Made by a program: the position numbers and the translations under genes. The notes beneath the pieces were generated by a model. That model saw only the letters and a list, made by a program, of their open reading frames with translations. It did not search any database and was not told where the DNA came from. DNA of 64,000 nt. It comes from Winogradskyella marina. GTDB taxonomy: Bacteria > Bacteroidota > Bacteroidia > Flavobacteriales > Flavobacteriaceae. Below, piece after piece: positions 1 to 64,000 of this stretch; positions within the stretch are counted from its first letter, which is position 1, and the number at the start of each line of letters is the position of its first letter. Location of the stretch: assembly GCF_015645385.1 (NCBI RefSeq), contig NZ_JADOET010000010.1, forward strand, positions 62,001 to 126,000. Direction: 5' to 3'.

Positions 1-1
1 C

Positions 2-193
2 TCGAGTATTATCCGACAATTAGTAGGCGAAGATATGGATTTCTTTGGGATTGCTATCGATACCTCTAAAAATGAAATTAGGTCAAACTCAATAAGAGAA
101 ATTAATACCGACACATCAAAAGTTAAGGTTTTAATTATTCCAACGAATGAAGAACTAGAAATTGCTAAGCAGGCGTTTAATCTCGTGAATTAG
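2..193 (+). CDS. ackA: Acetate kinase, C-terminal end (cut by window edge)
   Basis: This is the last 63 codons of a gene that begins before the window; reading from base 2 gives an open frame to the TAG at 191-193. The residues match the end of acetate kinase: a MDFFGI stretch followed by a short Asp/Lys/Asn-rich turn, then the closing strand with IIPTNEELEIA. In this family that Asn-Glu-Glu segment closes the second ASKHA domain. The enzyme interconverts acetyl phosphate plus ADP with acetate plus ATP in the cytoplasm, usually next to phosphotransacetylase, which would lie outside the window. It converges on the mscS gene with only 5 bases between the two stops. Confidence 0.85.
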   Translation, partial: SSIIRQLVGEDMDFFGIAIDTSKNEIRSNSIREINTDTSKVKVLIIPTNEELEIAKQAFNLVN

Positions 194-198
194 AACTT

Positions 199-1125
199 CT
201 ATTGTGGTTTGTCATAGTTAAAATCACGAGGATCTTTTCGAACCCTTAAAGGAATATCTTCTTCATTCTTATATAATTTAAGTTCAGTAATATTGGCAGG
301 AAGATTAAATCCTTTTTCATCGAGAAGTTCTTTGACTTGCTTAATTATAAGTCCTCGTAATACTCTTGATGACTTTCTATAATCTAAGGTTTCTACCCAG
401 AAAAAGACTTTTAGATTAACCGTACTTGCCGATAATTCGTTTTCAATAACAAAATTATCGTGAACATCATCGTGCACAATTTCGGGATGGTTATCTAATA
501 TGTCTTGAATTGCTGCTTTGGCGTCCTCTATATGATCTTCATAACCAATACCTACAATAAATTCATTTCTAAAATAGCCATCAGCCGTGTAGTTTTCAAC
601 CGCTTTTGTAAGCACGTCGCTATTGGGTACAAAAATATCGCGTCCATCGGATGTTTTTATATGTGTATATCTAAAATTTAAGGCTTTTACTTTTCCAAAT
701 AATTCACCTACCATAATAGTATCGTTAACGTTAAAAGGTCTGTTGAAAGCTAAAATTATTCCGGCTAAAAAGTTTTTACCAATATCTTGAAATGCAAACC
801 CTAAAATAATAGCTGCTCCACCTGCTGCTGTTAATATTCCTGTTGCTACTCCACTTAAACCAGCAACTTCTAATGCTAATAATATAGAGATTAAAACGAA
901 AATAATCTTAATAGCTTGAACTAGAAATCGAGCCATTAAAGGGTCTTCAGCTTTTTTTAAGATACGTTTTTTGTAAATACTAGTCAATAGTTTTGCAATA
1001 AGTACTCCTACAACAATTACCAATATACCTAGTGCAATTCTTGGTAAAATGTCTAACAATTCATAGTAATAATTTTGAACAGATTTAGAGATGGTTTCCG
1101 AAGCTGTTTGTAGTAATATTATCAT
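199..1125 (-). CDS. Small-conductance mechanosensitive channel, MscS family
   Basis: A 308-residue inner-membrane channel expected to open under membrane tension and release solutes on osmotic downshock. The N-terminal third holds about three hydrophobic helices (roughly residues 25-50, 68-90 and 95-125). The third is the Gly/Ala-rich pore helix, with AAGGAAIILGFAFQD followed by the GKNFLAG turn typical of MscS. The beta domain follows, with GKVKALNFRYTHIKTSDG and VPNS, then the mixed alpha/beta C-terminal vestibule. Length fits short MscS proteins. It ends 5 bases from the convergent ackA stop and has a 159-base gap to the next minus-strand gene, so it probably has its own promoter. Confidence 0.93.
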   Translation of the reverse strand: MIILLQTASETISKSVQNYYYELLDILPRIALGILVIVVGVLIAKLLTSIYKKRILKKAEDPLMARFLVQAIKIIFVLISILLALEVAGLSGVATGILTAAGGAAIILGFAFQDIGKNFLAGIILAFNRPFNVNDTIMVGELFGKVKALNFRYTHIKTSDGRDIFVPNSDVLTKAVENYTADGYFRNEFIVGIGYEDHIEDAKAAIQDILDNHPEIVHDDVHDNFVIENELSASTVNLKVFFWVETLDYRKSSRVLRGLIIKQVKELLDEKGFNLPANITELKLYKNEEDIPLRVRKDPRDFNYDKPQ

Positions 1126-1231
1126 GTGTTTTTTAATTTGCTCTTAATTATGTTTCAACAATGCGTATTCCTAAAAATAAGAATTATTACAATTAAGTTA
1201 AAGTTTATTTTAACATATTAAAAGTGAAAAT

Positions 1232-1262
1232 AAAAAAAGCGTCCTAAAAGCATTAGGACGCT
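1232..1262 (-). terminator. Intrinsic terminator after the dioxygenase-like gene
   Basis: Read on the minus strand this is a 10-bp perfect stem (AGCGTCCTAA with TTAGGACGCT) around a 5-base loop, followed directly by a run of seven T. It lies 23 bases past the stop of the gene at 1285-1896, so that gene is transcribed separately from mscS. Confidence 0.85.
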
Positions 1263-1284
1263 AAGAACACATTATAGAGTTTAA

Positions 1285-1896
1285 TTATAAATTTGCTAAT
1301 GTTTCATTAGCTTTTAAAGTAATATTACGTTCAGCAACCAAAATACCATCTTCTGATTTTAATTTAAGTATTCGTGTTGGATCACCTTTTTTCACCATAC
1401 GTTTTCTACAAGATTTTGTAAGAAGAGGGTCTTCATCAAATAAAAATGATTCTACAGCATACTCTTGCTTAGAAGGTGCTTTTATAAGTGGAAATATTTG
1501 TTGCGGTTGATTATATCTTCTATCTCCTCCAGGGACAAACGTGTATAACGTATAGCGTCCGTCAGCATCGGTTTTAACCCAACTTCTATGAAACACATAA
1601 CGTCTATCACCTGTATTTCTCAAATCAAAATCACCATCTTCATCGGGCTGCTCTATAAATAGAATAACATCTTTTGCAGGTGTTACGCCATCACTTTGAT
1701 AAATAATACCAGTTAGCTTTAACTTATTTGTTTTCGATCTATAATCTGGTATTGTATCTGTATGACTCATCTGGTCTTCCGCGCGATCATATATAGGACT
1801 ATTAAAATCTAAGTTAGAGTTCTGTTCTTGTGCAGAAACTCCAATCAATACGCTATGGAAGCATATAATACAAAATAAGGTCTTTAGATTTTTCAT
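1285..1896 (-). CDS. Intradiol dioxygenase-like secreted protein, metal ligands apparently lost
   Basis: A 203-residue exported protein with a Sec signal peptide at 1-22 (cleavage after VSAQ). Residues about 58-185 follow the intradiol ring-cleavage dioxygenase fold: an IYQSDGVTPAKDVILFIEQ strand pair, WVKTDADGRYTLYTFVPG, then DPLLT and the closing IL-L segment. Active family members bind Fe(III) through two Tyr and two His, with the His pair in a P-x-H-I-H context just after the TFxP turn. Here the equivalent stretch reads PQQIFPLIKAP, so both His appear replaced by Gln and Phe. I infer a non-catalytic or altered protein, possibly a carbohydrate or aromatic binding module. It is a single-gene unit with its own terminator. 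Confidence 0.75.
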   Translation of the reverse strand: MKNLKTLFCIICFHSVLIGVSAQEQNSNLDFNSPIYDRAEDQMSHTDTIPDYRSKTNKLKLTGIIYQSDGVTPAKDVILFIEQPDEDGDFDLRNTGDRRYVFHRSWVKTDADGRYTLYTFVPGGDRRYNQPQQIFPLIKAPSKQEYAVESFLFDEDPLLTKSCRKRMVKKGDPTRILKLKSEDGILVAERNITLKANETLANL

Positions 1897-2436
1897 GAGA
1901 ATTAGATTTTGGGTTTTACCAAAATTCCAGCTTTTAAATCATAATGCCTTAAAAATCACACCAATGCTACATTTTTACGATAAACCGAAAAAAAAAACAA
2001 ATATTTCCGATGAACTACTTTTTTTCATTAAAATAGTTATTCAATAAAAATACGTGTGATTAGGGTTGCTTTTAGACCATAAAAAGACATGAAATCTTAA
2101 CCGTTTTATATCAAAATGTACGTTTCACAATTCTTTATATTTATGACTTAGAATATATATATTAAAGTGTCGCTATTGTGGAAAATAGAGCTTGTAATTG
2201 GAAAAATTAAACCAGTAATAATTGTTAGTTTTATGTCAGTAAATTTTGAAAATATTCAGAAAACGAGCAAAAGTATTTCGTCGGTAAAATTAGCATTTAA
2301 TCCACTATTAGTGCAGTTTAACTATAAAATATGTATTTCATATATGAATTGTTTTATGAAAAATGCTTAAATAAAGTTGTTTTATTTAATAAATTGTATA
2401 GATTTGTGGGACTAAGATTAATTAAATAGCGTAAAT
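1897..2436. other. Long divergent intergenic region, 540 bases
   Basis: No convincing gene lies here. A GTG-started frame (2167-2370) would give a 67-residue low-complexity peptide with no recognisable family, and I do not accept it. The region is very AT-rich. It must hold the promoter of the minus-strand dioxygenase-like gene and ends with a recognisable promoter for the plus-strand gene at 2437. Confidence 0.6.
2377..2406 (+). promoter_or_regulatory. Bacteroidota-type promoter for the gene at 2437
   Basis: TTG at 2377-2379, 19 bases, then TAGATTTG at 2399-2406. This matches the Bacteroidota primary-sigma consensus (TTG at about -33 and TAnnTTTG at about -7). The predicted start of transcription is near 2413, leaving a leader of about 24 bases before the ATG. 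Confidence 0.65.
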
Positions 2437-2889
2437 ATGAAAACCAAATCTACTTTATTTTGTGCTCTATTTTCTCTAATGATGAGTGTAAGTTTTGCTC
2501 AAAAAGATGAGGATTCTCAAAGTATCATTAGTGGCAAAGTAAACATCTCAAAATACCATAGTCGTGAAGACTTAAAACAGAAGAAAAAAGGAGAATTACT
2601 TGTTCTTTATGTAGAGCGAATTGAAGTTATTGTAAATATCCTTCCAAATATTGCATTTGCAACTAAACCTGGTGTTACCATGGAAAATCTTGGAATACCT
2701 GATACAAAAGATAATAGAAAAGCATTAGAAGATAATATCGATGCCTCTACCTCTTATTTTGATAGTACTATGGAGTTTCAAAAGAAGATACTTCCCTATT
2801 CTGATACTAAAGATTTAATTGCCGCGATTCTTTTTTATGAATCCACATTAAAAGCATTACATACTTACGATGATTTTAAAAAGGACTAG
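2437..2889 (+). CDS. Small exported protein of unknown function
   Basis: A 150-residue protein with a clear Sec signal peptide (residues 1-21, MSVSFAQ cleavage region). The mature part is mostly helical, with no Cys and no family I recognise. It begins with a Lys-rich segment (about residues 45-58) and continues with alternating hydrophobic and charged residues, suggesting a small helical periplasmic or surface protein. It has its own promoter (2377-2406) and terminator (2918-2954), so it is a single-gene unit, placed upstream of the T9SS-related block but not obviously part of it. Confidence 0.7.
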   Translation: MKTKSTLFCALFSLMMSVSFAQKDEDSQSIISGKVNISKYHSREDLKQKKKGELLVLYVERIEVIVNILPNIAFATKPGVTMENLGIPDTKDNRKALEDNIDASTSYFDSTMEFQKKILPYSDTKDLIAAILFYESTLKALHTYDDFKKD

Positions 2890-2917
2890 TTAATTTTTTT
2901 ATTATTATATGTGTTTT

Positions 2918-2954
2918 AAAAACCTTGACCCAGAAATTGTGTCAAGGTTTTTTT
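2918..2954 (+). terminator. Intrinsic terminator
   Basis: A 10-bp perfect stem (AAACCTTGAC with GTCAAGGTTT) around an 11-base loop, ending in a T-rich run. It lies about 30 bases after the stop of the 2437-2889 gene. Confidence 0.88.
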
Positions 2955-3170
2955 ATTCTATGTAATTACTTAAGAACAGGCAGATTTTAGTGGTTTTTTT
3001 ATGATTTATTCAAATTACACCGATAATGTGCTCTTTTGTGTAGGTAAAATAATACATTTAATATAATTGAGTGTATTTTGTCGATATAATTTGTGTTTCG
3101 TGGGATTTATTTATATGTTTGATAATAATTGTATTAAACGCCCTTTAATCTAATATTAAATTTACCTACT

Positions 3171-4493
3171 ATGAAAAAAATTACGCTTACTTCACTTTTC
3201 TTTCTTTTAGTGTTTGGTAATTTATTTGCTCAACAAGAAAAAGGAATTACTGGCTACAATAACTGGCTAGATACATGGACAGACTTTCAACCTAACAAAG
3301 CGGACTACGAAGAACCAACGCAAATATTGTCTGGAAACATTTCAGAAGATATAACTCTAAATAAAAGAGATACCTATCTTTTACTAGGCGACGTTTTTGT
3401 TACAGATAGTACGACTTTAACTATAGAACCAGGTACTGTTATATTGGGAGACTATAAAACCAAAGGGGCATTAATTATAGCAAACGGTTCTAAAATAATA
3501 GCAGAGGGAAAACCAACAGATCCAATTATTTTTACCTCTAATAGAAGTGATAAAAAGCCTGGAGATTGGGGAGGACTATTTTTATTAGGCAATGCTCCTA
3601 TTAATATATTTGGTAATGTAGCTTCTCTTAATTATGGATTTAAACCGTCATCAACTGAAAATATTAGTTATGGTGGTGATAACACCGAAAGTAACTCTGG
3701 TAAATTAAACTATTTAAGAATTGAGTACGCAGGAAAGAAAACTAAAGATTTTGGAAATTTTAGTGGTCTTACCCTTGCTGGTGTTGGTAAAAAAACTGCT
3801 ATTAGTAATATTATGATTAGCTATAGTGAAGGTAATTCTTTTAATGTATTAGGAGGAGAAGTAAACTTAACTAAAACAGTGTCTTATAGGTCTAATAAAA
3901 ACGACTATAATTTTAATTATGGTACACAAAGTAGTATTGAAAATGCTTTAGCGATTCGCTCTCCTTATATTTCAAGTCCAGATGGTTCGCGTTGTATTTC
4001 TGCTAGCTCTTATGATATAATTGAAAACGCAGATACAACTAAAAAAGAAACGTTTGTAAATGCGGAAAACCTTACGTTGGTTAATATCAGTAATGATTTA
4101 AAATCTGATATTCAAGTTGGTTTAGTTCAAGAAGCTATTTTAATTGGTCCAGATGTATCATTGAACCTAAATAGAAGTGTTATTTCTGGTTTTAAACCTG
4201 CTATAATTTTAGACGAAAATATTGATATCAATAATGAGAGTTTAGAAAAGGTAAAAATTACAAATTCTTATTTTAATAATTGTAAAGGAAATATTTTTAA
4301 AAAATATGCAACTAACAACGATGACTTAGAAAGCTGGTACGGAAGTAGAGCTTTTGATAATGTATATTCAAAAGGCCCAGATAAAGAAACATTTATCGAT
4401 TCTGATAACAGTAGAACTCCAGATTTTAGATTGAGAATCAACAAAATTATAGCTTCTAATGATTATTTCGATGATGACGATGAAGAAGAATAA
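3171..4493 (+). CDS. Secreted parallel beta-helix-like protein
   Basis: A 440-residue exported protein: Sec signal peptide at 1-21 (LFAQ cleavage), then from about residue 50 a run of short strands of the type TTLTIEPGTVI, ALIIANGSKIIAEG and PIIFTSNRSD. This pattern recurs in right-handed beta-helix surface proteins of Bacteroidota. A DWGGLFLLGNAPIN segment follows, then further strand-turn rungs. It ends in an acidic tail (DDDDEEE) instead of a type A or B T9SS sorting domain, so export beyond the periplasm is not supported by sequence. It sits 121 bases before the type B cargo gene and may share its surface role; that is inference from position. Confidence 0.75.
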   Translation: MKKITLTSLFFLLVFGNLFAQQEKGITGYNNWLDTWTDFQPNKADYEEPTQILSGNISEDITLNKRDTYLLLGDVFVTDSTTLTIEPGTVILGDYKTKGALIIANGSKIIAEGKPTDPIIFTSNRSDKKPGDWGGLFLLGNAPINIFGNVASLNYGFKPSSTENISYGGDNTESNSGKLNYLRIEYAGKKTKDFGNFSGLTLAGVGKKTAISNIMISYSEGNSFNVLGGEVNLTKTVSYRSNKNDYNFNYGTQSSIENALAIRSPYISSPDGSRCISASSYDIIENADTTKKETFVNAENLTLVNISNDLKSDIQVGLVQEAILIGPDVSLNLNRSVISGFKPAIILDENIDINNESLEKVKITNSYFNNCKGNIFKKYATNNDDLESWYGSRAFDNVYSKGPDKETFIDSDNSRTPDFRLRINKIIASNDYFDDDDEEE

Positions 4494-4614
4494 CATACAC
4501 TAAACGATTAACCTAAATTTTTAATTCTTAACATATTTAATAATAGTTTAAATATGTTACGACTCTGATAAAACCCTAAACAGCTTATAGACTAAAAATT
4601 ACAATCCCAAACTA

Positions 4615-6078
4615 ATGCTTAAACCTACTTACCTATCTCAATTCATATATGGAATTTGTATATGTCTCGCGTTTATGTTTCAAAAAGCGAATGCGCAAAT
4701 AGTTATTGGTACGCCTAATTTAGGTTTTAGTCAAGCTTGTGCAAGTGACTCATTTAATACTTTTAATACCACATTTATTTTTTCACCGGAGTCTGTATTA
4801 AACGCATCAAATCAATTTATTATTGAAATGTCTGATGCGGATGGTGATTTTTCTGATCCAACTATTGTGCATACTACCGCTGCAGGATCTGTAACAGTAT
4901 CACCAGCAACTATTGCGTTTTCTATTCCGGAAACTACTACAGGTGAAAACTATCGTATCCGTGTTAAGAGTAGCGCTCCTGCCGCAACCAGTGCAAGGTC
5001 AGTTCCGTTTGCTGCGTATTATAAAATTCAAGATTCACCATTTACAATAAATAACCTCGTGTCAACTGGCGCATTTTGTAGTGGTGGAAGCTATTTATTA
5101 TCTATTGATAACCCAGGAAGTGGAAATAACGATTCACCGCTTCAATATCCTGGCCTAACCTATAAATGGTATAAAGAAACAGGACCAACAACATCTAGTT
5201 TTGTAGCTGATGGTCCTACATTAACTGTAGACACGGAAGGTACTTATTTTGTTAAAACGAACTACGGCACTTGTACTTCAAACTCATTTTCTAATCGTGT
5301 TACAATAAGTGAAGCTGTTTCAGGAGAAGCGAATGCCACTATTGTTTCAAGTTTAGGAAATCCGTATTGTCCTGAACAAGGCCTAACAACTTTAAGTACA
5401 ATTGGTGGTCTTTCTTACCAATGGTATAAAGATGGAAATTTAATTGAAGATGCTACCAATCAAACTTACCAAACTAATGCGTCTGGTTCATTTTCAGTTC
5501 AAGTAGATTTAGGAGAATGTTCTGCTTCTGGTTCAATAGAATTGGTAAGTGAATTGTTTGATAGCACAATTAATGTTCCAGAGTTTAACGAAATGGCAGA
5601 AGAAGATACATTACTGGTAACGGTAACGACTACAGCTATAAACCCAGAATTTACATGGTATTTGAATGCATCTGTTATTCCAGGTGAAACAAATGCTTCT
5701 TTTGAAGCTACCGAGTTTGGAGATTATAGGGTTAGTATTACACAAACCACAGGTTGTACAACTACGGTTGACTATTTATTTTCTATTGAAGAAGAACTCG
5801 ATCTTTTTCCTGACGTAGAAAACATTCCAAATCTTATCAGTCCCAATGGAGATAGTATTAATGATACTTGGATTATACCAACGCAATATGTTAGTGGTAC
5901 AGATACTGAAGTGATGATAATGAACAGTCAAGGAAAAGTAGTAGTACAAACCAAAGATTACTTAAACAATTGGCCAGAAAACGATTTAAAATTAACGCGT
6001 ATTAATAAAGTCTATTATTACATTATCACAACATCAGATAATAAAACATTAAAAGGTTCAATAACTGTAGTGAAATAA
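4615..6078 (+). CDS. T9SS type B (gliding motility-associated CTD) surface protein
   Basis: A 487-residue exported protein. Signal peptide about 1-27 (KANAQ cleavage). The middle (about 30-390) carries several Ig/PKD-like beta modules with repeated YKWYKETG, YQWYKDG and FTWYLN cores. The end (about 400-487) is a type B sorting domain of the CHU_C family: IPNLISPNGDSINDTW followed by MIMNSQGKVV and YYYIITTSDNKTLKGSITVVK. Such domains route proteins through the type IX machine, commonly with a dedicated PorP/SprF partner. The next gene, one base downstream, encodes such a partner, so the two are almost certainly co-transcribed and work together. It could be a short adhesin or a structural component; the ligand is unknown. 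Confidence 0.9.
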   Translation: MLKPTYLSQFIYGICICLAFMFQKANAQIVIGTPNLGFSQACASDSFNTFNTTFIFSPESVLNASNQFIIEMSDADGDFSDPTIVHTTAAGSVTVSPATIAFSIPETTTGENYRIRVKSSAPAATSARSVPFAAYYKIQDSPFTINNLVSTGAFCSGGSYLLSIDNPGSGNNDSPLQYPGLTYKWYKETGPTTSSFVADGPTLTVDTEGTYFVKTNYGTCTSNSFSNRVTISEAVSGEANATIVSSLGNPYCPEQGLTTLSTIGGLSYQWYKDGNLIEDATNQTYQTNASGSFSVQVDLGECSASGSIELVSELFDSTINVPEFNEMAEEDTLLVTVTTTAINPEFTWYLNASVIPGETNASFEATEFGDYRVSITQTTGCTTTVDYLFSIEEELDLFPDVENIPNLISPNGDSINDTWIIPTQYVSGTDTEVMIMNSQGKVVVQTKDYLNNWPENDLKLTRINKVYYYIITTSDNKTLKGSITVVK

Positions 6079-6079
6079 T

Positions 6080-8827
6080 ATGAAAGCACATTTTCTACTT
6101 TTTATATTATGTATCTGTTCTTTACAGACATTCTACGCTCAAGAAGATGACGGCGTGGTTTCGCTTGCAATACCATCACGAAATTCTTTAACCTTTAACC
6201 GTTTTACCCAAAACCCAACATTTAGTTTTGTGAGAGAACAAACTAAATACATCAGTGTCTATAACAAAAGAGAATGGGTACAATTTGAAAATGCACCACT
6301 CACCTATTTAGCCAGTTATTCCGGACGATTTGGCGAGAATATTGGAGCCGGATTGGGACTTTTTCAACAAAATTATGGAGTATTAACCACCTATGGTGGT
6401 ATTTTGAATTTTGCATACAATGCACAATTAGGTTACGATAGCAACCTAACATTTGGGCTTAATATTGGAGCTTATAAAAGTGGTGTTAATACTGCAAACG
6501 TCATCACTAATTTCAGCGACCCTTCGCTAGAGAATGTACCAGAGAATTTCCTATTAACTATTAATCCTGGTATTAATTATGGGACTGAGTTTTTAGATTT
6601 CGGATTATCAATAAACAATTTAGCATTATACAATTTTGAAGCTTCAGAACTTATTGAAGATAACCCACAACAAAGCATTCAAGCTCATGTAATGTATACA
6701 GGTTACATGGATAGTAGAGGTTTTTTTGACGAAAGTAAATTTACAGGATTGTTACGTTCCGAGTTTCAAAAAGAAGAAACCATTTTATCTGCTGTTGCCA
6801 TGGTGACTGTGCCTAAAGGAATTTGGGCTCAAGCGGGTTATAATACACTTTACGGTGCCTCTGGAGGAGTCGGATTAAATATCACAACACAAATTGCAAT
6901 AGAATACAATTATGAAACTGCTTTTGGTGATTTAAGCAATTATGGACCTTCACATGAAATTACTTTAGCATACCGATTTAAAAATGATAATTATTATAAC
7001 TATAGCCGTGAAGATGAAGTGAGCAGTATTCTTTCATCAGACGGACGAAGAAAACGTCGTGTTACTAAACCTTCAAATTCAAGCGTAGCAAGTAGAAATG
7101 CAGCTGCTGAAAATAAAGCGAAAGCCGAAGCAGATGCAGAAGCTAAATTAGAGGCAGAACAAGAGGCTCAAGAAAAAATTGAAGCAGATAAGGAAGCTGA
7201 AAGATTAGCAATAGAATTAAAAGAACAACAAGAAGCTGAAGCACAGGCGAAGTTAATAGAGGCTCAAAAATTAAAAGACTTAGAAGAAGCTAAGGCTAAA
7301 GCCGAAAAAATTGAAGCGGATAAAAAAGCTGCGGAAAGAGCGGAAACTAGAGCAAAACTACAAGCTGAACAAAAAGCTAAGGAAGAAGCTGCTGCCCGAG
7401 CTAGACTATTAGCGGAGCAAAAAGCCGAAGAAGAAGCTGCTGCTCAAGCTAAACTATTAGCGGAACAAAAGGCTGAAGAAGAAGCTGCTGCTCAAGCTAA
7501 ACTATTAGAAGAGCAAAAAGCTGCAGAAGAAGCTGCTGCTCAAGCTAAACTATTAGCGGAGCAAAAAGCTGAAGAAGAAGCTGCTGCTCAAGCTAAACTA
7601 TTAGCAGAACAAAAAGCTGCAGAAGAAGCTGCTGCTCAAGCTAAACTATTAGCGGAGCAAAAAGCTAAAGAAGAAGCTGCTGCTCAAGCTAAACTATTAG
7701 CAGAACAAAAGGCTGAAGAAGAAGCTGCTGCTCAGGCTAAATTATTAGCAGAACAAAAAGCCGAAGAAGAAGCTGCTGCTCAAGCTAAACTATTAGCAGA
7801 ACAAAAGGCTGAAGAAGCTGCTGCTGCTCAGGCTAAATTAGTAGCGGAGCAAAAAGCTGAAGAAGAGGCTGCTGCTCAGGCTATACTATTAGCAGAACAA
7901 AAGGCTGAAGAGGAAGCTGCTCAGGTTAAAGAAAATGCGATATCAAATGCAACAGATGAACTTGCTGTTTCGATGCAGACAATAACTAAATCAACAGAAG
8001 CATCAAAAACAGTTCAGAATGAGTTATTGGAACAGTTTGATGAGATTGTTGCTATTAAAGATCAGGATCTTAAGGATATGAAAGAAGAAAATGACTTAAG
8101 CGATCAAGGAATTACTGTTCAGCCTAAGCCATTTAAAAGTGTGACAGCTGAGAACAATGCGTTAAGAGCAATTAGAACAGATTTAGATGATGTTATTAAA
8201 ACACGTACAGAGAAAATTGATGAATTAAATAAACTTTATGAAGAACGTGCTGCAATTGGTTCATTAGCTTTAGATGAAGTAACCCTGTTCTATGAAAAGG
8301 AGATTAAAAGATTAAAAGCTGAACAGTTAAAGGCTAAACAAGCAAAAGCGCAATTAGACGTAAGGTTAGAAGCTATTCAGGTCGCAACTGAATTTGAAAA
8401 GCGTAGACGAATTAAGCGTGCAGCTTTTAATAATGAAGACGATAGATATAGTCAAGGAAGAGCCAAGTTGAAAAACATAAGAGAAACCACAAAATTATCT
8501 GCAACACCTTTAAAAGCTGAAGATTTTGATTTTGGAGAAGCACAAGGTAATAGTATTAAGATATTAAAGAATATCAATCATATAGATAGTGGTTTCTATC
8601 TCATAATTGCAGTACATGGTGATGAGAAAAGTAGAGATGAGTTTTTAACTAAAGTTGTTGCATCTGGAAGAACAAATGTAGATTTCTTTCATGACGTGAA
8701 CACTAGTAAATATTATATTTATTATGATAAGGTTGATGATATCGCAAGTGCCAATAGAGCTTTAGAAGCCAAAGGTAATAGACCTTATAATGGAAAAATG
8801 TCAATAGTAAAAATAGAAAACCAATAA
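6080..8827 (+). CDS. PorP/SprF-family protein fused to Ala/Glu coiled coil and SPOR-like domain
   Basis: A 915-residue protein in three parts. Residues 1 to about 315 are a PorP/SprF outer-membrane beta-barrel-like domain with a signal peptide (LQTFYAQ cleavage) and the usual LTFNRFTQNPTFSFV and FGENIGAGLGLF motifs. Residues about 335-800 are charged helix, with a core of twelve near-identical 16-residue repeats at 425-615 (AKLLAEQKAEEEAAAQ). Residues about 832-915 resemble a SPOR domain (GFYLIIAVHGDEKSRDEF then KYYIYYDKVDD), the type that binds denuded glycan strands of peptidoglycan. Ordinary PorP/SprF proteins are about 300-330 residues. I infer a partner that secures the upstream type B cargo and reaches across the periplasm to the wall. 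Confidence 0.85.
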   Translation: MKAHFLLFILCICSLQTFYAQEDDGVVSLAIPSRNSLTFNRFTQNPTFSFVREQTKYISVYNKREWVQFENAPLTYLASYSGRFGENIGAGLGLFQQNYGVLTTYGGILNFAYNAQLGYDSNLTFGLNIGAYKSGVNTANVITNFSDPSLENVPENFLLTINPGINYGTEFLDFGLSINNLALYNFEASELIEDNPQQSIQAHVMYTGYMDSRGFFDESKFTGLLRSEFQKEETILSAVAMVTVPKGIWAQAGYNTLYGASGGVGLNITTQIAIEYNYETAFGDLSNYGPSHEITLAYRFKNDNYYNYSREDEVSSILSSDGRRKRRVTKPSNSSVASRNAAAENKAKAEADAEAKLEAEQEAQEKIEADKEAERLAIELKEQQEAEAQAKLIEAQKLKDLEEAKAKAEKIEADKKAAERAETRAKLQAEQKAKEEAAARARLLAEQKAEEEAAAQAKLLAEQKAEEEAAAQAKLLEEQKAAEEAAAQAKLLAEQKAEEEAAAQAKLLAEQKAAEEAAAQAKLLAEQKAKEEAAAQAKLLAEQKAEEEAAAQAKLLAEQKAEEEAAAQAKLLAEQKAEEAAAAQAKLVAEQKAEEEAAAQAILLAEQKAEEEAAQVKENAISNATDELAVSMQTITKSTEASKTVQNELLEQFDEIVAIKDQDLKDMKEENDLSDQGITVQPKPFKSVTAENNALRAIRTDLDDVIKTRTEKIDELNKLYEERAAIGSLALDEVTLFYEKEIKRLKAEQLKAKQAKAQLDVRLEAIQVATEFEKRRRIKRAAFNNEDDRYSQGRAKLKNIRETTKLSATPLKAEDFDFGEAQGNSIKILKNINHIDSGFYLIIAVHGDEKSRDEFLTKVVASGRTNVDFFHDVNTSKYYIYYDKVDDIASANRALEAKGNRPYNGKMSIVKIENQ
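7352..7924 (+). repeat. 48-bp in-frame tandem repeat, 12 copies, inside the PorP fusion gene
   Basis: Twelve head-to-tail units of 48 bases (the last is 45) encode the 16-residue coiled-coil repeat of the gene at 6080-8827. Copies differ mainly at synonymous third positions and at a few Glu/Ala/Lys sites. Because 48 is a multiple of 3, gain or loss of units would change coiled-coil length without shifting frame. Confidence 0.95.
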
Positions 8828-8895
8828 TAGTTAAGCCAACTTTTTACGTTCTTCTTTGCCCCGAGAAGTAAAGTAAAATAATAAAAAATAGTATC

Positions 8896-11800
8896 ATGAA
8901 AAAACCTACTTTTTCTAGAATAGCCATAATTGCCCTAACACTTATTTTGGGACAACTAACGTTAGCTCAAAACTATGAGCCCTTTACACCTCGATTTAAT
9001 GAGGACTTAAAAGGTGATATTGTCTTAATCGGTAATAATATTCTTGGGCCAGATAATGACCCATTTAATAATAATTCGGTATATAATCACCAAGTCGATA
9101 TGCAATATATTGATATCGATAGTGATGGCTCTACTTTCAGTTCTTCTAGTGCAGATCTAACAATTCCTAACCCAAACTGTTATAAAATCATATATGCAGG
9201 TTTATATTGGGGAGCTGTAAATCCTGGCGATGCTCCTATAACAGAAGTAAAATTTAAAGGACCAGAAGGTGGTTATCATGATATAGAAGGTACTATTATT
9301 TATGATGCAGATGGAAATACTGTAGATGGTGGAGATAGTTTTTCTTATGCAGCTTATGCCGATGTAACCTCTATAATTTCAACGTTTAGTAATGATTTAG
9401 GTACATATACAATTGCAAACGTATCTTCTGCAGAAGGTAGAACAGCGTCATATAATCCCTATAATGGTACAGGACAATCTGCTGGTTGGTCATTATTTGT
9501 AGTTTATGAAGATCCTACTTTACCAGGAAAATCAATTACTAGTTTTGATGGTTTTAGTGCTATTAGTGTTGCAGGTGGTAATCCAAATTTAGATATTCCG
9601 GTAGATGGATTTAGAACTATTCCTGCTCCCGCTCCAGTGAGAGCTAATTTTGCTTTTGCAACTTTAGAAGGAGATAGTCCTATTTTAGGTGATCGATTAC
9701 GTTTAAACGGAGTTAGTTTGTCAGCTACAGATCGCCCAATTGCAAATTTTTTCAACAGTTCCGTTACTCAGTTAGACGCTACACCTGTAAATGATAGAGT
9801 CCCAAACAGTACCAATACCTTAGGTTTTGATACAGGTGTAATGCATGTGCCAAATCCTGGAAATTCAGTTATTGCCAATGATGCCACCTCTGGAACCATT
9901 CGTTTAGAAACAAGTGGAGATACCTATTTTCCTTATTTCTTTGCTTTTGCTGTAGAAATTATAGAACCTAACATAGTGCTCACCAAAATTGTAGAGGATG
10001 ATTCAGGTAATAATATTGGTAATGAATTTGTAGGCCTTGGGTCTTCGCTTAATTATGTCATTGGTTTTCAAAATACAGGAAATGACAATGCTACAAACTT
10101 TCAAATCAGAGACATTCTGCCTGTGAATGTTATTTTTAATTATCCAGAAGATTTAGTATTACCTCCAGGAGTAACTGTTTCTAGCTATAATGCTGCCACA
10201 CGAGAACTTATTTTTAATATTGATGATTCTTTAGTAGAAGAAAATGATCCCGTTTATGAAATTCGTATTGAGGTAGAAGTTGTAGAATCTTGTAACCTAC
10301 TAATTGATGCGTGTACTAATATTATTAGTAATCAGGCTTTTGGAAGTTATAATGGGTTTTATAATCCAACTTTTTCAATTTCAGATGATCCAAGTATTAA
10401 CAATAACACAGGCTGTTTGTTATCACCTCAAGCCACAAATTTTTTAGCAGATTTAAACTGTACTTTTTCTCAAGATATTGTGTTATGTGGAGAAACTGTC
10501 GATTTAACTGCAGCAGATGGTTATGATTCTTACACTTGGTCTACAAGTCCAACCGGAACACCAGTTATTGGAAATACACAAACGATAACTGCCGATCAAA
10601 CAGGCACCTACTACTCTTTCAATTCAGCTGTAGCTCCTTGTCAATCTATTGTTCAAGAATACCATGTAGAGATTTATGGTAATAATACTTCAAACCCTGT
10701 TATACCTTATGCAGATGAAGTCGTAACGTGTCCTAATGACGGAAAATTATTGCCAAATATCTTTTTGTGTGGTGCTGAAGATTCAAGATTAATTGAAACC
10801 AACATCTCCAATTCTACGTCAGTTATATGGGAACAATTAAATGAAGGAAGTTGTTCGGCTGTTGCAGATGCAGATTGTGCAAATGAAGACGCTTCTTGTA
10901 CTTGGGATGAAGTAGGAACAGGTTCAAATTTTCTGGCTGACACAGCAGGTCAATACAGGTTAACTATTAATTATCCTGGTGGATGTTTTGTACAGTTTTA
11001 TTTCAATATTTATGAAAACATTTTAAACGCAACTGTTAATGCATCAGATATCATTTGTACCACGGATGGAAGTATTACCGTAAATGGAGTGCCTTCAGGA
11101 TATGAATATAGTTTAGATGGCACTTCTTTTCAAGATAGTAATGTGTTTTCTGTAGATACTCCTGGTATTTACACAGCTTATATCAGACAGGTTGGTGTGG
11201 CAACAAACCCTTGTGTGTTTACTGTTCCAGATGTACAAATTAGAGATCGAGAATTTACAGGTTCAACGATAGTTACACAACCCCTTTGTTATGGTGATAA
11301 AGGCACAATTTATTTAGCAGCAAACGATATAGATCCTCAATATTCTTTTGCACTGACTGAAGGTGGAAGTTTAGTGAATAGTGTTGGTCCAATTGTAGAT
11401 AACACCCATACATTTCAAAACTTAAATACAGGAACATACACGGCAACGATTACATCTGAAAATGGCTGTGTATTCTCTGAAGATATTACAATTACTGAAC
11501 CACCAGTTTTAACGGCTACTGCAGCTTTAACAAGTCCATTAAACTGTACTGATGGTGAGATTACAGTTTATCCAGTTGGTGGAACACCTCCTTATTTTTA
11601 CTTTGTTAATGGTGCAACAGAGTTTCAAACTGTACCTGAGGTCGTTGTGCCTACAGCCGGAGTTTATAACATTACTGTTATGGATTCTAATAACTGTAGC
11701 ACAGACTTAACCCTTACAGTTGATGCTATTCCTGCACCCGATTTTAATATAGATATCGTCGATATTGCTTGTGCAGACGCTAGTGATTCTGGAGTTTTAT

Positions 11801-14800
11801 CAATTGATGTCATTAACGCAAATGGCAGTAGTATTTTATATAGTATTGATGGAGGAACGACTTTCGTTAACTCAAATGTCTTTACAGGTTTACCAGTAGG
11901 AGATTATGAAGTCGTATTACAATACGCAACAGGCTCTGATGTTTGCGAAACCAGTCCACAGACGGCAACTATTAATTCTGCCACACCAATTACCGGAACT
12001 GCAGAATTAACAGCTCCTTTTACATGTACCTCAGATGGTACCATTACAGTTACGGGAGTTACAGGAGGTGATGCACCATATACCTATAGTATTGATGGTG
12101 TATCTTTTCAAAATAGTAATAGCTTTAATAATTTATCAGCAGGAACCTATACTGTAATCGTAAAAGATGCTAGTGGTTGTTCTTCGGCAATGAATGACAT
12201 TACTGTGGAAGCCTTAAATCCACCAACGGATTTAACCTTCGATAATTCACCAGTGACCTGTCCTACCAATACTTCTACAATTTCTATTACAGGAACAACA
12301 GGAGGTATTGGAATATTAGAATATCAAATTACAGCACCAGCTTCGGCAGCAACGGCTTATCAAACATCAACAGATTTTTCAGGTTTAGAGCCAGGAACGT
12401 ATACGATTCAAGTTAAAGATGAAAATGATTGTGTATATAGTGAGTCTTATACTATTGACCCTATTCCTACTCCAACCTTATCTGTTGTTTTAACGGAAGG
12501 TTTGGATTGTACAGCGGCGCCAGATGCGGTTATAACTGGAACAATTTCTGGACCTGCGCCTTACACATATTCGGTATCAATAAACGGAGCTGCTTATACA
12601 TCTTTAGGTGCAACAGGTTCTCCATTTACATATGCAACGGCAGATGCAGGAACATATCAATTTGAAATAACAGATGCTAATGGTTGTTCAGCGGAATCTT
12701 CTGTGATTACAGTAAACCCATTATCGCCACCTGCATTAAGTTTGGTTGCACAAACGCAACCTATTTTATGTCATGGTGATACAAATGGAGCTATTGAAGT
12801 TACAATAGATACGTCAGTAGGGACCCCTCCTTTCACTATTAATGTGAATAACGATACAACAGGAACTGATTATGGTACACAAACGTCTGGATTACCAGCA
12901 GGAACATATACTGTAACTGTAACAGATTCTAAAATGTGTACAGCAACTGAAAACGTGACGATTAACCAACCATATCAAATATCAATATCCCATGAAGCTA
13001 TCGATATTACTTGTGGTGCAGGTGGCGTTTCACAAGGTTCGGTCATTGTAAACTCAGTTACAGGTGGAACACCACCTTATAACTATTTTGTTACAGGTAC
13101 AAATGGTTACTCTAATTCTGAACTTAATAATATCGGTTCAACATCAGTAAGTTTTGATGTGGTAGATTTTGGTTTATATCAAATAAATGTGGTAGATGCT
13201 AACGGTTGTTCTGTTCTAGTTCAAGATGTATTGGTAGCCTCTCCTCCAACAGATTTAGATATTGATATTACTACAACTGTCGATTGTTCTACTGGTGGTG
13301 AAGCTGAAGTAAGTATAGGATCATCTCTTACTAGTGCAGGGCCATTCTTCTTTAGCATATACGAAGGTCCAGGTACGGTATATCCTACTACTGGAACATG
13401 GTTAAGTGAAGACGCTCCAGGAAGTGAGTCTGCTACATTTACAGGGTTAATGCCTGGTGTATTATATACATTTATTGTGTATGACCAATCTACAAATTGT
13501 AGTTACTACGAACCAGCTACGGTTCCAATTCCAACTAATTCAACATTAACAGCTACAGCGGTTAGCGCGAATAATATAACCTGTACAGGGAGTGCTGACG
13601 GAAATGTATCATTTACTATTAATAGTGTATATGGAAGTTCTGTTGCTGTAGATTATGAAATATTCGATTCTTTAAGTTTAACCTCAACTGGAATTACAGG
13701 TTCAGGTTCTGTTCCTGCAAATGGAGCATTAAATGTTACAGAATTAGGGCCATTACCATTTGGAAATTATTTTGTTTCTATTAGCGAAAGTTCAGGTCCA
13801 AATGCTGGTTGTGGAGTTGTAACAGTGCCTTTTAATATTACAGAATCTGCCTTTCTTTTAGAGTTAGAAGCTTCTATTGATCAGAACGCGAATTGTAATC
13901 CTAACTCAGGAATTATTAGTGCTATCGGTTCAAACGGTACACCTCCTTATCAATATCAAATTACAACAACACCCGCTGCTCCATTAGCAACAGATGCTGC
14001 TTGGGATGCTTCAAGTACATTTAATATGGATGCTGGTAGTTATTATGTGCATGTTATTGATGCTTATAACTGTATTGTTACGAGCCCGGTTCAAGTTTTA
14101 GACATGGATCCAACTCCAGTAATTTCAGCAACATTAACAAATCAATGTACTGTTGTTGAAGGTGAATATGAAATTGATGTTACATTAGACACACCTGGTT
14201 TGTCTCCTTATAGTGTAAGTATTAATGGAGGAGCATTTCAATCACAAACATTCCCTTTTACACTTTCAAATTTATATTCAGGAACACATACAATAGAAGT
14301 TCAAGATGTAAATGGTTGTGGTAATACGGTATCAATAGATGTTGTACCACCAATAAACATTACACCAGAAGTAACAACGCTACCATCTTGTAATAATGAT
14401 GATGGTGAAATTACGGTAACTGGTTCTGGAGGATCTGGATCTTATGCTTACAGCATTTTACCAAATCCAGCTTCAATAAGCTTAGCAGGAAATGTATTTT
14501 CTGGTGTGCCTTCAGGAAGCTACACCATTACTATAACAGATACTGTGACTTCTTGTACAGAAGAGGTTTCTGTAACGGTTTCTGAAGCTATACTTCCTAC
14601 ATTTACTTTAACTCCAACTGAAGTAACCTGTTTTGGGGATAACTCTGGATCCTTCGAGATAAATATTGCCAACTATTCTGGAGCGTATACGTATGAAGTA
14701 TTTGATAGTTCTGGAGCGTCAGTCACAGGAGTGGTAAACGCCAACACGTCCACCAACCCTGAAATAGTAACAGGAATGGAAGCTGGAACATTTTCTGTAC

Positions 14801-17106
14801 TTATAACAGAAACAGATATTCCTTTCTGTTCGGCAACTTCAAATGTAATTATTGCATCTCCACTAGAAGCTATGACACTTAATGTATCAGAAACTTCAGA
14901 TGTAACATGTAATGATAACGAAGGTACAATTACTGCTATTGCAACAGGTGGTTGGGGAGATTATGAATATGAATTAACGGGCGATGCTACTGTAGCTTAT
15001 TCTTCAAATGGATCATTTACAGGATTGTCAGCTGGAGATTACACCGTAAATGTTAGAGATGCCGGTGGTTGTATCGTATCTGAAGTAATAACATTAGAAA
15101 CTCCAGATCCAATAACAGCTACATTTACACCAAGCACTACAACATTATCTTGTTTTGGTGATCAGGATGCTAGTATTACTATTACAAATGTTACTGGTGG
15201 TCAAGGCACAAACTATACGTATACGTTAAATACGGTTTCACCAACACCAAGTGTTTCTGGCCCACAAACCTCTAATGTGTTTAACAACCTAGGCCCTGGA
15301 ACTTATTTTGTAAGAATTACAGACGGTTATGATTGTGAATTTTCATCAGCAAATATGGTAATTACTGAGCCAGATCCAATTGAAGCTAGCTTAGTAAGAG
15401 CATCAACCCAAACCTGTTTAACAGAATCAACATTAACATTGAGTGCAACAGGTGGAACAGGATTATATTCCTATAGTGAGAACCCTTCCTTTTCACCACT
15501 AATTGGAACGTTTACAACTTCGACAACATTTACGGTTTCAGAGGGAACGTATTCATATTATGTAAGAGATGCCAACGGATGTGTTACTAATGTATCTAAT
15601 GAAATTACAGTTGATCCATTGCCGACTTTAGAAGTGACATTAGAATCAACCAACCCTACAATTAATTGTGCTGGTGATAACAATGGTACCATCTTAGCAA
15701 CTGCTATAGGTGGATTAGGAAATTACACCTATACGTTACAAGATAATGCAGGAAACCCTGTTACTGCAACAGAAAACAGTCCAGGTTATTTCACAGAACT
15801 TTTTGCAGGTGATTATATTGTATACGTAGAAAGTGGAGATTGTACTGCTACTTCTGCTCCAATTACTATTACGGAACCAGATGCTCCACTCGATGCGTCA
15901 GTGGTTGTTAACAATGTGAGTTGTGCAGGAAGTAATAATGGTTCTATTGAAGTTACTGCGTCTGGAGGAACAGGAATCATTAAGTATGCTATTTCACCAC
16001 AATTAAATCAGTTCTTCGATATTAATACTTTCGAAAACTTAGCTCCTGATGATTACACCATCATTGTACAAGATGAATTAGGCTGTTATTTAACACTCGA
16101 TGTTACCATAACGGAACCGCAACCTGTAATCTTAAGTATTGTACCAAACTCATTAATCCCAGAAGTTTGTACAGGTGAACTTGAAGGTGAATTTAGTATT
16201 GCTATTTCAGGTGGAACATTACCATACAGTGTCAGTTTAGATGATTATGATGGTACTTACACAACAGGAAACGCTACGCAAACCGAATTTTATTTTACAA
16301 ATTTAGGCGGTGGTGATCATATTGTATTTGTAAAAGATGCTGAAGGATGTGAATCTGAATGGAATATCACGTTCCCAGAATCAGTTAGCATTTTACCAGA
16401 AGTTGTTATTGAAAATATTTGTGACAACAATATACAAGGCAATATTGTAACTGTGACTGTAGATGCTTCTATTGAAGACCCTACCCTTCTCGAATATTCT
16501 TTAAATGGTGGCCCATATCAATCTGATAATGTATTTACAAATTTACCAGAAGGTACAGGGTATTATATTGATGTAATGCATGAAAATTTATGTGTTCAAC
16601 GTACCGACTTATTCGATATTGATACCGTAGCCCCTGTAACGTTAACATTGGCTGAAGGTGGATTAAATGAATTCATAGCAACTGCCTCTGGTGGTAGAGG
16701 TGATTACCAATACACGTTGAACGGAGAAGATGTTGGTTCAGAAAACACTTACATTATTACAGAGTCTGGTTTATATACTGTAATCGTGACCGATAGTAGT
16801 GGTTGTTATGCAACTGCACAAATAGAGTTAGAATTTCAAGATATATGTATTCCAAATTGGTTTACACCAAACGGAGACGGAGAATTTGATACATGGGCAC
16901 CAGGATGTACTGAAAATTATCCAAACCTAACCTTCGATATTTTTGATAGATACGGTCGTAAAATTGCCACATACCGTGTTGGTGAAGTTTGGGATGGAAA
17001 GTATATGGGTAATGAATTACCTACTGGAGATTATTGGTTTGTTGTTCAAACGAATGACGCTTCACACGACAAAGAGTTTGTTGGACATTTTACACTTTAT
17101 AGATAA
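8896..17106 (+). CDS. Giant SprB-like repeat adhesin with T9SS type B sorting domain
   Basis: A 2736-residue cell-surface protein. Signal peptide about 1-24 (TLAQN). An N-terminal beta-rich region (about 30-350) with AGLYWG is followed by a DUF11-like module at about 358-475 (VLTKIVEDDSGN and FQNTGND) and an Ig-like segment. From about 705 to 2635 I count some 23 SprB-type repeats of about 70-100 residues, each with a G-[ST]-I-x-V, GGTPPYxY, AGTYTVxVxDxxGC pattern and usually a Cys at the end. The last 87 residues are a type B sorting domain (PNWFTPNGDGEFDTW then FDIFDRYGRK). SprB-like proteins are moved along the cell surface by the gliding motor. Whether this cell glides is not shown here. 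The gene is followed by its PorP/SprF partner. Confidence 0.92.
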   Translation: MKKPTFSRIAIIALTLILGQLTLAQNYEPFTPRFNEDLKGDIVLIGNNILGPDNDPFNNNSVYNHQVDMQYIDIDSDGSTFSSSSADLTIPNPNCYKIIYAGLYWGAVNPGDAPITEVKFKGPEGGYHDIEGTIIYDADGNTVDGGDSFSYAAYADVTSIISTFSNDLGTYTIANVSSAEGRTASYNPYNGTGQSAGWSLFVVYEDPTLPGKSITSFDGFSAISVAGGNPNLDIPVDGFRTIPAPAPVRANFAFATLEGDSPILGDRLRLNGVSLSATDRPIANFFNSSVTQLDATPVNDRVPNSTNTLGFDTGVMHVPNPGNSVIANDATSGTIRLETSGDTYFPYFFAFAVEIIEPNIVLTKIVEDDSGNNIGNEFVGLGSSLNYVIGFQNTGNDNATNFQIRDILPVNVIFNYPEDLVLPPGVTVSSYNAATRELIFNIDDSLVEENDPVYEIRIEVEVVESCNLLIDACTNIISNQAFGSYNGFYNPTFSISDDPSINNNTGCLLSPQATNFLADLNCTFSQDIVLCGETVDLTAADGYDSYTWSTSPTGTPVIGNTQTITADQTGTYYSFNSAVAPCQSIVQEYHVEIYGNNTSNPVIPYADEVVTCPNDGKLLPNIFLCGAEDSRLIETNISNSTSVIWEQLNEGSCSAVADADCANEDASCTWDEVGTGSNFLADTAGQYRLTINYPGGCFVQFYFNIYENILNATVNASDIICTTDGSITVNGVPSGYEYSLDGTSFQDSNVFSVDTPGIYTAYIRQVGVATNPCVFTVPDVQIRDREFTGSTIVTQPLCYGDKGTIYLAANDIDPQYSFALTEGGSLVNSVGPIVDNTHTFQNLNTGTYTATITSENGCVFSEDITITEPPVLTATAALTSPLNCTDGEITVYPVGGTPPYFYFVNGATEFQTVPEVVVPTAGVYNITVMDSNNCSTDLTLTVDAIPAPDFNIDIVDIACADASDSGVLSIDVINANGSSILYSIDGGTTFVNSNVFTGLPVGDYEVVLQYATGSDVCETSPQTATINSATPITGTAELTAPFTCTSDGTITVTGVTGGDAPYTYSIDGVSFQNSNSFNNLSAGTYTVIVKDASGCSSAMNDITVEALNPPTDLTFDNSPVTCPTNTSTISITGTTGGIGILEYQITAPASAATAYQTSTDFSGLEPGTYTIQVKDENDCVYSESYTIDPIPTPTLSVVLTEGLDCTAAPDAVITGTISGPAPYTYSVSINGAAYTSLGATGSPFTYATADAGTYQFEITDANGCSAESSVITVNPLSPPALSLVAQTQPILCHGDTNGAIEVTIDTSVGTPPFTINVNNDTTGTDYGTQTSGLPAGTYTVTVTDSKMCTATENVTINQPYQISISHEAIDITCGAGGVSQGSVIVNSVTGGTPPYNYFVTGTNGYSNSELNNIGSTSVSFDVVDFGLYQINVVDANGCSVLVQDVLVASPPTDLDIDITTTVDCSTGGEAEVSIGSSLTSAGPFFFSIYEGPGTVYPTTGTWLSEDAPGSESATFTGLMPGVLYTFIVYDQSTNCSYYEPATVPIPTNSTLTATAVSANNITCTGSADGNVSFTINSVYGSSVAVDYEIFDSLSLTSTGITGSGSVPANGALNVTELGPLPFGNYFVSISESSGPNAGCGVVTVPFNITESAFLLELEASIDQNANCNPNSGIISAIGSNGTPPYQYQITTTPAAPLATDAAWDASSTFNMDAGSYYVHVIDAYNCIVTSPVQVLDMDPTPVISATLTNQCTVVEGEYEIDVTLDTPGLSPYSVSINGGAFQSQTFPFTLSNLYSGTHTIEVQDVNGCGNTVSIDVVPPINITPEVTTLPSCNNDDGEITVTGSGGSGSYAYSILPNPASISLAGNVFSGVPSGSYTITITDTVTSCTEEVSVTVSEAILPTFTLTPTEVTCFGDNSGSFEINIANYSGAYTYEVFDSSGASVTGVVNANTSTNPEIVTGMEAGTFSVLITETDIPFCSATSNVIIASPLEAMTLNVSETSDVTCNDNEGTITAIATGGWGDYEYELTGDATVAYSSNGSFTGLSAGDYTVNVRDAGGCIVSEVITLETPDPITATFTPSTTTLSCFGDQDASITITNVTGGQGTNYTYTLNTVSPTPSVSGPQTSNVFNNLGPGTYFVRITDGYDCEFSSANMVITEPDPIEASLVRASTQTCLTESTLTLSATGGTGLYSYSENPSFSPLIGTFTTSTTFTVSEGTYSYYVRDANGCVTNVSNEITVDPLPTLEVTLESTNPTINCAGDNNGTILATAIGGLGNYTYTLQDNAGNPVTATENSPGYFTELFAGDYIVYVESGDCTATSAPITITEPDAPLDASVVVNNVSCAGSNNGSIEVTASGGTGIIKYAISPQLNQFFDINTFENLAPDDYTIIVQDELGCYLTLDVTITEPQPVILSIVPNSLIPEVCTGELEGEFSIAISGGTLPYSVSLDDYDGTYTTGNATQTEFYFTNLGGGDHIVFVKDAEGCESEWNITFPESVSILPEVVIENICDNNIQGNIVTVTVDASIEDPTLLEYSLNGGPYQSDNVFTNLPEGTGYYIDVMHENLCVQRTDLFDIDTVAPVTLTLAEGGLNEFIATASGGRGDYQYTLNGEDVGSENTYIITESGLYTVIVTDSSGCYATAQIELEFQDICIPNWFTPNGDGEFDTWAPGCTENYPNLTFDIFDRYGRKIATYRVGEVWDGKYMGNELPTGDYWFVVQTNDASHDKEFVGHFTLYR

Positions 17107-17134
17107 TAGCTAAGCACATTTTAAAGATAACATC

Positions 17135-18118
17135 ATGAAAAAAATCACCCTATATATTCTTTTTTTGGTCTTCGCACAAGGTTATGGCCAAGAATTAAAC
17201 TTACCAGTATTTACACAATATTTAGCAGATAATGACTTTGTTATTTCGCCAACGTATGCCGGAATTGGAGATAATTTAAAAATTAGAGCAAACGGATTAA
17301 CACAATGGGTAGGAATAAAAAATGCACCAGATAATCAATCTGTATATGCTGACTTTAGGATTTCTAATCGTACAGGTATTGGTATTTCTGCTTACAACGA
17401 TAAAAATGGAAACACACGCCAAAAAGGAGTTAAGTTTTCTTTTGCGCACCATTTAACATTAGATTATAAGACAAAACAATTTTTATCTTTCGGATTATCT
17501 TACAACATCAATAGTTTTAGAATTGACATTGAGAATTTTAATACCACCTATGATATTCCAATTTTAGATCCATCAATTACAGATGATAGATCGCAATCTA
17601 ATAATAATTTTGATGCTGGTATTTTGTACCGATGGAAAGCGTTTTACTTAAGCTTTAATGCCAATAATATTTTGAATAAAGATATCGATGACCATTTAGG
17701 TATTGAGCCAAGTAAACTTTTAAATTATCAATTATATACTGGTCTTGTTATAAAAAGTAACAATAACAAAGATGTAGAATTTGAGCCATCCTTATTTGTG
17801 CAAATGTTTGATAGTGACAATCGATCTAGTACAGATATCAATTTTAAATACCGAAAATTTAATAGAAAAGGAGATTATTACTTTGTAGGTGGTTCTTATC
17901 GTTTTCTTAACGATCAATTCTTTAAGCCTTTAAACGTCGGTCCAATAGGAGGTATTACTTTTAATCAATTCTTTTTTGCGTATTCCTACCAATTAACAAT
18001 TAATGATTTATCTGGTTTTAATTCCGGAACACACATGGTAACCATTGGGTTAGACTTTTTACAAGGTGCTAGTAACTGTGCTTGTACAAAAGGAACAAGC
18101 CAGAGTTATTATAGGTAA
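17135..18118 (+). CDS. PorP/SprF family type IX secretion partner protein
   Basis: A 327-residue outer-membrane protein of the usual PorP/SprF length. Signal peptide about 1-18 (AQGYGQ). It then shows the family's opening LPVFTQYLADNDFVISPTYAG, the TGIGISAYNDKNG hairpin and alternating beta strands up to GTHMVTIGLDF. The start is 28 bases after the adhesin stop, so the pair reads as sprB-sprF order. In characterised flavobacteria a SprF-family protein is needed for secretion or attachment of the adjacent type B cargo. I infer the same partnership with the 2736-residue adhesin. The tail holds a Cys-x-Cys (NCACTKG) that could be capped by disulfide or metal, which I cannot resolve. Confidence 0.92.
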   Translation: MKKITLYILFLVFAQGYGQELNLPVFTQYLADNDFVISPTYAGIGDNLKIRANGLTQWVGIKNAPDNQSVYADFRISNRTGIGISAYNDKNGNTRQKGVKFSFAHHLTLDYKTKQFLSFGLSYNINSFRIDIENFNTTYDIPILDPSITDDRSQSNNNFDAGILYRWKAFYLSFNANNILNKDIDDHLGIEPSKLLNYQLYTGLVIKSNNNKDVEFEPSLFVQMFDSDNRSSTDINFKYRKFNRKGDYYFVGGSYRFLNDQFFKPLNVGPIGGITFNQFFFAYSYQLTINDLSGFNSGTHMVTIGLDFLQGASNCACTKGTSQSYYR

Positions 18119-18237
18119 TAGATGACACAAAACCTAAACAATCGGTAAATGTTAGTCATCTAAGTGCAGGTATTTATATCGTAGAATTAGAAACTGCTCA
18201 TGGAGATAAACGCATACAGAAACTCATAATTAGATAG
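18115..18237 (+). pseudogene. Orphan remnant of a T9SS type A sorting domain
   Basis: Directly after the PorP stop there is an open frame without a start, closed by TAG at 18235-18237. Its residues (VNVSHLSAGIYIVELETAHG and then QKLIIR) are the final strands of a type A T9SS C-terminal domain. The rest of the protein is missing: an in-frame TAG lies at 18112-18114 inside the PorP gene. I read this as the surviving tail of a deleted secreted-protein gene. It could be expressed as part of the upstream mRNA but has no start codon of its own in frame. Confidence 0.75.
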
Positions 18238-18254
18238 TTTTAATTAACGACTTT

Positions 18255-18292
18255 AAAAACGCAAAATCAAAATTCGATTTTGCGTTTTTTTT
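18255..18292 (+). terminator. Strong intrinsic terminator closing the adhesin operon
   Basis: A 13-bp perfect stem (arms 18256-18268 and 18276-18288, core ACGCAAAATC with GATTTTGCGT), 7-base loop, then T residues to 18292. It ends transcription of the 8896-18118 block and separates it from hpf. Confidence 0.9.
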
Positions 18293-18409
18293 GCTCTAAA
18301 CGAAGATTCATAAGATTAGAAAAATGGGTTTACGTTAATAAATATTGTGATTACGTTAAGTACAGAATAAAGCATTACTTACCTTGTTGAAACAACAAAT
18401 AAAATAATT

Positions 18410-18712
18410 ATGGAAATACTAATTGAATATCACGACGTAGCCGCAAGCGATAGACTTGAAGCACATGCCAAAGAAAAATTAGAAACCTTATTCACACGAT
18501 ACGACTTTGTTATTAGAGCTGATGTCTTTTTTAAAACAGAGAATACAAGCAGTGATGACACAGGTAAAAAGTGTGGTATTAGATTAAGTGCACCAGGTCC
18601 TCGCCTATTCGCAGAATCTTCTCATGATAGTTTTTTAGATGCTATATCTGAAACCGTTAAGGAGTTATCACGTCAATTAGAAAAACGAAATGATAAAATG
18701 AAAACGTATTAA
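18410..18712 (+). CDS. hpf: Ribosome hibernation promoting factor / RaiA-like
   Basis: A 100-residue cytoplasmic protein with the short HPF/RaiA fold: an N-terminal beta strand (EILIEYHDV), helix SDRLEAHAKEKLETLF, a beta sheet and a C-terminal helix DAISETVKELSRQLEKR with the usual basic end. Members bind the decoding centre of idle 30S subunits and promote inactive 70S or dimeric particles in stationary phase. The start is fixed by the ATG at 18410 with no in-frame alternative upstream. Four bases separate its stop from the next gene, so the ArsC-like protein is probably co-expressed with it. Confidence 0.85.
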   Translation: MEILIEYHDVAASDRLEAHAKEKLETLFTRYDFVIRADVFFKTENTSSDDTGKKCGIRLSAPGPRLFAESSHDSFLDAISETVKELSRQLEKRNDKMKTY

Positions 18713-18715
18713 TAA

Positions 18716-19129
18716 ATGAAAGACAAAATGGGAGTAATTAGTAGAGATAAAAACCAAATAAATTGTATTTATGCCAACGATTCAGACTTTGGAAAACAGC
18801 TAGAAGGCTATTTAGAAGCCTCTGGAAAAGAAATTTTAATGATTAATCTTAATAAGACGATGCTTACACCAACGCAATGGCAAGATTTAGCCACTGATCT
18901 AAATGTTGGAATAGAACAGTTTTTAGAGCTTTCTAAGGTTGAAAACGTAGACAAAACCTCAACATTTAGCGCCAATGATTATGTTACTATATTAGAAAAC
19001 AACCCTGAAATATTTAAAGGAGCAATTGTAATGAATGGTGATAAAACAGCGCATATTACATCAGTAACTGAAGTTTTAGAATATTTTGATATAGATAGTG
19101 CAGGAATTGAAGAAAAGTCACACTCATAA
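18716..19129 (+). CDS. ArsC/Spx-like thioredoxin-fold protein without the CxxxxxC catalytic motif
   Basis: A 137-residue cytoplasmic protein. The pattern QINCIYANDSDFGKQLEGYLEA, then ILMINLNKTMLTPTQWQDL and, near the end, NPEIFKGAIVMNGDKTA, follows the arsenate reductase/Spx fold (sheet, helix, TxxQ helix, and the Pro-containing strand before the last helix). The canonical N-terminal catalytic Cys loop is replaced by YANDSDFGKQ, so arsenate reduction is unlikely. It is coupled to hpf (4-base gap), which suggests a stress or redox-linked role; that is inference. Assignment rests on fold pattern only. Confidence 0.6.
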   Translation: MKDKMGVISRDKNQINCIYANDSDFGKQLEGYLEASGKEILMINLNKTMLTPTQWQDLATDLNVGIEQFLELSKVENVDKTSTFSANDYVTILENNPEIFKGAIVMNGDKTAHITSVTEVLEYFDIDSAGIEEKSHS

Positions 19130-19197
19130 AACTAAAGGACTAATAAATCTGTTGTCAAAGTCTCCTTTGTCAAAAATATTTTTACTTTTAATGTGCT

Positions 19198-20007
19198 ATG
19201 AATAAAAGTACATTACTACGCTATAAAGGTTTCGTAAAAACACCATCTCTTTTTAAGACGAATGATTTTACTGAGTTTAGCCAAATAGAACTAGATTCAA
19301 CACCAAAACCAATAGACAACACAGCTGTATTTAAAAATCAACGGTTAGGTAAACTTGTAGAAGAATTTGTATTTCACCAACTAAGACAAGACGCCTCTGT
19401 ACATTGGATTGTTGAAAATTTACAAATTCAAAAAGACCGCAAAACCATTGGAGAATTAGATGCGCTCTACGATTTTAATGACCAGCCAATTCACCTAGAA
19501 GTGGTTTATAAATTTTATCTTTACGATACTTTAAAATCTTATAATAACCCACTCTCCTATTGGATTGGTCCTAATAGGAAAGACTCACTTTGTTACAAAT
19601 TAGACAAGCTAAAAAACAAACAATTTCCTTTGCTTTTTAAAGATGAAACTAAGCAACAACTTCAAGAGTATAATATTGATTCAGCAGCTATTTCTCAAAA
19701 ACTATGTTTTAAAGCACAACTGTTTTTACCTTATGATACTTCAAAAGTACCTATGGAGTCTTTAAACGAAGACTGTGTATTCGGCTTTTACATTTCATAT
19801 GCATCTATAGCTGTTTTTAAGACATTAGGGTTTTATATACCACAGAAATTAGATTGGCTTGTATTACCTCATAACAATGTCTCTTGGCAAGATTATGAAA
19901 CTGCAAAATATAGCATAAAAGAAGCTATCGAAGAACAGCGTTCTCCTTTAGTTTGGTTAAAATATAGTGAGACCAACATTGTAAAATGTTTTATAACCTT
20001 TTGGTAA
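19198..20007 (+). CDS. DUF1853 family protein
   Basis: A 269-residue cytoplasmic protein of the DUF1853 family. Recognisable family blocks are GKLVEEFVFHQL, a GELDALYDF strand and HLEVVYKFYLYD, followed by WIGPNRKDSL and later FKAQLFLPY. The E-L-D and E-V-x-x-K residues at about 85-105 resemble the acidic/Lys core of PD-(D/E)xK nucleases, which is my inference; the family function is not established to my knowledge. It starts 68 bases after the ArsC-like gene, and its stop lies 2 bases before the likely start of the RluE-type gene, so the two are probably translationally coupled. Confidence 0.8.
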   Translation: MNKSTLLRYKGFVKTPSLFKTNDFTEFSQIELDSTPKPIDNTAVFKNQRLGKLVEEFVFHQLRQDASVHWIVENLQIQKDRKTIGELDALYDFNDQPIHLEVVYKFYLYDTLKSYNNPLSYWIGPNRKDSLCYKLDKLKNKQFPLLFKDETKQQLQEYNIDSAAISQKLCFKAQLFLPYDTSKVPMESLNEDCVFGFYISYASIAVFKTLGFYIPQKLDWLVLPHNNVSWQDYETAKYSIKEAIEEQRSPLVWLKYSETNIVKCFITFW

Positions 20008-20009
20008 GC

Positions 20010-20573
20010 ATGAATAAACATAGCTATTATAAACTTTACAAACCTTATGGCTACTTAAGTCAGTTTGTAAATCATCAGACTAAACGAAAGTCTAAAAAAC
20101 TATTAGGAGAGATATACAATTTTCCAAAAGATACGATGGCTGTTGGTCGTTTAGATGAGAAATCGGAAGGTTTATTGTTATTGACTACAGATGGAAAATT
20201 TAGTAATTACATAACGAGTTCTGCTATTGAGAAAGAATATCACGTCATGGTCGATGGTGTTATTACACCTGAAATTATTTCGGAATTAGAAAGTGGCATT
20301 GAAATTTCGGTGGAAGGAAAACCATACAAGACAAAACCTTGTAAAGCTAATATACTAACAGATACTTCACATATTTTTGAACGTTTTGTGCGCGATGAGC
20401 GTCATGGAATTACAACTTGGCTTTCAATTACCATAACCGAAGGGAAATTTAGACAAGTTCGAAAAATGACTGCAAAGGTTGGTTTGCCAACATTGCGATT
20501 AGTACGCGTACGGATTGGTGATTATAAGTTAGAAACCATGCAACCTGCTGAAGTTTTGCCAGTTAGTTACTAG
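20010..20573 (+). CDS. 23S rRNA pseudouridine synthase, RluE-like
   Basis: 187 residues from the ATG at 20010. An earlier ATG at 19986 would overlap the preceding gene and add 8 residues not expected in the family, so I prefer 20010. The protein is of the RsuA/RluB/E/F group: KPYGYLSQF near the start, the catalytic-Asp motif GRLDEKSEGLLLLT, IEKEYHVMVDG and the final GKFRQVRKM. RluE converts U2457 (E. coli numbering) of 23S rRNA to pseudouridine. The short form has no S4 domain, as in RluE. The 3' end overlaps the convergent gene by 11 bases. Confidence 0.9.
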   Translation: MNKHSYYKLYKPYGYLSQFVNHQTKRKSKKLLGEIYNFPKDTMAVGRLDEKSEGLLLLTTDGKFSNYITSSAIEKEYHVMVDGVITPEIISELESGIEISVEGKPYKTKPCKANILTDTSHIFERFVRDERHGITTWLSITITEGKFRQVRKMTAKVGLPTLRLVRVRIGDYKLETMQPAEVLPVSY

Positions 20574-21294
20574 AAACCTCTTCAGTTGTACTAGCCGTTT
20601 TCTCTTTAATTGTTACTTTTTCATTTTGAAAAATAATCCTTGCTTTTACACCTGTTAGAAGATTCCATTCTTTAGATGAAATCACATTACCTTTATCATC
20701 ATACACCACAAATTCTGCTGTGTTAGGTCCAGATTCACCTTGGTTTAACGCCACAATATCAACCGTGTTTTTTCCATCTACTAAATTGACTTCTACGCGT
20801 CTATAACTGCTTGTAAGTAATAAGTTATTCTTTACAACGGTTCCGTTTACTAAAATTTGAACACGGTCGCCATCAGGATACTGGTGATCTCTACATACAA
20901 TATTTACAAATTTAGTATCTACATTATGTTCACCTAAAAACTGATCAGACATGGTTCTAACAATACCACCTTTTACAGCTTCCTTTTTCCAACGTTTTTC
21001 ATAAATTTCACTAGGGCTTTTTAAACCGTCATTTTCAAACATAGAAAAGGGCTTCTCTGTTTCTCTAATTACAAATTTTTCGTCTTCGTTCTTAGAGCTA
21101 CCACTCGATTTATCGTCTTTTTTTTCAAGAATTGGCGCAACTTTAACTTTAACTAAAGCAGAGTCTTTTTTCTTCTTAGATTCTTCTGCCGGAATACGAA
21201 TAGATTTCGTTTCCTTATCTTTTATAACTTGGCCAAAAACCGTTGTGCTGCAAAAAATGCAGAATATAAATACGATGATATTTATAGTTTTCAC
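20563..21294 (-). CDS. Exported protein of unknown function
   Basis: A 243-residue protein with a signal peptide (about 1-21, TTVFGQ), then a Lys/Ser/Glu-rich, low-complexity linker (about 25-75). A folded C-terminal domain (about 80-230) has PDGDRVQILVNGTVVKNN, a short beta module, GKNTVDIVALNQGESGPNTAEF and VYDDKGN. These strands look like a small secreted beta-sandwich often found in Flavobacteriaceae; I do not know its function. It overlaps the RluE-type gene tail to tail by 11 bases and stands 98 bases downstream of the helicase start region with opposite order, so it may be a single-gene unit. Confidence 0.7.
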   Translation of the reverse strand: MKTINIIVFIFCIFCSTTVFGQVIKDKETKSIRIPAEESKKKKDSALVKVKVAPILEKKDDKSSGSSKNEDEKFVIRETEKPFSMFENDGLKSPSEIYEKRWKKEAVKGGIVRTMSDQFLGEHNVDTKFVNIVCRDHQYPDGDRVQILVNGTVVKNNLLLTSSYRRVEVNLVDGKNTVDIVALNQGESGPNTAEFVVYDDKGNVISSKEWNLLTGVKARIIFQNEKVTIKEKTASTTEEVSSN

Positions 21295-21392
21295 TTTTAT
21301 AATATGGGTTTTAAGTATTGAATAAGTAAGTTACAAAAACCGTACCTATTTCAAAATAAAGACATATAAACGTCAATCTTTACAAAAAAAAG

Positions 21393-22907
21393 TTAAAACT
21401 TGCCGTTGAAGCTAATTCTTAACTTTCTATTATATTCTTCAAATAGCCAATCTTTGTAGTTTTGAGTGCTATTCATTATGCAGTAGCAGTACTGTTTTAT
21501 TCTAAAAGCTATTTCGTCTTGTAGGTCTTTAGTTAACTCTCTTGCATCAAAAACATCTTCACTATTATCAATACATATTTGTGAATGTTGTGCAATAGAT
21601 CGTTCTATGACTGTAAATGATTTTTGACCAGAATTAATAACGTCTTTGTATTCTGCTTTTACATCAAAATTTAATGTGTACGACTTTTTAAATTTCACCT
21701 TTAAAGAATCTGGCATCTTATACACAAAATCACGTTCTAGTAGATCGTCATCTATAATATTCTCTAAATAATAATCTGGATGTTTAAATATGTGTTGCCA
21801 ATCTACGGGCTGATCCCAAGCGCCAAAGCGCGCCTCATTATTTCCTAAGTCTATAACTTGAAATGTATCTCTATCTTTATAAATTCGGCTACCACGACCA
21901 ATCATTTGAAAATATAAGGTTAACGATCTTGTGGCTCTGTTTAAAATGATAGATTCTACAGATGGTTCATCAAAACCAGTCGTTAAGATACTTACCGACG
22001 ACAAAACAGCGTCTGGTGTGTTTTTAAACCATTTTAGAATGTCTTTACGCTCTTGTTTATTGGCAGTATTATCTAAATGCCTAACGTTATACCCTGCCTT
22101 TTTAAACGTATGGTAAACTTCTTTAGAGGTATAAATTCCATTATTAAAAATCAGCGTTTTTTTACCTTTAGCCAATTCCTCATATGCCAATAATAATTTA
22201 GACTGCATTAAGCTATTGGTATATAAAGCTTCAGAAGATTTTACCGTATAATCACCATTAATACCAATTTTTAATGAGGTTAACCCAACATCGTAATGCG
22301 AAACTTCAGCTTTAGCTAAAAACCCATTTTTTATTAAGGTCGAAATATCATCACCAATGATTAATTTTTTGTAGTTATCTTTCATTGGTAGCTTAATATT
22401 ACTACTCAATGGTGTGGCGGTTACACCAAGAATAAAACAATTTTCAAAAAACTTAAATAGTTTTCTAAACGAATTGTAATGTGCTTCGTCAATAATAACA
22501 AGACCAACATTTTTTAATTCAAAATCATTATCAGACAAGCGGTTATTTAAGGTTTCAACCATGGCTACAAAACACTGAAAATCATCTTGATCTGGAAGTG
22601 TTTTTACCTTACTATTAATGACTTTATTCTTAACATTAAAACCAGATAATACGTTAGATGTTTGTTTACAAAGTTCAATTCTATGGGTAAGAATCACCAC
22701 TTTTTTCTGATGTTGCTCCACGTAACGTCTAACGATTTCAGAAAAAATAACCGTTTTACCTCCTCCTGTTGGAAGCTGATATAAGAGATTAAAATCATCA
22801 GACTCATCTCGCATTACATCAAAAATGCGATTCAGGTCCTTGATCTGGAAATCATAGAGACTTTTCTCAGTAGCATTTTGTTGAATGGTTTCGGTTTCTG
22901 ACGACAT
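21393..22907 (-). CDS. Superfamily II DEAD/DEAH-box helicase
   Basis: A 504-residue cytoplasmic ATPase. Walker A is LPTGGGKT at 45-52, motif II is DEAH at 140-143, motif III is TATP soon after, and domain 2 ends in motif VI, QMIGRGSR. The architecture resembles the helicase part of type I/III restriction or Rad25/XPB-like proteins. A C-terminal tail of about 150 residues has no recognised domain. No methylase, nuclease or defence partner lies nearby, so a restriction role is not supported; a stand-alone DNA or RNA remodeller is more likely. Its neighbours face away or have their own promoters. Confidence 0.85.
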   Translation of the reverse strand: MSSETETIQQNATEKSLYDFQIKDLNRIFDVMRDESDDFNLLYQLPTGGGKTVIFSEIVRRYVEQHQKKVVILTHRIELCKQTSNVLSGFNVKNKVINSKVKTLPDQDDFQCFVAMVETLNNRLSDNDFELKNVGLVIIDEAHYNSFRKLFKFFENCFILGVTATPLSSNIKLPMKDNYKKLIIGDDISTLIKNGFLAKAEVSHYDVGLTSLKIGINGDYTVKSSEALYTNSLMQSKLLLAYEELAKGKKTLIFNNGIYTSKEVYHTFKKAGYNVRHLDNTANKQERKDILKWFKNTPDAVLSSVSILTTGFDEPSVESIILNRATRSLTLYFQMIGRGSRIYKDRDTFQVIDLGNNEARFGAWDQPVDWQHIFKHPDYYLENIIDDDLLERDFVYKMPDSLKVKFKKSYTLNFDVKAEYKDVINSGQKSFTVIERSIAQHSQICIDNSEDVFDARELTKDLQDEIAFRIKQYCYCIMNSTQNYKDWLFEEYNRKLRISFNGKF

Positions 22908-22936
22908 AAATTGAATTTAGTTCGATATTAATTTCG

Positions 22937-22944
22937 CAAAAATA
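22937..22944 (-). promoter_or_regulatory. -7 box for the helicase gene
   Basis: CAAAAATA on the plus strand reads TATTTTTG on the minus strand, matching TAnnTTTG. It is 30 bases before the ATG; no good TTG was seen at -33. Confidence 0.45.
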
Positions 22945-23044
22945 GCACATTGTAAAGGTTTATGGAATGAATTGTTAACAAGATTTAACAAGATTGGTAC
23001 TGTTATTGTGTTTAAGATTTTATTAACATTTAAAATATTTTATT

Positions 23045-23611
23045 ATGAAATCACTTAAAAGACATTCTGTATCGGTCAATGCAGGATCTATGGCAGACAT
23101 TGCTTTTTTGTTACTCATTTTCTTTTTAGTAACGACCACTATTTCTGCAGACAAAGGTATTTTACGAAAATTACCACCTATTTGTGAAACTGGAGATTGT
23201 ACTGCAGATATACCAGAACGTAACCTATTACATGTTTCAATGAATGACAAGCAGCAAATTATGATTAACGAAAATAGTGTAGAACTCACTGAAATTGCTC
23301 CTTTAGTGGAAGCCTTTATAGATAATAATGGAAATAACAATTGTGATTATTGAGAAGGAAAACAATCCGTAACCTCTTCAGATCATCCTAAAAAGGCCGT
23401 TATTTCTTTGAGTCATTCTGCTGCTACCAATTACGATTTGTTTGTGTCCGTTCAAAATGAAATTACAAAGGCTTATTACGATTTAAGAATGCGTTATGCT
23501 AAACAAGTCTATCATAAAACACCAGATCAATTATCAAAAGCCGAATTGATTGAAGTGCAAAAGGCCTATCCTTTTATAGTTTCAGAAATTATGGTTAAAC
23601 GTTCTCATTAG
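23045..23611 (+). pseudogene. exbD: ExbD/TolR biopolymer transport protein with in-frame TGA
   Basis: An ExbD-like membrane protein. Residues 1-16 are the cytoplasmic part ([15 protein letters not shown] opening), about 17-35 the single transmembrane helix with the conserved Asp, followed by the periplasmic domain. The open frame ends at TGA (23351-23353) after NNGNNNCDY. The same frame continues for another 86 codons (EGKQSVTSSDHPKKAVISL, later QNEITKAYYDLRMRYA) to TAA at 23609-23611, which is the normal ExbD C-terminal domain. The sequence around the stop suggests a Cys codon became TGA. I call it an interrupted gene; a sequencing error or recoding are alternatives. No exbB or tonB gene is adjacent. 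Confidence 0.8.
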
Positions 23612-24020
23612 AAATTGAATCATTACTTTGGATACAATATTCAATCTTAACTTTCTTTTTGCCCCATTTTTTTGCTTTGTTTACATCGTTACCCATATAA
23701 ATATCAATCCGTTTTCTCCAGCGACGATTCATTTTATCTTTAACCGTGTATAGACTATCAAAACCTTGTATTTTTACTTTGGTATTATGTACTAGGCCAG
23801 AATCTAATAAATCTCGCGAAACCGCAATGTATCGCAATCCAGGTTTTAAGCTATCGCCAAAAGCGGTAATATTTGGATTAGAGTTGGTTTGGTATGCTAA
23901 GGAATTGTATGCCGTAGCAGTTACTAAAATAGTGTTTGTGATACATTTATCTTCTGCTCTTGTATTGCAGTTATACATGCTAAGACAACAAAGAATAATA
24001 ACAAAATGATGTATTTTCAT
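23595..24020 (-). CDS. 3D-domain lipoprotein (RlpA/MltA-type fold)
   Basis: A 141-residue exported protein with a signal peptide ending in MYNC, so probably a lipoprotein anchored by Cys18. Residues about 32-125 form a 3D domain: VTATAYNSL, NITAFGDSLKPG, YIAVSRDLL, KVKIQGFDSLYTVKDKMNRR and RIDIYMGNDVNKAKKWG. The three conserved Asp give the family its name and occur in peptidoglycan-active enzymes such as MltA and YocH. I infer a role in cell-wall turnover in the periplasm. It overlaps the convergent exbD frame by 17 bases at its 3' end. Confidence 0.85.
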   Translation of the reverse strand: MKIHHFVIILCCLSMYNCNTRAEDKCITNTILVTATAYNSLAYQTNSNPNITAFGDSLKPGLRYIAVSRDLLDSGLVHNTKVKIQGFDSLYTVKDKMNRRWRKRIDIYMGNDVNKAKKWGKKKVKIEYCIQSNDSISNENV

Positions 24021-24089
24021 AGTTATAAAGATACATTCAATTTCGTTAATATTTGTTAAAAACGTATTATGTTATGCATGGTACTGTAA

Positions 24090-24097
24090 CAAATATA
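24090..24097 (-). promoter_or_regulatory. -7 box for the 3D-domain lipoprotein gene
   Basis: CAAATATA on the plus strand is TATATTTG on the minus strand, a TAnnTTTG match 70 bases before the ATG. The -33 element is not clear. Confidence 0.45.
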
Positions 24098-24142
24098 AAG
24101 TTTCGTCGTCTATTTAGTATAACCAATTAAAAAACAAACATT

Positions 24143-24229
24143 ATGAGAACTTTAAACAACAATCAATTATCGAGTACTATGTCTGAAACAAAAAGTTTTA
24201 ACTGGAATAAAAAACGACGTTACCGATAA
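24143..24229 (+). CDS. Possible small peptide, 28 residues
   Basis: An ATG-started frame of 28 codons ending in a basic tail (NKKRRYR). It begins with MRTLNNNQ. There is no family match from memory. It lies 41 bases before a second tiny ORF whose first bases are alike (ttATGAGAnnTTTA), and both sit before one terminator. It could be a leader peptide, a short secreted signal or chance. Confidence 0.35.
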   Translation: MRTLNNNQLSSTMSETKSFNWNKKRRYR

Positions 24230-24270
24230 CAGCATAAGACATAATTTCATCAATCAAAAAATCAATTATT

Positions 24271-24342
24271 ATGAGAGTTTTATCCAAAATTGTCAATACA
24301 TCTAATAGTTTAGATGATGACTTAAAAACCATTAAACTTTAA
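24271..24342 (+). CDS. Possible small peptide, 23 residues
   Basis: An ATG-started frame of 23 codons (MRVLSKIVNT then LDDDLKTIKL). It is the second of two tandem tiny ORFs and ends 29 bases before a strong terminator. The shared start context with the first supports, weakly, that both are translated. Confidence 0.35.
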   Translation: MRVLSKIVNTSNSLDDDLKTIKL

Positions 24343-24370
24343 CATTAATCATAGCAATTTAGAGTTTAAT

Positions 24371-24409
24371 AAAAAAGTCAGTTTCCTGTTAAAGAAACTG
24401 ACTTTTTTT
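24371..24409. terminator. Bidirectional intrinsic terminator
   Basis: A 15-bp perfect stem (AAAAAAGTCAGTTTC with GAAACTGACTTTTTT) around an 8-base loop. T-runs follow on either strand, so it can serve both the tiny-ORF unit (plus) and the protease gene at 24430 (minus). Confidence 0.92.
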
Positions 24410-24429
24410 ATGAATTCTATTTTGAGTTC

Positions 24430-26742
24430 TTATTTTTTAATAAATTTTTGTGTCATAGAACTCGTATTGGTAGATAATTTTATAAAATAAATCCCACTTT
24501 GATAGTTTGATATATTCAAAATATGAGTGTCATTACTTCTTAAATCCCCATTACTAATTTTCTTACCTAAAGTATCAAATATTTCAAAACTTACATCTTC
24601 ATTTAAATTATTCAAATCAATATTTAAGTTGTTATTTACAGGATTAGGATATAAATTAATTAAACCATCTAAACTAAATTCATTAACGCTTAACGGGTCT
24701 TGTACATTGAATGTTACTGATTCAGAAGCCGTAAATTCACCACCTGAAATTATCTCATTATCATTTTCATCTCTTAAGCTATATGAGCCAGTACCATATG
24801 AACAACAAATACCATCACCTTCTTCGTCGTAAATGGTAAACGTATAACATTCATTAAAACTCGGAATGGTAATAATTTCTTCGTATGATGTAGGATTATT
24901 GGAATCAAAATAAACTCCACTATCCACAATTACCCCCGAACTATTAACAAGGTCCCATGAAGTTTCATAACCATAATTATCCGTTAAAAGGTCAAAAACG
25001 ATTGTATTTGTTGCATATGCAGATGATACATCAAAATTAACGGCAAATGTGTTATTGGATGTGTTTTCATCTGTGGTTCCATTTGGGTTTGAAACGTTAA
25101 TAGTAAATATGTGATTACTTGCACTTAAATTAGAATAGACAGGTGTTGCTACCACAACACTTTCTCCATTAAGTAAATTACCTGTCCAGTTTACTGTAGT
25201 ACTAGTTTCAGAATCTATAAAGTATGAAACATCTGCAGATGTTAAAGTTAAATCTCCTGAGTTTATAAGTGTTACTTGAGGTGTAAAATCTTCTCCACAT
25301 AATTCTGTTGGGATACCAGCCCCAGCCGTAACTCGCGCATCATTATCATACGTTTGTAATTGAGGATACACGTCTACGAAGTTAAGACCAGTGTTCCCAG
25401 GGTCTAACCAATCTTTAAGTCGTGATGAAGCTGTAGGACCATAATCCCAAGCAACACCAAAGCGTCCATATAAATCAAAACCTCCATTATCATTTGTGCC
25501 TGAACATGAAGCAGTTCCGCCAGAAAGCATACCTATTAAATGACCATTTTCATTAAACAAACCAGATCCAGATGAACCTCCTTCAGTAACACCTAATTCC
25601 CAATCATTTATTCCCCACATTTGTGTTGTAGGATTGCCATTAAAAAAGGTCGATGTTCTAATCGCACCTTCATCGTTTCTAGATACTTTTTGAATATCAC
25701 CACTTGGATGATGAATACCAAAGGTAACAGAAGGAACTTCCGTTGTAGATTTATTCCAACCTGCCCAAACTACATCTGGGTTACTGTCAAAAAAACTGGC
25801 ATCTGTAATTTCAACCAATTCCATATCAGATTGAGAATTTTGAGCTCTAACTATAGAACCACTAACCGTTTGATTAAATGTTCCATTAGTACTATTAGTA
25901 AATGTACCACAAGATGGGTTTGGGCTTCTCCAGTTAAAACGAAATGCCCAGCTACCTTCTCCTCCACTACAGTGATTTGCGGTTAAAAAATAAGGAGTTC
26001 CATCGTTGTTCGTATTATTTACAAGAGTACCAGAACAAAAACTAGCACCTCCAGCAAGCAACAGTCCACCAGCTTTTTTTACTTCTTCTTTTCTAGTATC
26101 TATATCAAATGGATCTGAAGCTGGTGTAATATCACAATCCACATCGTGATTACAAGCACCTGAATCATTTAGCGCTTTTTGATACGTTTCTGCAGTTCGG
26201 TAACCATGAACAACAGAGCCAACCGTAATTTTAGCGTTACCAGAAACATTTGCAGGCTGATAATACTCTATATAAGCTACATTACCTTTAACTAACCATG
26301 TTCCTAAAACTTCTTCAGGATTATTGTTGTGATGTGTAAAAGGTCTTAATAAATCCGTTTTATCACTATTATATACATAGAGTTTTGCTCCTTCGGGAAT
26401 TTTAAATACATCGAACATAAAATTTAATGAATGTGCCCCTTTAGAGGTGTAAGCCATTCTCCAAATCTGGTCTCCGTTTTCTAAAGTTGTCCACTCACCT
26501 ACATCATTGAAATTATGATCTACATAAATATCATGTCCAAATCTCCAAGGAATAGATTTATTTTGGTCATTAATTTTATCTTCTTCTTGTAATTTTTTCA
26601 AATCGAAAGTAGGAAGCGTAAAAGGGGTTAAATCAGTTAACGAATTTTGACTCCAACTAGGTGGTTTAATGTCTTCTGGAAACTGTTGTGCAAAAGAAAA
26701 TGAACTGACAAATAAGAATGCAAAAAGTAGTTTTAATTTCAT
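24430..26742 (-). CDS. Lysyl-endopeptidase-like trypsin-fold protease with T9SS type A sorting domain
   Basis: A 770-residue secreted serine protease. Signal peptide 1-18 (SFSFAQ). A propeptide-like N-terminal beta domain (about 60-200) precedes the protease, whose catalytic residues appear as His257 (TANHC), Asp306 (SQSDMELVEI) and Ser391 (GGSSGSG). The paired Cys and these motifs are like Achromobacter protease I (MEROPS S1E/S1D type), which cuts after Lys. A CARDB-like module (about 480-575) and a further beta domain with CCSYGTG follow. The last about 70 residues are a type A T9SS sorting domain (INLYPNPVNN then IYFIKLSTN). It is expected to be released or attached outside the cell and to digest protein. 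Confidence 0.92.
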   Translation of the reverse strand: MKLKLLFAFLFVSSFSFAQQFPEDIKPPSWSQNSLTDLTPFTLPTFDLKKLQEEDKINDQNKSIPWRFGHDIYVDHNFNDVGEWTTLENGDQIWRMAYTSKGAHSLNFMFDVFKIPEGAKLYVYNSDKTDLLRPFTHHNNNPEEVLGTWLVKGNVAYIEYYQPANVSGNAKITVGSVVHGYRTAETYQKALNDSGACNHDVDCDITPASDPFDIDTRKEEVKKAGGLLLAGGASFCSGTLVNNTNNDGTPYFLTANHCSGGEGSWAFRFNWRSPNPSCGTFTNSTNGTFNQTVSGSIVRAQNSQSDMELVEITDASFFDSNPDVVWAGWNKSTTEVPSVTFGIHHPSGDIQKVSRNDEGAIRTSTFFNGNPTTQMWGINDWELGVTEGGSSGSGLFNENGHLIGMLSGGTASCSGTNDNGGFDLYGRFGVAWDYGPTASSRLKDWLDPGNTGLNFVDVYPQLQTYDNDARVTAGAGIPTELCGEDFTPQVTLINSGDLTLTSADVSYFIDSETSTTVNWTGNLLNGESVVVATPVYSNLSASNHIFTINVSNPNGTTDENTSNNTFAVNFDVSSAYATNTIVFDLLTDNYGYETSWDLVNSSGVIVDSGVYFDSNNPTSYEEIITIPSFNECYTFTIYDEEGDGICCSYGTGSYSLRDENDNEIISGGEFTASESVTFNVQDPLSVNEFSLDGLINLYPNPVNNNLNIDLNNLNEDVSFEIFDTLGKKISNGDLRSNDTHILNISNYQSGIYFIKLSTNTSSMTQKFIKK

Positions 26743-26902
26743 ATTTTATTTTTTTAGAAATGTAAAAATACAGAATTAATAACTTTTTCAAATTATTTTT
26801 AGGTTTTTGGTATAAATGGTACCTAAAATTAAGATTTCTATAAATAAAATACAGTTTGCTTTTAGTCATATTTCTAGTTACTTTTAAAAAAACAAATCAA
26901 TC

Positions 26903-28201
26903 ATGTACAAAAAATCTATATTATATTTTAGTTTAATACTTATGATAAACACGAGTTGCAAATCAGAACCCTCTAAAGAAGATGACCACTTAACAAAAGC
27001 CCAAGCGATACATGAACGTGTGATAACATTGGATACACATTGCGATATCAATGTGAAAAATTTTACAGACTCACTTAATTACACGCAAGATTTAGACACA
27101 CAAATTACCTTGCCAAAAATGAAAGCTGGTGGTTTAGATGTGGCATGGTTCATTGTTTATACAGGTCAAGACTCACTAACTGAAGCTGGATATAAAAAAG
27201 CCTATGACAACGCAATGTCTAAATTTAATGCCATCCATAACTTAGTGAATGAGTATGCTCCGAACGAAATAGAACTAGCTGTAACGTCTGCTGATGTGAA
27301 ACAGATACATGCAAAAGGTAAAAAAGTAGCTATGATTGGAATAGAAAATGGCTATCCTATAGGATTAGATGTCAGCAATGTTGAGAAATTTTATAATCTT
27401 GGTGCGCGATATATGTCATTATCTCATAATGGACACAGTCAGCTTTGTGATAGTAATACTGGAGAAGAAGACGATGTTTGGTTACATAATGGACTAAGTG
27501 ATTTAGGAAAAGAAGTTGTTACAGAAATGAATCGTGTTGGTATGATGATCGATGTTTCTCACCCTTCAAAAGAAGCGATGAAACAAATGGTAGCATTGAG
27601 TAAGGCACCAATAATTGCATCGCACTCTTCTGCAAGAGCCTTGTGCAATCATAGTAGAAATTTAGATGATGAACAATTAGGCTGGTTAAAAGAAAATGGA
27701 GGTGTTGTACAGACGGTCGCTTTTAAGTCGTATTTGAATACCGAAAAACAAAATGCTCATAATGACGCTATGGAAGCGATACGAAACAAAGTAATAGATT
27801 CTTTAGATATTACATGGTACAATCGGAGTGCCTTTAGAGCGTTAGATGAAACATCTCAAAAGGAATTTTTAGAAAACAGGAAAACTGTTATGGATATTAC
27901 TAAAGAAAAAATAAATCAAATAGAAGATTTTCCAGCAGCAGTAAATGTTATTGATTTTGTAAACCATATCGATTATCTCGTTGAAAAAATAGGCATTGAC
28001 CATGTTGGTATCAGTAGCGATTTTGATGGTGGTGGCGGAATCGAAGGTTGGTCTGATGCTTCAGAAACCTTTAATGTAACTTTAGAATTGGTAAAACGTG
28101 GTTATACAGAAGCCCAAATTGAACAACTTTGGAGTGGTAACTTATTGCGTGTATTAGATGATGTAGAAGCCGTAGCAAAAAAGATTCAGGCAGAAAGTTA
28201 A
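26903..28201 (+). CDS. Membrane dipeptidase, peptidase family M19
   Basis: A 432-residue zinc dipeptidase of the renal dipeptidase family. It has a lipoprotein-type signal (INTSC), then the metal motifs DTHCDINV (His-x-Asp) and a Glu in MIGIENG, His in SLSHNGHSQL, His in DVSHPS and ASHSSARA, and Asp in GISSDFDGGGG. The latter carries the substrate-binding Asp. The family cleaves dipeptides, often with broad or D-residue specificity. It is convergent with the E1 gene across a perfect terminator hairpin. Confidence 0.92.
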   Translation: MYKKSILYFSLILMINTSCKSEPSKEDDHLTKAQAIHERVITLDTHCDINVKNFTDSLNYTQDLDTQITLPKMKAGGLDVAWFIVYTGQDSLTEAGYKKAYDNAMSKFNAIHNLVNEYAPNEIELAVTSADVKQIHAKGKKVAMIGIENGYPIGLDVSNVEKFYNLGARYMSLSHNGHSQLCDSNTGEEDDVWLHNGLSDLGKEVVTEMNRVGMMIDVSHPSKEAMKQMVALSKAPIIASHSSARALCNHSRNLDDEQLGWLKENGGVVQTVAFKSYLNTEKQNAHNDAMEAIRNKVIDSLDITWYNRSAFRALDETSQKEFLENRKTVMDITKEKINQIEDFPAAVNVIDFVNHIDYLVEKIGIDHVGISSDFDGGGGIEGWSDASETFNVTLELVKRGYTEAQIEQLWSGNLLRVLDDVEAVAKKIQAES

Positions 28202-28219
28202 TTCCTTTATGCTATTTAA

Positions 28220-28255
28220 AATATAAGAGCCAGCAAATTTGCTGGCTCTTATATT
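28220..28255. terminator. 36-bp perfect inverted repeat, bidirectional terminator
   Basis: Positions 28220-28237 are fully complementary to 28238-28255, giving an 18-bp uninterrupted inverted repeat (core GAGCCAGCAAATTTGCTGGC) between two convergent genes. A short T-rich tail follows on each side. Confidence 0.85.
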
Positions 28256-28275
28256 ATATATACTTTGCTTTACTT

Positions 28276-30276
28276 CTAGTATTTTAAAAGTTCTAATAAA
28301 GCCGCTTCAAACTTCCCTTTAGCCATATATTGCTCTTCTAATTGGCCAATAAACGGTATTGGTGTTTCCATACTCGCTACACGCTTTACTGGCGCATCTA
28401 AATATTCAAAACAGTTTTCCATTAACATTGCAGAAAGATCGCTAGCAATTCCTCCAAATAAAGAGTCTTCTTGAAGTATAATAGCGCGTCCTGTCTTTTT
28501 AACGGAATTAATAATAGTTTCCTTGTCTAAAGGTTGAAGTGTTCTCAAATCTATGACATCAGCCGAAATATTAGGATTTTTTTCTAAAGTATTTAAAGCC
28601 CAATGAACTCCAGATCCATAGGTAATAATCGTAACAGCGTCACCTTCTTTTAAAACGGCGGCTTTTCCAAAAGGAATCGTAAAATAATCGGTAGGTACAT
28701 CTTGTCGAATACTACGATACAAAGCCTTGTGTTCAAAGAACAACACAGGATTAGGATCATTTATTGCTGTTGCTAATAAGCCTTTGGCATCATAAGGAAA
28801 TGCCGGATACACCACTTTTAAGCCTGGTGTTTTAGTAAACCATGCTTCATTAGTTTGTGAGTGAAATGGCCCTGCAGCCACTCCACCACCACATGGCATT
28901 CTCACCACCACATCAGCTTCTTGTTGCCATCTGTAATGCGATTTTGCTAAATAATTTACTACAGGATTAAAGCCTGATGTCACAAAATCTGCAAATTGCA
29001 TTTCTACAACCGATTTTATACCTGAGATAGATAGTCCCATAGCTGTTTCAACAATTGCCGATTCACAAATTGGTGTATTTCTAACGCGATCTTTTCCAAA
29101 TTCCTCTACAAAGCCTTCTGTGATTTTAAAAACTCCACCATATTCTGCAATGTCTTGCCCCATAATTACAAGATCTTTATGCTTCTGCATGGATTGTTTT
29201 AAACCTTCAGAAATAGCGTCGATTAAGCGTAGTTCTTTTGTGTTTTTATTTGATGTATAGTGCTTATATTCAAATGATTTGTATACGTCATTTAATTCCG
29301 TAGTTTCATTAGGTATTATATCTGGTTCGGCATTGGCTGTGTCTAAAGCGGCATCAATTTCAGATTTAATTTCAGCATTATAAACCTCATCAATTTGTGC
29401 GGTTAAAATCTTTTTACTGAATAGAAAACTTCTGAAATTTTTAATAGGATCTTTTGTTTCCCATTCATCCATCAACTCTTGAGGTACATATTTTGTCCCA
29501 CTAGCTTCTTCATGTCCTCGACGTCTAAAGGTTTTGAACTCTATTAAAATAGGACGTGGTCTTTTTCTAATACTTTCAGCTAATTTTTGAACTTTCGTAT
29601 AGGTTTCAATAATATTATTGCCGTCTAAAATAAAAGACTCAATGCCATAACCTTTACCTCTATCTGCAATATGCTTACAATTGTACTGTTCATTTGTAGG
29701 AGTTGACAATCCGTAGCCATTATTTTCTACACAAAATATAACAGGTAAACTCCAAACAGAAGCCACATTAAGAGCCTCATGAAAATCGCCTTCACTCGTT
29801 CCGCCTTCACCAGAAAAAACAGCTGTAAGATTTCCGTTTTTCTTTAAAAGATTCCCCAAAGCTATACCATCTGCAACTCCTAATTGCGGACCCAAATGCG
29901 ATATCATGCCTACAATATTGTATTCTTGAGTCCCAAAATGAAAAGAACGATCTCTACCTTTAGTAAACCCACTAGCCTTTCCTTGCCATTGACAAAATAA
30001 GCGATCTAAGGGAATCTCACGTGTCGTAAAAACACCGAGATTCCTATGCATTGGAAGAATATATTCGCTCGGTTTTAATGCCATAGTGACACCAACAGAA
30101 ATGGCTTCTTGACCAATTCCTGAAAACCATTTTGATACTTTTCCTTGACGTAATAGAATGAGCATTTTCTCTTCAATTAGTCGCGGTTTCAGCATATTAT
30201 AATAAAGTTCTAATAACGTTCTGTCATTTAAACTTCGTTTATCATAAGCTATGTTACTCTTTGTGATTGTTGGCAT
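28276..30276 (-). CDS. 2-oxoacid dehydrogenase E1, fused alpha and beta subunits (branched-chain type likely)
   Basis: A 666-residue thiamine-diphosphate enzyme. Residues about 1-330 are the E1 alpha part with the ThDP motif from GEGGTSEGD to CVENNGYG at 156-188 and RRRGHEE further on. Residues about 345-666 are the E1 beta part (VIMGQDIAEYGGVFKITEG, then MPCGGGVAAGPFHSQ and VIDLRTLQPLD). The fusion is common in Bacteroidota, where it is usually named branched-chain alpha-keto acid dehydrogenase E1. It decarboxylates a 2-oxo acid and passes the acyl group to E2 lipoyl. The E2 and E3 genes are not in this window. Substrate is inferred, not shown. Confidence 0.9.
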   Translation of the reverse strand: MPTITKSNIAYDKRSLNDRTLLELYYNMLKPRLIEEKMLILLRQGKVSKWFSGIGQEAISVGVTMALKPSEYILPMHRNLGVFTTREIPLDRLFCQWQGKASGFTKGRDRSFHFGTQEYNIVGMISHLGPQLGVADGIALGNLLKKNGNLTAVFSGEGGTSEGDFHEALNVASVWSLPVIFCVENNGYGLSTPTNEQYNCKHIADRGKGYGIESFILDGNNIIETYTKVQKLAESIRKRPRPILIEFKTFRRRGHEEASGTKYVPQELMDEWETKDPIKNFRSFLFSKKILTAQIDEVYNAEIKSEIDAALDTANAEPDIIPNETTELNDVYKSFEYKHYTSNKNTKELRLIDAISEGLKQSMQKHKDLVIMGQDIAEYGGVFKITEGFVEEFGKDRVRNTPICESAIVETAMGLSISGIKSVVEMQFADFVTSGFNPVVNYLAKSHYRWQQEADVVVRMPCGGGVAAGPFHSQTNEAWFTKTPGLKVVYPAFPYDAKGLLATAINDPNPVLFFEHKALYRSIRQDVPTDYFTIPFGKAAVLKEGDAVTIITYGSGVHWALNTLEKNPNISADVIDLRTLQPLDKETIINSVKKTGRAIILQEDSLFGGIASDLSAMLMENCFEYLDAPVKRVASMETPIPFIGQLEEQYMAKGKFEAALLELLKY

Positions 30277-30340
30277 GGAATGTTGTTTCAGTAATGTTTT
30301 ATAGGTTTATGTTATTGGATTCAAAGGTCACATAAAACAT

Positions 30341-30348
30341 CAAAATTA
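30341..30348 (-). promoter_or_regulatory. -7 box for the E1 gene
   Basis: CAAAATTA on the plus strand is TAATTTTG on the minus strand, matching TAnnTTTG, 65 bases before the ATG. Confidence 0.4.
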
Positions 30349-30473
30349 ATCACTTCCTTTTGTAAGAAGGTTTAGATATAGATATTTCAAATGTAAATAA
30401 AATTGCTTCAATAATTCAAATTAGACTTCAAATTGTCAATAAATCCTACCTGATTTTTTAGCACTATTATCGT

Positions 30474-30481
30474 TACATTTG
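30474..30481 (+). promoter_or_regulatory. -7 box for the 2OG oxygenase gene
   Basis: TACATTTG, a full match to TAnnTTTG, 31 bases before the ATG at 30512. Its position rules out the upstream TTG at 30479 as the start codon. Confidence 0.6.
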
Positions 30482-30511
30482 TATATTGACAAAAATTTAA
30501 ACACAAATCCC

Positions 30512-31462
30512 ATGGATAGAATACCTAGTGTAGATTTAAAGGATTTCATTTCTGAAGATCCTCAGCGAAAACAAAAATTTATAAACGATATAGGAAAAGC
30601 TTATGAAGACATTGGTTTTGTAGCTTTAAAAGGACACTTTTTAGATGATACTTTGGTAGATAACTTATATGGTGAAGTAAAGAAATTTTTCGATTTACCA
30701 TTAGAGGTAAAAGAAAGTTACGAGATTCCAGGAATTGGTGGTCAACGTGGCTATGTCTCTTTTGGTAAAGAAAGCGCAAAAGGAAAGAAAGAAGGCGATT
30801 TAAAAGAGTTTTGGCATTTTGGACAATATGTAGAAGATGACGAAGAACGCAGAAAAGAATACCCTGAAAATGTTGAAGTCAAAGAGTTAGATGATTTTAA
30901 TAAAGTAGGAAAGCAAACCTACCAAATGCTCGAAAAAACAGCGAAGTACGTTTTACGTGCTTTAGCCCTTTATTTAAATTTAGAAGAAACCTATTTTGAT
31001 AATTATATTCATAATGGAAATTCTATTTTACGACCAATACATTATCCACCAATTACTTCAGAACCTAAAAATGCGGTAAGAGCTGCTGCACATGGAGATA
31101 TTAACTTAATCACTTTACTAATGGGTGCACAAGGTCGAGGCTTACAAGTGCAACGTAACGATGGCGAATGGATTGATGCAATAGCTGAACCAGATGAACT
31201 AATGATTAATGTTGGTGATATGTTATCGCGCCATTCTAACAATAAATTAAAATCTACGATACATCGTGTCATAAATCCACCTCGAGAACTTTGGGGAACA
31301 TCGCGCTATTCTATGCCGTTTTTTATGCATCCTATCAGCGAAATGAAGTTAGATGTTTTAGAAAGTTGTATCGATGAAGATCATCCAAAACAATTTGAAG
31401 ACATTACGGCTGGCGAATTTTTAAATGAACGTTTAATAGAGCTAGGACTTATTAAGAAATAG
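30512..31462 (+). CDS. 2-oxoglutarate/Fe(II) oxygenase, isopenicillin N synthase-like
   Basis: 316 residues from ATG 30512; a TTG at 30479 in the same frame overlaps the promoter box and is rejected. It has an N-terminal DIOX_N region (IPSVDLKDF, GFVALKGH). The C-terminal jelly roll carries the iron facial triad: His near 194 and Asp near 196 in AAHGDINL, and His near 251 in STIHRV. An Arg in SRYSMPFF binds the 2-oxoglutarate. Substrate is unknown; this family includes many oxidative modifiers and is common as a single gene in Flavobacteriaceae. Confidence 0.9.
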   Translation: MDRIPSVDLKDFISEDPQRKQKFINDIGKAYEDIGFVALKGHFLDDTLVDNLYGEVKKFFDLPLEVKESYEIPGIGGQRGYVSFGKESAKGKKEGDLKEFWHFGQYVEDDEERRKEYPENVEVKELDDFNKVGKQTYQMLEKTAKYVLRALALYLNLEETYFDNYIHNGNSILRPIHYPPITSEPKNAVRAAAHGDINLITLLMGAQGRGLQVQRNDGEWIDAIAEPDELMINVGDMLSRHSNNKLKSTIHRVINPPRELWGTSRYSMPFFMHPISEMKLDVLESCIDEDHPKQFEDITAGEFLNERLIELGLIKK

Positions 31463-31572
31463 TCCGCAGTTCTCAGTCCACAGTATGCAGTCCATTATCA
31501 ATACGTGATAGGCTAAAGATTGAAGACTGTGAACTACTGAAGACTGCCAACCGAAGACTAAAGACTGAAAAA
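31463..31572. repeat. Degenerate AGTC/GACT repeat spacer
   Basis: 110 bases between the oxygenase and the SUI1 gene built from short degenerate copies: CAGT and AGTCC units on the left, then GAAGACTG and AAGACT units on the right, which are partly complementary to the left ones. It looks like an intergenic repeat expansion and not coding sequence. Confidence 0.6.
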
Positions 31573-31902
31573 ATGGATTTACAAGATCAATTAAAAAACC
31601 TCTTTCCAGATCACACTCCAGAACCTACAGATACTACTGAAGATTCAAATGATGGTTTATGGCTGCAAGACGACCCTATAATTTGTAAGTACGAAAAACG
31701 AAAAGGAAAACCTATTACTATACTTGAAGGCTATACAGGGGCAACTGAAGATTTTAAGAAATTAGCAAAAGACTTAAAAACAAAGCTTAGTGTTGGTGGC
31801 AGTTTTAAAGATGACAGAATAATAATTCAAGGAGATTATAGAGATAAAATTATGACCATATTAAAAGAAAAAGGTTTTAATGTAAAACGTGTTGGAGGTT
31901 AA
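31573..31902 (+). CDS. SUI1/eIF1-like translation factor (YciH family)
   Basis: A 109-residue cytoplasmic protein with an acidic N-terminal tail and a SUI1 domain at about 38-108: KRKGKPITILEGYTG, LKTKLSVGGSFKDDRIIIQGDYRDKI and KGFNVKRVGG. Bacterial homologs (YciH) bind 30S near the P-site region and affect start-codon fidelity. The 5-base gap before the DUF1835 gene indicates an operon. In this window it begins the three-gene run 31573-33711. Confidence 0.92.
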   Translation: MDLQDQLKNLFPDHTPEPTDTTEDSNDGLWLQDDPIICKYEKRKGKPITILEGYTGATEDFKKLAKDLKTKLSVGGSFKDDRIIIQGDYRDKIMTILKEKGFNVKRVGG

Positions 31903-31907
31903 TTAAT

Positions 31908-32849
31908 ATGGCAAAAAATTGTTTACATATTACAAATGGTAACAACCTCACTGTTTATTTAAGAGATTTAGACTTTAAAGAAGATATTGTAACATGGCAG
32001 GAGATGCTTTGTGAAGGCCCAACAATTCCGGCTATCGATTCAAGAGAATTTTTAAAACTTCGTATTGAGTTTTTGAAAGACTATTACGAGATTGAAGTGA
32101 ATACCAGAGAAATTTTATCAGAATTATCTAAATTAGATGATATTGATGCTTACAGCGAAATAAACCTTTGGTTTGAGTATGATTTGTTTTCTCATATTAA
32201 CCTAATAGGTGTGATTAATCTTTTGCACCAAAAAGAAATTAATAAACCACTTTATCTTATTTGTAGTGGACGTGTGGCAGGTGAAAAACGCTTAAAAGCT
32301 TTAAATGAACTTAATCCGGAACAATTAAAAGCACATTATAAGGATAGAATTCGATTAACAAAAGAAGATATTGATTTAGCAATTGCTATATGGAGAACCT
32401 ATTGTGGTAAAGACCATAATATTTTAAAGCCATATATTGTTAAAAAGTCGAATTTTAAATATTTGAGTAATTGTTTAAAAGCACATTTAGAACGTTTTCC
32501 TAATCAAAAAAGTGGCCTTAGTGTTTTAGAAACCAATATTCTTACCATTGTAAAGGATAATTTTATAAAATCTAAAGGACACCTTTTAGGCTATAGCCTA
32601 AATTATCAAGGTTATTATGGTCTTATTGATATACAGCTATCTAGAATTATAGATAAATTAGATGTATTTTTTACTGAAAGTGAAACAGGAATTGTACTTA
32701 ATAGAAACGGTTATAAAGCATTATTAGAACAAAACAATTTTGCAAAAGAAATACATAATGATATGGTTTATGGAGGTGTAAATCGCTTAGGCTTCCAATT
32801 CAATATCAAACAGAATAAACTTATAAAAACGATATTTTATGGCCATTAA
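31908..32849 (+). CDS. DUF1835 domain protein
   Basis: A 313-residue cytoplasmic protein. The N-terminal half (about 1-125) matches DUF1835: CLHITNGNNLTVYLRD, TWQEMLCEGP and later INLWFEYDLFSHINL. The C-terminal half fits the associated DUF3658-like helical region but is less clear. No catalytic residues can be named with confidence. Its last 11 bases overlap the start of the nucleoside phosphorylase, giving tight translational coupling. Confidence 0.8.
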   Translation: MAKNCLHITNGNNLTVYLRDLDFKEDIVTWQEMLCEGPTIPAIDSREFLKLRIEFLKDYYEIEVNTREILSELSKLDDIDAYSEINLWFEYDLFSHINLIGVINLLHQKEINKPLYLICSGRVAGEKRLKALNELNPEQLKAHYKDRIRLTKEDIDLAIAIWRTYCGKDHNILKPYIVKKSNFKYLSNCLKAHLERFPNQKSGLSVLETNILTIVKDNFIKSKGHLLGYSLNYQGYYGLIDIQLSRIIDKLDVFFTESETGIVLNRNGYKALLEQNNFAKEIHNDMVYGGVNRLGFQFNIKQNKLIKTIFYGH

Positions 32850-33711
32850 AGATTCAGAACTTATATTAAATCCAGACGGTAGTGTTTATCATTTGAATTT
32901 AAAACCCGAAAATATATCAGATACCATCATTTTTGTTGGAGATCAAGATCGCGTAGAAAAAATCACAAAACATTTTGATAGTATTGAGTTTAGTACTCAA
33001 AAACGTGAATTCAAAACACAGACTGGTTATTATCAAGATAAACGATTAACAGTTATTTCAACAGGAATTGGTCCAGATAACATAGATATTGTTCTAAATG
33101 AGCTTGATGCTTTAGTGAATATTAATTTAGAAACTAGAGAGTTAAAATCAGAATTAACAAGTCTTAATATTATTAGAGTTGGTACTTCTGGTTCGTTACA
33201 AGATGATATTCCTGTAGACGCATTTTTAATTAGTACACATGCATTAGACATTAATGGAATGCTTCATTTTTATCAAATTGATGGGATTAGCAATCCTGAA
33301 ATTGAAGATGAATTTATGAAACATACTCATTGGGATAAAAACAAAGCCAGACCCATTGTTATTAATAATAGTAAGTATTTAGAAAAGTATTTCGAAGGAG
33401 ATAAAATTCACAAAGGCATGACTGGTACAGCTGGTGGTTTTTACGGCCCACAAGGGCGTGTACTACGTTTACCACTGCATGATCCTGATCTTAATTCAAA
33501 ATTAGACAACTTTAGTTATAAGGATTTTAGAATTACAAATTTTGAAATGGAAACGTCTGTCATCTATGGTCTTTCAAAATTATTAGGACACGAAGCCTTG
33601 TCTTTAAATGCTATTATTGCCAATAGAGCTAATGGGGATTTTAGTAAAAACCCTAAAAAAGTAGTTGATAAATTGATTTTATATGCTTTAGAGCGTATTG
33701 TGAATATTTAA
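32839..33711 (+). CDS. Nucleoside phosphorylase (uridine phosphorylase-like)
   Basis: A 290-residue member of the PNP/UDP family (NP-I fold): IIFVGDQDRVEKI at the start (phosphate-binding loop), STGIGPDN, IRVGTSGSLQDDIPV and, near 235, NFEMETSVIYGLS with the conserved Glu-Met-Glu that holds the ribose. The family splits nucleosides with phosphate into base and ribose-1-phosphate in salvage. Base specificity cannot be fixed from here, but the closest pattern is uridine phosphorylase. The start overlaps the DUF1835 stop by 11 bases. Confidence 0.88.
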   Translation: MAIKDSELILNPDGSVYHLNLKPENISDTIIFVGDQDRVEKITKHFDSIEFSTQKREFKTQTGYYQDKRLTVISTGIGPDNIDIVLNELDALVNINLETRELKSELTSLNIIRVGTSGSLQDDIPVDAFLISTHALDINGMLHFYQIDGISNPEIEDEFMKHTHWDKNKARPIVINNSKYLEKYFEGDKIHKGMTGTAGGFYGPQGRVLRLPLHDPDLNSKLDNFSYKDFRITNFEMETSVIYGLSKLLGHEALSLNAIIANRANGDFSKNPKKVVDKLILYALERIVNI

Positions 33712-33744
33712 TAGTCGAAGTGCTTATTTAATTTAAAAATAAAA

Positions 33745-33777
33745 AATCTTGTTTAGCAGAAAAGATTCTGAAACAAG
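33745..33777 (+). promoter_or_regulatory. Mutually exclusive hairpins in the leader of the substrate-binding gene
   Basis: Two overlapping stems cannot form together. AATCTT (33745-33750) pairs with AAGATT (33762-33767), while CTTGTTT (33748-33754) pairs with AAACAAG (33771-33777). They end 11 bases before the ATG at 33789. No T-run follows either stem. Confidence 0.35.
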
Positions 33778-33788
33778 TTCAGCATAAA

Positions 33789-34643
33789 ATGAAAAAAGTA
33801 AATATAGGTGGTGTCCCAGAACACTTTAATTTAGCGTGGTATTTAACTCTAAAAGATGGTGAATACAAAAACCAAGACATCAATCTAAGATGGCACGATT
33901 ATTACGGTGGAACAGGTGAAATGAATAAAGCATTGCGTTCTGGTGAAATTGATATGGCGGTAATATTAACCGAAGGTGTTGTTAAAGATATCATTGAAGG
34001 TAATCCTTCAAAAATTGTGCAGACATTTGTAGAAACACCTCTAAATTGGGGAATTCATGTAGCTGCAGATTCAGAATTTAATACAATAAATGATATTAAA
34101 GGAGCTAGGGCTGCCATTAGCAGATATGGTTCTGGCTCACATTTAATGGCTTATATCAACGCAAAAAATAATAATTGGAACTTAGAAAAAGACCTTAACT
34201 TTGAAGTTATAAAAAATCTTGATGGTGCAATTAAAGGCTTGACAAATGGTGATGCCGATTATTTTATGTGGGAAAAATTTACAACAAAACCTATTGTAGA
34301 TGATGGTATATTTAGACGAATCGCCAATTTACCATCACCATGGCCTTGTTTTGTAATTGCAGTGAGACAAGAATTTATTGATAATAATGAAGACGATTTA
34401 AAAATCATTTTAGATATTATTAATGAAACAACTTCCGACTTTAAATCCATTCCTAGTATCGATAAAACGATAGCAAATCGTTACGAGCAAGAATTAGAAG
34501 ATGTACAAGAATGGTTATCGTTAACAGAATGGTCGCAAAGTATTATGGATAAAAAGACACTAGATAATGTACAAGAACAACTATATGATTTAAAAATCAT
34601 TTCTGAAAAAGTAGATTATGCGCAATTAATTCATGAAATATAA
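33789..34643 (+). CDS. Periplasmic-binding-protein-fold protein without signal peptide
   Basis: A 284-residue protein with the type 2 solute-binding fold of the SsuA/THI5/NMT1 class: VNIGGVPEHFNLAWYLTLKDG, YGGTGEMNKALRSGEIDMAVILTEG, AAISRYGSGSHLMAY and the GLTNGDADYFMWEKF hinge strand. Transport members have a signal peptide. Here the protein starts MKKVNIGGV and shows none, so it is predicted to be cytoplasmic, which recalls THI5/MqnA-like enzymes or sensors that use this fold. No permease or ATPase gene is adjacent. Function is not assigned. Confidence 0.8.
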   Translation: MKKVNIGGVPEHFNLAWYLTLKDGEYKNQDINLRWHDYYGGTGEMNKALRSGEIDMAVILTEGVVKDIIEGNPSKIVQTFVETPLNWGIHVAADSEFNTINDIKGARAAISRYGSGSHLMAYINAKNNNWNLEKDLNFEVIKNLDGAIKGLTNGDADYFMWEKFTTKPIVDDGIFRRIANLPSPWPCFVIAVRQEFIDNNEDDLKIILDIINETTSDFKSIPSIDKTIANRYEQELEDVQEWLSLTEWSQSIMDKKTLDNVQEQLYDLKIISEKVDYAQLIHEI

Positions 34644-34781
34644 CTATATCTTAATTAAAAACGTTATAAACAGTATGGCTTTTTAACATTTTAGAAAGGT
34701 TAGCTGGTTTATTATTAGGTGGTTGCGTATTTTTAGTTAAAGTGTTTTTAGATATAACTTTCAGAATTTCAAAAATTTAAG

Positions 34782-34789
34782 TACATTTG
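34782..34789 (+). promoter_or_regulatory. -7 box for the small membrane protein
   Basis: TACATTTG, a full TAnnTTTG match, 35 bases before the ATG at 34825. It supports the small ORF as a real gene. Confidence 0.5.
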
Positions 34790-34824
34790 TTTATCAACGC
34801 TATTTATAACCCAAATAGATAAAT

Positions 34825-35034
34825 ATGATTGTTAATATTGTTCTGATTTTATCTTTCTTAGTTGCACTTAACTTTTTATTATTAATCTTTAGTTGTAATA
34901 AAACATCTAGGAAGACTGATAATAGAGTGCCACACTTTGCTAAATCAGAACCAAAAGCAATTATAGCAAAAACAAAACCTGCTATAACTGCCAATCAATT
35001 ACCATCGAACCAACTTGCTCCAACTGGGAGTTAG
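34825..35034 (+). CDS. Small single-pass membrane protein
   Basis: A 69-residue protein: hydrophobic helix at about 2-23 (VNIVLILSFLVALNFLLLI) followed by SC and a Lys/Pro/Ser-rich tail that ends LAPTGS. The helix plus basic flank fits an inner-membrane anchor, and FSC could be a weak lipobox. A good promoter box lies 35 bases upstream. The 3' end overlaps the convergent ung gene by 53 bases. Function unknown; I accept it as a gene because of promoter and composition, but it could be spurious. Confidence 0.55.
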   Translation: MIVNIVLILSFLVALNFLLLIFSCNKTSRKTDNRVPHFAKSEPKAIIAKTKPAITANQLPSNQLAPTGS

Positions 35035-35653
35035 TTTTACTAAAATGTTTATTTCCAAACCAATACCCTCTATTAGCACTTAATGGAGATGGATGGCCAC
35101 TTTCTAAAACAATATGTTTAGAGGTGTCAATTAATTTCTTTTTCTTTTTAGCATATCCTCCCCAAAGTAAAAACACAACATTAGTTTTCTCTGCACTAAT
35201 CGTTTTAATAACAACATCTGTAAATTGTTCCCAACCTTTCTTTTGGTGGCTTCCTGCCTCATGCGCTCTTACCGTTAAGGTGGCATTTAAAAGCAAAACA
35301 CCTTGATCTGCCCATGGCATTAAATTACCACTTTTAGGATACGGAATGCCTAAATCGTGTTCCATTTCCTTGAATATATTTATTAACGAAGGAGGGTGTT
35401 TTATACCATCACTCACAGAAAAACATAAACCATTAGCTTGGCCTTCTCCATGATATGGATCTTGACCAATAATAACCACCTTCACATCGTTAAACGTACA
35501 ACGGTTAAACGCATTAAAAATATCAGAACCTTTAGGAAAACAGGTATGGTTTTGATATTCTATTTTTACAAATTCAGTTAAATCTTTAAAATAAGGTTTT
35601 TCAAATTCAGGGTTCAAGTGGTTTTTCCAACTTTGGTCTATATTTATAGTCAT
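34982..35653 (-). CDS. ung: Uracil-DNA glycosylase, family 1
   Basis: A 223-residue cytoplasmic repair enzyme that removes uracil from DNA. Motifs of family 1 are plain: the water-activating loop VVIIGQDPYHGEGQANGL (catalytic Asp in GQDPYH), KSGNLMPWADQGVLLLN, and the Leu-intercalation loop ESGHPSPLSANRGYWFGN with its His. Length is normal. The gene converges on the small membrane protein and diverges from the YfcC transporter, leaving only 56 bases for both promoters. Confidence 0.97.
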   Translation of the reverse strand: MTINIDQSWKNHLNPEFEKPYFKDLTEFVKIEYQNHTCFPKGSDIFNAFNRCTFNDVKVVIIGQDPYHGEGQANGLCFSVSDGIKHPPSLINIFKEMEHDLGIPYPKSGNLMPWADQGVLLLNATLTVRAHEAGSHQKKGWEQFTDVVIKTISAEKTNVVFLLWGGYAKKKKKLIDTSKHIVLESGHPSPLSANRGYWFGNKHFSKTNSQLEQVGSMVIDWQL

Positions 35654-35709
35654 ATTTAAAAACAGATTATTTAGTATTAAAACTTAACTTTACCGACAAA
35701 CAATTCAGA

Positions 35710-37203
35710 ATGAAAACTCTAAAATTCCCTTCTGCTCAGACTATATTATTCATCATTGCAGGCTTAGTTACCCTTCTAACCTGGTTTGTTCCGGCTGGAA
35801 AATACGATACATTAAGCTATAATACAGCTACAGACAAATTTACACGTTTAAGCTTAGATGAAGAAATTGTATTACCTGCTTCTCAAGCCACACTTGAGGA
35901 TTTAAACATTAAAATTCCTATTGAAAAATTTACGAATGGCGATATTTATAAACCCATTAACATTCCTGAGACTTATCAAAAATTAGAACCGCAACCACAA
36001 AGTTTTTACGATTTTGTAAAATCACCTATAAAAGGAATTATTGAAGCAGCAGATATTATTTTCCTAGTGTTAATTATTGGAGGTTTAATAGGCATACTCA
36101 ACAGTTCTGGTGCTTTTGATGCAGCTATAGGTCAGCTCGCTATAGTTCTAAAAGGTCGGGAATCTTTACTCATTGTTTTAGTCACAACTTTAGTTGCCTT
36201 AGGTGGAACCACCTTTGGCTTTGCAGAAGAAACCATTGCCTTCTTCCCTATTTTAATTCCCGTGTTTTTAGCCGCTAAATACGATGCCATGGTTGGTGTA
36301 GCTTGTATCTTTTTAGGCTCTGCCATCGGTACGATGTGTTCTACCATAAATCCGTTTTCAACGATTATTGCTAGTGATGCCGCTGGTATCAATTGGACAA
36401 CCGGTTTATATGGACGTATATTTATGCTGTTTTTATGTTTAACTATTACTATACTCTACATTTTACGCTACGCAAAGCGTGTGAAAAACGATCCAAGTAA
36501 ATCTCTAATTTATGATCAACGCGATCAAATTGCTAAGTTGTTCACTATAAAAGACAGCAGTCATATTGATTTTAATTGGAGGTTAAAATTAGCCTTATTT
36601 GTTTTTACGAGTAGTTTTATTCTTATGATTATAGGTGTATCTGTACTAGATTGGTGGTTTGTTGAAATGACGACGGTGTTTTTAGTTGGTGCGATATTAA
36701 TAGGATTTATTATTCAGATTAGTGAAACGGATTTTATTGAAACCTTTGTAAAAGGAGCAAGCGATTTGTTGGGTGTGGCTTTAATTATAGGAATTGCAAG
36801 AGGTGTTGCCGTATTAATGACAGATGGTTTAATTAGTGACACCTTATTATATTACGCCAGTGATATGACAACAGGCATGAATAAAGGCATTTTTACTAGT
36901 GCAATGACCATGATCTATTCAGGATTGTCGTTTTTTATACCAAGTTCTTCAGGAATGGCTGTCTTAACCATGCCAATAATGGCTCCTTTAGCAGATACCG
37001 TTGGTATTGGCCGTGAGATTGTGGTTAACACCTATCAATATGGTTTAGGCTTGTTTTATCTTATAAATCCTACGGGTTTAATTTTAGCATCGCTTGCGGT
37101 TGCTAAAATCAACTTTAGCAAATGGTTAAAATTTATTTTTCCATTATTTATAATTCTAATAATTGTAACCTTAGTCGTTTTAGCAGTGTCTTCATACTTG
37201 TAA
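35710..37203 (+). CDS. YfcC/DcuC-superfamily integral membrane transporter
   Basis: A 497-residue inner-membrane protein with about 11-12 helices. Family signs: the start TILFIIAGLVTLLTWFVPAGKYD, a long extracytoplasmic segment at about 30-95, then IIFLVLIIGGLIGILNSSGAFDAAIG, GGTTFGFAEETIAFFPILIP and, in the second half, SDLLGVALIIGIARGV and SFFIPSSSGMAVLTMP. The YfcC family is related to C4-dicarboxylate (DcuC) and arginine/ornithine carriers. Substrate is not predictable here. It is followed after 47 bases by mutS2, which has its own promoter. Confidence 0.87.
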   Translation: MKTLKFPSAQTILFIIAGLVTLLTWFVPAGKYDTLSYNTATDKFTRLSLDEEIVLPASQATLEDLNIKIPIEKFTNGDIYKPINIPETYQKLEPQPQSFYDFVKSPIKGIIEAADIIFLVLIIGGLIGILNSSGAFDAAIGQLAIVLKGRESLLIVLVTTLVALGGTTFGFAEETIAFFPILIPVFLAAKYDAMVGVACIFLGSAIGTMCSTINPFSTIIASDAAGINWTTGLYGRIFMLFLCLTITILYILRYAKRVKNDPSKSLIYDQRDQIAKLFTIKDSSHIDFNWRLKLALFVFTSSFILMIIGVSVLDWWFVEMTTVFLVGAILIGFIIQISETDFIETFVKGASDLLGVALIIGIARGVAVLMTDGLISDTLLYYASDMTTGMNKGIFTSAMTMIYSGLSFFIPSSSGMAVLTMPIMAPLADTVGIGREIVVNTYQYGLGLFYLINPTGLILASLAVAKINFSKWLKFIFPLFIILIIVTLVVLAVSSYL

Positions 37204-37226
37204 TAGTGTATAATATTTTAAATTTG
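37198..37226 (+). promoter_or_regulatory. Promoter for the mutS2-like gene
   Basis: TTG at 37198-37200, 18 bases, then TAAATTTG at 37219-37226; a good Bacteroidota-type promoter. The ATG is at 37251. Confidence 0.6.
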
Positions 37227-37250
37227 TAATTCTAAAACGTATTCTTTTAC

Positions 37251-39419
37251 ATGATAAACATTCATGAAAAAACCCTAAAAGATCTCGAATTTTTTACGGT
37301 TTTAGATCAAATTAGCGCACATACACTTACAGCTTTAGGAAAGGAAGCTGTTTTAGCTATTCTACCGTTTAAAAAGGAAGAGTTGTTGAAACAAGAATTA
37401 ATACTTGTCAGCGAATATTTATCCTCATTTGAGAATGACAATAGAATACCAAATCACGGCTTTGAAACCATTGCTAAAGAATTAAAACTTCTAAAGATAG
37501 AAAACACTTATCTCGAAGTGTCTAGTTTACAAAAGTTAGTGAGCATGTCACTTACGGTAAATTCAATTTTAAAGTTCTTAAAGAAGTTTGAAGAGTATTA
37601 TCCGCAACTTCAAAAATTCAGTCAGCCAATAGAAATCAACACATCAATCATTGAGCAAGTAGATGCTGTGGTCGATCGTTTTGGAGATATTAAAGATGAG
37701 GCTTCTCCGCTACTGTCTAGCTTACGAAAAACGATAAACCAATTAAAAGGTAAAATAAATAGTAGTTTTTCTTCAGCATTAAACACCTATCATAATCTCG
37801 AGTACTTAGATGACATTAGAGAGTCTGTGGTAGAAAACAAGCGTGTGCTTGCTGTAAAAGCGATGTATCGTAGAAAAGTTAAAGGAGCGATAATGGGAGG
37901 CAGTAAAACAGGAAGCATCGTTTATATTGAACCCGAAACCACACTGCAACACACCAGAGAACTCAACAATTTAGAATACGAAGAGAAAGAAGAGGTTATT
38001 AAAATCTTGAAAGAACTGACAGACTATATTCGTGAATTTTCACCACTTCTTCATAAATACCAAGCATTTTTAACGCAAATAGATGTTATTTCTGCCAAAG
38101 CAAAATATGCGCAAAACATGAATGCTATTTTGCCAGAATTTTCAAAAGAGCGCAGTATGTATTTGCGCGATGCCTACCATCCACTACTCTATTTAACCAA
38201 TAAAGAAAAAGGAGAAAAAACATTTCCTCAAACCATTGGCTTAAAAAAAGACAGTAGAATTATAGTCATTTCTGGCCCAAATGCAGGTGGAAAAAGTATT
38301 ACCTTAAAAACAGTTGGCTTGCTTCAAGTGATGTTGCAAAGTGGTATGTTAATTCCGGTACACGAGCGCAGTTCTGTCTGTTTGTTTGATAGAGTTCTGA
38401 GTGATATTGGCGACAATCAATCGATTGAAAATCATCTCAGTACGTATAGTTATCGACTGAAACAGATGAATTACTTTTTAAAAAAATGTAATAATAAAAC
38501 TCTGTTTTTAATCGATGAATTTGGAACAGGAAGTGATCCTGAATTAGGAGGAGCATTAGCCGAAACATTTTTAGAAGTCTTTTACGAACGTGAAGCCTTC
38601 GGAATAATTACCACGCATTATTCCAATTTAAAATTACTAGCAAATGAGCTACCTCATATAGAAAATGCGAACATGCTTTTCAATGAGCGTACATTAGAAC
38701 CTATGTACAAACTGGTCGTTGGCCAAGCAGGAAGTTCATTTACCTTTGAAGTGGCGCAGAAAAACGGAATTCCATACAGCTTAATCAACAAATCGAAAAA
38801 GAAAATTGAACGTGGTAAAGTACGTTTTGATGCCACTATTGCGAAACTACAAAAAGAACGCAGTAAGCTTGAAAAAACCAAGTTATCACTAAAGGAAAAC
38901 GAAAAAAAGAAAATCTCTGAAGCCGATAAACTTGAAGAAATCAATGCAAAAGTTCAGAAGAAATTAGAGAACTTTCAAGAATTGTATGATTCTAATCAAC
39001 GCTTAATTTACTTAGGCCAGAAAGTCAATGACATCTCTGAAAAGTACTTCGAAGATAAAAAGAAGCGTGAATTAATGGCGGAATTATTCCGATTGGTTCA
39101 GATTGAGAATTCAAAACGAAAGAAGCTTTCTGCCAAACAAAAACGTGCTGAAAAACATAAAGAACGCCAAGTAAAACAGGAAGCCGAAAAGAAAGTTGAA
39201 GTCATCCGTAAGAAGAAAAAAGCGGCTAAGAAAAAAGAAGTTAAAGTAGAAAAACCAAAACCAATACTACGTGTAGGTGATCGCGTACGCATGCACGACG
39301 GAAGAGCAATTGGTAGTATAGATTCTATTGAAAAAGGCAAAGCCAATGTTAATTACGGCATGTTTACCACTAACGTTAGCTTAGACCAATTAGAATTGGT
39401 AGAAGCTGTAAAAAAGTAA
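37251..39419 (+). CDS. MutS2-type ATPase lacking the Smr domain
   Basis: A 722-residue protein of the MutS2 branch. It has the N-terminal core/clamp (EKTLKDLEFFTVLDQISAHT, RESVVENKRVLAVKAMYRRKVKG) and the ATPase with Walker A GPNAGGKS near 342-350, DIGDNQSIENHLSTYS, Walker B LIDEFGTGSDP and the H-loop TTHYSNLK. A long Lys/Glu coiled coil follows at about 500-680, then a small KOW-like segment (RVGDRVRMHDG). It ends there: the Smr endonuclease domain of classical MutS2 is absent. MutS2 proteins act on recombination intermediates or collided ribosomes; the Smr-less form lacks the nuclease. Confidence 0.9.
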   Translation: MINIHEKTLKDLEFFTVLDQISAHTLTALGKEAVLAILPFKKEELLKQELILVSEYLSSFENDNRIPNHGFETIAKELKLLKIENTYLEVSSLQKLVSMSLTVNSILKFLKKFEEYYPQLQKFSQPIEINTSIIEQVDAVVDRFGDIKDEASPLLSSLRKTINQLKGKINSSFSSALNTYHNLEYLDDIRESVVENKRVLAVKAMYRRKVKGAIMGGSKTGSIVYIEPETTLQHTRELNNLEYEEKEEVIKILKELTDYIREFSPLLHKYQAFLTQIDVISAKAKYAQNMNAILPEFSKERSMYLRDAYHPLLYLTNKEKGEKTFPQTIGLKKDSRIIVISGPNAGGKSITLKTVGLLQVMLQSGMLIPVHERSSVCLFDRVLSDIGDNQSIENHLSTYSYRLKQMNYFLKKCNNKTLFLIDEFGTGSDPELGGALAETFLEVFYEREAFGIITTHYSNLKLLANELPHIENANMLFNERTLEPMYKLVVGQAGSSFTFEVAQKNGIPYSLINKSKKKIERGKVRFDATIAKLQKERSKLEKTKLSLKENEKKKISEADKLEEINAKVQKKLENFQELYDSNQRLIYLGQKVNDISEKYFEDKKKRELMAELFRLVQIENSKRKKLSAKQKRAEKHKERQVKQEAEKKVEVIRKKKKAAKKKEVKVEKPKPILRVGDRVRMHDGRAIGSIDSIEKGKANVNYGMFTTNVSLDQLELVEAVKK

Positions 39420-39487
39420 AGTAATATTAGTTTTTGAGACTAATTTAAATACAATGATTTAAAGTGTTACCAGATGGAAATTGTAAA

Positions 39488-39910
39488 ATGATAGATGAAG
39501 TTCCAAAACATAAACAACTCATTCTCTTTGATGGAGTTTGCAACCTTTGCAACTCTAGTGTGTTGTATGTGATAAAAAGAGATAAAAAGAACAAATTCTT
39601 GTTTGCTCCATTACAAAGTGACATTGGAAAAACAGTCATTCAAAAATTTAATATCGATACTGAGAAAACAGATTCAATTTTACTTTATAATCCACAAAAA
39701 AATAAACTCACCTACAAATCTACAGCTGCATTATTAATAGCTAAACATTTAGGTTTTCCAACTAACGTATTATCTATTTTTATAATTGTACCTGCGTTTA
39801 TTAGAAATTGGGTTTATAATTATATCGCCAAAAACCGTTACAAATGGTATGGTAAAAAAGAAGCTTGTATGATTCCTACTCCTGAATTAAAATCTAAATT
39901 TTTAGCATAA
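39488..39910 (+). CDS. DCC family thiol-disulfide oxidoreductase-like protein
   Basis: 140 residues from ATG 39488; a GTG at 39464 in frame is less likely. The motif LILFDGVCNLCNSSVLYVIKRDKK carries the Asp-Gly-Val-Cys-x-x-Cys that names the DCC (DUF393) family. FAPLQSDIGK and SILLYNPQKN strands and a Cys near the end (KKEACMIPT) follow. Thioredoxin-like fold; role not established, probably thiol handling in the cytoplasm. A terminator hairpin begins at its stop. Confidence 0.87.
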   Translation: MIDEVPKHKQLILFDGVCNLCNSSVLYVIKRDKKNKFLFAPLQSDIGKTVIQKFNIDTEKTDSILLYNPQKNKLTYKSTAALLIAKHLGFPTNVLSIFIIVPAFIRNWVYNYIAKNRYKWYGKKEACMIPTPELKSKFLA

Positions 39911-39946
39911 AAAAAGCCTTTCCATAACCAGTGAAAAGACTTTTTT
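39909..39946 (+). terminator. Intrinsic terminator overlapping the stop codon
   Basis: Imperfect stem AAAAAG-C-CTTTC with GAAAAG-A-CTTTTT around a loop of about 10 bases, ending in six T. Confidence 0.65.
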
Positions 39947-40352
39947 AAATTAACAACTTACTTAAAACTAATTTTATTTAAACAAAAATTCTAGTTTCAA
40001 TTTTTTATAATGAGGGAAAATAATTAATTGATTAATAGCACTTTATTTTGTTGATGCAAATATATAGACTTCCTTAAATTGTACATAGAAAATTCGATGT
40101 AAGAACTTATAAAATTGATTTAGGTATGAAAAATGCAAATTATATCTACCAATCGCACTTTGGTAATATATTTCTTACGTACTCAATTAATGACACACAA
40201 AGTATAGTTTAGTATTCAATTAAAGATATAAATTACGAGGCAACACTAAGTGAAGTCTAAGGTTCACTAGTCGTTTGTTGTGTTTCACTCATTGCAACTA
40301 TTTAAAACGTCACTTCCATCATAGTTTTGGGTTACAACTAAACTCAAACACA
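39947..40352. other. Intergenic region before the MuiA-like gene
   Basis: About 400 AT-rich bases. No credible ORF, RNA gene or exact TAnnTTTG box was found. The frame that opens upstream of the MuiA-like gene at 40275 is only a non-ATG extension. Confidence 0.5.
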
Positions 40353-42491
40353 ATGACAACCCAACAAAACATTTTAAAAACAGCCTTAGTGTTTCTATTT
40401 ATACTAGGAACACAATGCATTTATGCTTTCCAGCAATCTAGTGACATCAATACAGTAACCGTTTATTTAGATGGTGCTGAAATTAACCGAGAATCTTCAG
40501 TAAAACTAAATGCTGGCAAGTCCGAAATTACATTCAATGGCTTATCACCGCATATTGAAGAAAGTAGTATTCAAATATCAGGTTTACAAGATGCATCTAT
40601 CCTTTCTATTAATTATGGCATCAATTATTTATCAAAGCAAAAACAGAACGATTCCATTTCAACCTTACAAAATCAATTGGAAACTTTGGATGCTAAGATT
40701 CAACAACAGCACCATTTAATTGCTGGTTATAACGAAGAATTAAGTTTGATACAAAGCAATAAAAAATTGGGCAATGCAACTGAAGTTGTAAGTTTAGAAA
40801 AACTAAAATCGTTTGCTACGTATTATAGAACACGGATTACAGAGTTAAAGACCTTAACAAATAGCTCTAATTATGAAATTGAAAAACATCGCACTACTAA
40901 AGCAGATATAAATAAGCAGTTAGCAGAATTAAATGTTGATGAAAAAGTGCAAACTGGTGAGATTAAGTTAAAACTGAATAGTGACATCGCAACCACATTA
41001 GATTTAAAACTAAAATACAATATAAAAAATGCAGGTTGGTTTCCTATTTACGATCTAAAAGCTGATAAAATTAATAGTCCGTTAAGTTTGGAATATAAAG
41101 CGCATGTCTTTCAAAATTCGGGTTGCGATTGGACAGATGTTAACTTAGTATTATCCACAAGTGATCCTAATACTAATAACGAAAAACCTATTGTAAACCC
41201 TAAATATTTAAACTTTATAAGTGAATACAGTAATTACCAATCGCAACGTGCTACCAGAAATTATAATTATAAGTACAATCCATTGGTGAAACATGTTTCA
41301 GGTGTGGTAACATCATCTTCTGATGGCTTACCAATACCTGGAGTTAATGTAATTGAAAAAGGAACTTCTAATGGTATACAAACTGATTTTGATGGACGCT
41401 ATTCGATAAAAACGACAATTGGTAATAGTATAGCATATTCATATGTTGGTATGAAAACTGAAGAATTACCGATTCATTCTAGCATTATGAATGTGGTTTT
41501 AGATGAAGATAACAACCGATTAGATGAAGTTGTAGCTGTTGGGTATGGTACAGCCTCTAAAGAATATCAATCATTGAGAGGTGAAGTGGCTGGTGTCAAT
41601 GTTGTTAAAGGTAACGGACAACCTGGTACAAACTCAACTATTAAAATGAGAGGGTTTAGTTCACTAAGTGGTAGTATTCAACCTTTATATATTGTTGATG
41701 GAGCTCCGTATTCAGGAGATGTAAGTCAGCTTAATCCAGATAATATTTCAGAAATATCAGTACTTAAAGATGCTGCTACAACAAGTATTTACGGAAGTCG
41801 TGGAGCCAACGGAGTAGTCTTAATTACGTTAAAAGACGGCTCTGAAAGCAACATAAACGATTTAGGAATTACGGTTGAAACTGGCATTACCAACACCAGA
41901 TTCGAAATTAATAAAAAATACAACATTCCATCTGATGGAGATATTTCGGTAATAGAAATTGATAAGTTCAGTGTGCCTGCGACATACAATTATTTCGCTG
42001 CACCAATTTTAAACGAAAATGTATTCTTAACTGCTAAAATTGGAAATTGGGAACAGTACAATCTATTACCAGCAGAAGCAAATGTATATTTTGAAGGGAG
42101 TTATTCTGGCAAAACAAACATTAATCCTAGTGCAACAACAGATAGTTTAACAGTTTCGCTTGGAGTAGATCCGAATATTATTGTAAAACGCAAACAACTC
42201 AATGACTTTAAAAAGACCACATTTATTGGAAATAATAAAGTGATTCAAAAAGCTTTTGAAATAGAAATTAAAAACAACAAAAAATCTGATATTCAGTTAA
42301 CTATATTAGATCGCATTCCGAAAAGTCAGCATAAAACAATTAAAATAGATGATATAGAAACCGGAAATTCCAACTACGATGAAGACAAAGGTATCTTAAA
42401 ATGGACCCTAAATTTAAAATCGAGTGCCACTGCAAATGTTAAACATTCATACGCCGTAAAATTTCCGAAAGAGAAACGCGTTAACTTATAG
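40353..42491 (+). CDS. MuiA-like DUF4140/DUF4139 protein with inserted carboxypeptidase-regulatory and TonB-plug domains
   Basis: 712 residues from ATG 40353 (an upstream extension to 40275 would bury the signal peptide). Signal peptide about 1-27 (CIYAFQQ). DUF4140 at about 30-130 (VTVYLDGAEINRESSVKL), a coiled segment, then the first part of DUF4139 (LKYNIKNAGWFPIYDLKAD to the GCDWTDVNLVLSTSDPN strand). At about 313-500 a foreign block is inserted: a carboxypeptidase-regulatory-like fold (HVSGVVTSSSDGLPIPGVNV) and a shortened TonB-receptor plug (VVAVGYGT, YIVDGAPYSG, SVLKDAATTSIYGSRGANGV). DUF4139 then resumes to the end (FFAAPILNENVFL-type strands, KSDIQLTILDRIP). No beta barrel follows the plug. 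Function of the combination is unknown. Confidence 0.85.
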   Translation: MTTQQNILKTALVFLFILGTQCIYAFQQSSDINTVTVYLDGAEINRESSVKLNAGKSEITFNGLSPHIEESSIQISGLQDASILSINYGINYLSKQKQNDSISTLQNQLETLDAKIQQQHHLIAGYNEELSLIQSNKKLGNATEVVSLEKLKSFATYYRTRITELKTLTNSSNYEIEKHRTTKADINKQLAELNVDEKVQTGEIKLKLNSDIATTLDLKLKYNIKNAGWFPIYDLKADKINSPLSLEYKAHVFQNSGCDWTDVNLVLSTSDPNTNNEKPIVNPKYLNFISEYSNYQSQRATRNYNYKYNPLVKHVSGVVTSSSDGLPIPGVNVIEKGTSNGIQTDFDGRYSIKTTIGNSIAYSYVGMKTEELPIHSSIMNVVLDEDNNRLDEVVAVGYGTASKEYQSLRGEVAGVNVVKGNGQPGTNSTIKMRGFSSLSGSIQPLYIVDGAPYSGDVSQLNPDNISEISVLKDAATTSIYGSRGANGVVLITLKDGSESNINDLGITVETGITNTRFEINKKYNIPSDGDISVIEIDKFSVPATYNYFAAPILNENVFLTAKIGNWEQYNLLPAEANVYFEGSYSGKTNINPSATTDSLTVSLGVDPNIIVKRKQLNDFKKTTFIGNNKVIQKAFEIEIKNNKKSDIQLTILDRIPKSQHKTIKIDDIETGNSNYDEDKGILKWTLNLKSSATANVKHSYAVKFPKEKRVNL

Positions 42492-42500
42492 TATTACATA

Positions 42501-42641
42501 GCCTCAAAACAAAGTAATTTCAATTAAACCCTAACTTCTGTTAGTTGGGAATGAGTTTAATTCTCATAAGAAGAATGTCTAACTTCTTATTGGTGTCAAT
42601 AATTTTGATAGAAATGTTATTTTCGTTTTGAGGCTTTTTTT
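42501..42641 (+). ncRNA. Candidate structured RNA or complex terminator, four-stem layout
   Basis: A 10-bp perfect outer stem (GCCTCAAAAC at 42501-42510 with GTTTTGAGGC at 42625-42634) is followed by seven T. Inside are three separate hairpins: CTAAC/GTTAG (42531-42544), ATGAG/CTCAT (42551-42567) and AAGAAG/CTTCTT (42568-42588). It lies after the MuiA-like gene, so it could be its 3' UTR, a terminator, a small RNA or an element with terminal inverted repeats. Confidence 0.4.
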
Positions 42642-42713
42642 AGTGCACCATTAGTAGTGGTTACCACCAAGCATCAAATTCATAACGAAATTAAATGCAA
42701 TTGAATAAAGTCG

Positions 42714-43049
42714 TTAAACCGTTTTAAACAAGCGCTTTAAGTATAATAACATGTTTTGTTCTGTAATATCAAAATCACCATCAGCAAAGAAAATGGCTTT
42801 TATATCTTCAAGTAACAGGTCGATATCATCTTTATCGTAGTTATGCTGTTCTAAGCTTGTCATAATCTTTTTAAGGCCTTGATAGTCATTATCAAGCTTA
42901 AATTCCTCATGAATATCTTTAAAGGTTTCTACATCTACTTTAGAAATAATTAAGTTGCGTTCTGCAACCGATTCTTTAAAATCTGCATTTGCAGCAAAAA
43001 GTAAAATGTAAGCGACGAGTTCGTCTTTTGTCCAATCTATTGTTTTCAT
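42714..43049 (-). CDS. TerB-like small helical protein
   Basis: A 111-residue cytoplasmic helical protein. The pattern AYILLFAANADFKESVAERNLI and, near the end, IKAIFFADGDFDITEQNMLLYLKRLF repeats the acidic helix-loop-helix style of TerB-like proteins (AxADGxxxxxE). It has no signal peptide. It ends close after a rhodanese gene upstream (3 bases), so the two are co-transcribed. TerB-like is a structural guess; function unknown. Confidence 0.6.
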   Translation of the reverse strand: MKTIDWTKDELVAYILLFAANADFKESVAERNLIISKVDVETFKDIHEEFKLDNDYQGLKKIMTSLEQHNYDKDDIDLLLEDIKAIFFADGDFDITEQNMLLYLKRLFKTV

Positions 43050-43052
43050 TAT

Positions 43053-43868
43053 TTAATCAGTTAAGCTACCGTATTCTGTCCATGAACCATCATAGACAAC
43101 TAAATTTTTATAGTTACACAATGTTGCCGCTAAAGCTAAGATACATGCTGTTATACCAGAGCCGCAACTAAAAACCAAAGTCTTATTTTCTCTTACTAAT
43201 ATATTAAAGATTTTTGAAATATCGTTAACGGATTTAAATGTGTTTCCATTAAAGAGATCGGTGTAAGGTAGGTTTTTTGAATTCGGAATAGTGCCGCGTC
43301 GTAATCCTGCTCTTGGCTCGTCTACCAAACAGTTAAAACGTGGTGCTGAGCGTGCATCTACAATTAGTGCGGTGTTGTCTGTAGTAAATAGGTTCACACC
43401 TTCAAAATTCACCATTAATTCTGAATTATAATTTACCTCAATGTTACCTGTTGTATAAATTTCTGGTTTATAAGTTTCAACCTCATAATTGTTTGCTTTC
43501 CATTCTGGCAAACCACCATCTAATACAGCGACATTATCAAAACCAAAAACTTTAAACAACCACCAAGCTCTCGCACAAGAATAAACACCTTTATCATCGT
43601 AAACGACAACACAAGAATCCTTGTTAATGCCTAGATTTTGAGCTTCAGATTGAAATTGTTCTTTTGAAGGTAAGGTACTTGGAAATGGTGCCGAAATATC
43701 ACTAAACTTTTGTTTAATATCGAAAAATCTAGCATTCGGAATTCTCTCAGAATCAGTGTCAATGACTTTATTTATAGTTGCATCTAAGACTATTAAATTA
43801 GACGCGTTTTGATTGGAGTTGAGCCAGTCAACAGAAACTAAAGGAGTATTAAGTTGCAAGGTTTTCAT
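43053..43868 (-). CDS. Sulfurtransferase, two rhodanese domains
   Basis: A 271-residue enzyme with a first, inactive rhodanese domain (about 5-125; DSCVVVYDDKGVYSCARAWW) and a second (about 150-271) with the active-site loop CGSGITAC. The CG-SG-TAC form is that of thiosulfate/3-mercaptopyruvate sulfurtransferases. It transfers sulfur to cyanide or thiols through a Cys persulfide. It lies 19 bases after the DAACS symporter stop in the same direction and 3 bases before the TerB-like gene, so the three genes form an operon. Confidence 0.9.
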   Translation of the reverse strand: MKTLQLNTPLVSVDWLNSNQNASNLIVLDATINKVIDTDSERIPNARFFDIKQKFSDISAPFPSTLPSKEQFQSEAQNLGINKDSCVVVYDDKGVYSCARAWWLFKVFGFDNVAVLDGGLPEWKANNYEVETYKPEIYTTGNIEVNYNSELMVNFEGVNLFTTDNTALIVDARSAPRFNCLVDEPRAGLRRGTIPNSKNLPYTDLFNGNTFKSVNDISKIFNILVRENKTLVFSCGSGITACILALAATLCNYKNLVVYDGSWTEYGSLTD

Positions 43869-43887
43869 TATGTAAACGCTAATGTAA

Positions 43888-45333
43888 TCATGAATCTAAA
43901 TCAAACGTTTGAGTTGGGTTTTCGTGTTCTTTATAATCTAACATATCTTCACCATCTGCTATGATTGAACAAACAGTAGCATCACCCGTAACGTTTACAA
44001 CGGTTCTAAACATGTCTAATATACGGTCTACCGGAAAAATAATGGCTATCCATGCAGGATTTAATCCAACAGAACTCAATACAATAATTAACATTACTAA
44101 GCCTGCACTTGGTATAGCTGCAGAGCCAATAGATGCTAAGGTTGCGGTTAAAACGACGGTAACTTGCTGTCCTAAAGTTAAATCTATCATATGCATTTGT
44201 GCTAAAAATATAACAGCAACAGCCTGATACATACTTGTTCCGTCCATATTAACAGTGGCTCCTATTGGAAGTACAAAACTACTTACTTTTTTATCGACAC
44301 CTAAGTTCTCTTCAACACATTCCATAGTTACAGGAAGTGTAGCGGCACTACTAGAAGTAGAAAATGCTAAAGTTTGCGCAGGACTCATAGATTTAAAAAA
44401 GCCTGTATAAGGTATTTTTCGCACAAATAGTTTTAAAATCATCGGATAGATTACAAATATCATTAATAACAATCCTGCTAAAACTGTTATGGAATACCAG
44501 CTTAATCCTTTAAATATTTCTAAGACTTTTCCTATATCGTCTCCAGCCATTTTACTTACAACTCCAGCCAATAGCGCAAATACAAAAAACGGAGCACCTT
44601 GCATTACAAAATCTACCATTTTAAGAAAGACCTCATTAATTCCATTCACCAAATTTAAAACGGGTTGCGAGGAACTTGTTGGGATAAACAACAAACAAAC
44701 TCCAAAGAAAATAGCGAAAAATATAATTTGAAGCATCAATCCATTATCAGATAACGAATGGAAAAAATTACTAGGAACAATATCTATTAAAGGTTGTAAA
44801 GGCGTGGTTTCTTTACGGTCGTTAACGGTTTCCATTTTATCGGCAACAGCAGCTTCTTTTAATTCACTTTTAGATAATTCTGAAATCTCTTGAGCGCGTT
44901 CAAAAAAATCTGGATCTTGAAGGTAATTGATACCATCCTTTATGTCATGACCTTCGCTATCTGCCCAAATTTCGTAACTAATACGATTGTCAATTCGGCT
45001 TTGTTCGTCTATAAGTTTCCCTGGTTTAACCACATTTACTAACAATAACCCTAAGGAAATGGCCATAATTGTAGTGAGTAAATAAATACCCAAAGTCTTT
45101 CCGCCCATACGACCTAAACTCTTTGGATCTCCAATATTAGCAACTCCACTGATGATAGAAAATAACACTAACGGAACGGCAATTAATTTTAATAAATTAA
45201 TAAAAATAGTTCCAAATGGATCAATCCAATCTATAGTAAATTGACTCCAACCCATTGTGCTTGAAACTAATGCCCAAATAATTCCGAGAACCATTCCAAT
45301 AATAATTTTCCAGTGTAATGCTAGTTTTTTCAT
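43888..45333 (-). CDS. Dicarboxylate/amino acid:cation symporter (DAACS family)
   Basis: A 481-residue inner-membrane carrier. It has eight helices and two re-entrant loops: SFSTSSSAATLPVTMECVEENLG (the serine-rich HP1), PIGATVNMDGTSMYQAVAVIFLAQ (TM7 with the NMDGT cation motif) and SIGSAAIPSAGLVMLIIVLSSVG (HP2). An unusual acidic-and-helical loop at about 110-180 lies between TM3 and TM4. Family members use Na+ or H+ to import glutamate, aspartate or C4 acids. First gene of the three-gene run going down to 42714. Confidence 0.93.
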   Translation of the reverse strand: MKKLALHWKIIIGMVLGIIWALVSSTMGWSQFTIDWIDPFGTIFINLLKLIAVPLVLFSIISGVANIGDPKSLGRMGGKTLGIYLLTTIMAISLGLLLVNVVKPGKLIDEQSRIDNRISYEIWADSEGHDIKDGINYLQDPDFFERAQEISELSKSELKEAAVADKMETVNDRKETTPLQPLIDIVPSNFFHSLSDNGLMLQIIFFAIFFGVCLLFIPTSSSQPVLNLVNGINEVFLKMVDFVMQGAPFFVFALLAGVVSKMAGDDIGKVLEIFKGLSWYSITVLAGLLLMIFVIYPMILKLFVRKIPYTGFFKSMSPAQTLAFSTSSSAATLPVTMECVEENLGVDKKVSSFVLPIGATVNMDGTSMYQAVAVIFLAQMHMIDLTLGQQVTVVLTATLASIGSAAIPSAGLVMLIIVLSSVGLNPAWIAIIFPVDRILDMFRTVVNVTGDATVCSIIADGEDMLDYKEHENPTQTFDLDS

Positions 45334-45338
45334 ATTTA

Positions 45339-45366
45339 TTTCCTGCGAAAGCAGGAATCTTTTTAA
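45339..45366. repeat. Short palindrome, REP-like copy 1
   Basis: TTCCTGCGAAAGCAGGAA hairpin (7-bp arms, GAAA loop) with a following T-rich tail. It is a reversed copy of the element at 45445-45470. Confidence 0.6.
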
Positions 45367-45444
45367 TTAAACTTAATTATGTCTTGAACTCTTTATAGAC
45401 TTCCAAAGTTATGAAAACCTTTGAGGTCTTGATTATTTTACTAC

Positions 45445-45470
45445 GAGAATCCTGCTTTCGCAAGATTCTC
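45445..45470. repeat. Short palindrome, REP-like copy 2
   Basis: GAGAATC and GATTCTC arms with an inner TGC/GCA pair around TTTC. The core CTGCTTTCGCA is the reverse complement of the copy at 45339-45366, 80 bases away. Confidence 0.6.
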
Positions 45471-45474
45471 ATAA

Positions 45475-45735
45475 TTAATATTTATTTACTAAAACAATAA
45501 TTCCCAGTATCAGATTAATATAAAACAAGATACCAAAGAATTTAGCTTCATTTGCCTGTTTTCTCTTCTTTTCAAATCCAAATTTTTCAAACCTTTTTTC
45601 TTCAAGGTCATTAAAGGACTTTGTTGGAAATAATTGATTTCTACTCTTAATTGGAAAAAGAAAAAATGTAAGCCACTCCTCTATCGTTAACGACTTTAGC
45701 TTTCTTTTTGCTTTATTTTCCTGTTCTAGATTCAA
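45475..45735 (-). CDS. Small protein with a C-terminal membrane helix
   Basis: An 86-residue protein, basic and charged over residues 1-60 and then one hydrophobic helix at about 66-84 (FFGILFYINLILGIIVLV) before KY. It lies 12 bases downstream of the aroC stop (same strand), so it may be carried on the aroC transcript. A tail-anchored arrangement is suggested. No family recognised; it could be spurious but composition and position look genuine. Confidence 0.5.
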   Translation of the reverse strand: MNLEQENKAKRKLKSLTIEEWLTFFLFPIKSRNQLFPTKSFNDLEEKRFEKFGFEKKRKQANEAKFFGILFYINLILGIIVLVNKY

Positions 45736-45747
45736 GCCATAAAACAG

Positions 45748-46818
45748 TTAAAATCTACTAACTCTGTCCAACAAAACATAATCCGCCAAAACCAAAGCAG
45801 CCATGGCTTCAACAATTGGTACAGCTCTTGGAACCACACAAGGATCGTGTCTGCCTTTGCCCTGCATCTCTACAATTTCGCCAGAACTATTTAAGGCATT
45901 TTGTTTTTGAATAACTGTTGCTACAGGTTTAAAAGCGACTCTAAAATAAATATCCATACCATTAGAAATACCACCTTGTATGCCTCCAGACAAATTACTT
46001 TGGGTAGAACCATCTTCATTAAATAGATCATTGTGCTCACTACCTTTCATTTTTGCTCCACAAAACCCACTTCCATATTCAAATCCTTTTACGGCGTTTA
46101 TAGATAACATGGCTTTTCCTAATTCTGCATGCAATTTATCAAAAACAGGCTCTCCTAAACCAACAGGTACATTCTGAATCACACAAGTTATAGTGCCTCC
46201 AATAGTATCACCTTGCTTTTTTATCGCTTCAACTTTAGCAATCATTTTTTCAGCTGTGGCTTCATCAGGACAACGAATAACATTAGATTCAATTTTATTA
46301 AAATCTAAATCTTGATATGGTTTATCAATAAATATATCGCCAACCGAAGAGGTAAACGCGTTTATTTTAATTTGGCTCAGCATTTGCTTGGCAATGGCTC
46401 CAGCAACAACTCTAGATGCGGTTTCACGTGCAGAACTACGTCCTCCACCTCTATAATCTCTTATACCATATTTTTTATCATAGGTGTAATCTGCATGGCT
46501 TGGACGATATACATCTTTTATATGCGAATAGTCTTTAGATTTTTGATTGGTGTTATGAATTACAAAACCAATTGGTGTTCCTGTCGTAAAACCTTCGAAT
46601 ACACCCGAATAGAATTCTACAGTATCTGGTTCTTTACGTTGTGTAACTATTTTAGATTGTCCTGGTTTTCTTCGGTCTAGATCTTGCTGAATGGCTTCTA
46701 AATCGAGTTTTAATCCTGATGGACAGCCATCTATAACGCCTCCAATTGCTTTACCGTGTGATTCACCGTAAGTTGTAAGTTTGAATAATTTTCCGAAGGA
46801 ATTTCCTGCCATTGCCAT
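45748..46818 (-). CDS. aroC: Chorismate synthase
   Basis: A 356-residue enzyme of the shikimate pathway that converts 5-enolpyruvylshikimate-3-phosphate to chorismate using reduced FMN. All three family signatures are present: [18 protein letters not shown] near the N-terminus, [24 protein letters not shown] around 125, and [20 protein letters not shown] near the C-terminus. The start could also be the Met two codons on (46812), which matches the usual family start MAGNSFG. Stand-alone here, apart from the small gene after it. Confidence 0.97.
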
Positions 46819-47044
46819 TTATTTTACGCTAATGTAATTGTTATATTATAAAAACGAAAATACCATACCGTTTTTCCTAAAATTACTATTGTATATAGTT
46901 TTTAAAACCTTCTTAATCTTCAACATAAAAACATTTAATATTCAGGTAATATTCTAATAACATTTTGCTCATACATAGTTAATTATGTCATAACCTGTTT
47001 CTTAAATATATTGAAGTTCTTTGTAATAATAGATTCCTTTCGTA

Positions 47045-47911
47045 GTGAAAATAAAACGAAAAATAGAAATTGCGGTCATTTCAGATGTACATCTTGGTAC
47101 TTATGGTTGCCATGCTAGGCATTTATTAACGTATCTGAATAGTATTGAGCCTAAAAAATTGATTTTGAATGGCGATATTGTGGATATTTGGCAATTTAAA
47201 AAACGGTATTTTCCTAAATCGCATCTTAGTGTGATTAAGAAAATAATGGACTTTGCAGCCAATGGTACTGAAGTTATTTACATCACCGGAAACCATGATG
47301 AAATGCTGCGAAAGTTTACAGATACCGAAATTGGAAATGTGTCCATTGTCAATAAACTAGTTTTAGATTTAGATGGTAAAAGAGCTTGGTTTTTCCATGG
47401 TGATGTTTTTGATATTTCCATTCAAAATGCAAAATGGTTAGCTAAACTTGGGGGTTGGGGTTACGATTTTCTTATACTCATTAATCAATTAACGAACTGG
47501 ATTTTAGACAAAATTGGAAAAGAGCGCTATTCGTTATCCAAAAAAATAAAAAACAGCGTAAAAGGTGCAGTAAAATATATCAATGATTTTGAAAATGTAG
47601 CTACCGATTTAGCAATAGAAAATGGTTATGATTATGTAGTTTGTGGTCATATTCATCAGCCTAAAATGCTCAAAAAAGAAAACAAACACGGTAAAACAAC
47701 CTATTTAAATTCTGGTGATTGGGTAGAAAACTTTACGGCATTGGAATATCAGTTTAAACGTTGGAAAATATACAATTACAACGAAGATAAAATGTCTGCT
47801 TTTTACGCTGATGAAGAATTAAAAGATATGGAATTGCAAGATTTAATCGCTGCAATTACTATTGTTGATCGTCCTAAATCTGACAAAAAGAAAAAGAAGT
47901 CTAAAGACTAA
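47045..47911 (+). CDS. LpxH-like metallophosphoesterase (UDP-2,3-diacylglucosamine diphosphatase type)
   Basis: A 288-residue calcineurin-like phosphoesterase with a GTG start at 47045, needed to include the first metal motif. Metal ligands appear as SDVHLG (Asp-x-His), NGDIVDIW, GNHDE, HGDVFD and GHIHQPK. This ordering and the SDVHLG opening fit the group that makes lipid X in lipid A synthesis in Bacteroidota, which differs somewhat from E. coli LpxH. A basic Lys-rich tail (about 278-288) ends the protein. It converges on the FAD/FeS gene with one base between. Confidence 0.88.
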   Translation: MKIKRKIEIAVISDVHLGTYGCHARHLLTYLNSIEPKKLILNGDIVDIWQFKKRYFPKSHLSVIKKIMDFAANGTEVIYITGNHDEMLRKFTDTEIGNVSIVNKLVLDLDGKRAWFFHGDVFDISIQNAKWLAKLGGWGYDFLILINQLTNWILDKIGKERYSLSKKIKNSVKGAVKYINDFENVATDLAIENGYDYVVCGHIHQPKMLKKENKHGKTTYLNSGDWVENFTALEYQFKRWKIYNYNEDKMSAFYADEELKDMELQDLIAAITIVDRPKSDKKKKKSKD

Positions 47912-47912
47912 C

Positions 47913-50852
47913 CTATAACAAAGCGTCCTTTAGTATCGAAATAGGATGTCTGGCCACACGACCTGTTCCGTCTTTAATCTGATGTCTACAGCTGGTGCCG
48001 TTAGCTGAAATCACAGTGTTTTGAGAAGCTTTTCTAATAGAAGGAAATAAGGTTTGTTCGCCTATTTGCATACTGACCTCATAATGTTCTTTTTCGTAAC
48101 CAAAACTGCCTGCCATGCCGCAGCAACCACTCGGAATAATAGTAACCTTGTAATTTTCTGGTAAGTTTAAAACATCAAAACTCGATTTCTGATTCGATAA
48201 GGCTTTTTGATGACAGTGTCCATGAAACTTTATGGTTTTATCTTCTTTGGTGAATTGTTCTGGTTTTATATGTCCCAGTGCAATTTCTTGTTGAATAAAT
48301 TCTTCTATTAAAAAGCTGTGTTTAGCGATTGATTGAGCACCTTCTTTATCGTCAGCTAGTCTTATATATTCATCTTTAAATGTTAAAATAGCCGATGGTT
48401 CAATGCCAATAAGAACGGTGTTTTCTGAAATTAGATTTTTAAATTTTGCAACATTAGTATTCGCCATTTTTTTGGCATCTTCAAGCAATCCTTTTGAGAG
48501 CATTGCACGACCAGATTCAGCATGAGAAACACAAGTTACTTTGTAATTTAAATGATTTAAAAGTGTGATGGCATCCGCTCCAATTTCAGCATCAAGATGA
48601 TTTGTAAATTCATCAATAAACAAAATAACTTCTTTTACATATCCATCACCAACTACATTATTGTTAGCTATTTGTGATATTTCACTTAAACTTTTAGTTG
48701 ACAACAAAGGCAAACTCCTTTCTTTCGCAATTCCACCAACAGATTTTATAATAGACCCCGTAAACCTATTAGAAAACATAAAATTAATTAATGCAGGAGT
48801 ACGACTCGCAACCCCATTAATCCTATTGTTGTAAGCAAACAATTTTGTTCTAAAAGACACGCCGTTTTCTTTCTGATATTGGTACTGAAATTCAGCTTTT
48901 AAACTAGCGACATCTACACTACTTGGACATTCACTTGCGCACGCTTTACAACTCAGACATAAATCGAAAACCTCTTTAAGTTCTTTATGATCAAACTTGT
49001 TTTCTTTTTCAGAATTGGTTAAAAATTCTCGAAGCGTATTAGCACGTCCTCGTGTGGTATCTTTTTCGTTTTTAGTTGCTCTATAACTCGGACACATGAC
49101 ACCTCCAAATTCGGGTAATTTTCTACAATCACCAGAACCATTACATTTTTCGGCTTCACGTAAAATACCATCAGAACGCGAAAAATCTAATAATGTTTCT
49201 ATTTCTGGTTCTTTTCGATCAACTTCATAACGAAGGTTTTTATCCATGGGATAAGCATCTACTATTTTTCCAGGATTGAAAATGGTATGAGGATCAAAAA
49301 CCGATTTAATTCGTTTTAAGATTTCATAATTAGCATCACCAATCATCAACGGTATAAACTCTGATCGCACAATACCATCACCATGTTCACCAGACATTGA
49401 ACCTTTGTACTTCTTTACTAATTTGGCTACATCTGTCGTAATTTTACGGAATAGCGCAACATCTTCAGTTTGTTTTAAGTCTAATATTGGTCTTAGGTGC
49501 AACTCACCTGCTCCAGCATGTGCATAATATACCGCACTTTGGTTATAGGACGCCATTAGTGCTGTAAATTTTGAAATGTAATGATCTAAATCTTCTAAGG
49601 CAACTGCAGTGTCTTCAATACAAGCAACGGCTTTTTTGTCGCCAATTAGATTTCCTAAAAGCCCTAAGCCTGCTTTTCGTAATTCAACAGCATTATTTAT
49701 GGTATCTCCTTTTAAAACCGGATTAGCATAACTAAGATTTAAAGTCTTTACGGTTTTTAAAAAATGATCGATTAAGGTTTCAAGTTCTTGAGAACTATCC
49801 GCTTTAAGCTCACACATTAAAATAGCCATTGGATTACCTTCAATAAAAGCTCTATTTTCTTGTTGTGTTTTGTTGTGCTTTGTAAGGTTTAATATGGAAT
49901 TATCCATCATTTCACAGGTGTGCAAATTGTGTTGCATAACGTGTGATACAGATTTTAAACAGGTTTCAATACTATCAAAATGCAGGGCTATCATTGCACT
50001 GTCTGTAGGTGGTAAATCATCTAACTGTAAGGTGATTTCGGTTGTAAAGGCTAAGGTTCCTTCGCTTCCGGCTAACAATTGACACATGTTAAAATGTGAA
50101 GTTGAAGTTGAAGTTGAAGTTGAAAGAACATCAGATTTAATTAATTCATCAATAGCATAACCTGTGTTTCTACGATGTATGTCGGGTTTCGGGAACGCTT
50201 CTTTTATCTGGTTTTGAACACGTTCTGATTTTAATTCATTGTAAATAGTGTTATAAATAGTGCCTTCAAGTGTATCTAATTTTAATTTATCTTGAAATTC
50301 ATCGCGTGTTACACTCGAAAACTCAGCCTCACTTCCATCGCTTAAAATGGTTTTTAGTTTTAAAACCTTATCGCGTGTAACTCCATATTGAATTGATGTG
50401 GTTCCAGATGAATTATTACCAACCATACCACCAATCATACAACGGTTAGACGTCGATGTGTTTGGTCCAAAAAACAAGCCAAAAGGTTTTAGGTAATTAT
50501 TCAGCTCATCTCTAACAACACCTGGCTGAACGGTTACCGTTTTTTCAGATTCGTTAATGTTTAAAATTTGAGTGAAATATTTTGAAACATCAACGACAAT
50601 ACCTTCTCCTACGCACTGACCAGCTAATGAGGTTCCTGCTGTTCTTGGAATTAAAGACGTTTGATTGTTTTTTGCAAAATCAATTAGTAATTTAATATCC
50701 TTATTACTTTTTGGCAACGCAACGGCTAAGGGTAATTTTCTATATACTGAAGCATCTGTAGCATAGAGTTTGCGCATTAAATCACTAAAAAACAGCTCAC
50801 CTGCTAATTTAGAATTAAGTGTTTTAAGATCCTCAGTGTTGATATTAGGCAT
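47913..50852 (-). CDS. FAD-linked oxidase / FeS fused oxidoreductase (D-lactate or glycolate dehydrogenase-like)
   Basis: 979 residues from ATG 50852; an upstream in-frame TTG (50864) is less likely. Domain order: FAD_binding_4 (SLIPRTAGTSLAGQCVGEG, MIGGMVGNNSSGT), FAD-oxidase_C (AHAGAGELHLRPI, GSMSGEHGDGIVRSEF), a 4Fe-4S region (GSGDCRK, CLSCKACASECPS) and a CCG/heterodisulfide-reductase-like end (GHCHQKAL, SGCCGMAGSFGYE). It oxidises a 2-hydroxy acid and passes electrons to quinone or a carrier; the exact substrate is open. A Ser-Thr microsatellite sits in the oxidase_C part. An operator-like palindrome lies 34-55 bases upstream. Confidence 0.9.
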   Translation of the reverse strand: MPNINTEDLKTLNSKLAGELFFSDLMRKLYATDASVYRKLPLAVALPKSNKDIKLLIDFAKNNQTSLIPRTAGTSLAGQCVGEGIVVDVSKYFTQILNINESEKTVTVQPGVVRDELNNYLKPFGLFFGPNTSTSNRCMIGGMVGNNSSGTTSIQYGVTRDKVLKLKTILSDGSEAEFSSVTRDEFQDKLKLDTLEGTIYNTIYNELKSERVQNQIKEAFPKPDIHRRNTGYAIDELIKSDVLSTSTSTSTSHFNMCQLLAGSEGTLAFTTEITLQLDDLPPTDSAMIALHFDSIETCLKSVSHVMQHNLHTCEMMDNSILNLTKHNKTQQENRAFIEGNPMAILMCELKADSSQELETLIDHFLKTVKTLNLSYANPVLKGDTINNAVELRKAGLGLLGNLIGDKKAVACIEDTAVALEDLDHYISKFTALMASYNQSAVYYAHAGAGELHLRPILDLKQTEDVALFRKITTDVAKLVKKYKGSMSGEHGDGIVRSEFIPLMIGDANYEILKRIKSVFDPHTIFNPGKIVDAYPMDKNLRYEVDRKEPEIETLLDFSRSDGILREAEKCNGSGDCRKLPEFGGVMCPSYRATKNEKDTTRGRANTLREFLTNSEKENKFDHKELKEVFDLCLSCKACASECPSSVDVASLKAEFQYQYQKENGVSFRTKLFAYNNRINGVASRTPALINFMFSNRFTGSIIKSVGGIAKERSLPLLSTKSLSEISQIANNNVVGDGYVKEVILFIDEFTNHLDAEIGADAITLLNHLNYKVTCVSHAESGRAMLSKGLLEDAKKMANTNVAKFKNLISENTVLIGIEPSAILTFKDEYIRLADDKEGAQSIAKHSFLIEEFIQQEIALGHIKPEQFTKEDKTIKFHGHCHQKALSNQKSSFDVLNLPENYKVTIIPSGCCGMAGSFGYEKEHYEVSMQIGEQTLFPSIRKASQNTVISANGTSCRHQIKDGTGRVARHPISILKDALL
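50098..50124 (-). repeat. 6-bp microsatellite (GAAGTT) inside the FAD/FeS gene
   Basis: 4.5 copies of GAAGTT encode a Ser-Thr run (STSTSTSTS) in the oxidase_C domain. The frame is unchanged by unit gain or loss. Confidence 0.85.
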
Positions 50853-50885
50853 TAGCGTTAACAATGGATTGATATGGATTATAAT

Positions 50886-50907
50886 TTTGTCATAAAATTA
50901 TGACAAA
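50886..50907. promoter_or_regulatory. Perfect 22-bp palindrome, likely operator
   Basis: TTTGTCATAA, two A, TTATGACAAA: 10-bp perfect arms with a 2-base centre. It stands between the divergent FAD/FeS gene (ATG at 50852) and the small outer-membrane gene, 17 bases before the latter's -7 box at 50924. The regulator is not known. Confidence 0.6.
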
Positions 50908-50923
50908 TCTTTTTATTATGATT

Positions 50924-50931
50924 TAAATTTG
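50924..50931 (+). promoter_or_regulatory. -7 box for the outer-membrane protein gene
   Basis: TAAATTTG, a TAnnTTTG match, 62 bases before the ATG at 50993 and just after the palindrome at 50886-50907. Confidence 0.5.
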
Positions 50932-50992
50932 CTCAATGATTAATGGCAACTTATAAGTTGTTAAAACTAACAATTAAAAAATCAATATTATT

Positions 50993-51475
50993 ATGAAGAA
51001 ATTATTTTTATTAGGTGTTTTTGCTATCGGATTTGTAAGCTTTTCTAGCGCACAAGAGATTGCAGAAAATGCGCTTGGATTGAGATTAGGTGATAGTGAT
51101 GGCTTTGGTACAGAAGTGACATATCAACGTGCACTTGGTGACAACAATAGATTAGAAGTAGATTTAGGTTGGAGAAGTGGAAATAATTACGATGGTTTTA
51201 AACTCGCCGGATTGTACCAATGGGTATGGAATATAGATGGAGGTTTTAACTGGTATGCAGGTGCTGGTGGTGGATTAGGGACCTATAGCTATGATAATAA
51301 CCATGGAGATGATTTTAACGATACTTTTGTTTTTGTAGCAGGTGATGTTGGTATTGAATACAACTTCGATATTCCGCTATTGTTATCTTTAGATTTTAGA
51401 CCAGAACTTGGTTTTGGCGATTTTAATGATGATTTAGATTTTGATATCGCTTTAGGAATTAGATACCAATTTTAA
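50993..51475 (+). CDS. Small outer-membrane beta-barrel protein
   Basis: A 160-residue exported protein. Signal peptide 1-20 (SFSSAQ). The rest alternates short strands with acidic turns, such as GLRLGDSDGFGTEVTYQRAL, FNWYAGAGGGLGTYSYDNN and DIALGIRYQF ending in Phe. Final Phe and the strand pattern fit an eight-stranded OmpW/OmpX-like barrel. It has its own promoter and terminator and faces the FAD/FeS gene across the 50886-50907 palindrome, so both may answer to one regulator. Confidence 0.8.
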   Translation: MKKLFLLGVFAIGFVSFSSAQEIAENALGLRLGDSDGFGTEVTYQRALGDNNRLEVDLGWRSGNNYDGFKLAGLYQWVWNIDGGFNWYAGAGGGLGTYSYDNNHGDDFNDTFVFVAGDVGIEYNFDIPLLLSLDFRPELGFGDFNDDLDFDIALGIRYQF

Positions 51476-51498
51476 AAAAAAGTTATAAATTATATCTT

Positions 51499-51528
51499 TA
51501 AAGCCACCTTTTACGAGGTGGTTTTTTT
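51499..51528 (+). terminator. Intrinsic terminator
   Basis: CCACCT with AGGTGG stem around a 6-base loop, followed by seven T. It ends the outer-membrane gene 18 bases before the next gene starts. Confidence 0.8.
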
Positions 51529-51545
51529 GGTTAATTTTAAACCGT

Positions 51546-53267
51546 ATGAAACAACTTGCAATCATAGGAATGGGACCACGAGGTCTATATGCATTAGAGA
51601 ACCTTCTCATTGAACTGAGTAAGACAGATACACCTATTGATATCCATGTATATGATGCCAATAGCAGCCCAGGAACCGGAAATGTTTGGGACCAAACGCA
51701 ACCCGATTCTAATTGGATTAATATTACAGAACGTGCCTTAATTGGTATTAAAAAGCGACCTAAAATCGCATATGGTGATATTACCATTGAAGCGTTTCCG
51801 TCTTATCATGATTGGTGTCAGTTTTCTCAAAACAAAAAGGAACCTGATGCTTTTCCTGCAAGAAATAAACTAGGAAACTATCTTAACGAGCGCTATAGAT
51901 CATTAGAAATTGCTTTAACGACATTAGAATCGTTCAAATATAGGAATGCTGAAGTTCAAAATATTAATTTAAAAAGTCAGAAACTTTACATTGATACCGC
52001 GAACCACTCTTGGCAATGTGATGATTTACTTTTAACTATAGGACATCAACCCACAGCACTTTCTGACCAAATGAAAGCATGGCAATCATTTGCTCACTCC
52101 TTTAAATCATTATCGCTTTTTAAAGATCCTTATCCAATTACTCAGTTTAAATCTATAAAAAATCAATCAACTATTAACATAGGAATTAGAGGTTTTGGAT
52201 TGGCTATGATTGATGTAATGCGTTATCTTACCATCAATAATTTTGGGAATTTTAAAGTAATAAAGCAAGATACTTTTGAAACTATTTATTACAAAGTAAG
52301 AGAACAACAGGTAAAACTTGTCCCTTTTTCTTTGGATGGCTTACCATTGGTTCCAAAACCTTTAAATGAAAGTATAGATTTATGGTACCAACCTACTGCA
52401 GAAGAATTAGATTGTTTTAAATCTGAGATTGAAGCCGTTTCTCAACAATCAACAGCAACGGATTCCATTGATTTTTTAACGGATCCTATTGCGAAAATAA
52501 CAGTGCGGATTTTTTTAGATTTAAAAGATAAAGGAATTTCACATTCGTTAAGCAAAGCAGAATTAAAGACACTTATTTTAAACTGGTTGAATGCTGAAAA
52601 TTTTAGTCATCCCTTGATTCAAGATTCTAGTATTTCAACATATAATCTCATTCAGAATTATATTGATATGGCTTTAGGAGCTATTCCGGTATCATTAGAT
52701 TTTTGCATAGGACAAGTTTGGCGTCATTGCCAGCCCAGTTTATACGAAGCGTTTTCGCATGCTAAAGTGAATGATGACATAATTGAGCAAGTGATTGGGT
52801 TAGACGAACACAGTAAACGGTATTCTTACGGTCCTCCAATTAAAAGTATGCAACAGCTTTTAGCTTTAGTTGATGCTGATGTTTTATCGCTAGACTTTGT
52901 TGACGATCCAGAAATAGAATTGACAGCTGAAGGTTGGAACTTCACAAATGCTGACAAAGAATCTATAACGTGTTCTACTATGATAAATAGTGTTTTAGAT
53001 GCTCCAAAACTGTTAGACGTTACGTCACCGCTTATTAAAAACCTACTTCAAAATGATTTAATACAACCCATTCATTCAAAGCTTGGTATTGAGACAACTG
53101 CTGATGGTTATGTCATAACTCCAGATGATAAAAATGATGTACCTATTGCTGTTCTAGGCCGTTTGGCTAAAGGTAGCGTAATTGGTGTGGATGCTATTTT
53201 AGAATGTTTTGGACCACGAATTGAAGATTGGGCAAAAGCTTATGTTAGCCAACTAAAATCTAATTAG
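51546..53267 (+). CDS. FAD/NAD(P)-binding protein
   Basis: A 573-residue cytoplasmic flavoprotein-like protein of the FAD_NAD_bind type (PF13454 group): start QLAIIGMGPRGLYALENLLIEL gives the Rossmann GxGxxG variant, then a VYDANSSPGTGNVWDQ motif typical of the group. TIGHQP in the middle and GVDAILECFGPRIEDWA near the end repeat the pattern of the second nucleotide region. Its role is not known; relatives modify secondary metabolites or act alone. It overlaps its convergent neighbour by 8 bases. Confidence 0.85.
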   Translation: MKQLAIIGMGPRGLYALENLLIELSKTDTPIDIHVYDANSSPGTGNVWDQTQPDSNWINITERALIGIKKRPKIAYGDITIEAFPSYHDWCQFSQNKKEPDAFPARNKLGNYLNERYRSLEIALTTLESFKYRNAEVQNINLKSQKLYIDTANHSWQCDDLLLTIGHQPTALSDQMKAWQSFAHSFKSLSLFKDPYPITQFKSIKNQSTINIGIRGFGLAMIDVMRYLTINNFGNFKVIKQDTFETIYYKVREQQVKLVPFSLDGLPLVPKPLNESIDLWYQPTAEELDCFKSEIEAVSQQSTATDSIDFLTDPIAKITVRIFLDLKDKGISHSLSKAELKTLILNWLNAENFSHPLIQDSSISTYNLIQNYIDMALGAIPVSLDFCIGQVWRHCQPSLYEAFSHAKVNDDIIEQVIGLDEHSKRYSYGPPIKSMQQLLALVDADVLSLDFVDDPEIELTAEGWNFTNADKESITCSTMINSVLDAPKLLDVTSPLIKNLLQNDLIQPIHSKLGIETTADGYVITPDDKNDVPIAVLGRLAKGSVIGVDAILECFGPRIEDWAKAYVSQLKSN

Positions 53268-54033
53268 GTTGTTTTTCGCTTAAATATTTCCAATAGCGCT
53301 TGGGCACATGTCTAATATGAAGTTTCATATTTTTACGTGATTCTATGTTTGTCGATTTAAAATAATCTTGCCATAGTTTTTGAAATTCGAATTCTTGTTC
53401 TGCAAAAAAGGCATTATCGGTTTTAGTAAAGTTAAAATTCTCAGGAAAATCCATATTTATAAGTTCTACCTTATTTAAATCATAGAATAGTCCATAACCA
53501 CGCTTTATATCATAAATCACCCATTTCTGATCGGCATAACGTCTTTTAAAATGTTTTTCTATTAAAGGCAACACATTAAAATCGGGTTCAATACTTGCGA
53601 AATAAATAGCATCTTTTGTGAGTCTAAATCGCACAAAAGCTTCCATCCGATGTTTTTCGCGTCCTACAGATTTTGCAATTTGTGCAATTTTTAAAATAGA
53701 TGGATGCGTATAATCTTTATCTACTTTTTTTCGTTGTGAAAACACATATTGTATATACTCTAAAAGTAAGTCCTCTACTCCACTGTCTTCACTCAAAAAA
53801 GCATAATACAACTGGTAACTCCCGTTAGAAGACAACCTTGATTTGATACCTTTCCAAACACGATTGGCCTTAAGTTCATCTGTATGAATGGTCTCATTCT
53901 CTAAAAATAAACGGTGTTGAACTGTAAATTCATTTTGAATCGTTACCGTTTTCAATTTGTGTTCAAACACATAGAAAACAGCAGATAAAAAACCATCAAA
54001 AGTTCCGTCATATATGAGATTTTTGGCTTGCAT
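53260..54033 (-). CDS. TIGR03915-type DNA repair-associated protein
   Basis: A 257-residue cytoplasmic protein: LIYDGTFDGFLSAVFYVFEHK at the start and an HPSILKIAQIAKSVGREKHRMEAFVRFRLTKD block in the middle, then FNVLPLIEKHFKRRYADQKWVIYD. This DUF4130/TIGR03915 pattern is known as the companion of the radical-SAM TIGR03916 protein. It sits directly downstream of that gene (stop to start separated by one base), so the two are one operon. Biochemical role unknown; annotation as DNA repair is by association. Confidence 0.87.
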   Translation of the reverse strand: MQAKNLIYDGTFDGFLSAVFYVFEHKLKTVTIQNEFTVQHRLFLENETIHTDELKANRVWKGIKSRLSSNGSYQLYYAFLSEDSGVEDLLLEYIQYVFSQRKKVDKDYTHPSILKIAQIAKSVGREKHRMEAFVRFRLTKDAIYFASIEPDFNVLPLIEKHFKRRYADQKWVIYDIKRGYGLFYDLNKVELINMDFPENFNFTKTDNAFFAEQEFEFQKLWQDYFKSTNIESRKNMKLHIRHVPKRYWKYLSEKQPN

Positions 54034-55296
54034 TTATCCAAATAAACTTAATTGATTACTTAATATTTTCTGGTATTTACTTGTTGAATTCTGAAGGATT
54101 AAACCTTTAATCTTTTCTGCTGATAAATCTCGTTTTTCAAACTGATTGCTGTCGCATACCATAAAATATTGTGCTCTATTTAATGCGACACCAATTTTTT
54201 TAAGGTGTTCCCAATTCAATTTTCTAAAGCGTCTGGCGTTTATAATTTTATAAACTGATTTCATTCCTAAACCAGGAATTCTAGCCAACATACGTTGATC
54301 TGCGGTATTCACATCTACAGGAAATTCGTGGAGATTTCGTAATGCCCAACTTAATTTGGGATCCACATCTAAATCTAAATTCTGATGTTGTTCGTTTAAA
54401 ATTTCACTGACATCAAAGCCATAAAAACGCATCAACCAATCGGTTTGATATAATCTGTTTTCTCGAAGCATAGGAACAGCACTGCCAATTTGTGGTAAAC
54501 GATTGTCATAACTTATAGGCACATAACCCGAATAATAGACGCGTTTCAAATTATAGTTGTTGTAAAAATGATTTGAGGTTTGCATAATCTGAAAATCATT
54601 TTCTCCACTTGCTCCTATAATCATTTGTGTACTTTGGCCGGCTGGTGCAAATTTTGGAGTGCTCTTTATAATTTTCTTTTCGGCTTTATATTGAATGATT
54701 TCATTTTTTACCTTCACCATGGGTTTAATAAAATCTTCGCGTTTTTTATCTGGTGCTAATTTTTTTAGTCCAGCTTCAGTCGGAATTTCAATATTTACAC
54801 TTAATCGATCAGCGTAGAGTCCGGCTTCACGCATTAATTCATCTGAAGCTCCAGGAATAGATTTTAAATGAATATAACCATTGAAGTTTTCTTCTTGTCG
54901 TAATTTTTTAGCGACAGCTACCAAGCGTTCCATGGTATAATCAGGACTTTTAAATATACCTGAACTCAGAAAAAGTCCTTCAATATAATTTCTGCGGTAA
55001 AAATTAATGGTTAAATCCACCACTTCTTGCACTTTAAAAGCGGCACGTTTTACATCATTGCTTTTTCGAGTAACGCAATACGCACAATCGAAAATGCAAT
55101 GATTGGTGAGTAATACTTTTAGTAAAGACACACAGCGACCATCCTCGGTGTAAGAATGACAAATTCCCATGCCTGTGGCATCACCTAAGCCTTTATTAGT
55201 GTTGTTGCGTTTGCTTCCGCTAGATGAACACGATACATCATACTTGGCGGCATCTGCTAATATTTTTAATTTTTCTTGGGTACGTTCAAAAGACAA
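54034..55296 (-). CDS. Radical SAM protein, putative DNA modification/repair (TIGR03916 type)
   Basis: A 420-residue radical SAM enzyme. The FeS cluster site is CIFDCAYCVTRKSN (CxxxCxxC). It has an N-terminal Cys/Ser-rich opening (KYDVSCSSSGSK), GLFLSSGIFKSPDYT and SVNIEIPTEAGLKKLAP characteristic of the family. The C-terminal 100 residues have a helix-hairpin-helix region (LARIPGLGMKSVYKIINARRF) that would bind DNA. It starts with TTG at 55296: an AAGGAGG Shine-Dalgarno (minus strand 55304-55310) lies 7 bases before it, and the family start residues follow. Operon with the 53260-54033 gene. Confidence 0.92.
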   Translation of the reverse strand: MSFERTQEKLKILADAAKYDVSCSSSGSKRNNTNKGLGDATGMGICHSYTEDGRCVSLLKVLLTNHCIFDCAYCVTRKSNDVKRAAFKVQEVVDLTINFYRRNYIEGLFLSSGIFKSPDYTMERLVAVAKKLRQEENFNGYIHLKSIPGASDELMREAGLYADRLSVNIEIPTEAGLKKLAPDKKREDFIKPMVKVKNEIIQYKAEKKIIKSTPKFAPAGQSTQMIIGASGENDFQIMQTSNHFYNNYNLKRVYYSGYVPISYDNRLPQIGSAVPMLRENRLYQTDWLMRFYGFDVSEILNEQHQNLDLDVDPKLSWALRNLHEFPVDVNTADQRMLARIPGLGMKSVYKIINARRFRKLNWEHLKKIGVALNRAQYFMVCDSNQFEKRDLSAEKIKGLILQNSTSKYQKILSNQLSLFG

Positions 55297-55303
55297 CCTG
55301 TTT

Positions 55304-55310
55304 CCTCCTT
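55304..55310 (-). promoter_or_regulatory. Strong Shine-Dalgarno that fixes a TTG start
   Basis: Plus-strand CCTCCTT is AAGGAGG on the minus strand, 7 bases before the TTG. Such a full Shine-Dalgarno is uncommon in Bacteroidota, where leaders usually lack one. Confidence 0.7.
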
Positions 55311-55328
55311 ATTTTAATTTTCGAATGA

Positions 55329-55336
55329 CAAAAATA
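55329..55336 (-). promoter_or_regulatory. -7 box for the radical-SAM operon
   Basis: CAAAAATA is TATTTTTG on the minus strand, a TAnnTTTG match, 33 bases before the TTG start. Confidence 0.5.
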
Positions 55337-55465
55337 CTACATATAATAGCTGCTAGTTGCTACTGTTTGTAGTAATTTAAAATTTTAACATGAATATTTA
55401 AATGGGTCAATATTTTTAGGTATTCCCTTAAACGGTTCTAGATGTAACGCTTAAATTTCGATAGT

Positions 55466-56062
55466 ATGAAAAGATTCATAATCATATTACTAACACTACT
55501 AATTGAAAACATGAGTGCACAGCACATTATACCAGAAGACATAAGAGAGAACGTAGAAACAGCATTGCAATACTATCCACAATTAGATAATACAAATCTT
55601 GAATTTCGATTTAAGAAAAACATTAAAAAATCGACAATGCAAGCAAGACCAAGGTTTAGTAGTTTTTTTAAAAGCCGTAAGAATAGAACCTATGTGATTC
55701 TTATTAGCGAAAAATTTAAAATTGCAGACAAGGAGTTTTTAACACGACAAATTCCTGATGCTATTTTTATTGGTTGGATTGGTCATGAACTTGGTCATAT
55801 TATGGACTATCAAAATCGTAACAAACTGAATTTAATATGGTTTGGTATAAAATACCTCTTATCTGACAACCATATAGTTGAAGCCGAACGTGCAGCAGAT
55901 TCGTTTGCAGTGGCACATGGTATGGAACGTTATATTTTAAAAACTAAAGATTTTATTTTGAATCATGCAGATATTACGCAAAGCTATAAAGATCGCATTA
56001 TAAAGTATTATTTATCACCAGAAGAAATAATGCATTTGGTGGAAGAACGGGATGCTGAATAG
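55466..56062 (+). CDS. Exported HELGH metalloprotease-like protein
   Basis: A 198-residue protein with a signal peptide (about 1-18, NMSAQ) and the zinc motif HELGH at about 109-113 (IGWIGHELGHIMDY), with a candidate third ligand Glu in VEAERAADSFAVAHG, as in gluzincin peptidases (M48-like pattern). The N-terminal LEFRFKKNIKKS part is basic. Mature enzyme is expected in the periplasm or outer membrane. It stands alone between the DNA-repair operon and a heptamer repeat that begins 5 bases after its stop. Confidence 0.8.
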   Translation: MKRFIIILLTLLIENMSAQHIIPEDIRENVETALQYYPQLDNTNLEFRFKKNIKKSTMQARPRFSSFFKSRKNRTYVILISEKFKIADKEFLTRQIPDAIFIGWIGHELGHIMDYQNRNKLNLIWFGIKYLLSDNHIVEAERAADSFAVAHGMERYILKTKDFILNHADITQSYKDRIIKYYLSPEEIMHLVEERDAE

Positions 56063-56066
56063 AGGT

Positions 56067-56093
56067 GTGAGATGTGAGATGTGAGATGTGAGA
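56067..56093. repeat. Heptamer tandem repeat (GTGAGAT), 3.9 copies
   Basis: GTGAGAT three times plus six bases, starting 5 bases after the stop of the HELGH gene. A 7-bp period disrupts any frame, so it is intergenic. Confidence 0.9.
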
Positions 56094-56184
56094 AAAAGTA
56101 AAATTGAACTCAAAAAGTATTTTATTTATACTCAAATTAATGGGAACAATGTTATTCATATAGCTGTATGAAAACACCCCTGAA

Positions 56185-56200
56185 GTCCCCTCAAGGGGAC
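56185..56200. repeat. Short GC-rich palindrome
   Basis: GTCCCCT, CA, AGGGGAC: 7-bp perfect arms with a 2-base centre, in an otherwise AT-rich spacer. I recall similar sequences as dispersed repeats in Bacteroidota genomes, but could not check. Confidence 0.6.
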
Positions 56201-56271
56201 AATCCTACCAATTATACAATCCTTTCAATTTTATTATGCTATTTTTTAATCTATAGATTAATCAATTTTAT

Positions 56272-57795
56272 TTATCCATTAATAAAAGCTTCCCAATCGG
56301 CAAATTTGTCTTCACTCATAACACGTTCCATTTTTACTTGGCCGCCTTTTTTCTTATTACGTTCGTTCCAATCGTAAAAACGTTTTGGCGAAATTACGTT
56401 GACCTTTACACCATGTAATGCTTTACTTCTAGCGACTTTATAATTTTTATTCGCGTTTTTTAAACTCGCATCTAAAGCGTCTGCTATGTTTTGCTCGTCG
56501 ACACCTGTAAGTTCTGAACCTAAATACCAATAATGGTAAAACTCATCGTCGTCACCACGTTTGGCACAAATGGTATATTCAGAAAATGTAGTATCAAACT
56601 GCTTTTCCAAGTCTCGTATGGCATCATCCATTTTATTAACCGATAATTGAGATCCAACTGTATTTAGAAAAAATTTAGTACGACCTGTAATCTTAATTTC
56701 GGCACGTTTAATATCTGTAAACTCAATGGTATCACCTATTAAATAGCGCCAAGCACCACTTACAGTACTAATAATTAACACATAATCTTGGTCTAATTCT
56801 ATTTGGTCTATGGTTAAGGCAGGAGCTTCATTTTTTAAAGATCCATCTTCATTAATATATTCGGGTTTAAACGGCACAAATTCAAAATAAATACCATTAT
56901 CAGTATTGAGTTGCATGGCATCGGTTTCTGGTCTTATTTGTGTTGCTATGTAACCTTCGGATGCCAAATAGGTATCAATAACCGTTACTGGTTTACCTAA
57001 TAACGCTTTAAAACTTTTTTCATAAGGTCCAAATGCCACACCACCAGACGTATATACTTGTAGATTTGGCCAAATGTCATGTATGTTATTAAGATTATGG
57101 TGTTCTATTACTTTTTGAAGCATTAATTCTATCCAAGATGGAATACCACTCAAGGCACCAATATCCCAATCTTTTGCACGTTCGGCAATACGTTGTACAC
57201 GCTCATCCCAATCTTCAATTTGCGAAATTTCAATACCTGGTTTGTAATAACTACGAAACCAATTAGGAATATTACTAGCCGAAATACCACTAATTTCACC
57301 TTCTAAATGATCTTCTTTTTCATCTAAATTAGTAGAACTGCCTAACATCATAATTTCTTTTTCAAAAAAATCTGCTGGAAGATCAAAATTCTTTAATGAG
57401 AACACCTGTTTAATTCCTGCTTCTCTTATGGCATCAATCATAGCGTTGGTTACCGGAATCCGTTTACTTGTTTTTCCTGTGGTACCAGAACTTATGGCAA
57501 AGTATGACGGATTTCCAGGCCATGTTACATCTATTTCATCCTCATGAAGTTTGTGCCACCAGTCTTCATTGATTTTATTATAATCGAAATAAGGAATGCT
57601 ATCTGCAAACGATTTTTGAATTGTTGAAGATTTTAAAAGTGCTTCAAACTGATAATGTTTTCCAAATTGAGTGTCTTTAGCCCTCTCAAGTAATGTTTCT
57701 AAAACTTGTTTTTGCGCTTCAGCATGATTTGTTTCGGAAGAAAACGTATCCTTTAACTCTATTACTCCTTTAATTATATTTCCTAGTATGGCCAT
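56272..57795 (-). CDS. GH3 family acyl-amido synthetase-like protein
   Basis: A 507-residue adenylating enzyme of the GH3 fold: the ATP-binding loops YFAISSGTTGKTSKRIPVT and VYTSGGVAFGPY, then YLASEGYIATQI and ISTVSGAWRYLIGDTIEFTD, followed by a mobile C-terminal domain. In plants GH3 joins amino acids to jasmonate or auxin; bacterial substrates are mostly unknown. It is cytoplasmic. The gene follows a divergent Cys-rich copper-protein gene's stop by 39 bases in the same direction, so the two might share a transcript, with GH3 second. Confidence 0.9.
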   Translation of the reverse strand: MAILGNIIKGVIELKDTFSSETNHAEAQKQVLETLLERAKDTQFGKHYQFEALLKSSTIQKSFADSIPYFDYNKINEDWWHKLHEDEIDVTWPGNPSYFAISSGTTGKTSKRIPVTNAMIDAIREAGIKQVFSLKNFDLPADFFEKEIMMLGSSTNLDEKEDHLEGEISGISASNIPNWFRSYYKPGIEISQIEDWDERVQRIAERAKDWDIGALSGIPSWIELMLQKVIEHHNLNNIHDIWPNLQVYTSGGVAFGPYEKSFKALLGKPVTVIDTYLASEGYIATQIRPETDAMQLNTDNGIYFEFVPFKPEYINEDGSLKNEAPALTIDQIELDQDYVLIISTVSGAWRYLIGDTIEFTDIKRAEIKITGRTKFFLNTVGSQLSVNKMDDAIRDLEKQFDTTFSEYTICAKRGDDDEFYHYWYLGSELTGVDEQNIADALDASLKNANKNYKVARSKALHGVKVNVISPKRFYDWNERNKKKGGQVKMERVMSEDKFADWEAFING

Positions 57796-57834
57796 GTTTT
57801 ATGTTTTGTGATTGCTCATTTCTGTTACCAAATA

Positions 57835-58152
57835 TTATGCTGCTATTTGTTCACAACGTTCGGCGCATGTCTTACACGATTCAGCACATTTTTTACAATG
57901 GTCGTGATTATGTTCACCACAGTGGTCTGCACAATATTTGCAGATTTCCGCACATAATAAAGCATATTGCTTTACATATGGACTATCTGAAGTTATCATC
58001 TTAATCAGCACATCGCAAGCGTCTATACATTGAATACAACATTTTGGGCAATCATTTTTACTGGCTTTACCTGCCATTTCGGTCAGGCAAATTCGGCAAT
58101 CGATGATGCATTGTTGACAAGCTTTAAGTATGTCGTTATAATTAGAATTCAT
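57835..58152 (-). CDS. Four-helix bundle copper-binding protein, Cys-rich
   Basis: A 105-residue protein with 18 Cys placed along four helices: ACQQCIIDCRICL, DCPKCCIQCIDAC, LLCAEICKYCADHC and HCKKCAESCKTCAERC. Such spacing is that of the Csp/DUF326 four-helix bundle that stores many Cu(I) ions in its core. No signal peptide, so probably cytosolic (Csp3-like). A short inverted repeat, TATCTG-7-CAGATA, lies about 25 bases before its ATG and could be an operator. Confidence 0.9.
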   Translation of the reverse strand: MNSNYNDILKACQQCIIDCRICLTEMAGKASKNDCPKCCIQCIDACDVLIKMITSDSPYVKQYALLCAEICKYCADHCGEHNHDHCKKCAESCKTCAERCEQIAA

Positions 58153-58356
58153 GATATAAAAGTTTTAAATGATATCTGCTAATTTCAGATAAACATTTCA
58201 AATTGATTGTTGCTTTTACATAAAGGATTGATGCATTTGAAAACTAAAGCAGATTTTAAGAGGTTTATATTTTCAAACTGGTTAATTAAAATCTTGTATG
58301 GGTTAATTTCTTAAGCGTAATACATTCATATTTAAGGAAACAAAATCCTGTGTATT

Positions 58357-58866
58357 ATGAATAAATGGTTTAAATTTTCAGCTGACGGTCTTTTTGCAAT
58401 AGTATTGACAGCTATTGGAATTTATCTTGCTTTGATTCTCTTAACGCGAATAAGTGGTAAACGAAGTTTTTCAAAAATGTCTAGTTTCGATTTTGCAATG
58501 ACAGTGGCTATCGGTTCTATTTTGGCAACAGTTATAATTTCAAAATCTGTTTCTCTTCAACATGGCATTACAGGCTTAGTTATAATTTATGCTATACAAA
58601 TGCTGGTTGCTGAAGCTAGAAAATGGCAATTTATGAGACGTATCATAGATAACAAGCCAACTTTACTGATGCTAAACGGTAAAATTATTGAAGGTCGTCT
58701 AGAAAAATGTAAGGTTACAGCGTCGGATTTAAAGGCGAAGTTACGAGAGGCAAACGTTATTCAATTATCTGAAGTTAAAGCGGTGGTTTTTGAATCTACT
58801 GGAGATATTTCCGTTTTACATGGTTCAGATGATAAGGATATAGACGAATGGCTTATTGATTTTTAA
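58357..58866 (+). CDS. DUF421 (YetF-like) membrane protein
   Basis: A 169-residue inner-membrane protein: about three N-terminal helices (FAIVLTAIGIYLALILLTR, then FAMTVAIGSILATVII and HGITGLVIIYAIQML), and a cytoplasmic YetF-like C-terminal domain from about 105 (KPTLLMLNGKIIEGRL, LREANVIQLSEVKAVVFESTGDISV). The RISGKRSFSKMSSFDF segment is the family hallmark. Role unknown; in other bacteria it affects membrane and envelope stress. Single gene. Confidence 0.9.
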   Translation: MNKWFKFSADGLFAIVLTAIGIYLALILLTRISGKRSFSKMSSFDFAMTVAIGSILATVIISKSVSLQHGITGLVIIYAIQMLVAEARKWQFMRRIIDNKPTLLMLNGKIIEGRLEKCKVTASDLKAKLREANVIQLSEVKAVVFESTGDISVLHGSDDKDIDEWLIDF

Positions 58867-59016
58867 TTATTTCTACCTCGAAGTTCTTCAATTTTTAGGA
58901 CTAAAAAAACAGTAAACTGCAAGACGTCATTGCGATATCGTTAATTATTTAAATTAAACATTTTTCAAGCTTAAAATTGAAAAGTTATTTCAACTGTTAG
59001 ACACAAAAAAATATGT

Positions 59017-59024
59017 AATTTTGT
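59017..59024 (+). promoter_or_regulatory. -7 box for gcvT
   Basis: TAATTTTG, a TAnnTTTG match, 49 bases before the ATG. Confidence 0.45.
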
Positions 59025-59073
59025 ACATTGACATAACGTTTAATATAAATTTTATCGCAATTACGGGAACACT

Positions 59074-60156
59074 ATGAAAGATACAGCTTTATCCTCTACA
59101 CACGAAGCACTTGGTGCAAAAATGGTACCTTTTGCAGGCTATAATATGCCTGTGCAATATGAAGGTGTAAATATTGAACACGAAACGGTTAGAAAAGCTG
59201 TTGGTGTCTTTGATGTTTCGCATATGGGAGAATTTTTAATTGAAGGTCCTAATGCGTTGGATTTAATTCAAAAAGTGTCTAGTAACGATGCCTCTAAATT
59301 AGTCGTTGGAAAAGCACAGTACAGCTGTTTACCAAATGATGATGGTGGTGTTGTAGACGATTTAATTATTTACAAAATCAAAGACGAGACTTACTTGTTA
59401 GTAGTTAACGCAAGTAATATTGAAAAGGATTGGAACTGGATTGCCTCTAAAAACGATGTTGGTGCAGAGATGCGCGATTTAAGTGAAGACTATTCTTTAT
59501 TAGCCATTCAAGGTCCTAAAGCCATTGAAGCGATGCAGTCTTTATCTAGTCATGATTTATCTGCTATTAAGTTTTACAACTTTGTAGTTGGTGATTTTGC
59601 AGGTATAGAACATGCTATAATTTCGGCAACTGGTTATACTGGAAGTGGTGGATTTGAGATTTATTGTAAGAATTCTGAAGTGAAACAAATTTGGGATAAG
59701 GTGTTTGAAGCTGGAGCTGAATTTGGTATTAAACCAATTGGTTTAGCAGCAAGAGACACGTTGCGTTTAGAAATGGGATATTGTTTATATGGCAATGATA
59801 TAGACGACACCACTTCGCCAATTGAAGCTGGATTAGGTTGGGTTTGTAAATTCAATAAAGCGTTTACCAATAGCGAAGCTTTACAAGCCGAAAAAGAACG
59901 CACACCAGAAAATAAGTTAGTTGCTTTTAAGCTTGATGAACGTGGTATTCCACGTCAAGGTTACGACATTGTTGATGGTAATGGAAAAACTATTGGTAAG
60001 GTGACATCTGGTACAATGAGTCCGAGTTTAGGCTACGGCATTGGTATGGGTTATGTACCAAAAGTATTCTCTAAAGTCGATAGTAAAATATTTATTCAGG
60101 TGCGTAAAAAAGCGATTCCTGCAACCGTTGTTAAACCTCCTTTTTATAAAGGATGA
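59074..60156 (+). CDS. gcvT: Aminomethyltransferase, glycine cleavage T protein
   Basis: A 360-residue cytoplasmic enzyme that takes the aminomethyl group from lipoyl-H protein to tetrahydrofolate, releasing ammonia. Typical blocks: [75 protein letters not shown] and the C-terminal YVPKVFSK. Length is normal. No gcvH or gcvP is adjacent, and no glycine riboswitch-like fold was seen in the 200-base leader. Confidence 0.97.
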
Positions 60157-60349
60157 TCTTAGATATTAGACCGCTTCGCTTTTAGAATAATGAACTAAGA
60201 CTTAATTCTAACAAACTGATAAACAGCTTTTTTTTTATAAAAAGTAAGGTGTTGTTTAAAAATTCTTAACGTTTTCTATTTTCAGAAGGTATGTATGACA
60301 TTAGACCATTTTTTTTCGGATACTAATAATTTATAATGTAGTTTGATTA

Positions 60350-61192
60350 ATGAAGCAGGTTGAGAAAGACGAATCACAAAAACATCGTATACTTATACTT
60401 GGAGCAAGTGGTTATATTGGCAATGCTATTTATAAAGAGTTAGGGCCTTATTTTAGAACCTTCGGAACCTATAGAACGCCAAATAAAGACTACGATAACA
60501 ATCATCAATTTTTTCATTATAACGTAGAAGAAGATGATGTCTATGAGATTTTAGAAGCTTGTAAACCATCGATAATTATTTCTGCAGTTCGTGGTGATTT
60601 TAACGCACAATTTATTGCGCATCAGCATATTGAAGAATATGTTATAGCGACTAATTGTAAAATTATATTTCTATCTTCTGCCAATGTTTTTGACTCGTAT
60701 AGTAAGTTTCCAAGTTACGAGTTAGATAAAACGTTAAGCCATAGTATTTATGGTCATTTTAAAATAAAAATTGAAAATTCACTTTTACGATTAGCAAAAC
60801 AGCAAGTAGCCATTCTCAGAGTTCCAATGGTTTTTGGTTTAAATTCACCTCGGATTTTAGAAATGAAGGAGGCCATTTTAGAAACTAATGCTGTTGAAGT
60901 ATTTCCGAATTTAATAATGAATGTAACCTTAGATAAAAAATTAACACAGCAAATTCATTATATAATCAATAGAAATAAATATGGTGTTTTTCATTTGGGA
61001 AGTACAGATTTAGTACATCATGATGAATTTGTAAAAGATGTTTTATCACAAATAACAGAGAAAAAAGTGGTTATTAAACAGGTGTTTACCTCTAATGAAG
61101 ATCGGTATTTGGCCGTCCTTCCGAAGTTTAATAAATTACCAAAACACCTTCAGGTTACCAGTGAAATGGTTCTGAATGCACTTTCTAAATAA
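60350..61192 (+). CDS. NAD(P)-dependent epimerase/reductase, RmlD-like
   Basis: A 280-residue Rossmann-fold protein of the extended SDR class: ILILGASGYIGNAIYKEL (GxxGxxG), an acidic 2'-position region (TPNKDYDNN), SAVRGDFN, SSANVFDSYSKFP and a HFKIKIENSLL segment with Lys where SDRs carry YxxxK (GHFKIKIE). The match to RmlD (dTDP-4-dehydrorhamnose reductase) is general, and no sugar-nucleotide genes are adjacent. The catalytic Tyr is plausibly SIYGHFK. Cytoplasmic; substrate unknown. Confidence 0.75.
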   Translation: MKQVEKDESQKHRILILGASGYIGNAIYKELGPYFRTFGTYRTPNKDYDNNHQFFHYNVEEDDVYEILEACKPSIIISAVRGDFNAQFIAHQHIEEYVIATNCKIIFLSSANVFDSYSKFPSYELDKTLSHSIYGHFKIKIENSLLRLAKQQVAILRVPMVFGLNSPRILEMKEAILETNAVEVFPNLIMNVTLDKKLTQQIHYIINRNKYGVFHLGSTDLVHHDEFVKDVLSQITEKKVVIKQVFTSNEDRYLAVLPKFNKLPKHLQVTSEMVLNALSK

Positions 61193-61265
61193 GTTGTTAA
61201 AGAGTTAATTGGCTTTTCGACCTAATCAAGCTTAAATTTATTAATTTTAAACTCAACCTCTTAAA

Positions 61266-61562
61266 ATGATATACATGAAATTAGACGATGCCACTATAGA
61301 AAAGAATTTGTTACATTTTCCTGATTGGGATTACTACGATAATGCGATTCATGCAGAATTTGAATTCGATAATTTTAAAGATTGCTTTAGTGCCATGAGC
61401 AGAATTGCTTTTGAATGTGAAGCGCAGCAGCATCATCCGAACTGGAGCAATACTTATAATGTTTTAAAAATTTCGCTATCTACACATGATGTGGATGGAG
61501 TCACTGAAAAAGATTTTAAACTAGCAGATGCTATTGAAGCTATTGTGGAGGTGGAAGAATGA
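61266..61562 (+). CDS. phhB: 4a-hydroxytetrahydrobiopterin dehydratase (PCD/DCoH)
   Basis: A 98-residue enzyme that recycles the pterin cofactor of aromatic hydroxylases by removing water from the 4a-hydroxy form. The family motif HHPNWSNTYNVLKISLSTHDVDGVTEKDFKLADAIE is intact, including the two His and Trp that bind the pterin. Met at 61266 is used, with a second Met at residue 4. A heptamer tandem repeat follows its stop. No phenylalanine hydroxylase gene is adjacent. Confidence 0.93.
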   Translation: MIYMKLDDATIEKNLLHFPDWDYYDNAIHAEFEFDNFKDCFSAMSRIAFECEAQQHHPNWSNTYNVLKISLSTHDVDGVTEKDFKLADAIEAIVEVEE

Positions 61563-61575
61563 TGGAGTATTTGGT

Positions 61576-61624
61576 GTGAAGTGTGAAGTGTGAAGTGTGA
61601 AGTGTGAAGTGTGAAGTGTGAAGT
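61576..61624. repeat. Heptamer tandem repeat (GTGAAGT), 7 copies
   Basis: Seven head-to-tail copies of GTGAAGT starting 14 bases after the stop of the pterin dehydratase. The unit differs by two positions from the GTGAGAT at 56067. Confidence 0.92.
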
Positions 61625-61824
61625 AAAAAGTACAACGTATTTAGTACAAAGTATCTTGTATATCCTTAATTAAAATTTACCGTTTTAGGTGTTAATAGCA
61701 TTGTTATAGACTAATTTCAATTCAAAAAACTAAAATGGCTTAAAACTTTGTGCCAACACTACTCTATTATTGTGATTATATTATAATTTGCTTCAATCTT
61801 ACTTTTACACTTTCAATATTTTAT

Positions 61825-61832
61825 TAAATTTG
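61825..61832 (+). promoter_or_regulatory. -7 box for yebC
   Basis: TAAATTTG, a TAnnTTTG match, 55 bases before the ATG. Confidence 0.5.
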
Positions 61833-61887
61833 CTTTCACCTAATTTTAGGGTCTTTATTTATTTAATAATTTATAACTTTTTTTACT

Positions 61888-62634
61888 ATGGGAAGAGCTT
61901 TCGAATTTAGAAAAGCAAGGAAAATGAAACGTTGGTCTGCAATGAGCAAAGCCTTTACACGTATTGGTAAAGATATTGTAATTGCTGTAAAAGAAGGTGG
62001 TCCGGATCCCGATAGTAATTCGCGTTTACGGGCAGTGATTCAAAATGCCAAGTCTGTAAATATGCCTAAAGATAATGTGGAACGTGCTATTAAGCGTGCT
62101 TCAGACAAAAGTCAGGGCGATTATAAAGAAGTACTTTTTGAAGGTTATGCACAACATGGCATTGCAGTACTTATAGAAACGGCGACAGACAATAATACAC
62201 GAACGGTTGCCAATGTGCGTTCTTACTTTAATAAAACCGATGGAAGTTTAGGAACATCAGGTTCGGTTGTTTTTATGTTTGACCATACGTGTAATTTTAA
62301 AATTGAAGACAAGGATTTTGATCTTGAAGAATTAGAATTAGAGTTGATTGATTTTGGTGTTGAAGAAATTTTTGAAGATACTGACGAAGATGAAGACGGA
62401 AGTGAACAAAAATACATTATGATTTATGCGCCTTTTGAAAGTTTTGGTAGTATTCAATCGTATTTAGAGGAAAATGATATCGAGATTATTTCATCTGGAT
62501 TTGAACGCATTCCGCAAGTGACAAAAAAGATCACAGCCGAACAAGCAGAAGATGTAGAGAAGTTATTAGAAAAGCTTGAAGAGGATGATGATGTACAAAA
62601 CGTGTATCATACTATGGAGGAAAGTACTGAATAA
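61888..62634 (+). CDS. yebC: YebC/PmpR family protein (TACO1-like)
   Basis: A 248-residue cytoplasmic protein with the YebC pattern: GRAFEFRKARKMKRWSAMSKAFTRIGKDI at the start, AVKEGGPDPDSNSRLR, VNMPKDNVERAIKRA, YAQHGIAVLIETATDNN and NKTDGSLGTSGSVVFMF. The family was called transcriptional regulators but recent work assigns translation relief at polyproline or related stalls; the exact role here is inferred. Length is normal. Confidence 0.97.
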   Translation: MGRAFEFRKARKMKRWSAMSKAFTRIGKDIVIAVKEGGPDPDSNSRLRAVIQNAKSVNMPKDNVERAIKRASDKSQGDYKEVLFEGYAQHGIAVLIETATDNNTRTVANVRSYFNKTDGSLGTSGSVVFMFDHTCNFKIEDKDFDLEELELELIDFGVEEIFEDTDEDEDGSEQKYIMIYAPFESFGSIQSYLEENDIEIISSGFERIPQVTKKITAEQAEDVEKLLEKLEEDDDVQNVYHTMEESTE

Positions 62635-62756
62635 TGTCTTCAAATAAAAGGTGTTATGATTTTGTTCTAACTTCGCTACAATTTGTAGTTTTTTCAGTTT
62701 AAAATCATTTTTTTACCGGATTTTATGTAATTTACATAACTGGTAATCAAATTTTT

Positions 62757-63974
62757 ATGTCTTATAATGAAACTATAACATTCACTAAGCTTTATCATAA
62801 AAGTGAAAACCATATTGCGATAGGTTTTATATTTTCTGAACGAACAGAACATATCGTTCGTTCTTTTAGGGGTGTAAAGTGGTCAAAAACGCACGGCACA
62901 TATTATGTTCCATTTTCAAGAGGTACAACAAACGCCTTATTTCAATATTTTAAAACAAATGGTTTTTATGTTAATTATAGTGCTTTAGTGGAATCTACTA
63001 ACACGACGTATAAGGAAGCAAAAAAGATAAAACCAAGTCAAAGCATGGCAGCAATGTTTAAGGCATTGCCATTAGCATACAAAGATTTATTAAGAGTTTA
63101 TACTGGTTATTTGCGCGGTAAACGACTTAGCAAAAGTACCGTTAGAACTTATGGTTATTTTGTGCTTCGCTTTTTGGATCAATGCAAGCCCAAAGCCATC
63201 TCAACGATTACAAAAAAAGATATTGACTTATTTTTTGAAGTTGTTTTAGCTGGTGAAAACTACAGTATTAGCAGTCATAGACAATGTGTTAGTGCACTAA
63301 AATATCTCGCCAATTTTTGTGAGCTTCCTGAATTGGCAACAGAATATTTAAAACGTCCAAAAAAAAGTAAGAAGTTACCTGTAGTATTATCGCGCGAAGA
63401 AGTCATCGATCTCCTTCAGGTGACCAAAAACCTAAAACATAGAGCTATTTTAGGTTTAATTTATTCTTGTGGTCTTCGGATTGGCGAATTAATTAACTTA
63501 AAATTAAACGCTATTGATTTTGACCGAAATAAATTGAGCGTAAATTCAGGAAAAGGTAGAAAAGATCGGAGTGTCGTTATGAGCGAAGTTTTAAAACCAT
63601 TAATGTTAAACTACGTGAATACCTACCAACCTACTCTATTTGTTATAGAAGGACGAGATGGCGGACCATATTCTGCAACTAGTGTTAGACAATTTTTAAA
63701 GAAAAGTTGTAAACAAGCAGGAATTACAAAGCAAGTTACACCACATGTTTTAAGACATAGTTATGCGACGCATTTATTAGAAAATGGTGTTGATTTGCGT
63801 CATATTCAATTGCTTTTGGGTCATGCAAAACCCGAAACAACTATGATTTACACACATGTGGCACATAGGGACTTAATGCAAATAAGCAGTCCGTTAGATA
63901 CTACTGTGGAGGCTTTAACAAAAACCCGTAAAGAGTCACAAAAAGTTTTGTTATCCCAAAATTTTAAAGGTTAA
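62757..63974 (+). CDS. Tyrosine-type site-specific recombinase/integrase
   Basis: A 405-residue recombinase. N-terminal 1-80 is an extra arm-like region, about 95-200 the SAM-like core-binding domain (LLRVYTGYLRGKRLSKSTVRTYGYF), and about 215-390 the catalytic domain with SCGLRIGELINL (Arg), HVLRHSYATHLLENG (His-x-x-Arg-His), GHAKPETTMIYTHV (His, Tyr nucleophile). It resembles XerC/D and integrases of Bacteroidota mobile or integron-like elements. No att site, excisionase or tRNA is visible before the window ends at 64000, so its element, if any, lies to the right. Confidence 0.92.
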   Translation: MSYNETITFTKLYHKSENHIAIGFIFSERTEHIVRSFRGVKWSKTHGTYYVPFSRGTTNALFQYFKTNGFYVNYSALVESTNTTYKEAKKIKPSQSMAAMFKALPLAYKDLLRVYTGYLRGKRLSKSTVRTYGYFVLRFLDQCKPKAISTITKKDIDLFFEVVLAGENYSISSHRQCVSALKYLANFCELPELATEYLKRPKKSKKLPVVLSREEVIDLLQVTKNLKHRAILGLIYSCGLRIGELINLKLNAIDFDRNKLSVNSGKGRKDRSVVMSEVLKPLMLNYVNTYQPTLFVIEGRDGGPYSATSVRQFLKKSCKQAGITKQVTPHVLRHSYATHLLENGVDLRHIQLLLGHAKPETTMIYTHVAHRDLMQISSPLDTTVEALTKTRKESQKVLLSQNFKG

Positions 63975-64000
63975 ACACTTATATTTGTTTTTATATAACC

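Follow-up and report, generated by a model that had tools for sequence, protein, structure and literature searches.

Winogradskyella marina SprD joins a PorP/SprF barrel, a repeat-bearing helical rod and a predicted SPOR-fold head

The sprCDBF operon was reportedly described in F. johnsoniae by Rhodes et al. in 2011. The gene sprD has been known by name in gliding from that year on and is required for normal gliding of F. johnsoniae (PMC5879114, PMC11885536), and the accessible parts of the literature searched state no mechanism for SprD. SprC, encoded next to it, moves along the gliding track according to PMC12635249, which cites a D.Phil. thesis. Within the accessible literature searched, no paper on a PorP protein joined with a SPOR domain was found, and Rhodes et al. 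2011 may describe part of such an arrangement. Here we analyzed a 64,000-nt stretch of W. marina DNA (the window; NZ_JADOET010000010.1, positions 62,001 to 126,000) that carries the following genes, the first two being named from the published operon order (PMC9723704):

2437..2889, + strand: remF-like gene, by position
3171..4493, + strand: remG-like gene, by position
4615..6078, + strand: sprC orthologue of 487 aa for a type B CTD substrate, separated from sprD by 1 nt
6080..8827, + strand: sprD orthologue, 915 aa (ORF, synteny, orthology)
8896..17106, + strand: sprB orthologue with SprB repeats and type B CTD, 2736 aa (PF13573 E 9.6e-58, TIGR04131 E 2.7e-24)
17135..18118, + strand: sprF orthologue, PorP/SprF, 327 aa (TIGR03519 E 3.2e-58)
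18077..18085, + strand: CAC twin-cysteine motif, residues 315-317 of the SprF tail (from sequence; function from PMC12635249)

The gene at 6080-8827 (+) is a single unbroken ATG ORF of 915 aa, checked for an overlooked stop, of which there is none. It is not a new gene but the known gliding gene sprD of the remFG-sprCDBF operon, and its product is almost certainly the SprD orthologue: sprD lies between sprC and sprB, and the gene order in F. johnsoniae is identical. F. johnsoniae SprD (1588 aa) follows the same plan, matching PF11751 (E 1.3e-42) and, at its head, the A1 model (E 1.8e-54), so that both ends are homologous. An earlier note on this DNA had missed sprD and its conserved operon, while the three-part architecture that it described (barrel, repeat helix, SPOR-like end) was recovered by profile matches, Tandem Repeats Finder and AlphaFold2; its adjoining type B CTD gene is sprC, directly upstream, with a CHU_C match over the cut-off (E 1.8e-12) and a TIGR04131 score just below it (34.5 bits vs 35). 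F. johnsoniae SprC itself does not reach the threshold of CHU_C, scoring 21.3 bits against 27. Gene order and the tested pairs of the SprF/SprB type make SprC the likely cargo, and SprD is probably its outer-membrane carrier. The SprC-SprD pairing is one of adjacency only. A plasmid search gave no match. Within sprD, the following parts were delimited:

6080..6139, + strand: probable signal peptide, residues 1-20 (from sequence; presumed cleavage site)
6080..6979, + strand: PorP/SprF barrel domain, residues 1-300 (TIGR03519, PF11751, AlphaFold2)
7094..7936, + strand: Ala/Glu/Lys-rich helical rod, residues 339-619 (sequence, AlphaFold2)
7351..7921, + strand: tandem repeats of 16 residues, 11.9 copies of 48 bp (Tandem Repeats Finder)
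7958..8488, + strand: second helical segment, conserved and non-repetitive, residues 627-803 (sequence conservation, AlphaFold2)
8591..8818, + strand: predicted SPOR-fold head, residues 838-913 (AlphaFold2, structural neighbours, stepwise homology)

The PorP/SprF nature of the N-terminus, proposed earlier, was confirmed by two models above their curated cut-offs, TIGR03519 at residues 1-300 (E 1.7e-50, 172.2 bits vs 90.55) and PF11751 at residues 34-298 (E 2.8e-46, 158.7 bits vs 22.3), and AlphaFold2 predicts a barrel of 15 strands at residues 57-299. The only two Cys of window SprD, residues 11 and 13, are both inside the probable signal peptide, and Cys past residue 26 is absent from 38 of the 39 full-length relatives, the exception (L062) having an over-long start. 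Without mature Cys, the disulfide that links SprF to the track is impossible for SprD.

Behind the barrel, residues 335-640 contain no Gly, Pro or aromatic residue, and the twelve 16-residue repeats noted earlier at residues 425-615 reappear in the Tandem Repeats Finder array at 7351-7921 (88% matches, score 862) and in the printed 16-mers. The AlphaFold2 model of the rod has low pLDDT in the repeats (<50 in stretches) and a helix broken at residues 470-513. Among relatives, the repeat unit shifts from 16 to 17 residues with retention of the Ala/charged composition, the linker measures 346-1102 residues (39 full-length relatives), and conservation sits at the ends of SprD, not in the rod, with 47-88% identity (best segment) for residues 621-915 over 45 loci in several genera. 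The coiled coil of the earlier note did not hold up, as hydrophobics make up 13%, repeats of 16 and 17 residues do not form heptads and the best a/d occupancy is 0.5, and we therefore speak of a helix only. We likewise do not claim a single-alpha-helix: the window rod shows no enrichment of (E/D)->(K/R) i,i+4 pairs, with 10 against 10.9 in the shuffle, and the reverse-order pairs (32 in the window, 147 in F. johnsoniae) have no shuffle of their own; the forward pairs are enriched in the F. johnsoniae rod (78 vs 37.4). A Fibrinogen_BP match at residues 322-618 (E 0.0014, 17.5 bits vs 50) was rejected as a low-complexity cross-match. The periplasm is about 20-30 nm wide; at 0.15 nm per residue, the rod as one helix would measure 46 nm in the window protein and 146 nm in F. 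johnsoniae.

The head very probably adopts a SPOR fold, judging by models of its structure: AlphaFold2 predicts the order beta-alpha-beta-beta-alpha-beta for residues 838-913, matching the SPOR RNP-like fold (mean pLDDT of the five models of the isolated 111 residues 91.8, 90.5, 67.8, 60.9 and 51.4), and SPOR domains account for five of the six closest structural neighbours, every VIA-align Z in the comparison being <8. SPOR did not stand out in Foldseek by itself, where the best SPOR row was DedD at rank 7 (probability 0.44, E 0.56) and all E-values for the head were >0.3. Neither the window protein nor its head, used as query, found SPOR in Pfam, NCBIfam or PDB sequences, a PDB sequence search with the domain of L114 returned nothing, and the Pfam SPOR model (PF05036) matched neither the whole protein at E <= 1 nor any of 46 heads scanned alone at E <= 10. 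The SPOR-like C-terminus of the earlier note thus stands on predicted fold and structural neighbours, though the Pfam model misses it; the same model is passed by 7 of 16 sister PorP fusions tested. When profiles were compared directly, the head matched the canonical SPOR domains of the same family weakly (probability 2.1, E 0.023), and the sister domains reached probability 15.6 and E 0.0017 against this set. Domains of the head type are also present in proteins that bind the wall and carry OmpA or LysM domains. No consistent family emerged from the weak Pfam names for the head, ILEI (matched in 27 of the 46 members, lowest E 0.0021) and ten others in 1-7 members each, and these were rejected; the window head's own two weak Pfam matches lie far under cut-off.

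Over 46 sequences, 20 of the 111 head columns are invariant, with a mean column identity of 75%. Where RlpA has its glycan-contacting Gln, Q270 (PMC6895207), all 46 SprD heads carry I, V or T, and the position of the RlpA contact Phe, F274, is an invariant His (46/46), other copies having Y, F or H. The Gln is not diagnostic, as the two Pfam-level SPOR proteins of the window genome are split (L139 without it, L140 with it). We give peptidoglycan about an even chance of being the head's ligand.

PorP-like carriers sort by tail, a pattern first noted on the window genome and, as far as the accessible literature searched goes, new. The 122 carriers comprise 65 with a PR[FY]F-like tail, 27 with twin Cys (SprF type), 17 SPOR fusions and 13 others; the first run looked for [PR]R[FYW][FYW] within the final 8 residues and the later survey, more loosely, for R[FYWL][FYWL] within the final 6, so that a few rows classed as 'PR[FY]F-like' have PRFY, PRLF, VRFF or SRFF at their end. 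The survey PorP model retained 104 ORFs (103 distinct) out of 108 fetched matches, the remainder being dropped before the count, and window sprD and sprF were left out of the classifier, their neighbours being assigned separately. A PorE-like wall-binding gene (within <3000 nt in the first run, <300 nt in the survey) follows 56 of the 65 PR[FY]F-like carriers and none of the 27 twin-Cys, 17 SPOR-fusion and 13 other carriers; SprD itself has no such neighbour. In the survey portion, 9 of 54 PR[FY]F-like carriers lack one, and extending the search to 3500 nt at E 1e-3 yielded no further neighbour for the 49 non-PR carriers. Fisher's test of tail class against PorE neighbour (1.5e-20) is descriptive only, since it counts related genes as independent; the pattern is a clade property, and with only two independent pairs an independent test has no power. 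The barrel-SPOR fusion, by computation, arose once. The carrier tree came from a quick search with 1 of 132 rows left out and long branches flagged, L160 foremost.

Taken as a whole, the best explanation, which we hold with moderate confidence, is that SprD is a carrier of SprC with a rod arm and a SPOR-fold head on peptidoglycan. The barrel would receive SprC from the type 9 translocon and retain it at the cell surface, while the C-terminus, placed in the periplasm by analogy with SprF, would extend as a long Cys-free helical arm to a head that most likely touches peptidoglycan glycan. In a single chain and with no covalent bond, this arm may stand in for both the twin-Cys tail to GldK and the separate PorE-like protein. 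A rod formed by one helix would exceed the width of the periplasm and would therefore have to run parallel to the envelope or double back, not cross it. A static wall tether is plausible, but the reported mobility of SprC counts against it and would forbid a carrier fixed to the wall.

An alternative reading is that the head binds a moving-track protein (GldJ, GldK, GldN or a factor on the track) and SprD, unlike SprF, is a mobile non-covalent carrier. The place of sprD in the sprB operon, the lack of Cys for an SprF-type disulfide and the high conservation, with the invariant His at the RlpA Phe position, all speak for such a role, which we nevertheless regard as possible but rather unlikely, given that 6 of 15 SPOR-fused carriers in the survey lie outside sprCDB-like operons, that the domain recurs in wall-binding OmpA or LysM proteins, and that multirail structures are present in every spr mutant according to PMC9870892, so SprD is not essential to those rails. 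The working part might instead be the rod, with rods bundling along the envelope as an in-plane scaffold or leash that groups SprC and SprB carriers and the head only capping or positioning the rod. Rod length, freedom from Gly, Pro and aromatics, a composition kept despite the changing repeat unit, and parallel periplasmic filaments of unknown nature in cryo-tomography (PMC9870892) are consistent with this, but low pLDDT in the repeats, too few hydrophobics for a canonical coiled coil and conservation at the ends make it improbable.

The earlier note had proposed a tether of the outer membrane or T9SS cargo to the wall, with the repeat number fixing the length of the spacer. An exact repeat array of varying copy number would suit such a ruler of the radial distance from outer membrane to wall, but linkers vary threefold among orthologues and the rods, at 46-146 nm, are too long radially for the periplasm; this part of the note is not sustained, and we consider the idea highly improbable. 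More remote still is an ordinary PorP/SprF protein with a functionless low-complexity tail: the repeats are indeed low-complexity and fast-changing, but residues 621-915 and the synteny are conserved.

Reading SprD as carrier barrel, rod and SPOR-fold head gives it a concrete, testable role and exposes a conflict, in that the carrier has a wall-type domain and lacks track-bolting cysteines, yet serves a cargo reported to be mobile. It must be that a fold for wall binding now serves to couple to the track, or else that contact with the wall does not prevent motion. Tentatively, the periplasmic tail clade of Flavobacteriaceae type B carriers may set the fate of the surface protein, twin Cys leading to the moving track, PR[FY]F to a static PorE-like wall anchor and the SprD type to a fused rod and SPOR-fold head. 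In such a scheme, which we think has less than an even chance of being right, SprD would offer a second way to ride or brake the track, one without a covalent bond, possibly as a reversible foot stepping between track and wall. The tail classes would offer a simple sequence rule for predicting mobile versus fixed surface adhesins.

Compared with known systems, SprD shares with SprF a PorP/SprF barrel adjoining a type B CTD gene, whereas SprF ends in a short periplasmic CXC tail with a disulfide to GldK (PMC12635249) and SprD, with no Cys after residue 13, lacks this tail and has a 600-residue arm. PorP-PorE of Porphyromonas gingivalis and the F. johnsoniae pairs with a PorE-like partner likewise couple a carrier barrel to a domain in the periplasm whose presumed target is peptidoglycan, but with two proteins and an OmpA-type wall domain (PMC9143113) instead of one chain and a SPOR-fold head; window SprD has no OmpA match at E <= 1, and its likeness to PorE (TPR-PD40-CRD-OmpA) is one of analogy. 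SPOR domains (RlpA, DamX, DedD, CwlC; PF05036) resemble the head in predicted fold and strand order, and some sister fusions pass the Pfam model, while the window head is missed by it and differs at the RlpA contact Gln and Phe. TolA domain II is a long Ala/Lys/Glu helix in the periplasm, similar by description to the rod, but TolA is an inner-membrane protein and SprD an outer-membrane one. F. johnsoniae SprD is alike in operon position, PorP barrel, Cys-free rod and the head end GKMxIVK, and different in its rod of about 976 A/K/E/D residues versus about 306 in the window protein, with its 16-residue A/E/K repeats.

The reading frame at 6080-8827 (+) of the window is open throughout and encodes 915 aa; residues 1-300 score well over cut-off with TIGR03519 (E 1.7e-50) and with PF11751 (E 2.8e-46), and a 48-bp unit (11.9 copies, 88% matches) repeats across residues 425-615 as twelve blocks of 16 residues, bearing out the single frame, PorP/SprF N-terminus and repeat array described in the earlier note. 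The SPOR-like end that it proposed stands at the level of fold, as the C-terminal domain (residues 838-913, the head) is predicted to adopt a SPOR fold, but the Pfam SPOR model was matched neither by the last ~80 residues of the window protein nor by 46 members at E <= 10. The gene has the following neighbours:

150-aa gene, upstream, in the remF position
440-aa gene, upstream, in the remG position
sprC, 487-aa type B CTD gene, upstream, ending 1 nt before sprD
sprD, 6080-8827 (+), the 915-aa protein
sprB, downstream, encoding 2736 aa that include SprB repeats and a type B CTD
sprF, 17135-18118, downstream of sprB, 327-aa PorP/SprF protein

This order equals remF-remG-sprC-sprD-sprB-sprF as published for F. 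psychrophilum (PMC9723704). Residues 621-915 as query found 45 loci in Winogradskyella, Psychroserpens, Flavobacterium, Gelidibacter, Algibacter, a Tenacibaculum MAG and others; sprC lies directly upstream of sprD in 41 of them (in the other four the sprD ORF begins at the locus edge), and a SprB match is present in 44. A published primer lying at the 3' end of sprD in F. johnsoniae (PMC9870892) matched exactly in one of 249 Flavobacterium genomes. F. johnsoniae SprD follows the same plan at 1588 aa vs 915 aa: its PorP domain scores E 1.3e-42, its head E 1.8e-54, and its rod is of the Ala/Lys/Glu/Asp type. Because of this shared plan and the operon neighbourhood we name the window protein SprD; judged by gene order and sequence it is an orthologue, and the observation in the earlier note, correct and useful, concerns a known gliding protein. 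SprC and SprD support SprB function (PMC5879114), and outer-membrane SprD in a lolA1 mutant is reported at 0.05 of wild type (PMC11885536). Elsewhere in the window, the DUF4139 match of a DUF4140/DUF4139 protein at 40275-42491 (+) contains a stretch that is carboxypeptidase-regulatory-like and TonB-plug-like. The 770-aa product of 24430-26742 (-) ends in a T9SS C-terminal sorting tail (PF18962), its sole Pfam match at E 1e-6.

Between barrel and head, residues 335-640 are free of Gly, Pro and aromatic residues (33% Ala, 22% Glu, 13% Lys). AlphaFold2 (whole protein: pLDDT 68.7, pTM 0.37, confidence low within the repeats) predicts a 15-stranded barrel (57-299) and helices at 339-469, 514-619, 627-675, 689-724, 733-781 and 786-803. 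The linker spans 346-1102 residues among 39 full-length relatives, with a repeat period of 16 (the majority of marine genera) or 17 (the majority of Flavobacterium), a variable copy number, and two relatives devoid of any array. A helix rises 0.15 nm per residue, giving rods of 46 nm (window) and 146 nm (F. johnsoniae), both longer than the periplasm. Since linker length varies and the rod exceeds the periplasm, a role as radial ruler is unlikely, and the proposal that repeat number sets the spacer length is rejected; the rod, if helical, must extend parallel to the envelope or double back on itself.

How other PorP-like carriers are coupled was approached through their last residues and their neighbours. 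PorE joins PorP to peptidoglycan in P. gingivalis, and in F. johnsoniae six porP-like genes adjoin porE-like genes, their cargos being postulated static (PMC9143113; PMC12618676 counts five such operons). Of eight carriers in the window genome, the five with a PR[FY]F ending are each followed by a PorE-like OmpA/PD40 gene; CXC endings occur in two, and the fused head in SprD (neighbours of sprD and sprF were scored separately from the classifier run). The pattern, derived from this genome, was applied to F. johnsoniae and, slightly loosened, to all 108 PF11751 matches in 16 further genomes of the family, from which 103 distinct ORFs were recovered.

Carriers followed by a PorE-like gene, by tail class (F. 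johnsoniae; 16-genome survey; pooled 122 carriers)
PR[FY]F or PR[FY]F-like: 6/6; 45/54; 56/65
CXC: 0/2; 0/23; 0/27
SPOR-fused: 0/1; 0/15; 0/17
Other: 0/2; 0/11; 0/13

The nine remaining PR[FY]F-like carriers of the survey have other genes or none at that place; in three loci (L164, L167, L171) ORFs of >1200 residues follow. The PR[FY]F motif may dock PorE-like proteins. A tree of 131 carriers, with 10 extra fusions included and one row dropped, places the SPOR-fused carriers on one side of one branch (26/26, SH-aLRT 99), most simply read as a single origin of the fusion. The link between tail and PorE could be compared in only two phylogenetically independent pairs, so that the association is a stable clade property and not many independent events. 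In published cases, SprB and Fjoh_4750 are mobile, Fjoh_3952, with a PorE-like neighbour, is static, and an Fjoh_1123 CTD fusion gave moving foci in 3% of cells, most foci being static (PMC12618676). Judged by gene order, Fjoh_1677, which is the shuttle of Fjoh_1123, probably corresponds to the orphan CXC carrier L158, and Fjoh_4750 is probably served by L160, classed as 'other' with CFGC in its tail; if this mapping holds, mobile cargo accompanies twin-cysteine tails, and static cargo the PR[FY]F/PorE pair, in these published cases.

The operon seems to contain two cargo-carrier pairs, SprC-SprD and SprB-SprF. Given this paired order, the position of the shuttle gene directly downstream of its cargo gene, shown for SprB and Fjoh_3952 (PMC12618676), and the survey, in which 9 of 15 SPOR-fused carriers stand between a type-B-like gene that ends just upstream and a downstream gene for a long protein (the other 6 do not; neighbours were judged by C-terminal sequence and gene size), SprD would carry SprC, its periplasmic arm being fused and non-covalent. 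Whether the head contacts the wall we regard as evenly balanced, the case for it drawing on the SPOR fold, the lack of PorE-like neighbours, and the recurrence of the domain within two other proteins, one PorE-like with OmpA (L121) and one with LysM (L126). Against wall contact stands the statement of PMC12635249, citing a D.Phil. thesis, that SprC moves on the track. That the head binds the gliding track we regard as less likely than wall contact. If both the wall reading and SprC motion hold, the head would bind the track or make a contact that permits motion; the static wall tether suggested in the earlier note is unproven.

SprD-type domains also occur in other settings. The L121 protein (2779-5193, -) carries one N-terminal to PD40, CarboxypepD_reg and OmpA, and that of L126 (3428-5419, +) places a C-terminal head behind four LysM domains and a helical-looking middle, the sprD region of that genome being Flavobacterium-like. 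L115, L116 and L117 have it C-terminally behind an HU-CCDC81/SPOR-like protein (Pfam run on L115), while L139, the Pfam-recognised SPOR counterpart of the window genome, is free of the added domain. Four tandem genes at L123 (4885-10001, -; one cut by the edge) contain it, at least the first being a PorP fusion by Pfam, and no type-B-looking gene lies in the part of the locus covered. Two or three SPOR-like domains are present in the SprD counterparts at L114, L118, L120, L122, L124 and L125 (second copy weak in L125), most of which still have a type-B-looking gene on one side and a long gene on the other.

The literature searched, which did not include Rhodes 2011, gave no description of SprD architecture and, as far as examined, no mechanistic explanation of SprD; new here are this architecture, the fold of the head, the missing cysteine and the classes of carrier tail. 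SprF is coupled through a twin-cysteine motif in its periplasmic tail, disulfide-bonded to GldK, by which SprB is pulled along (PMC12635249), and the motif is kept in window SprF (NCACT) and 26/26 orthologues. SprD, in contrast, has no cysteine beyond residue 13, and past residue 26 cysteine is likewise absent from 38 of 39 full-length relatives, the exception (L062, cysteines at 41 and 43) having its start called ~30 residues too early; where SprF has a tail bonded to GldK, SprD thus has no mature cysteine and a fused arm.
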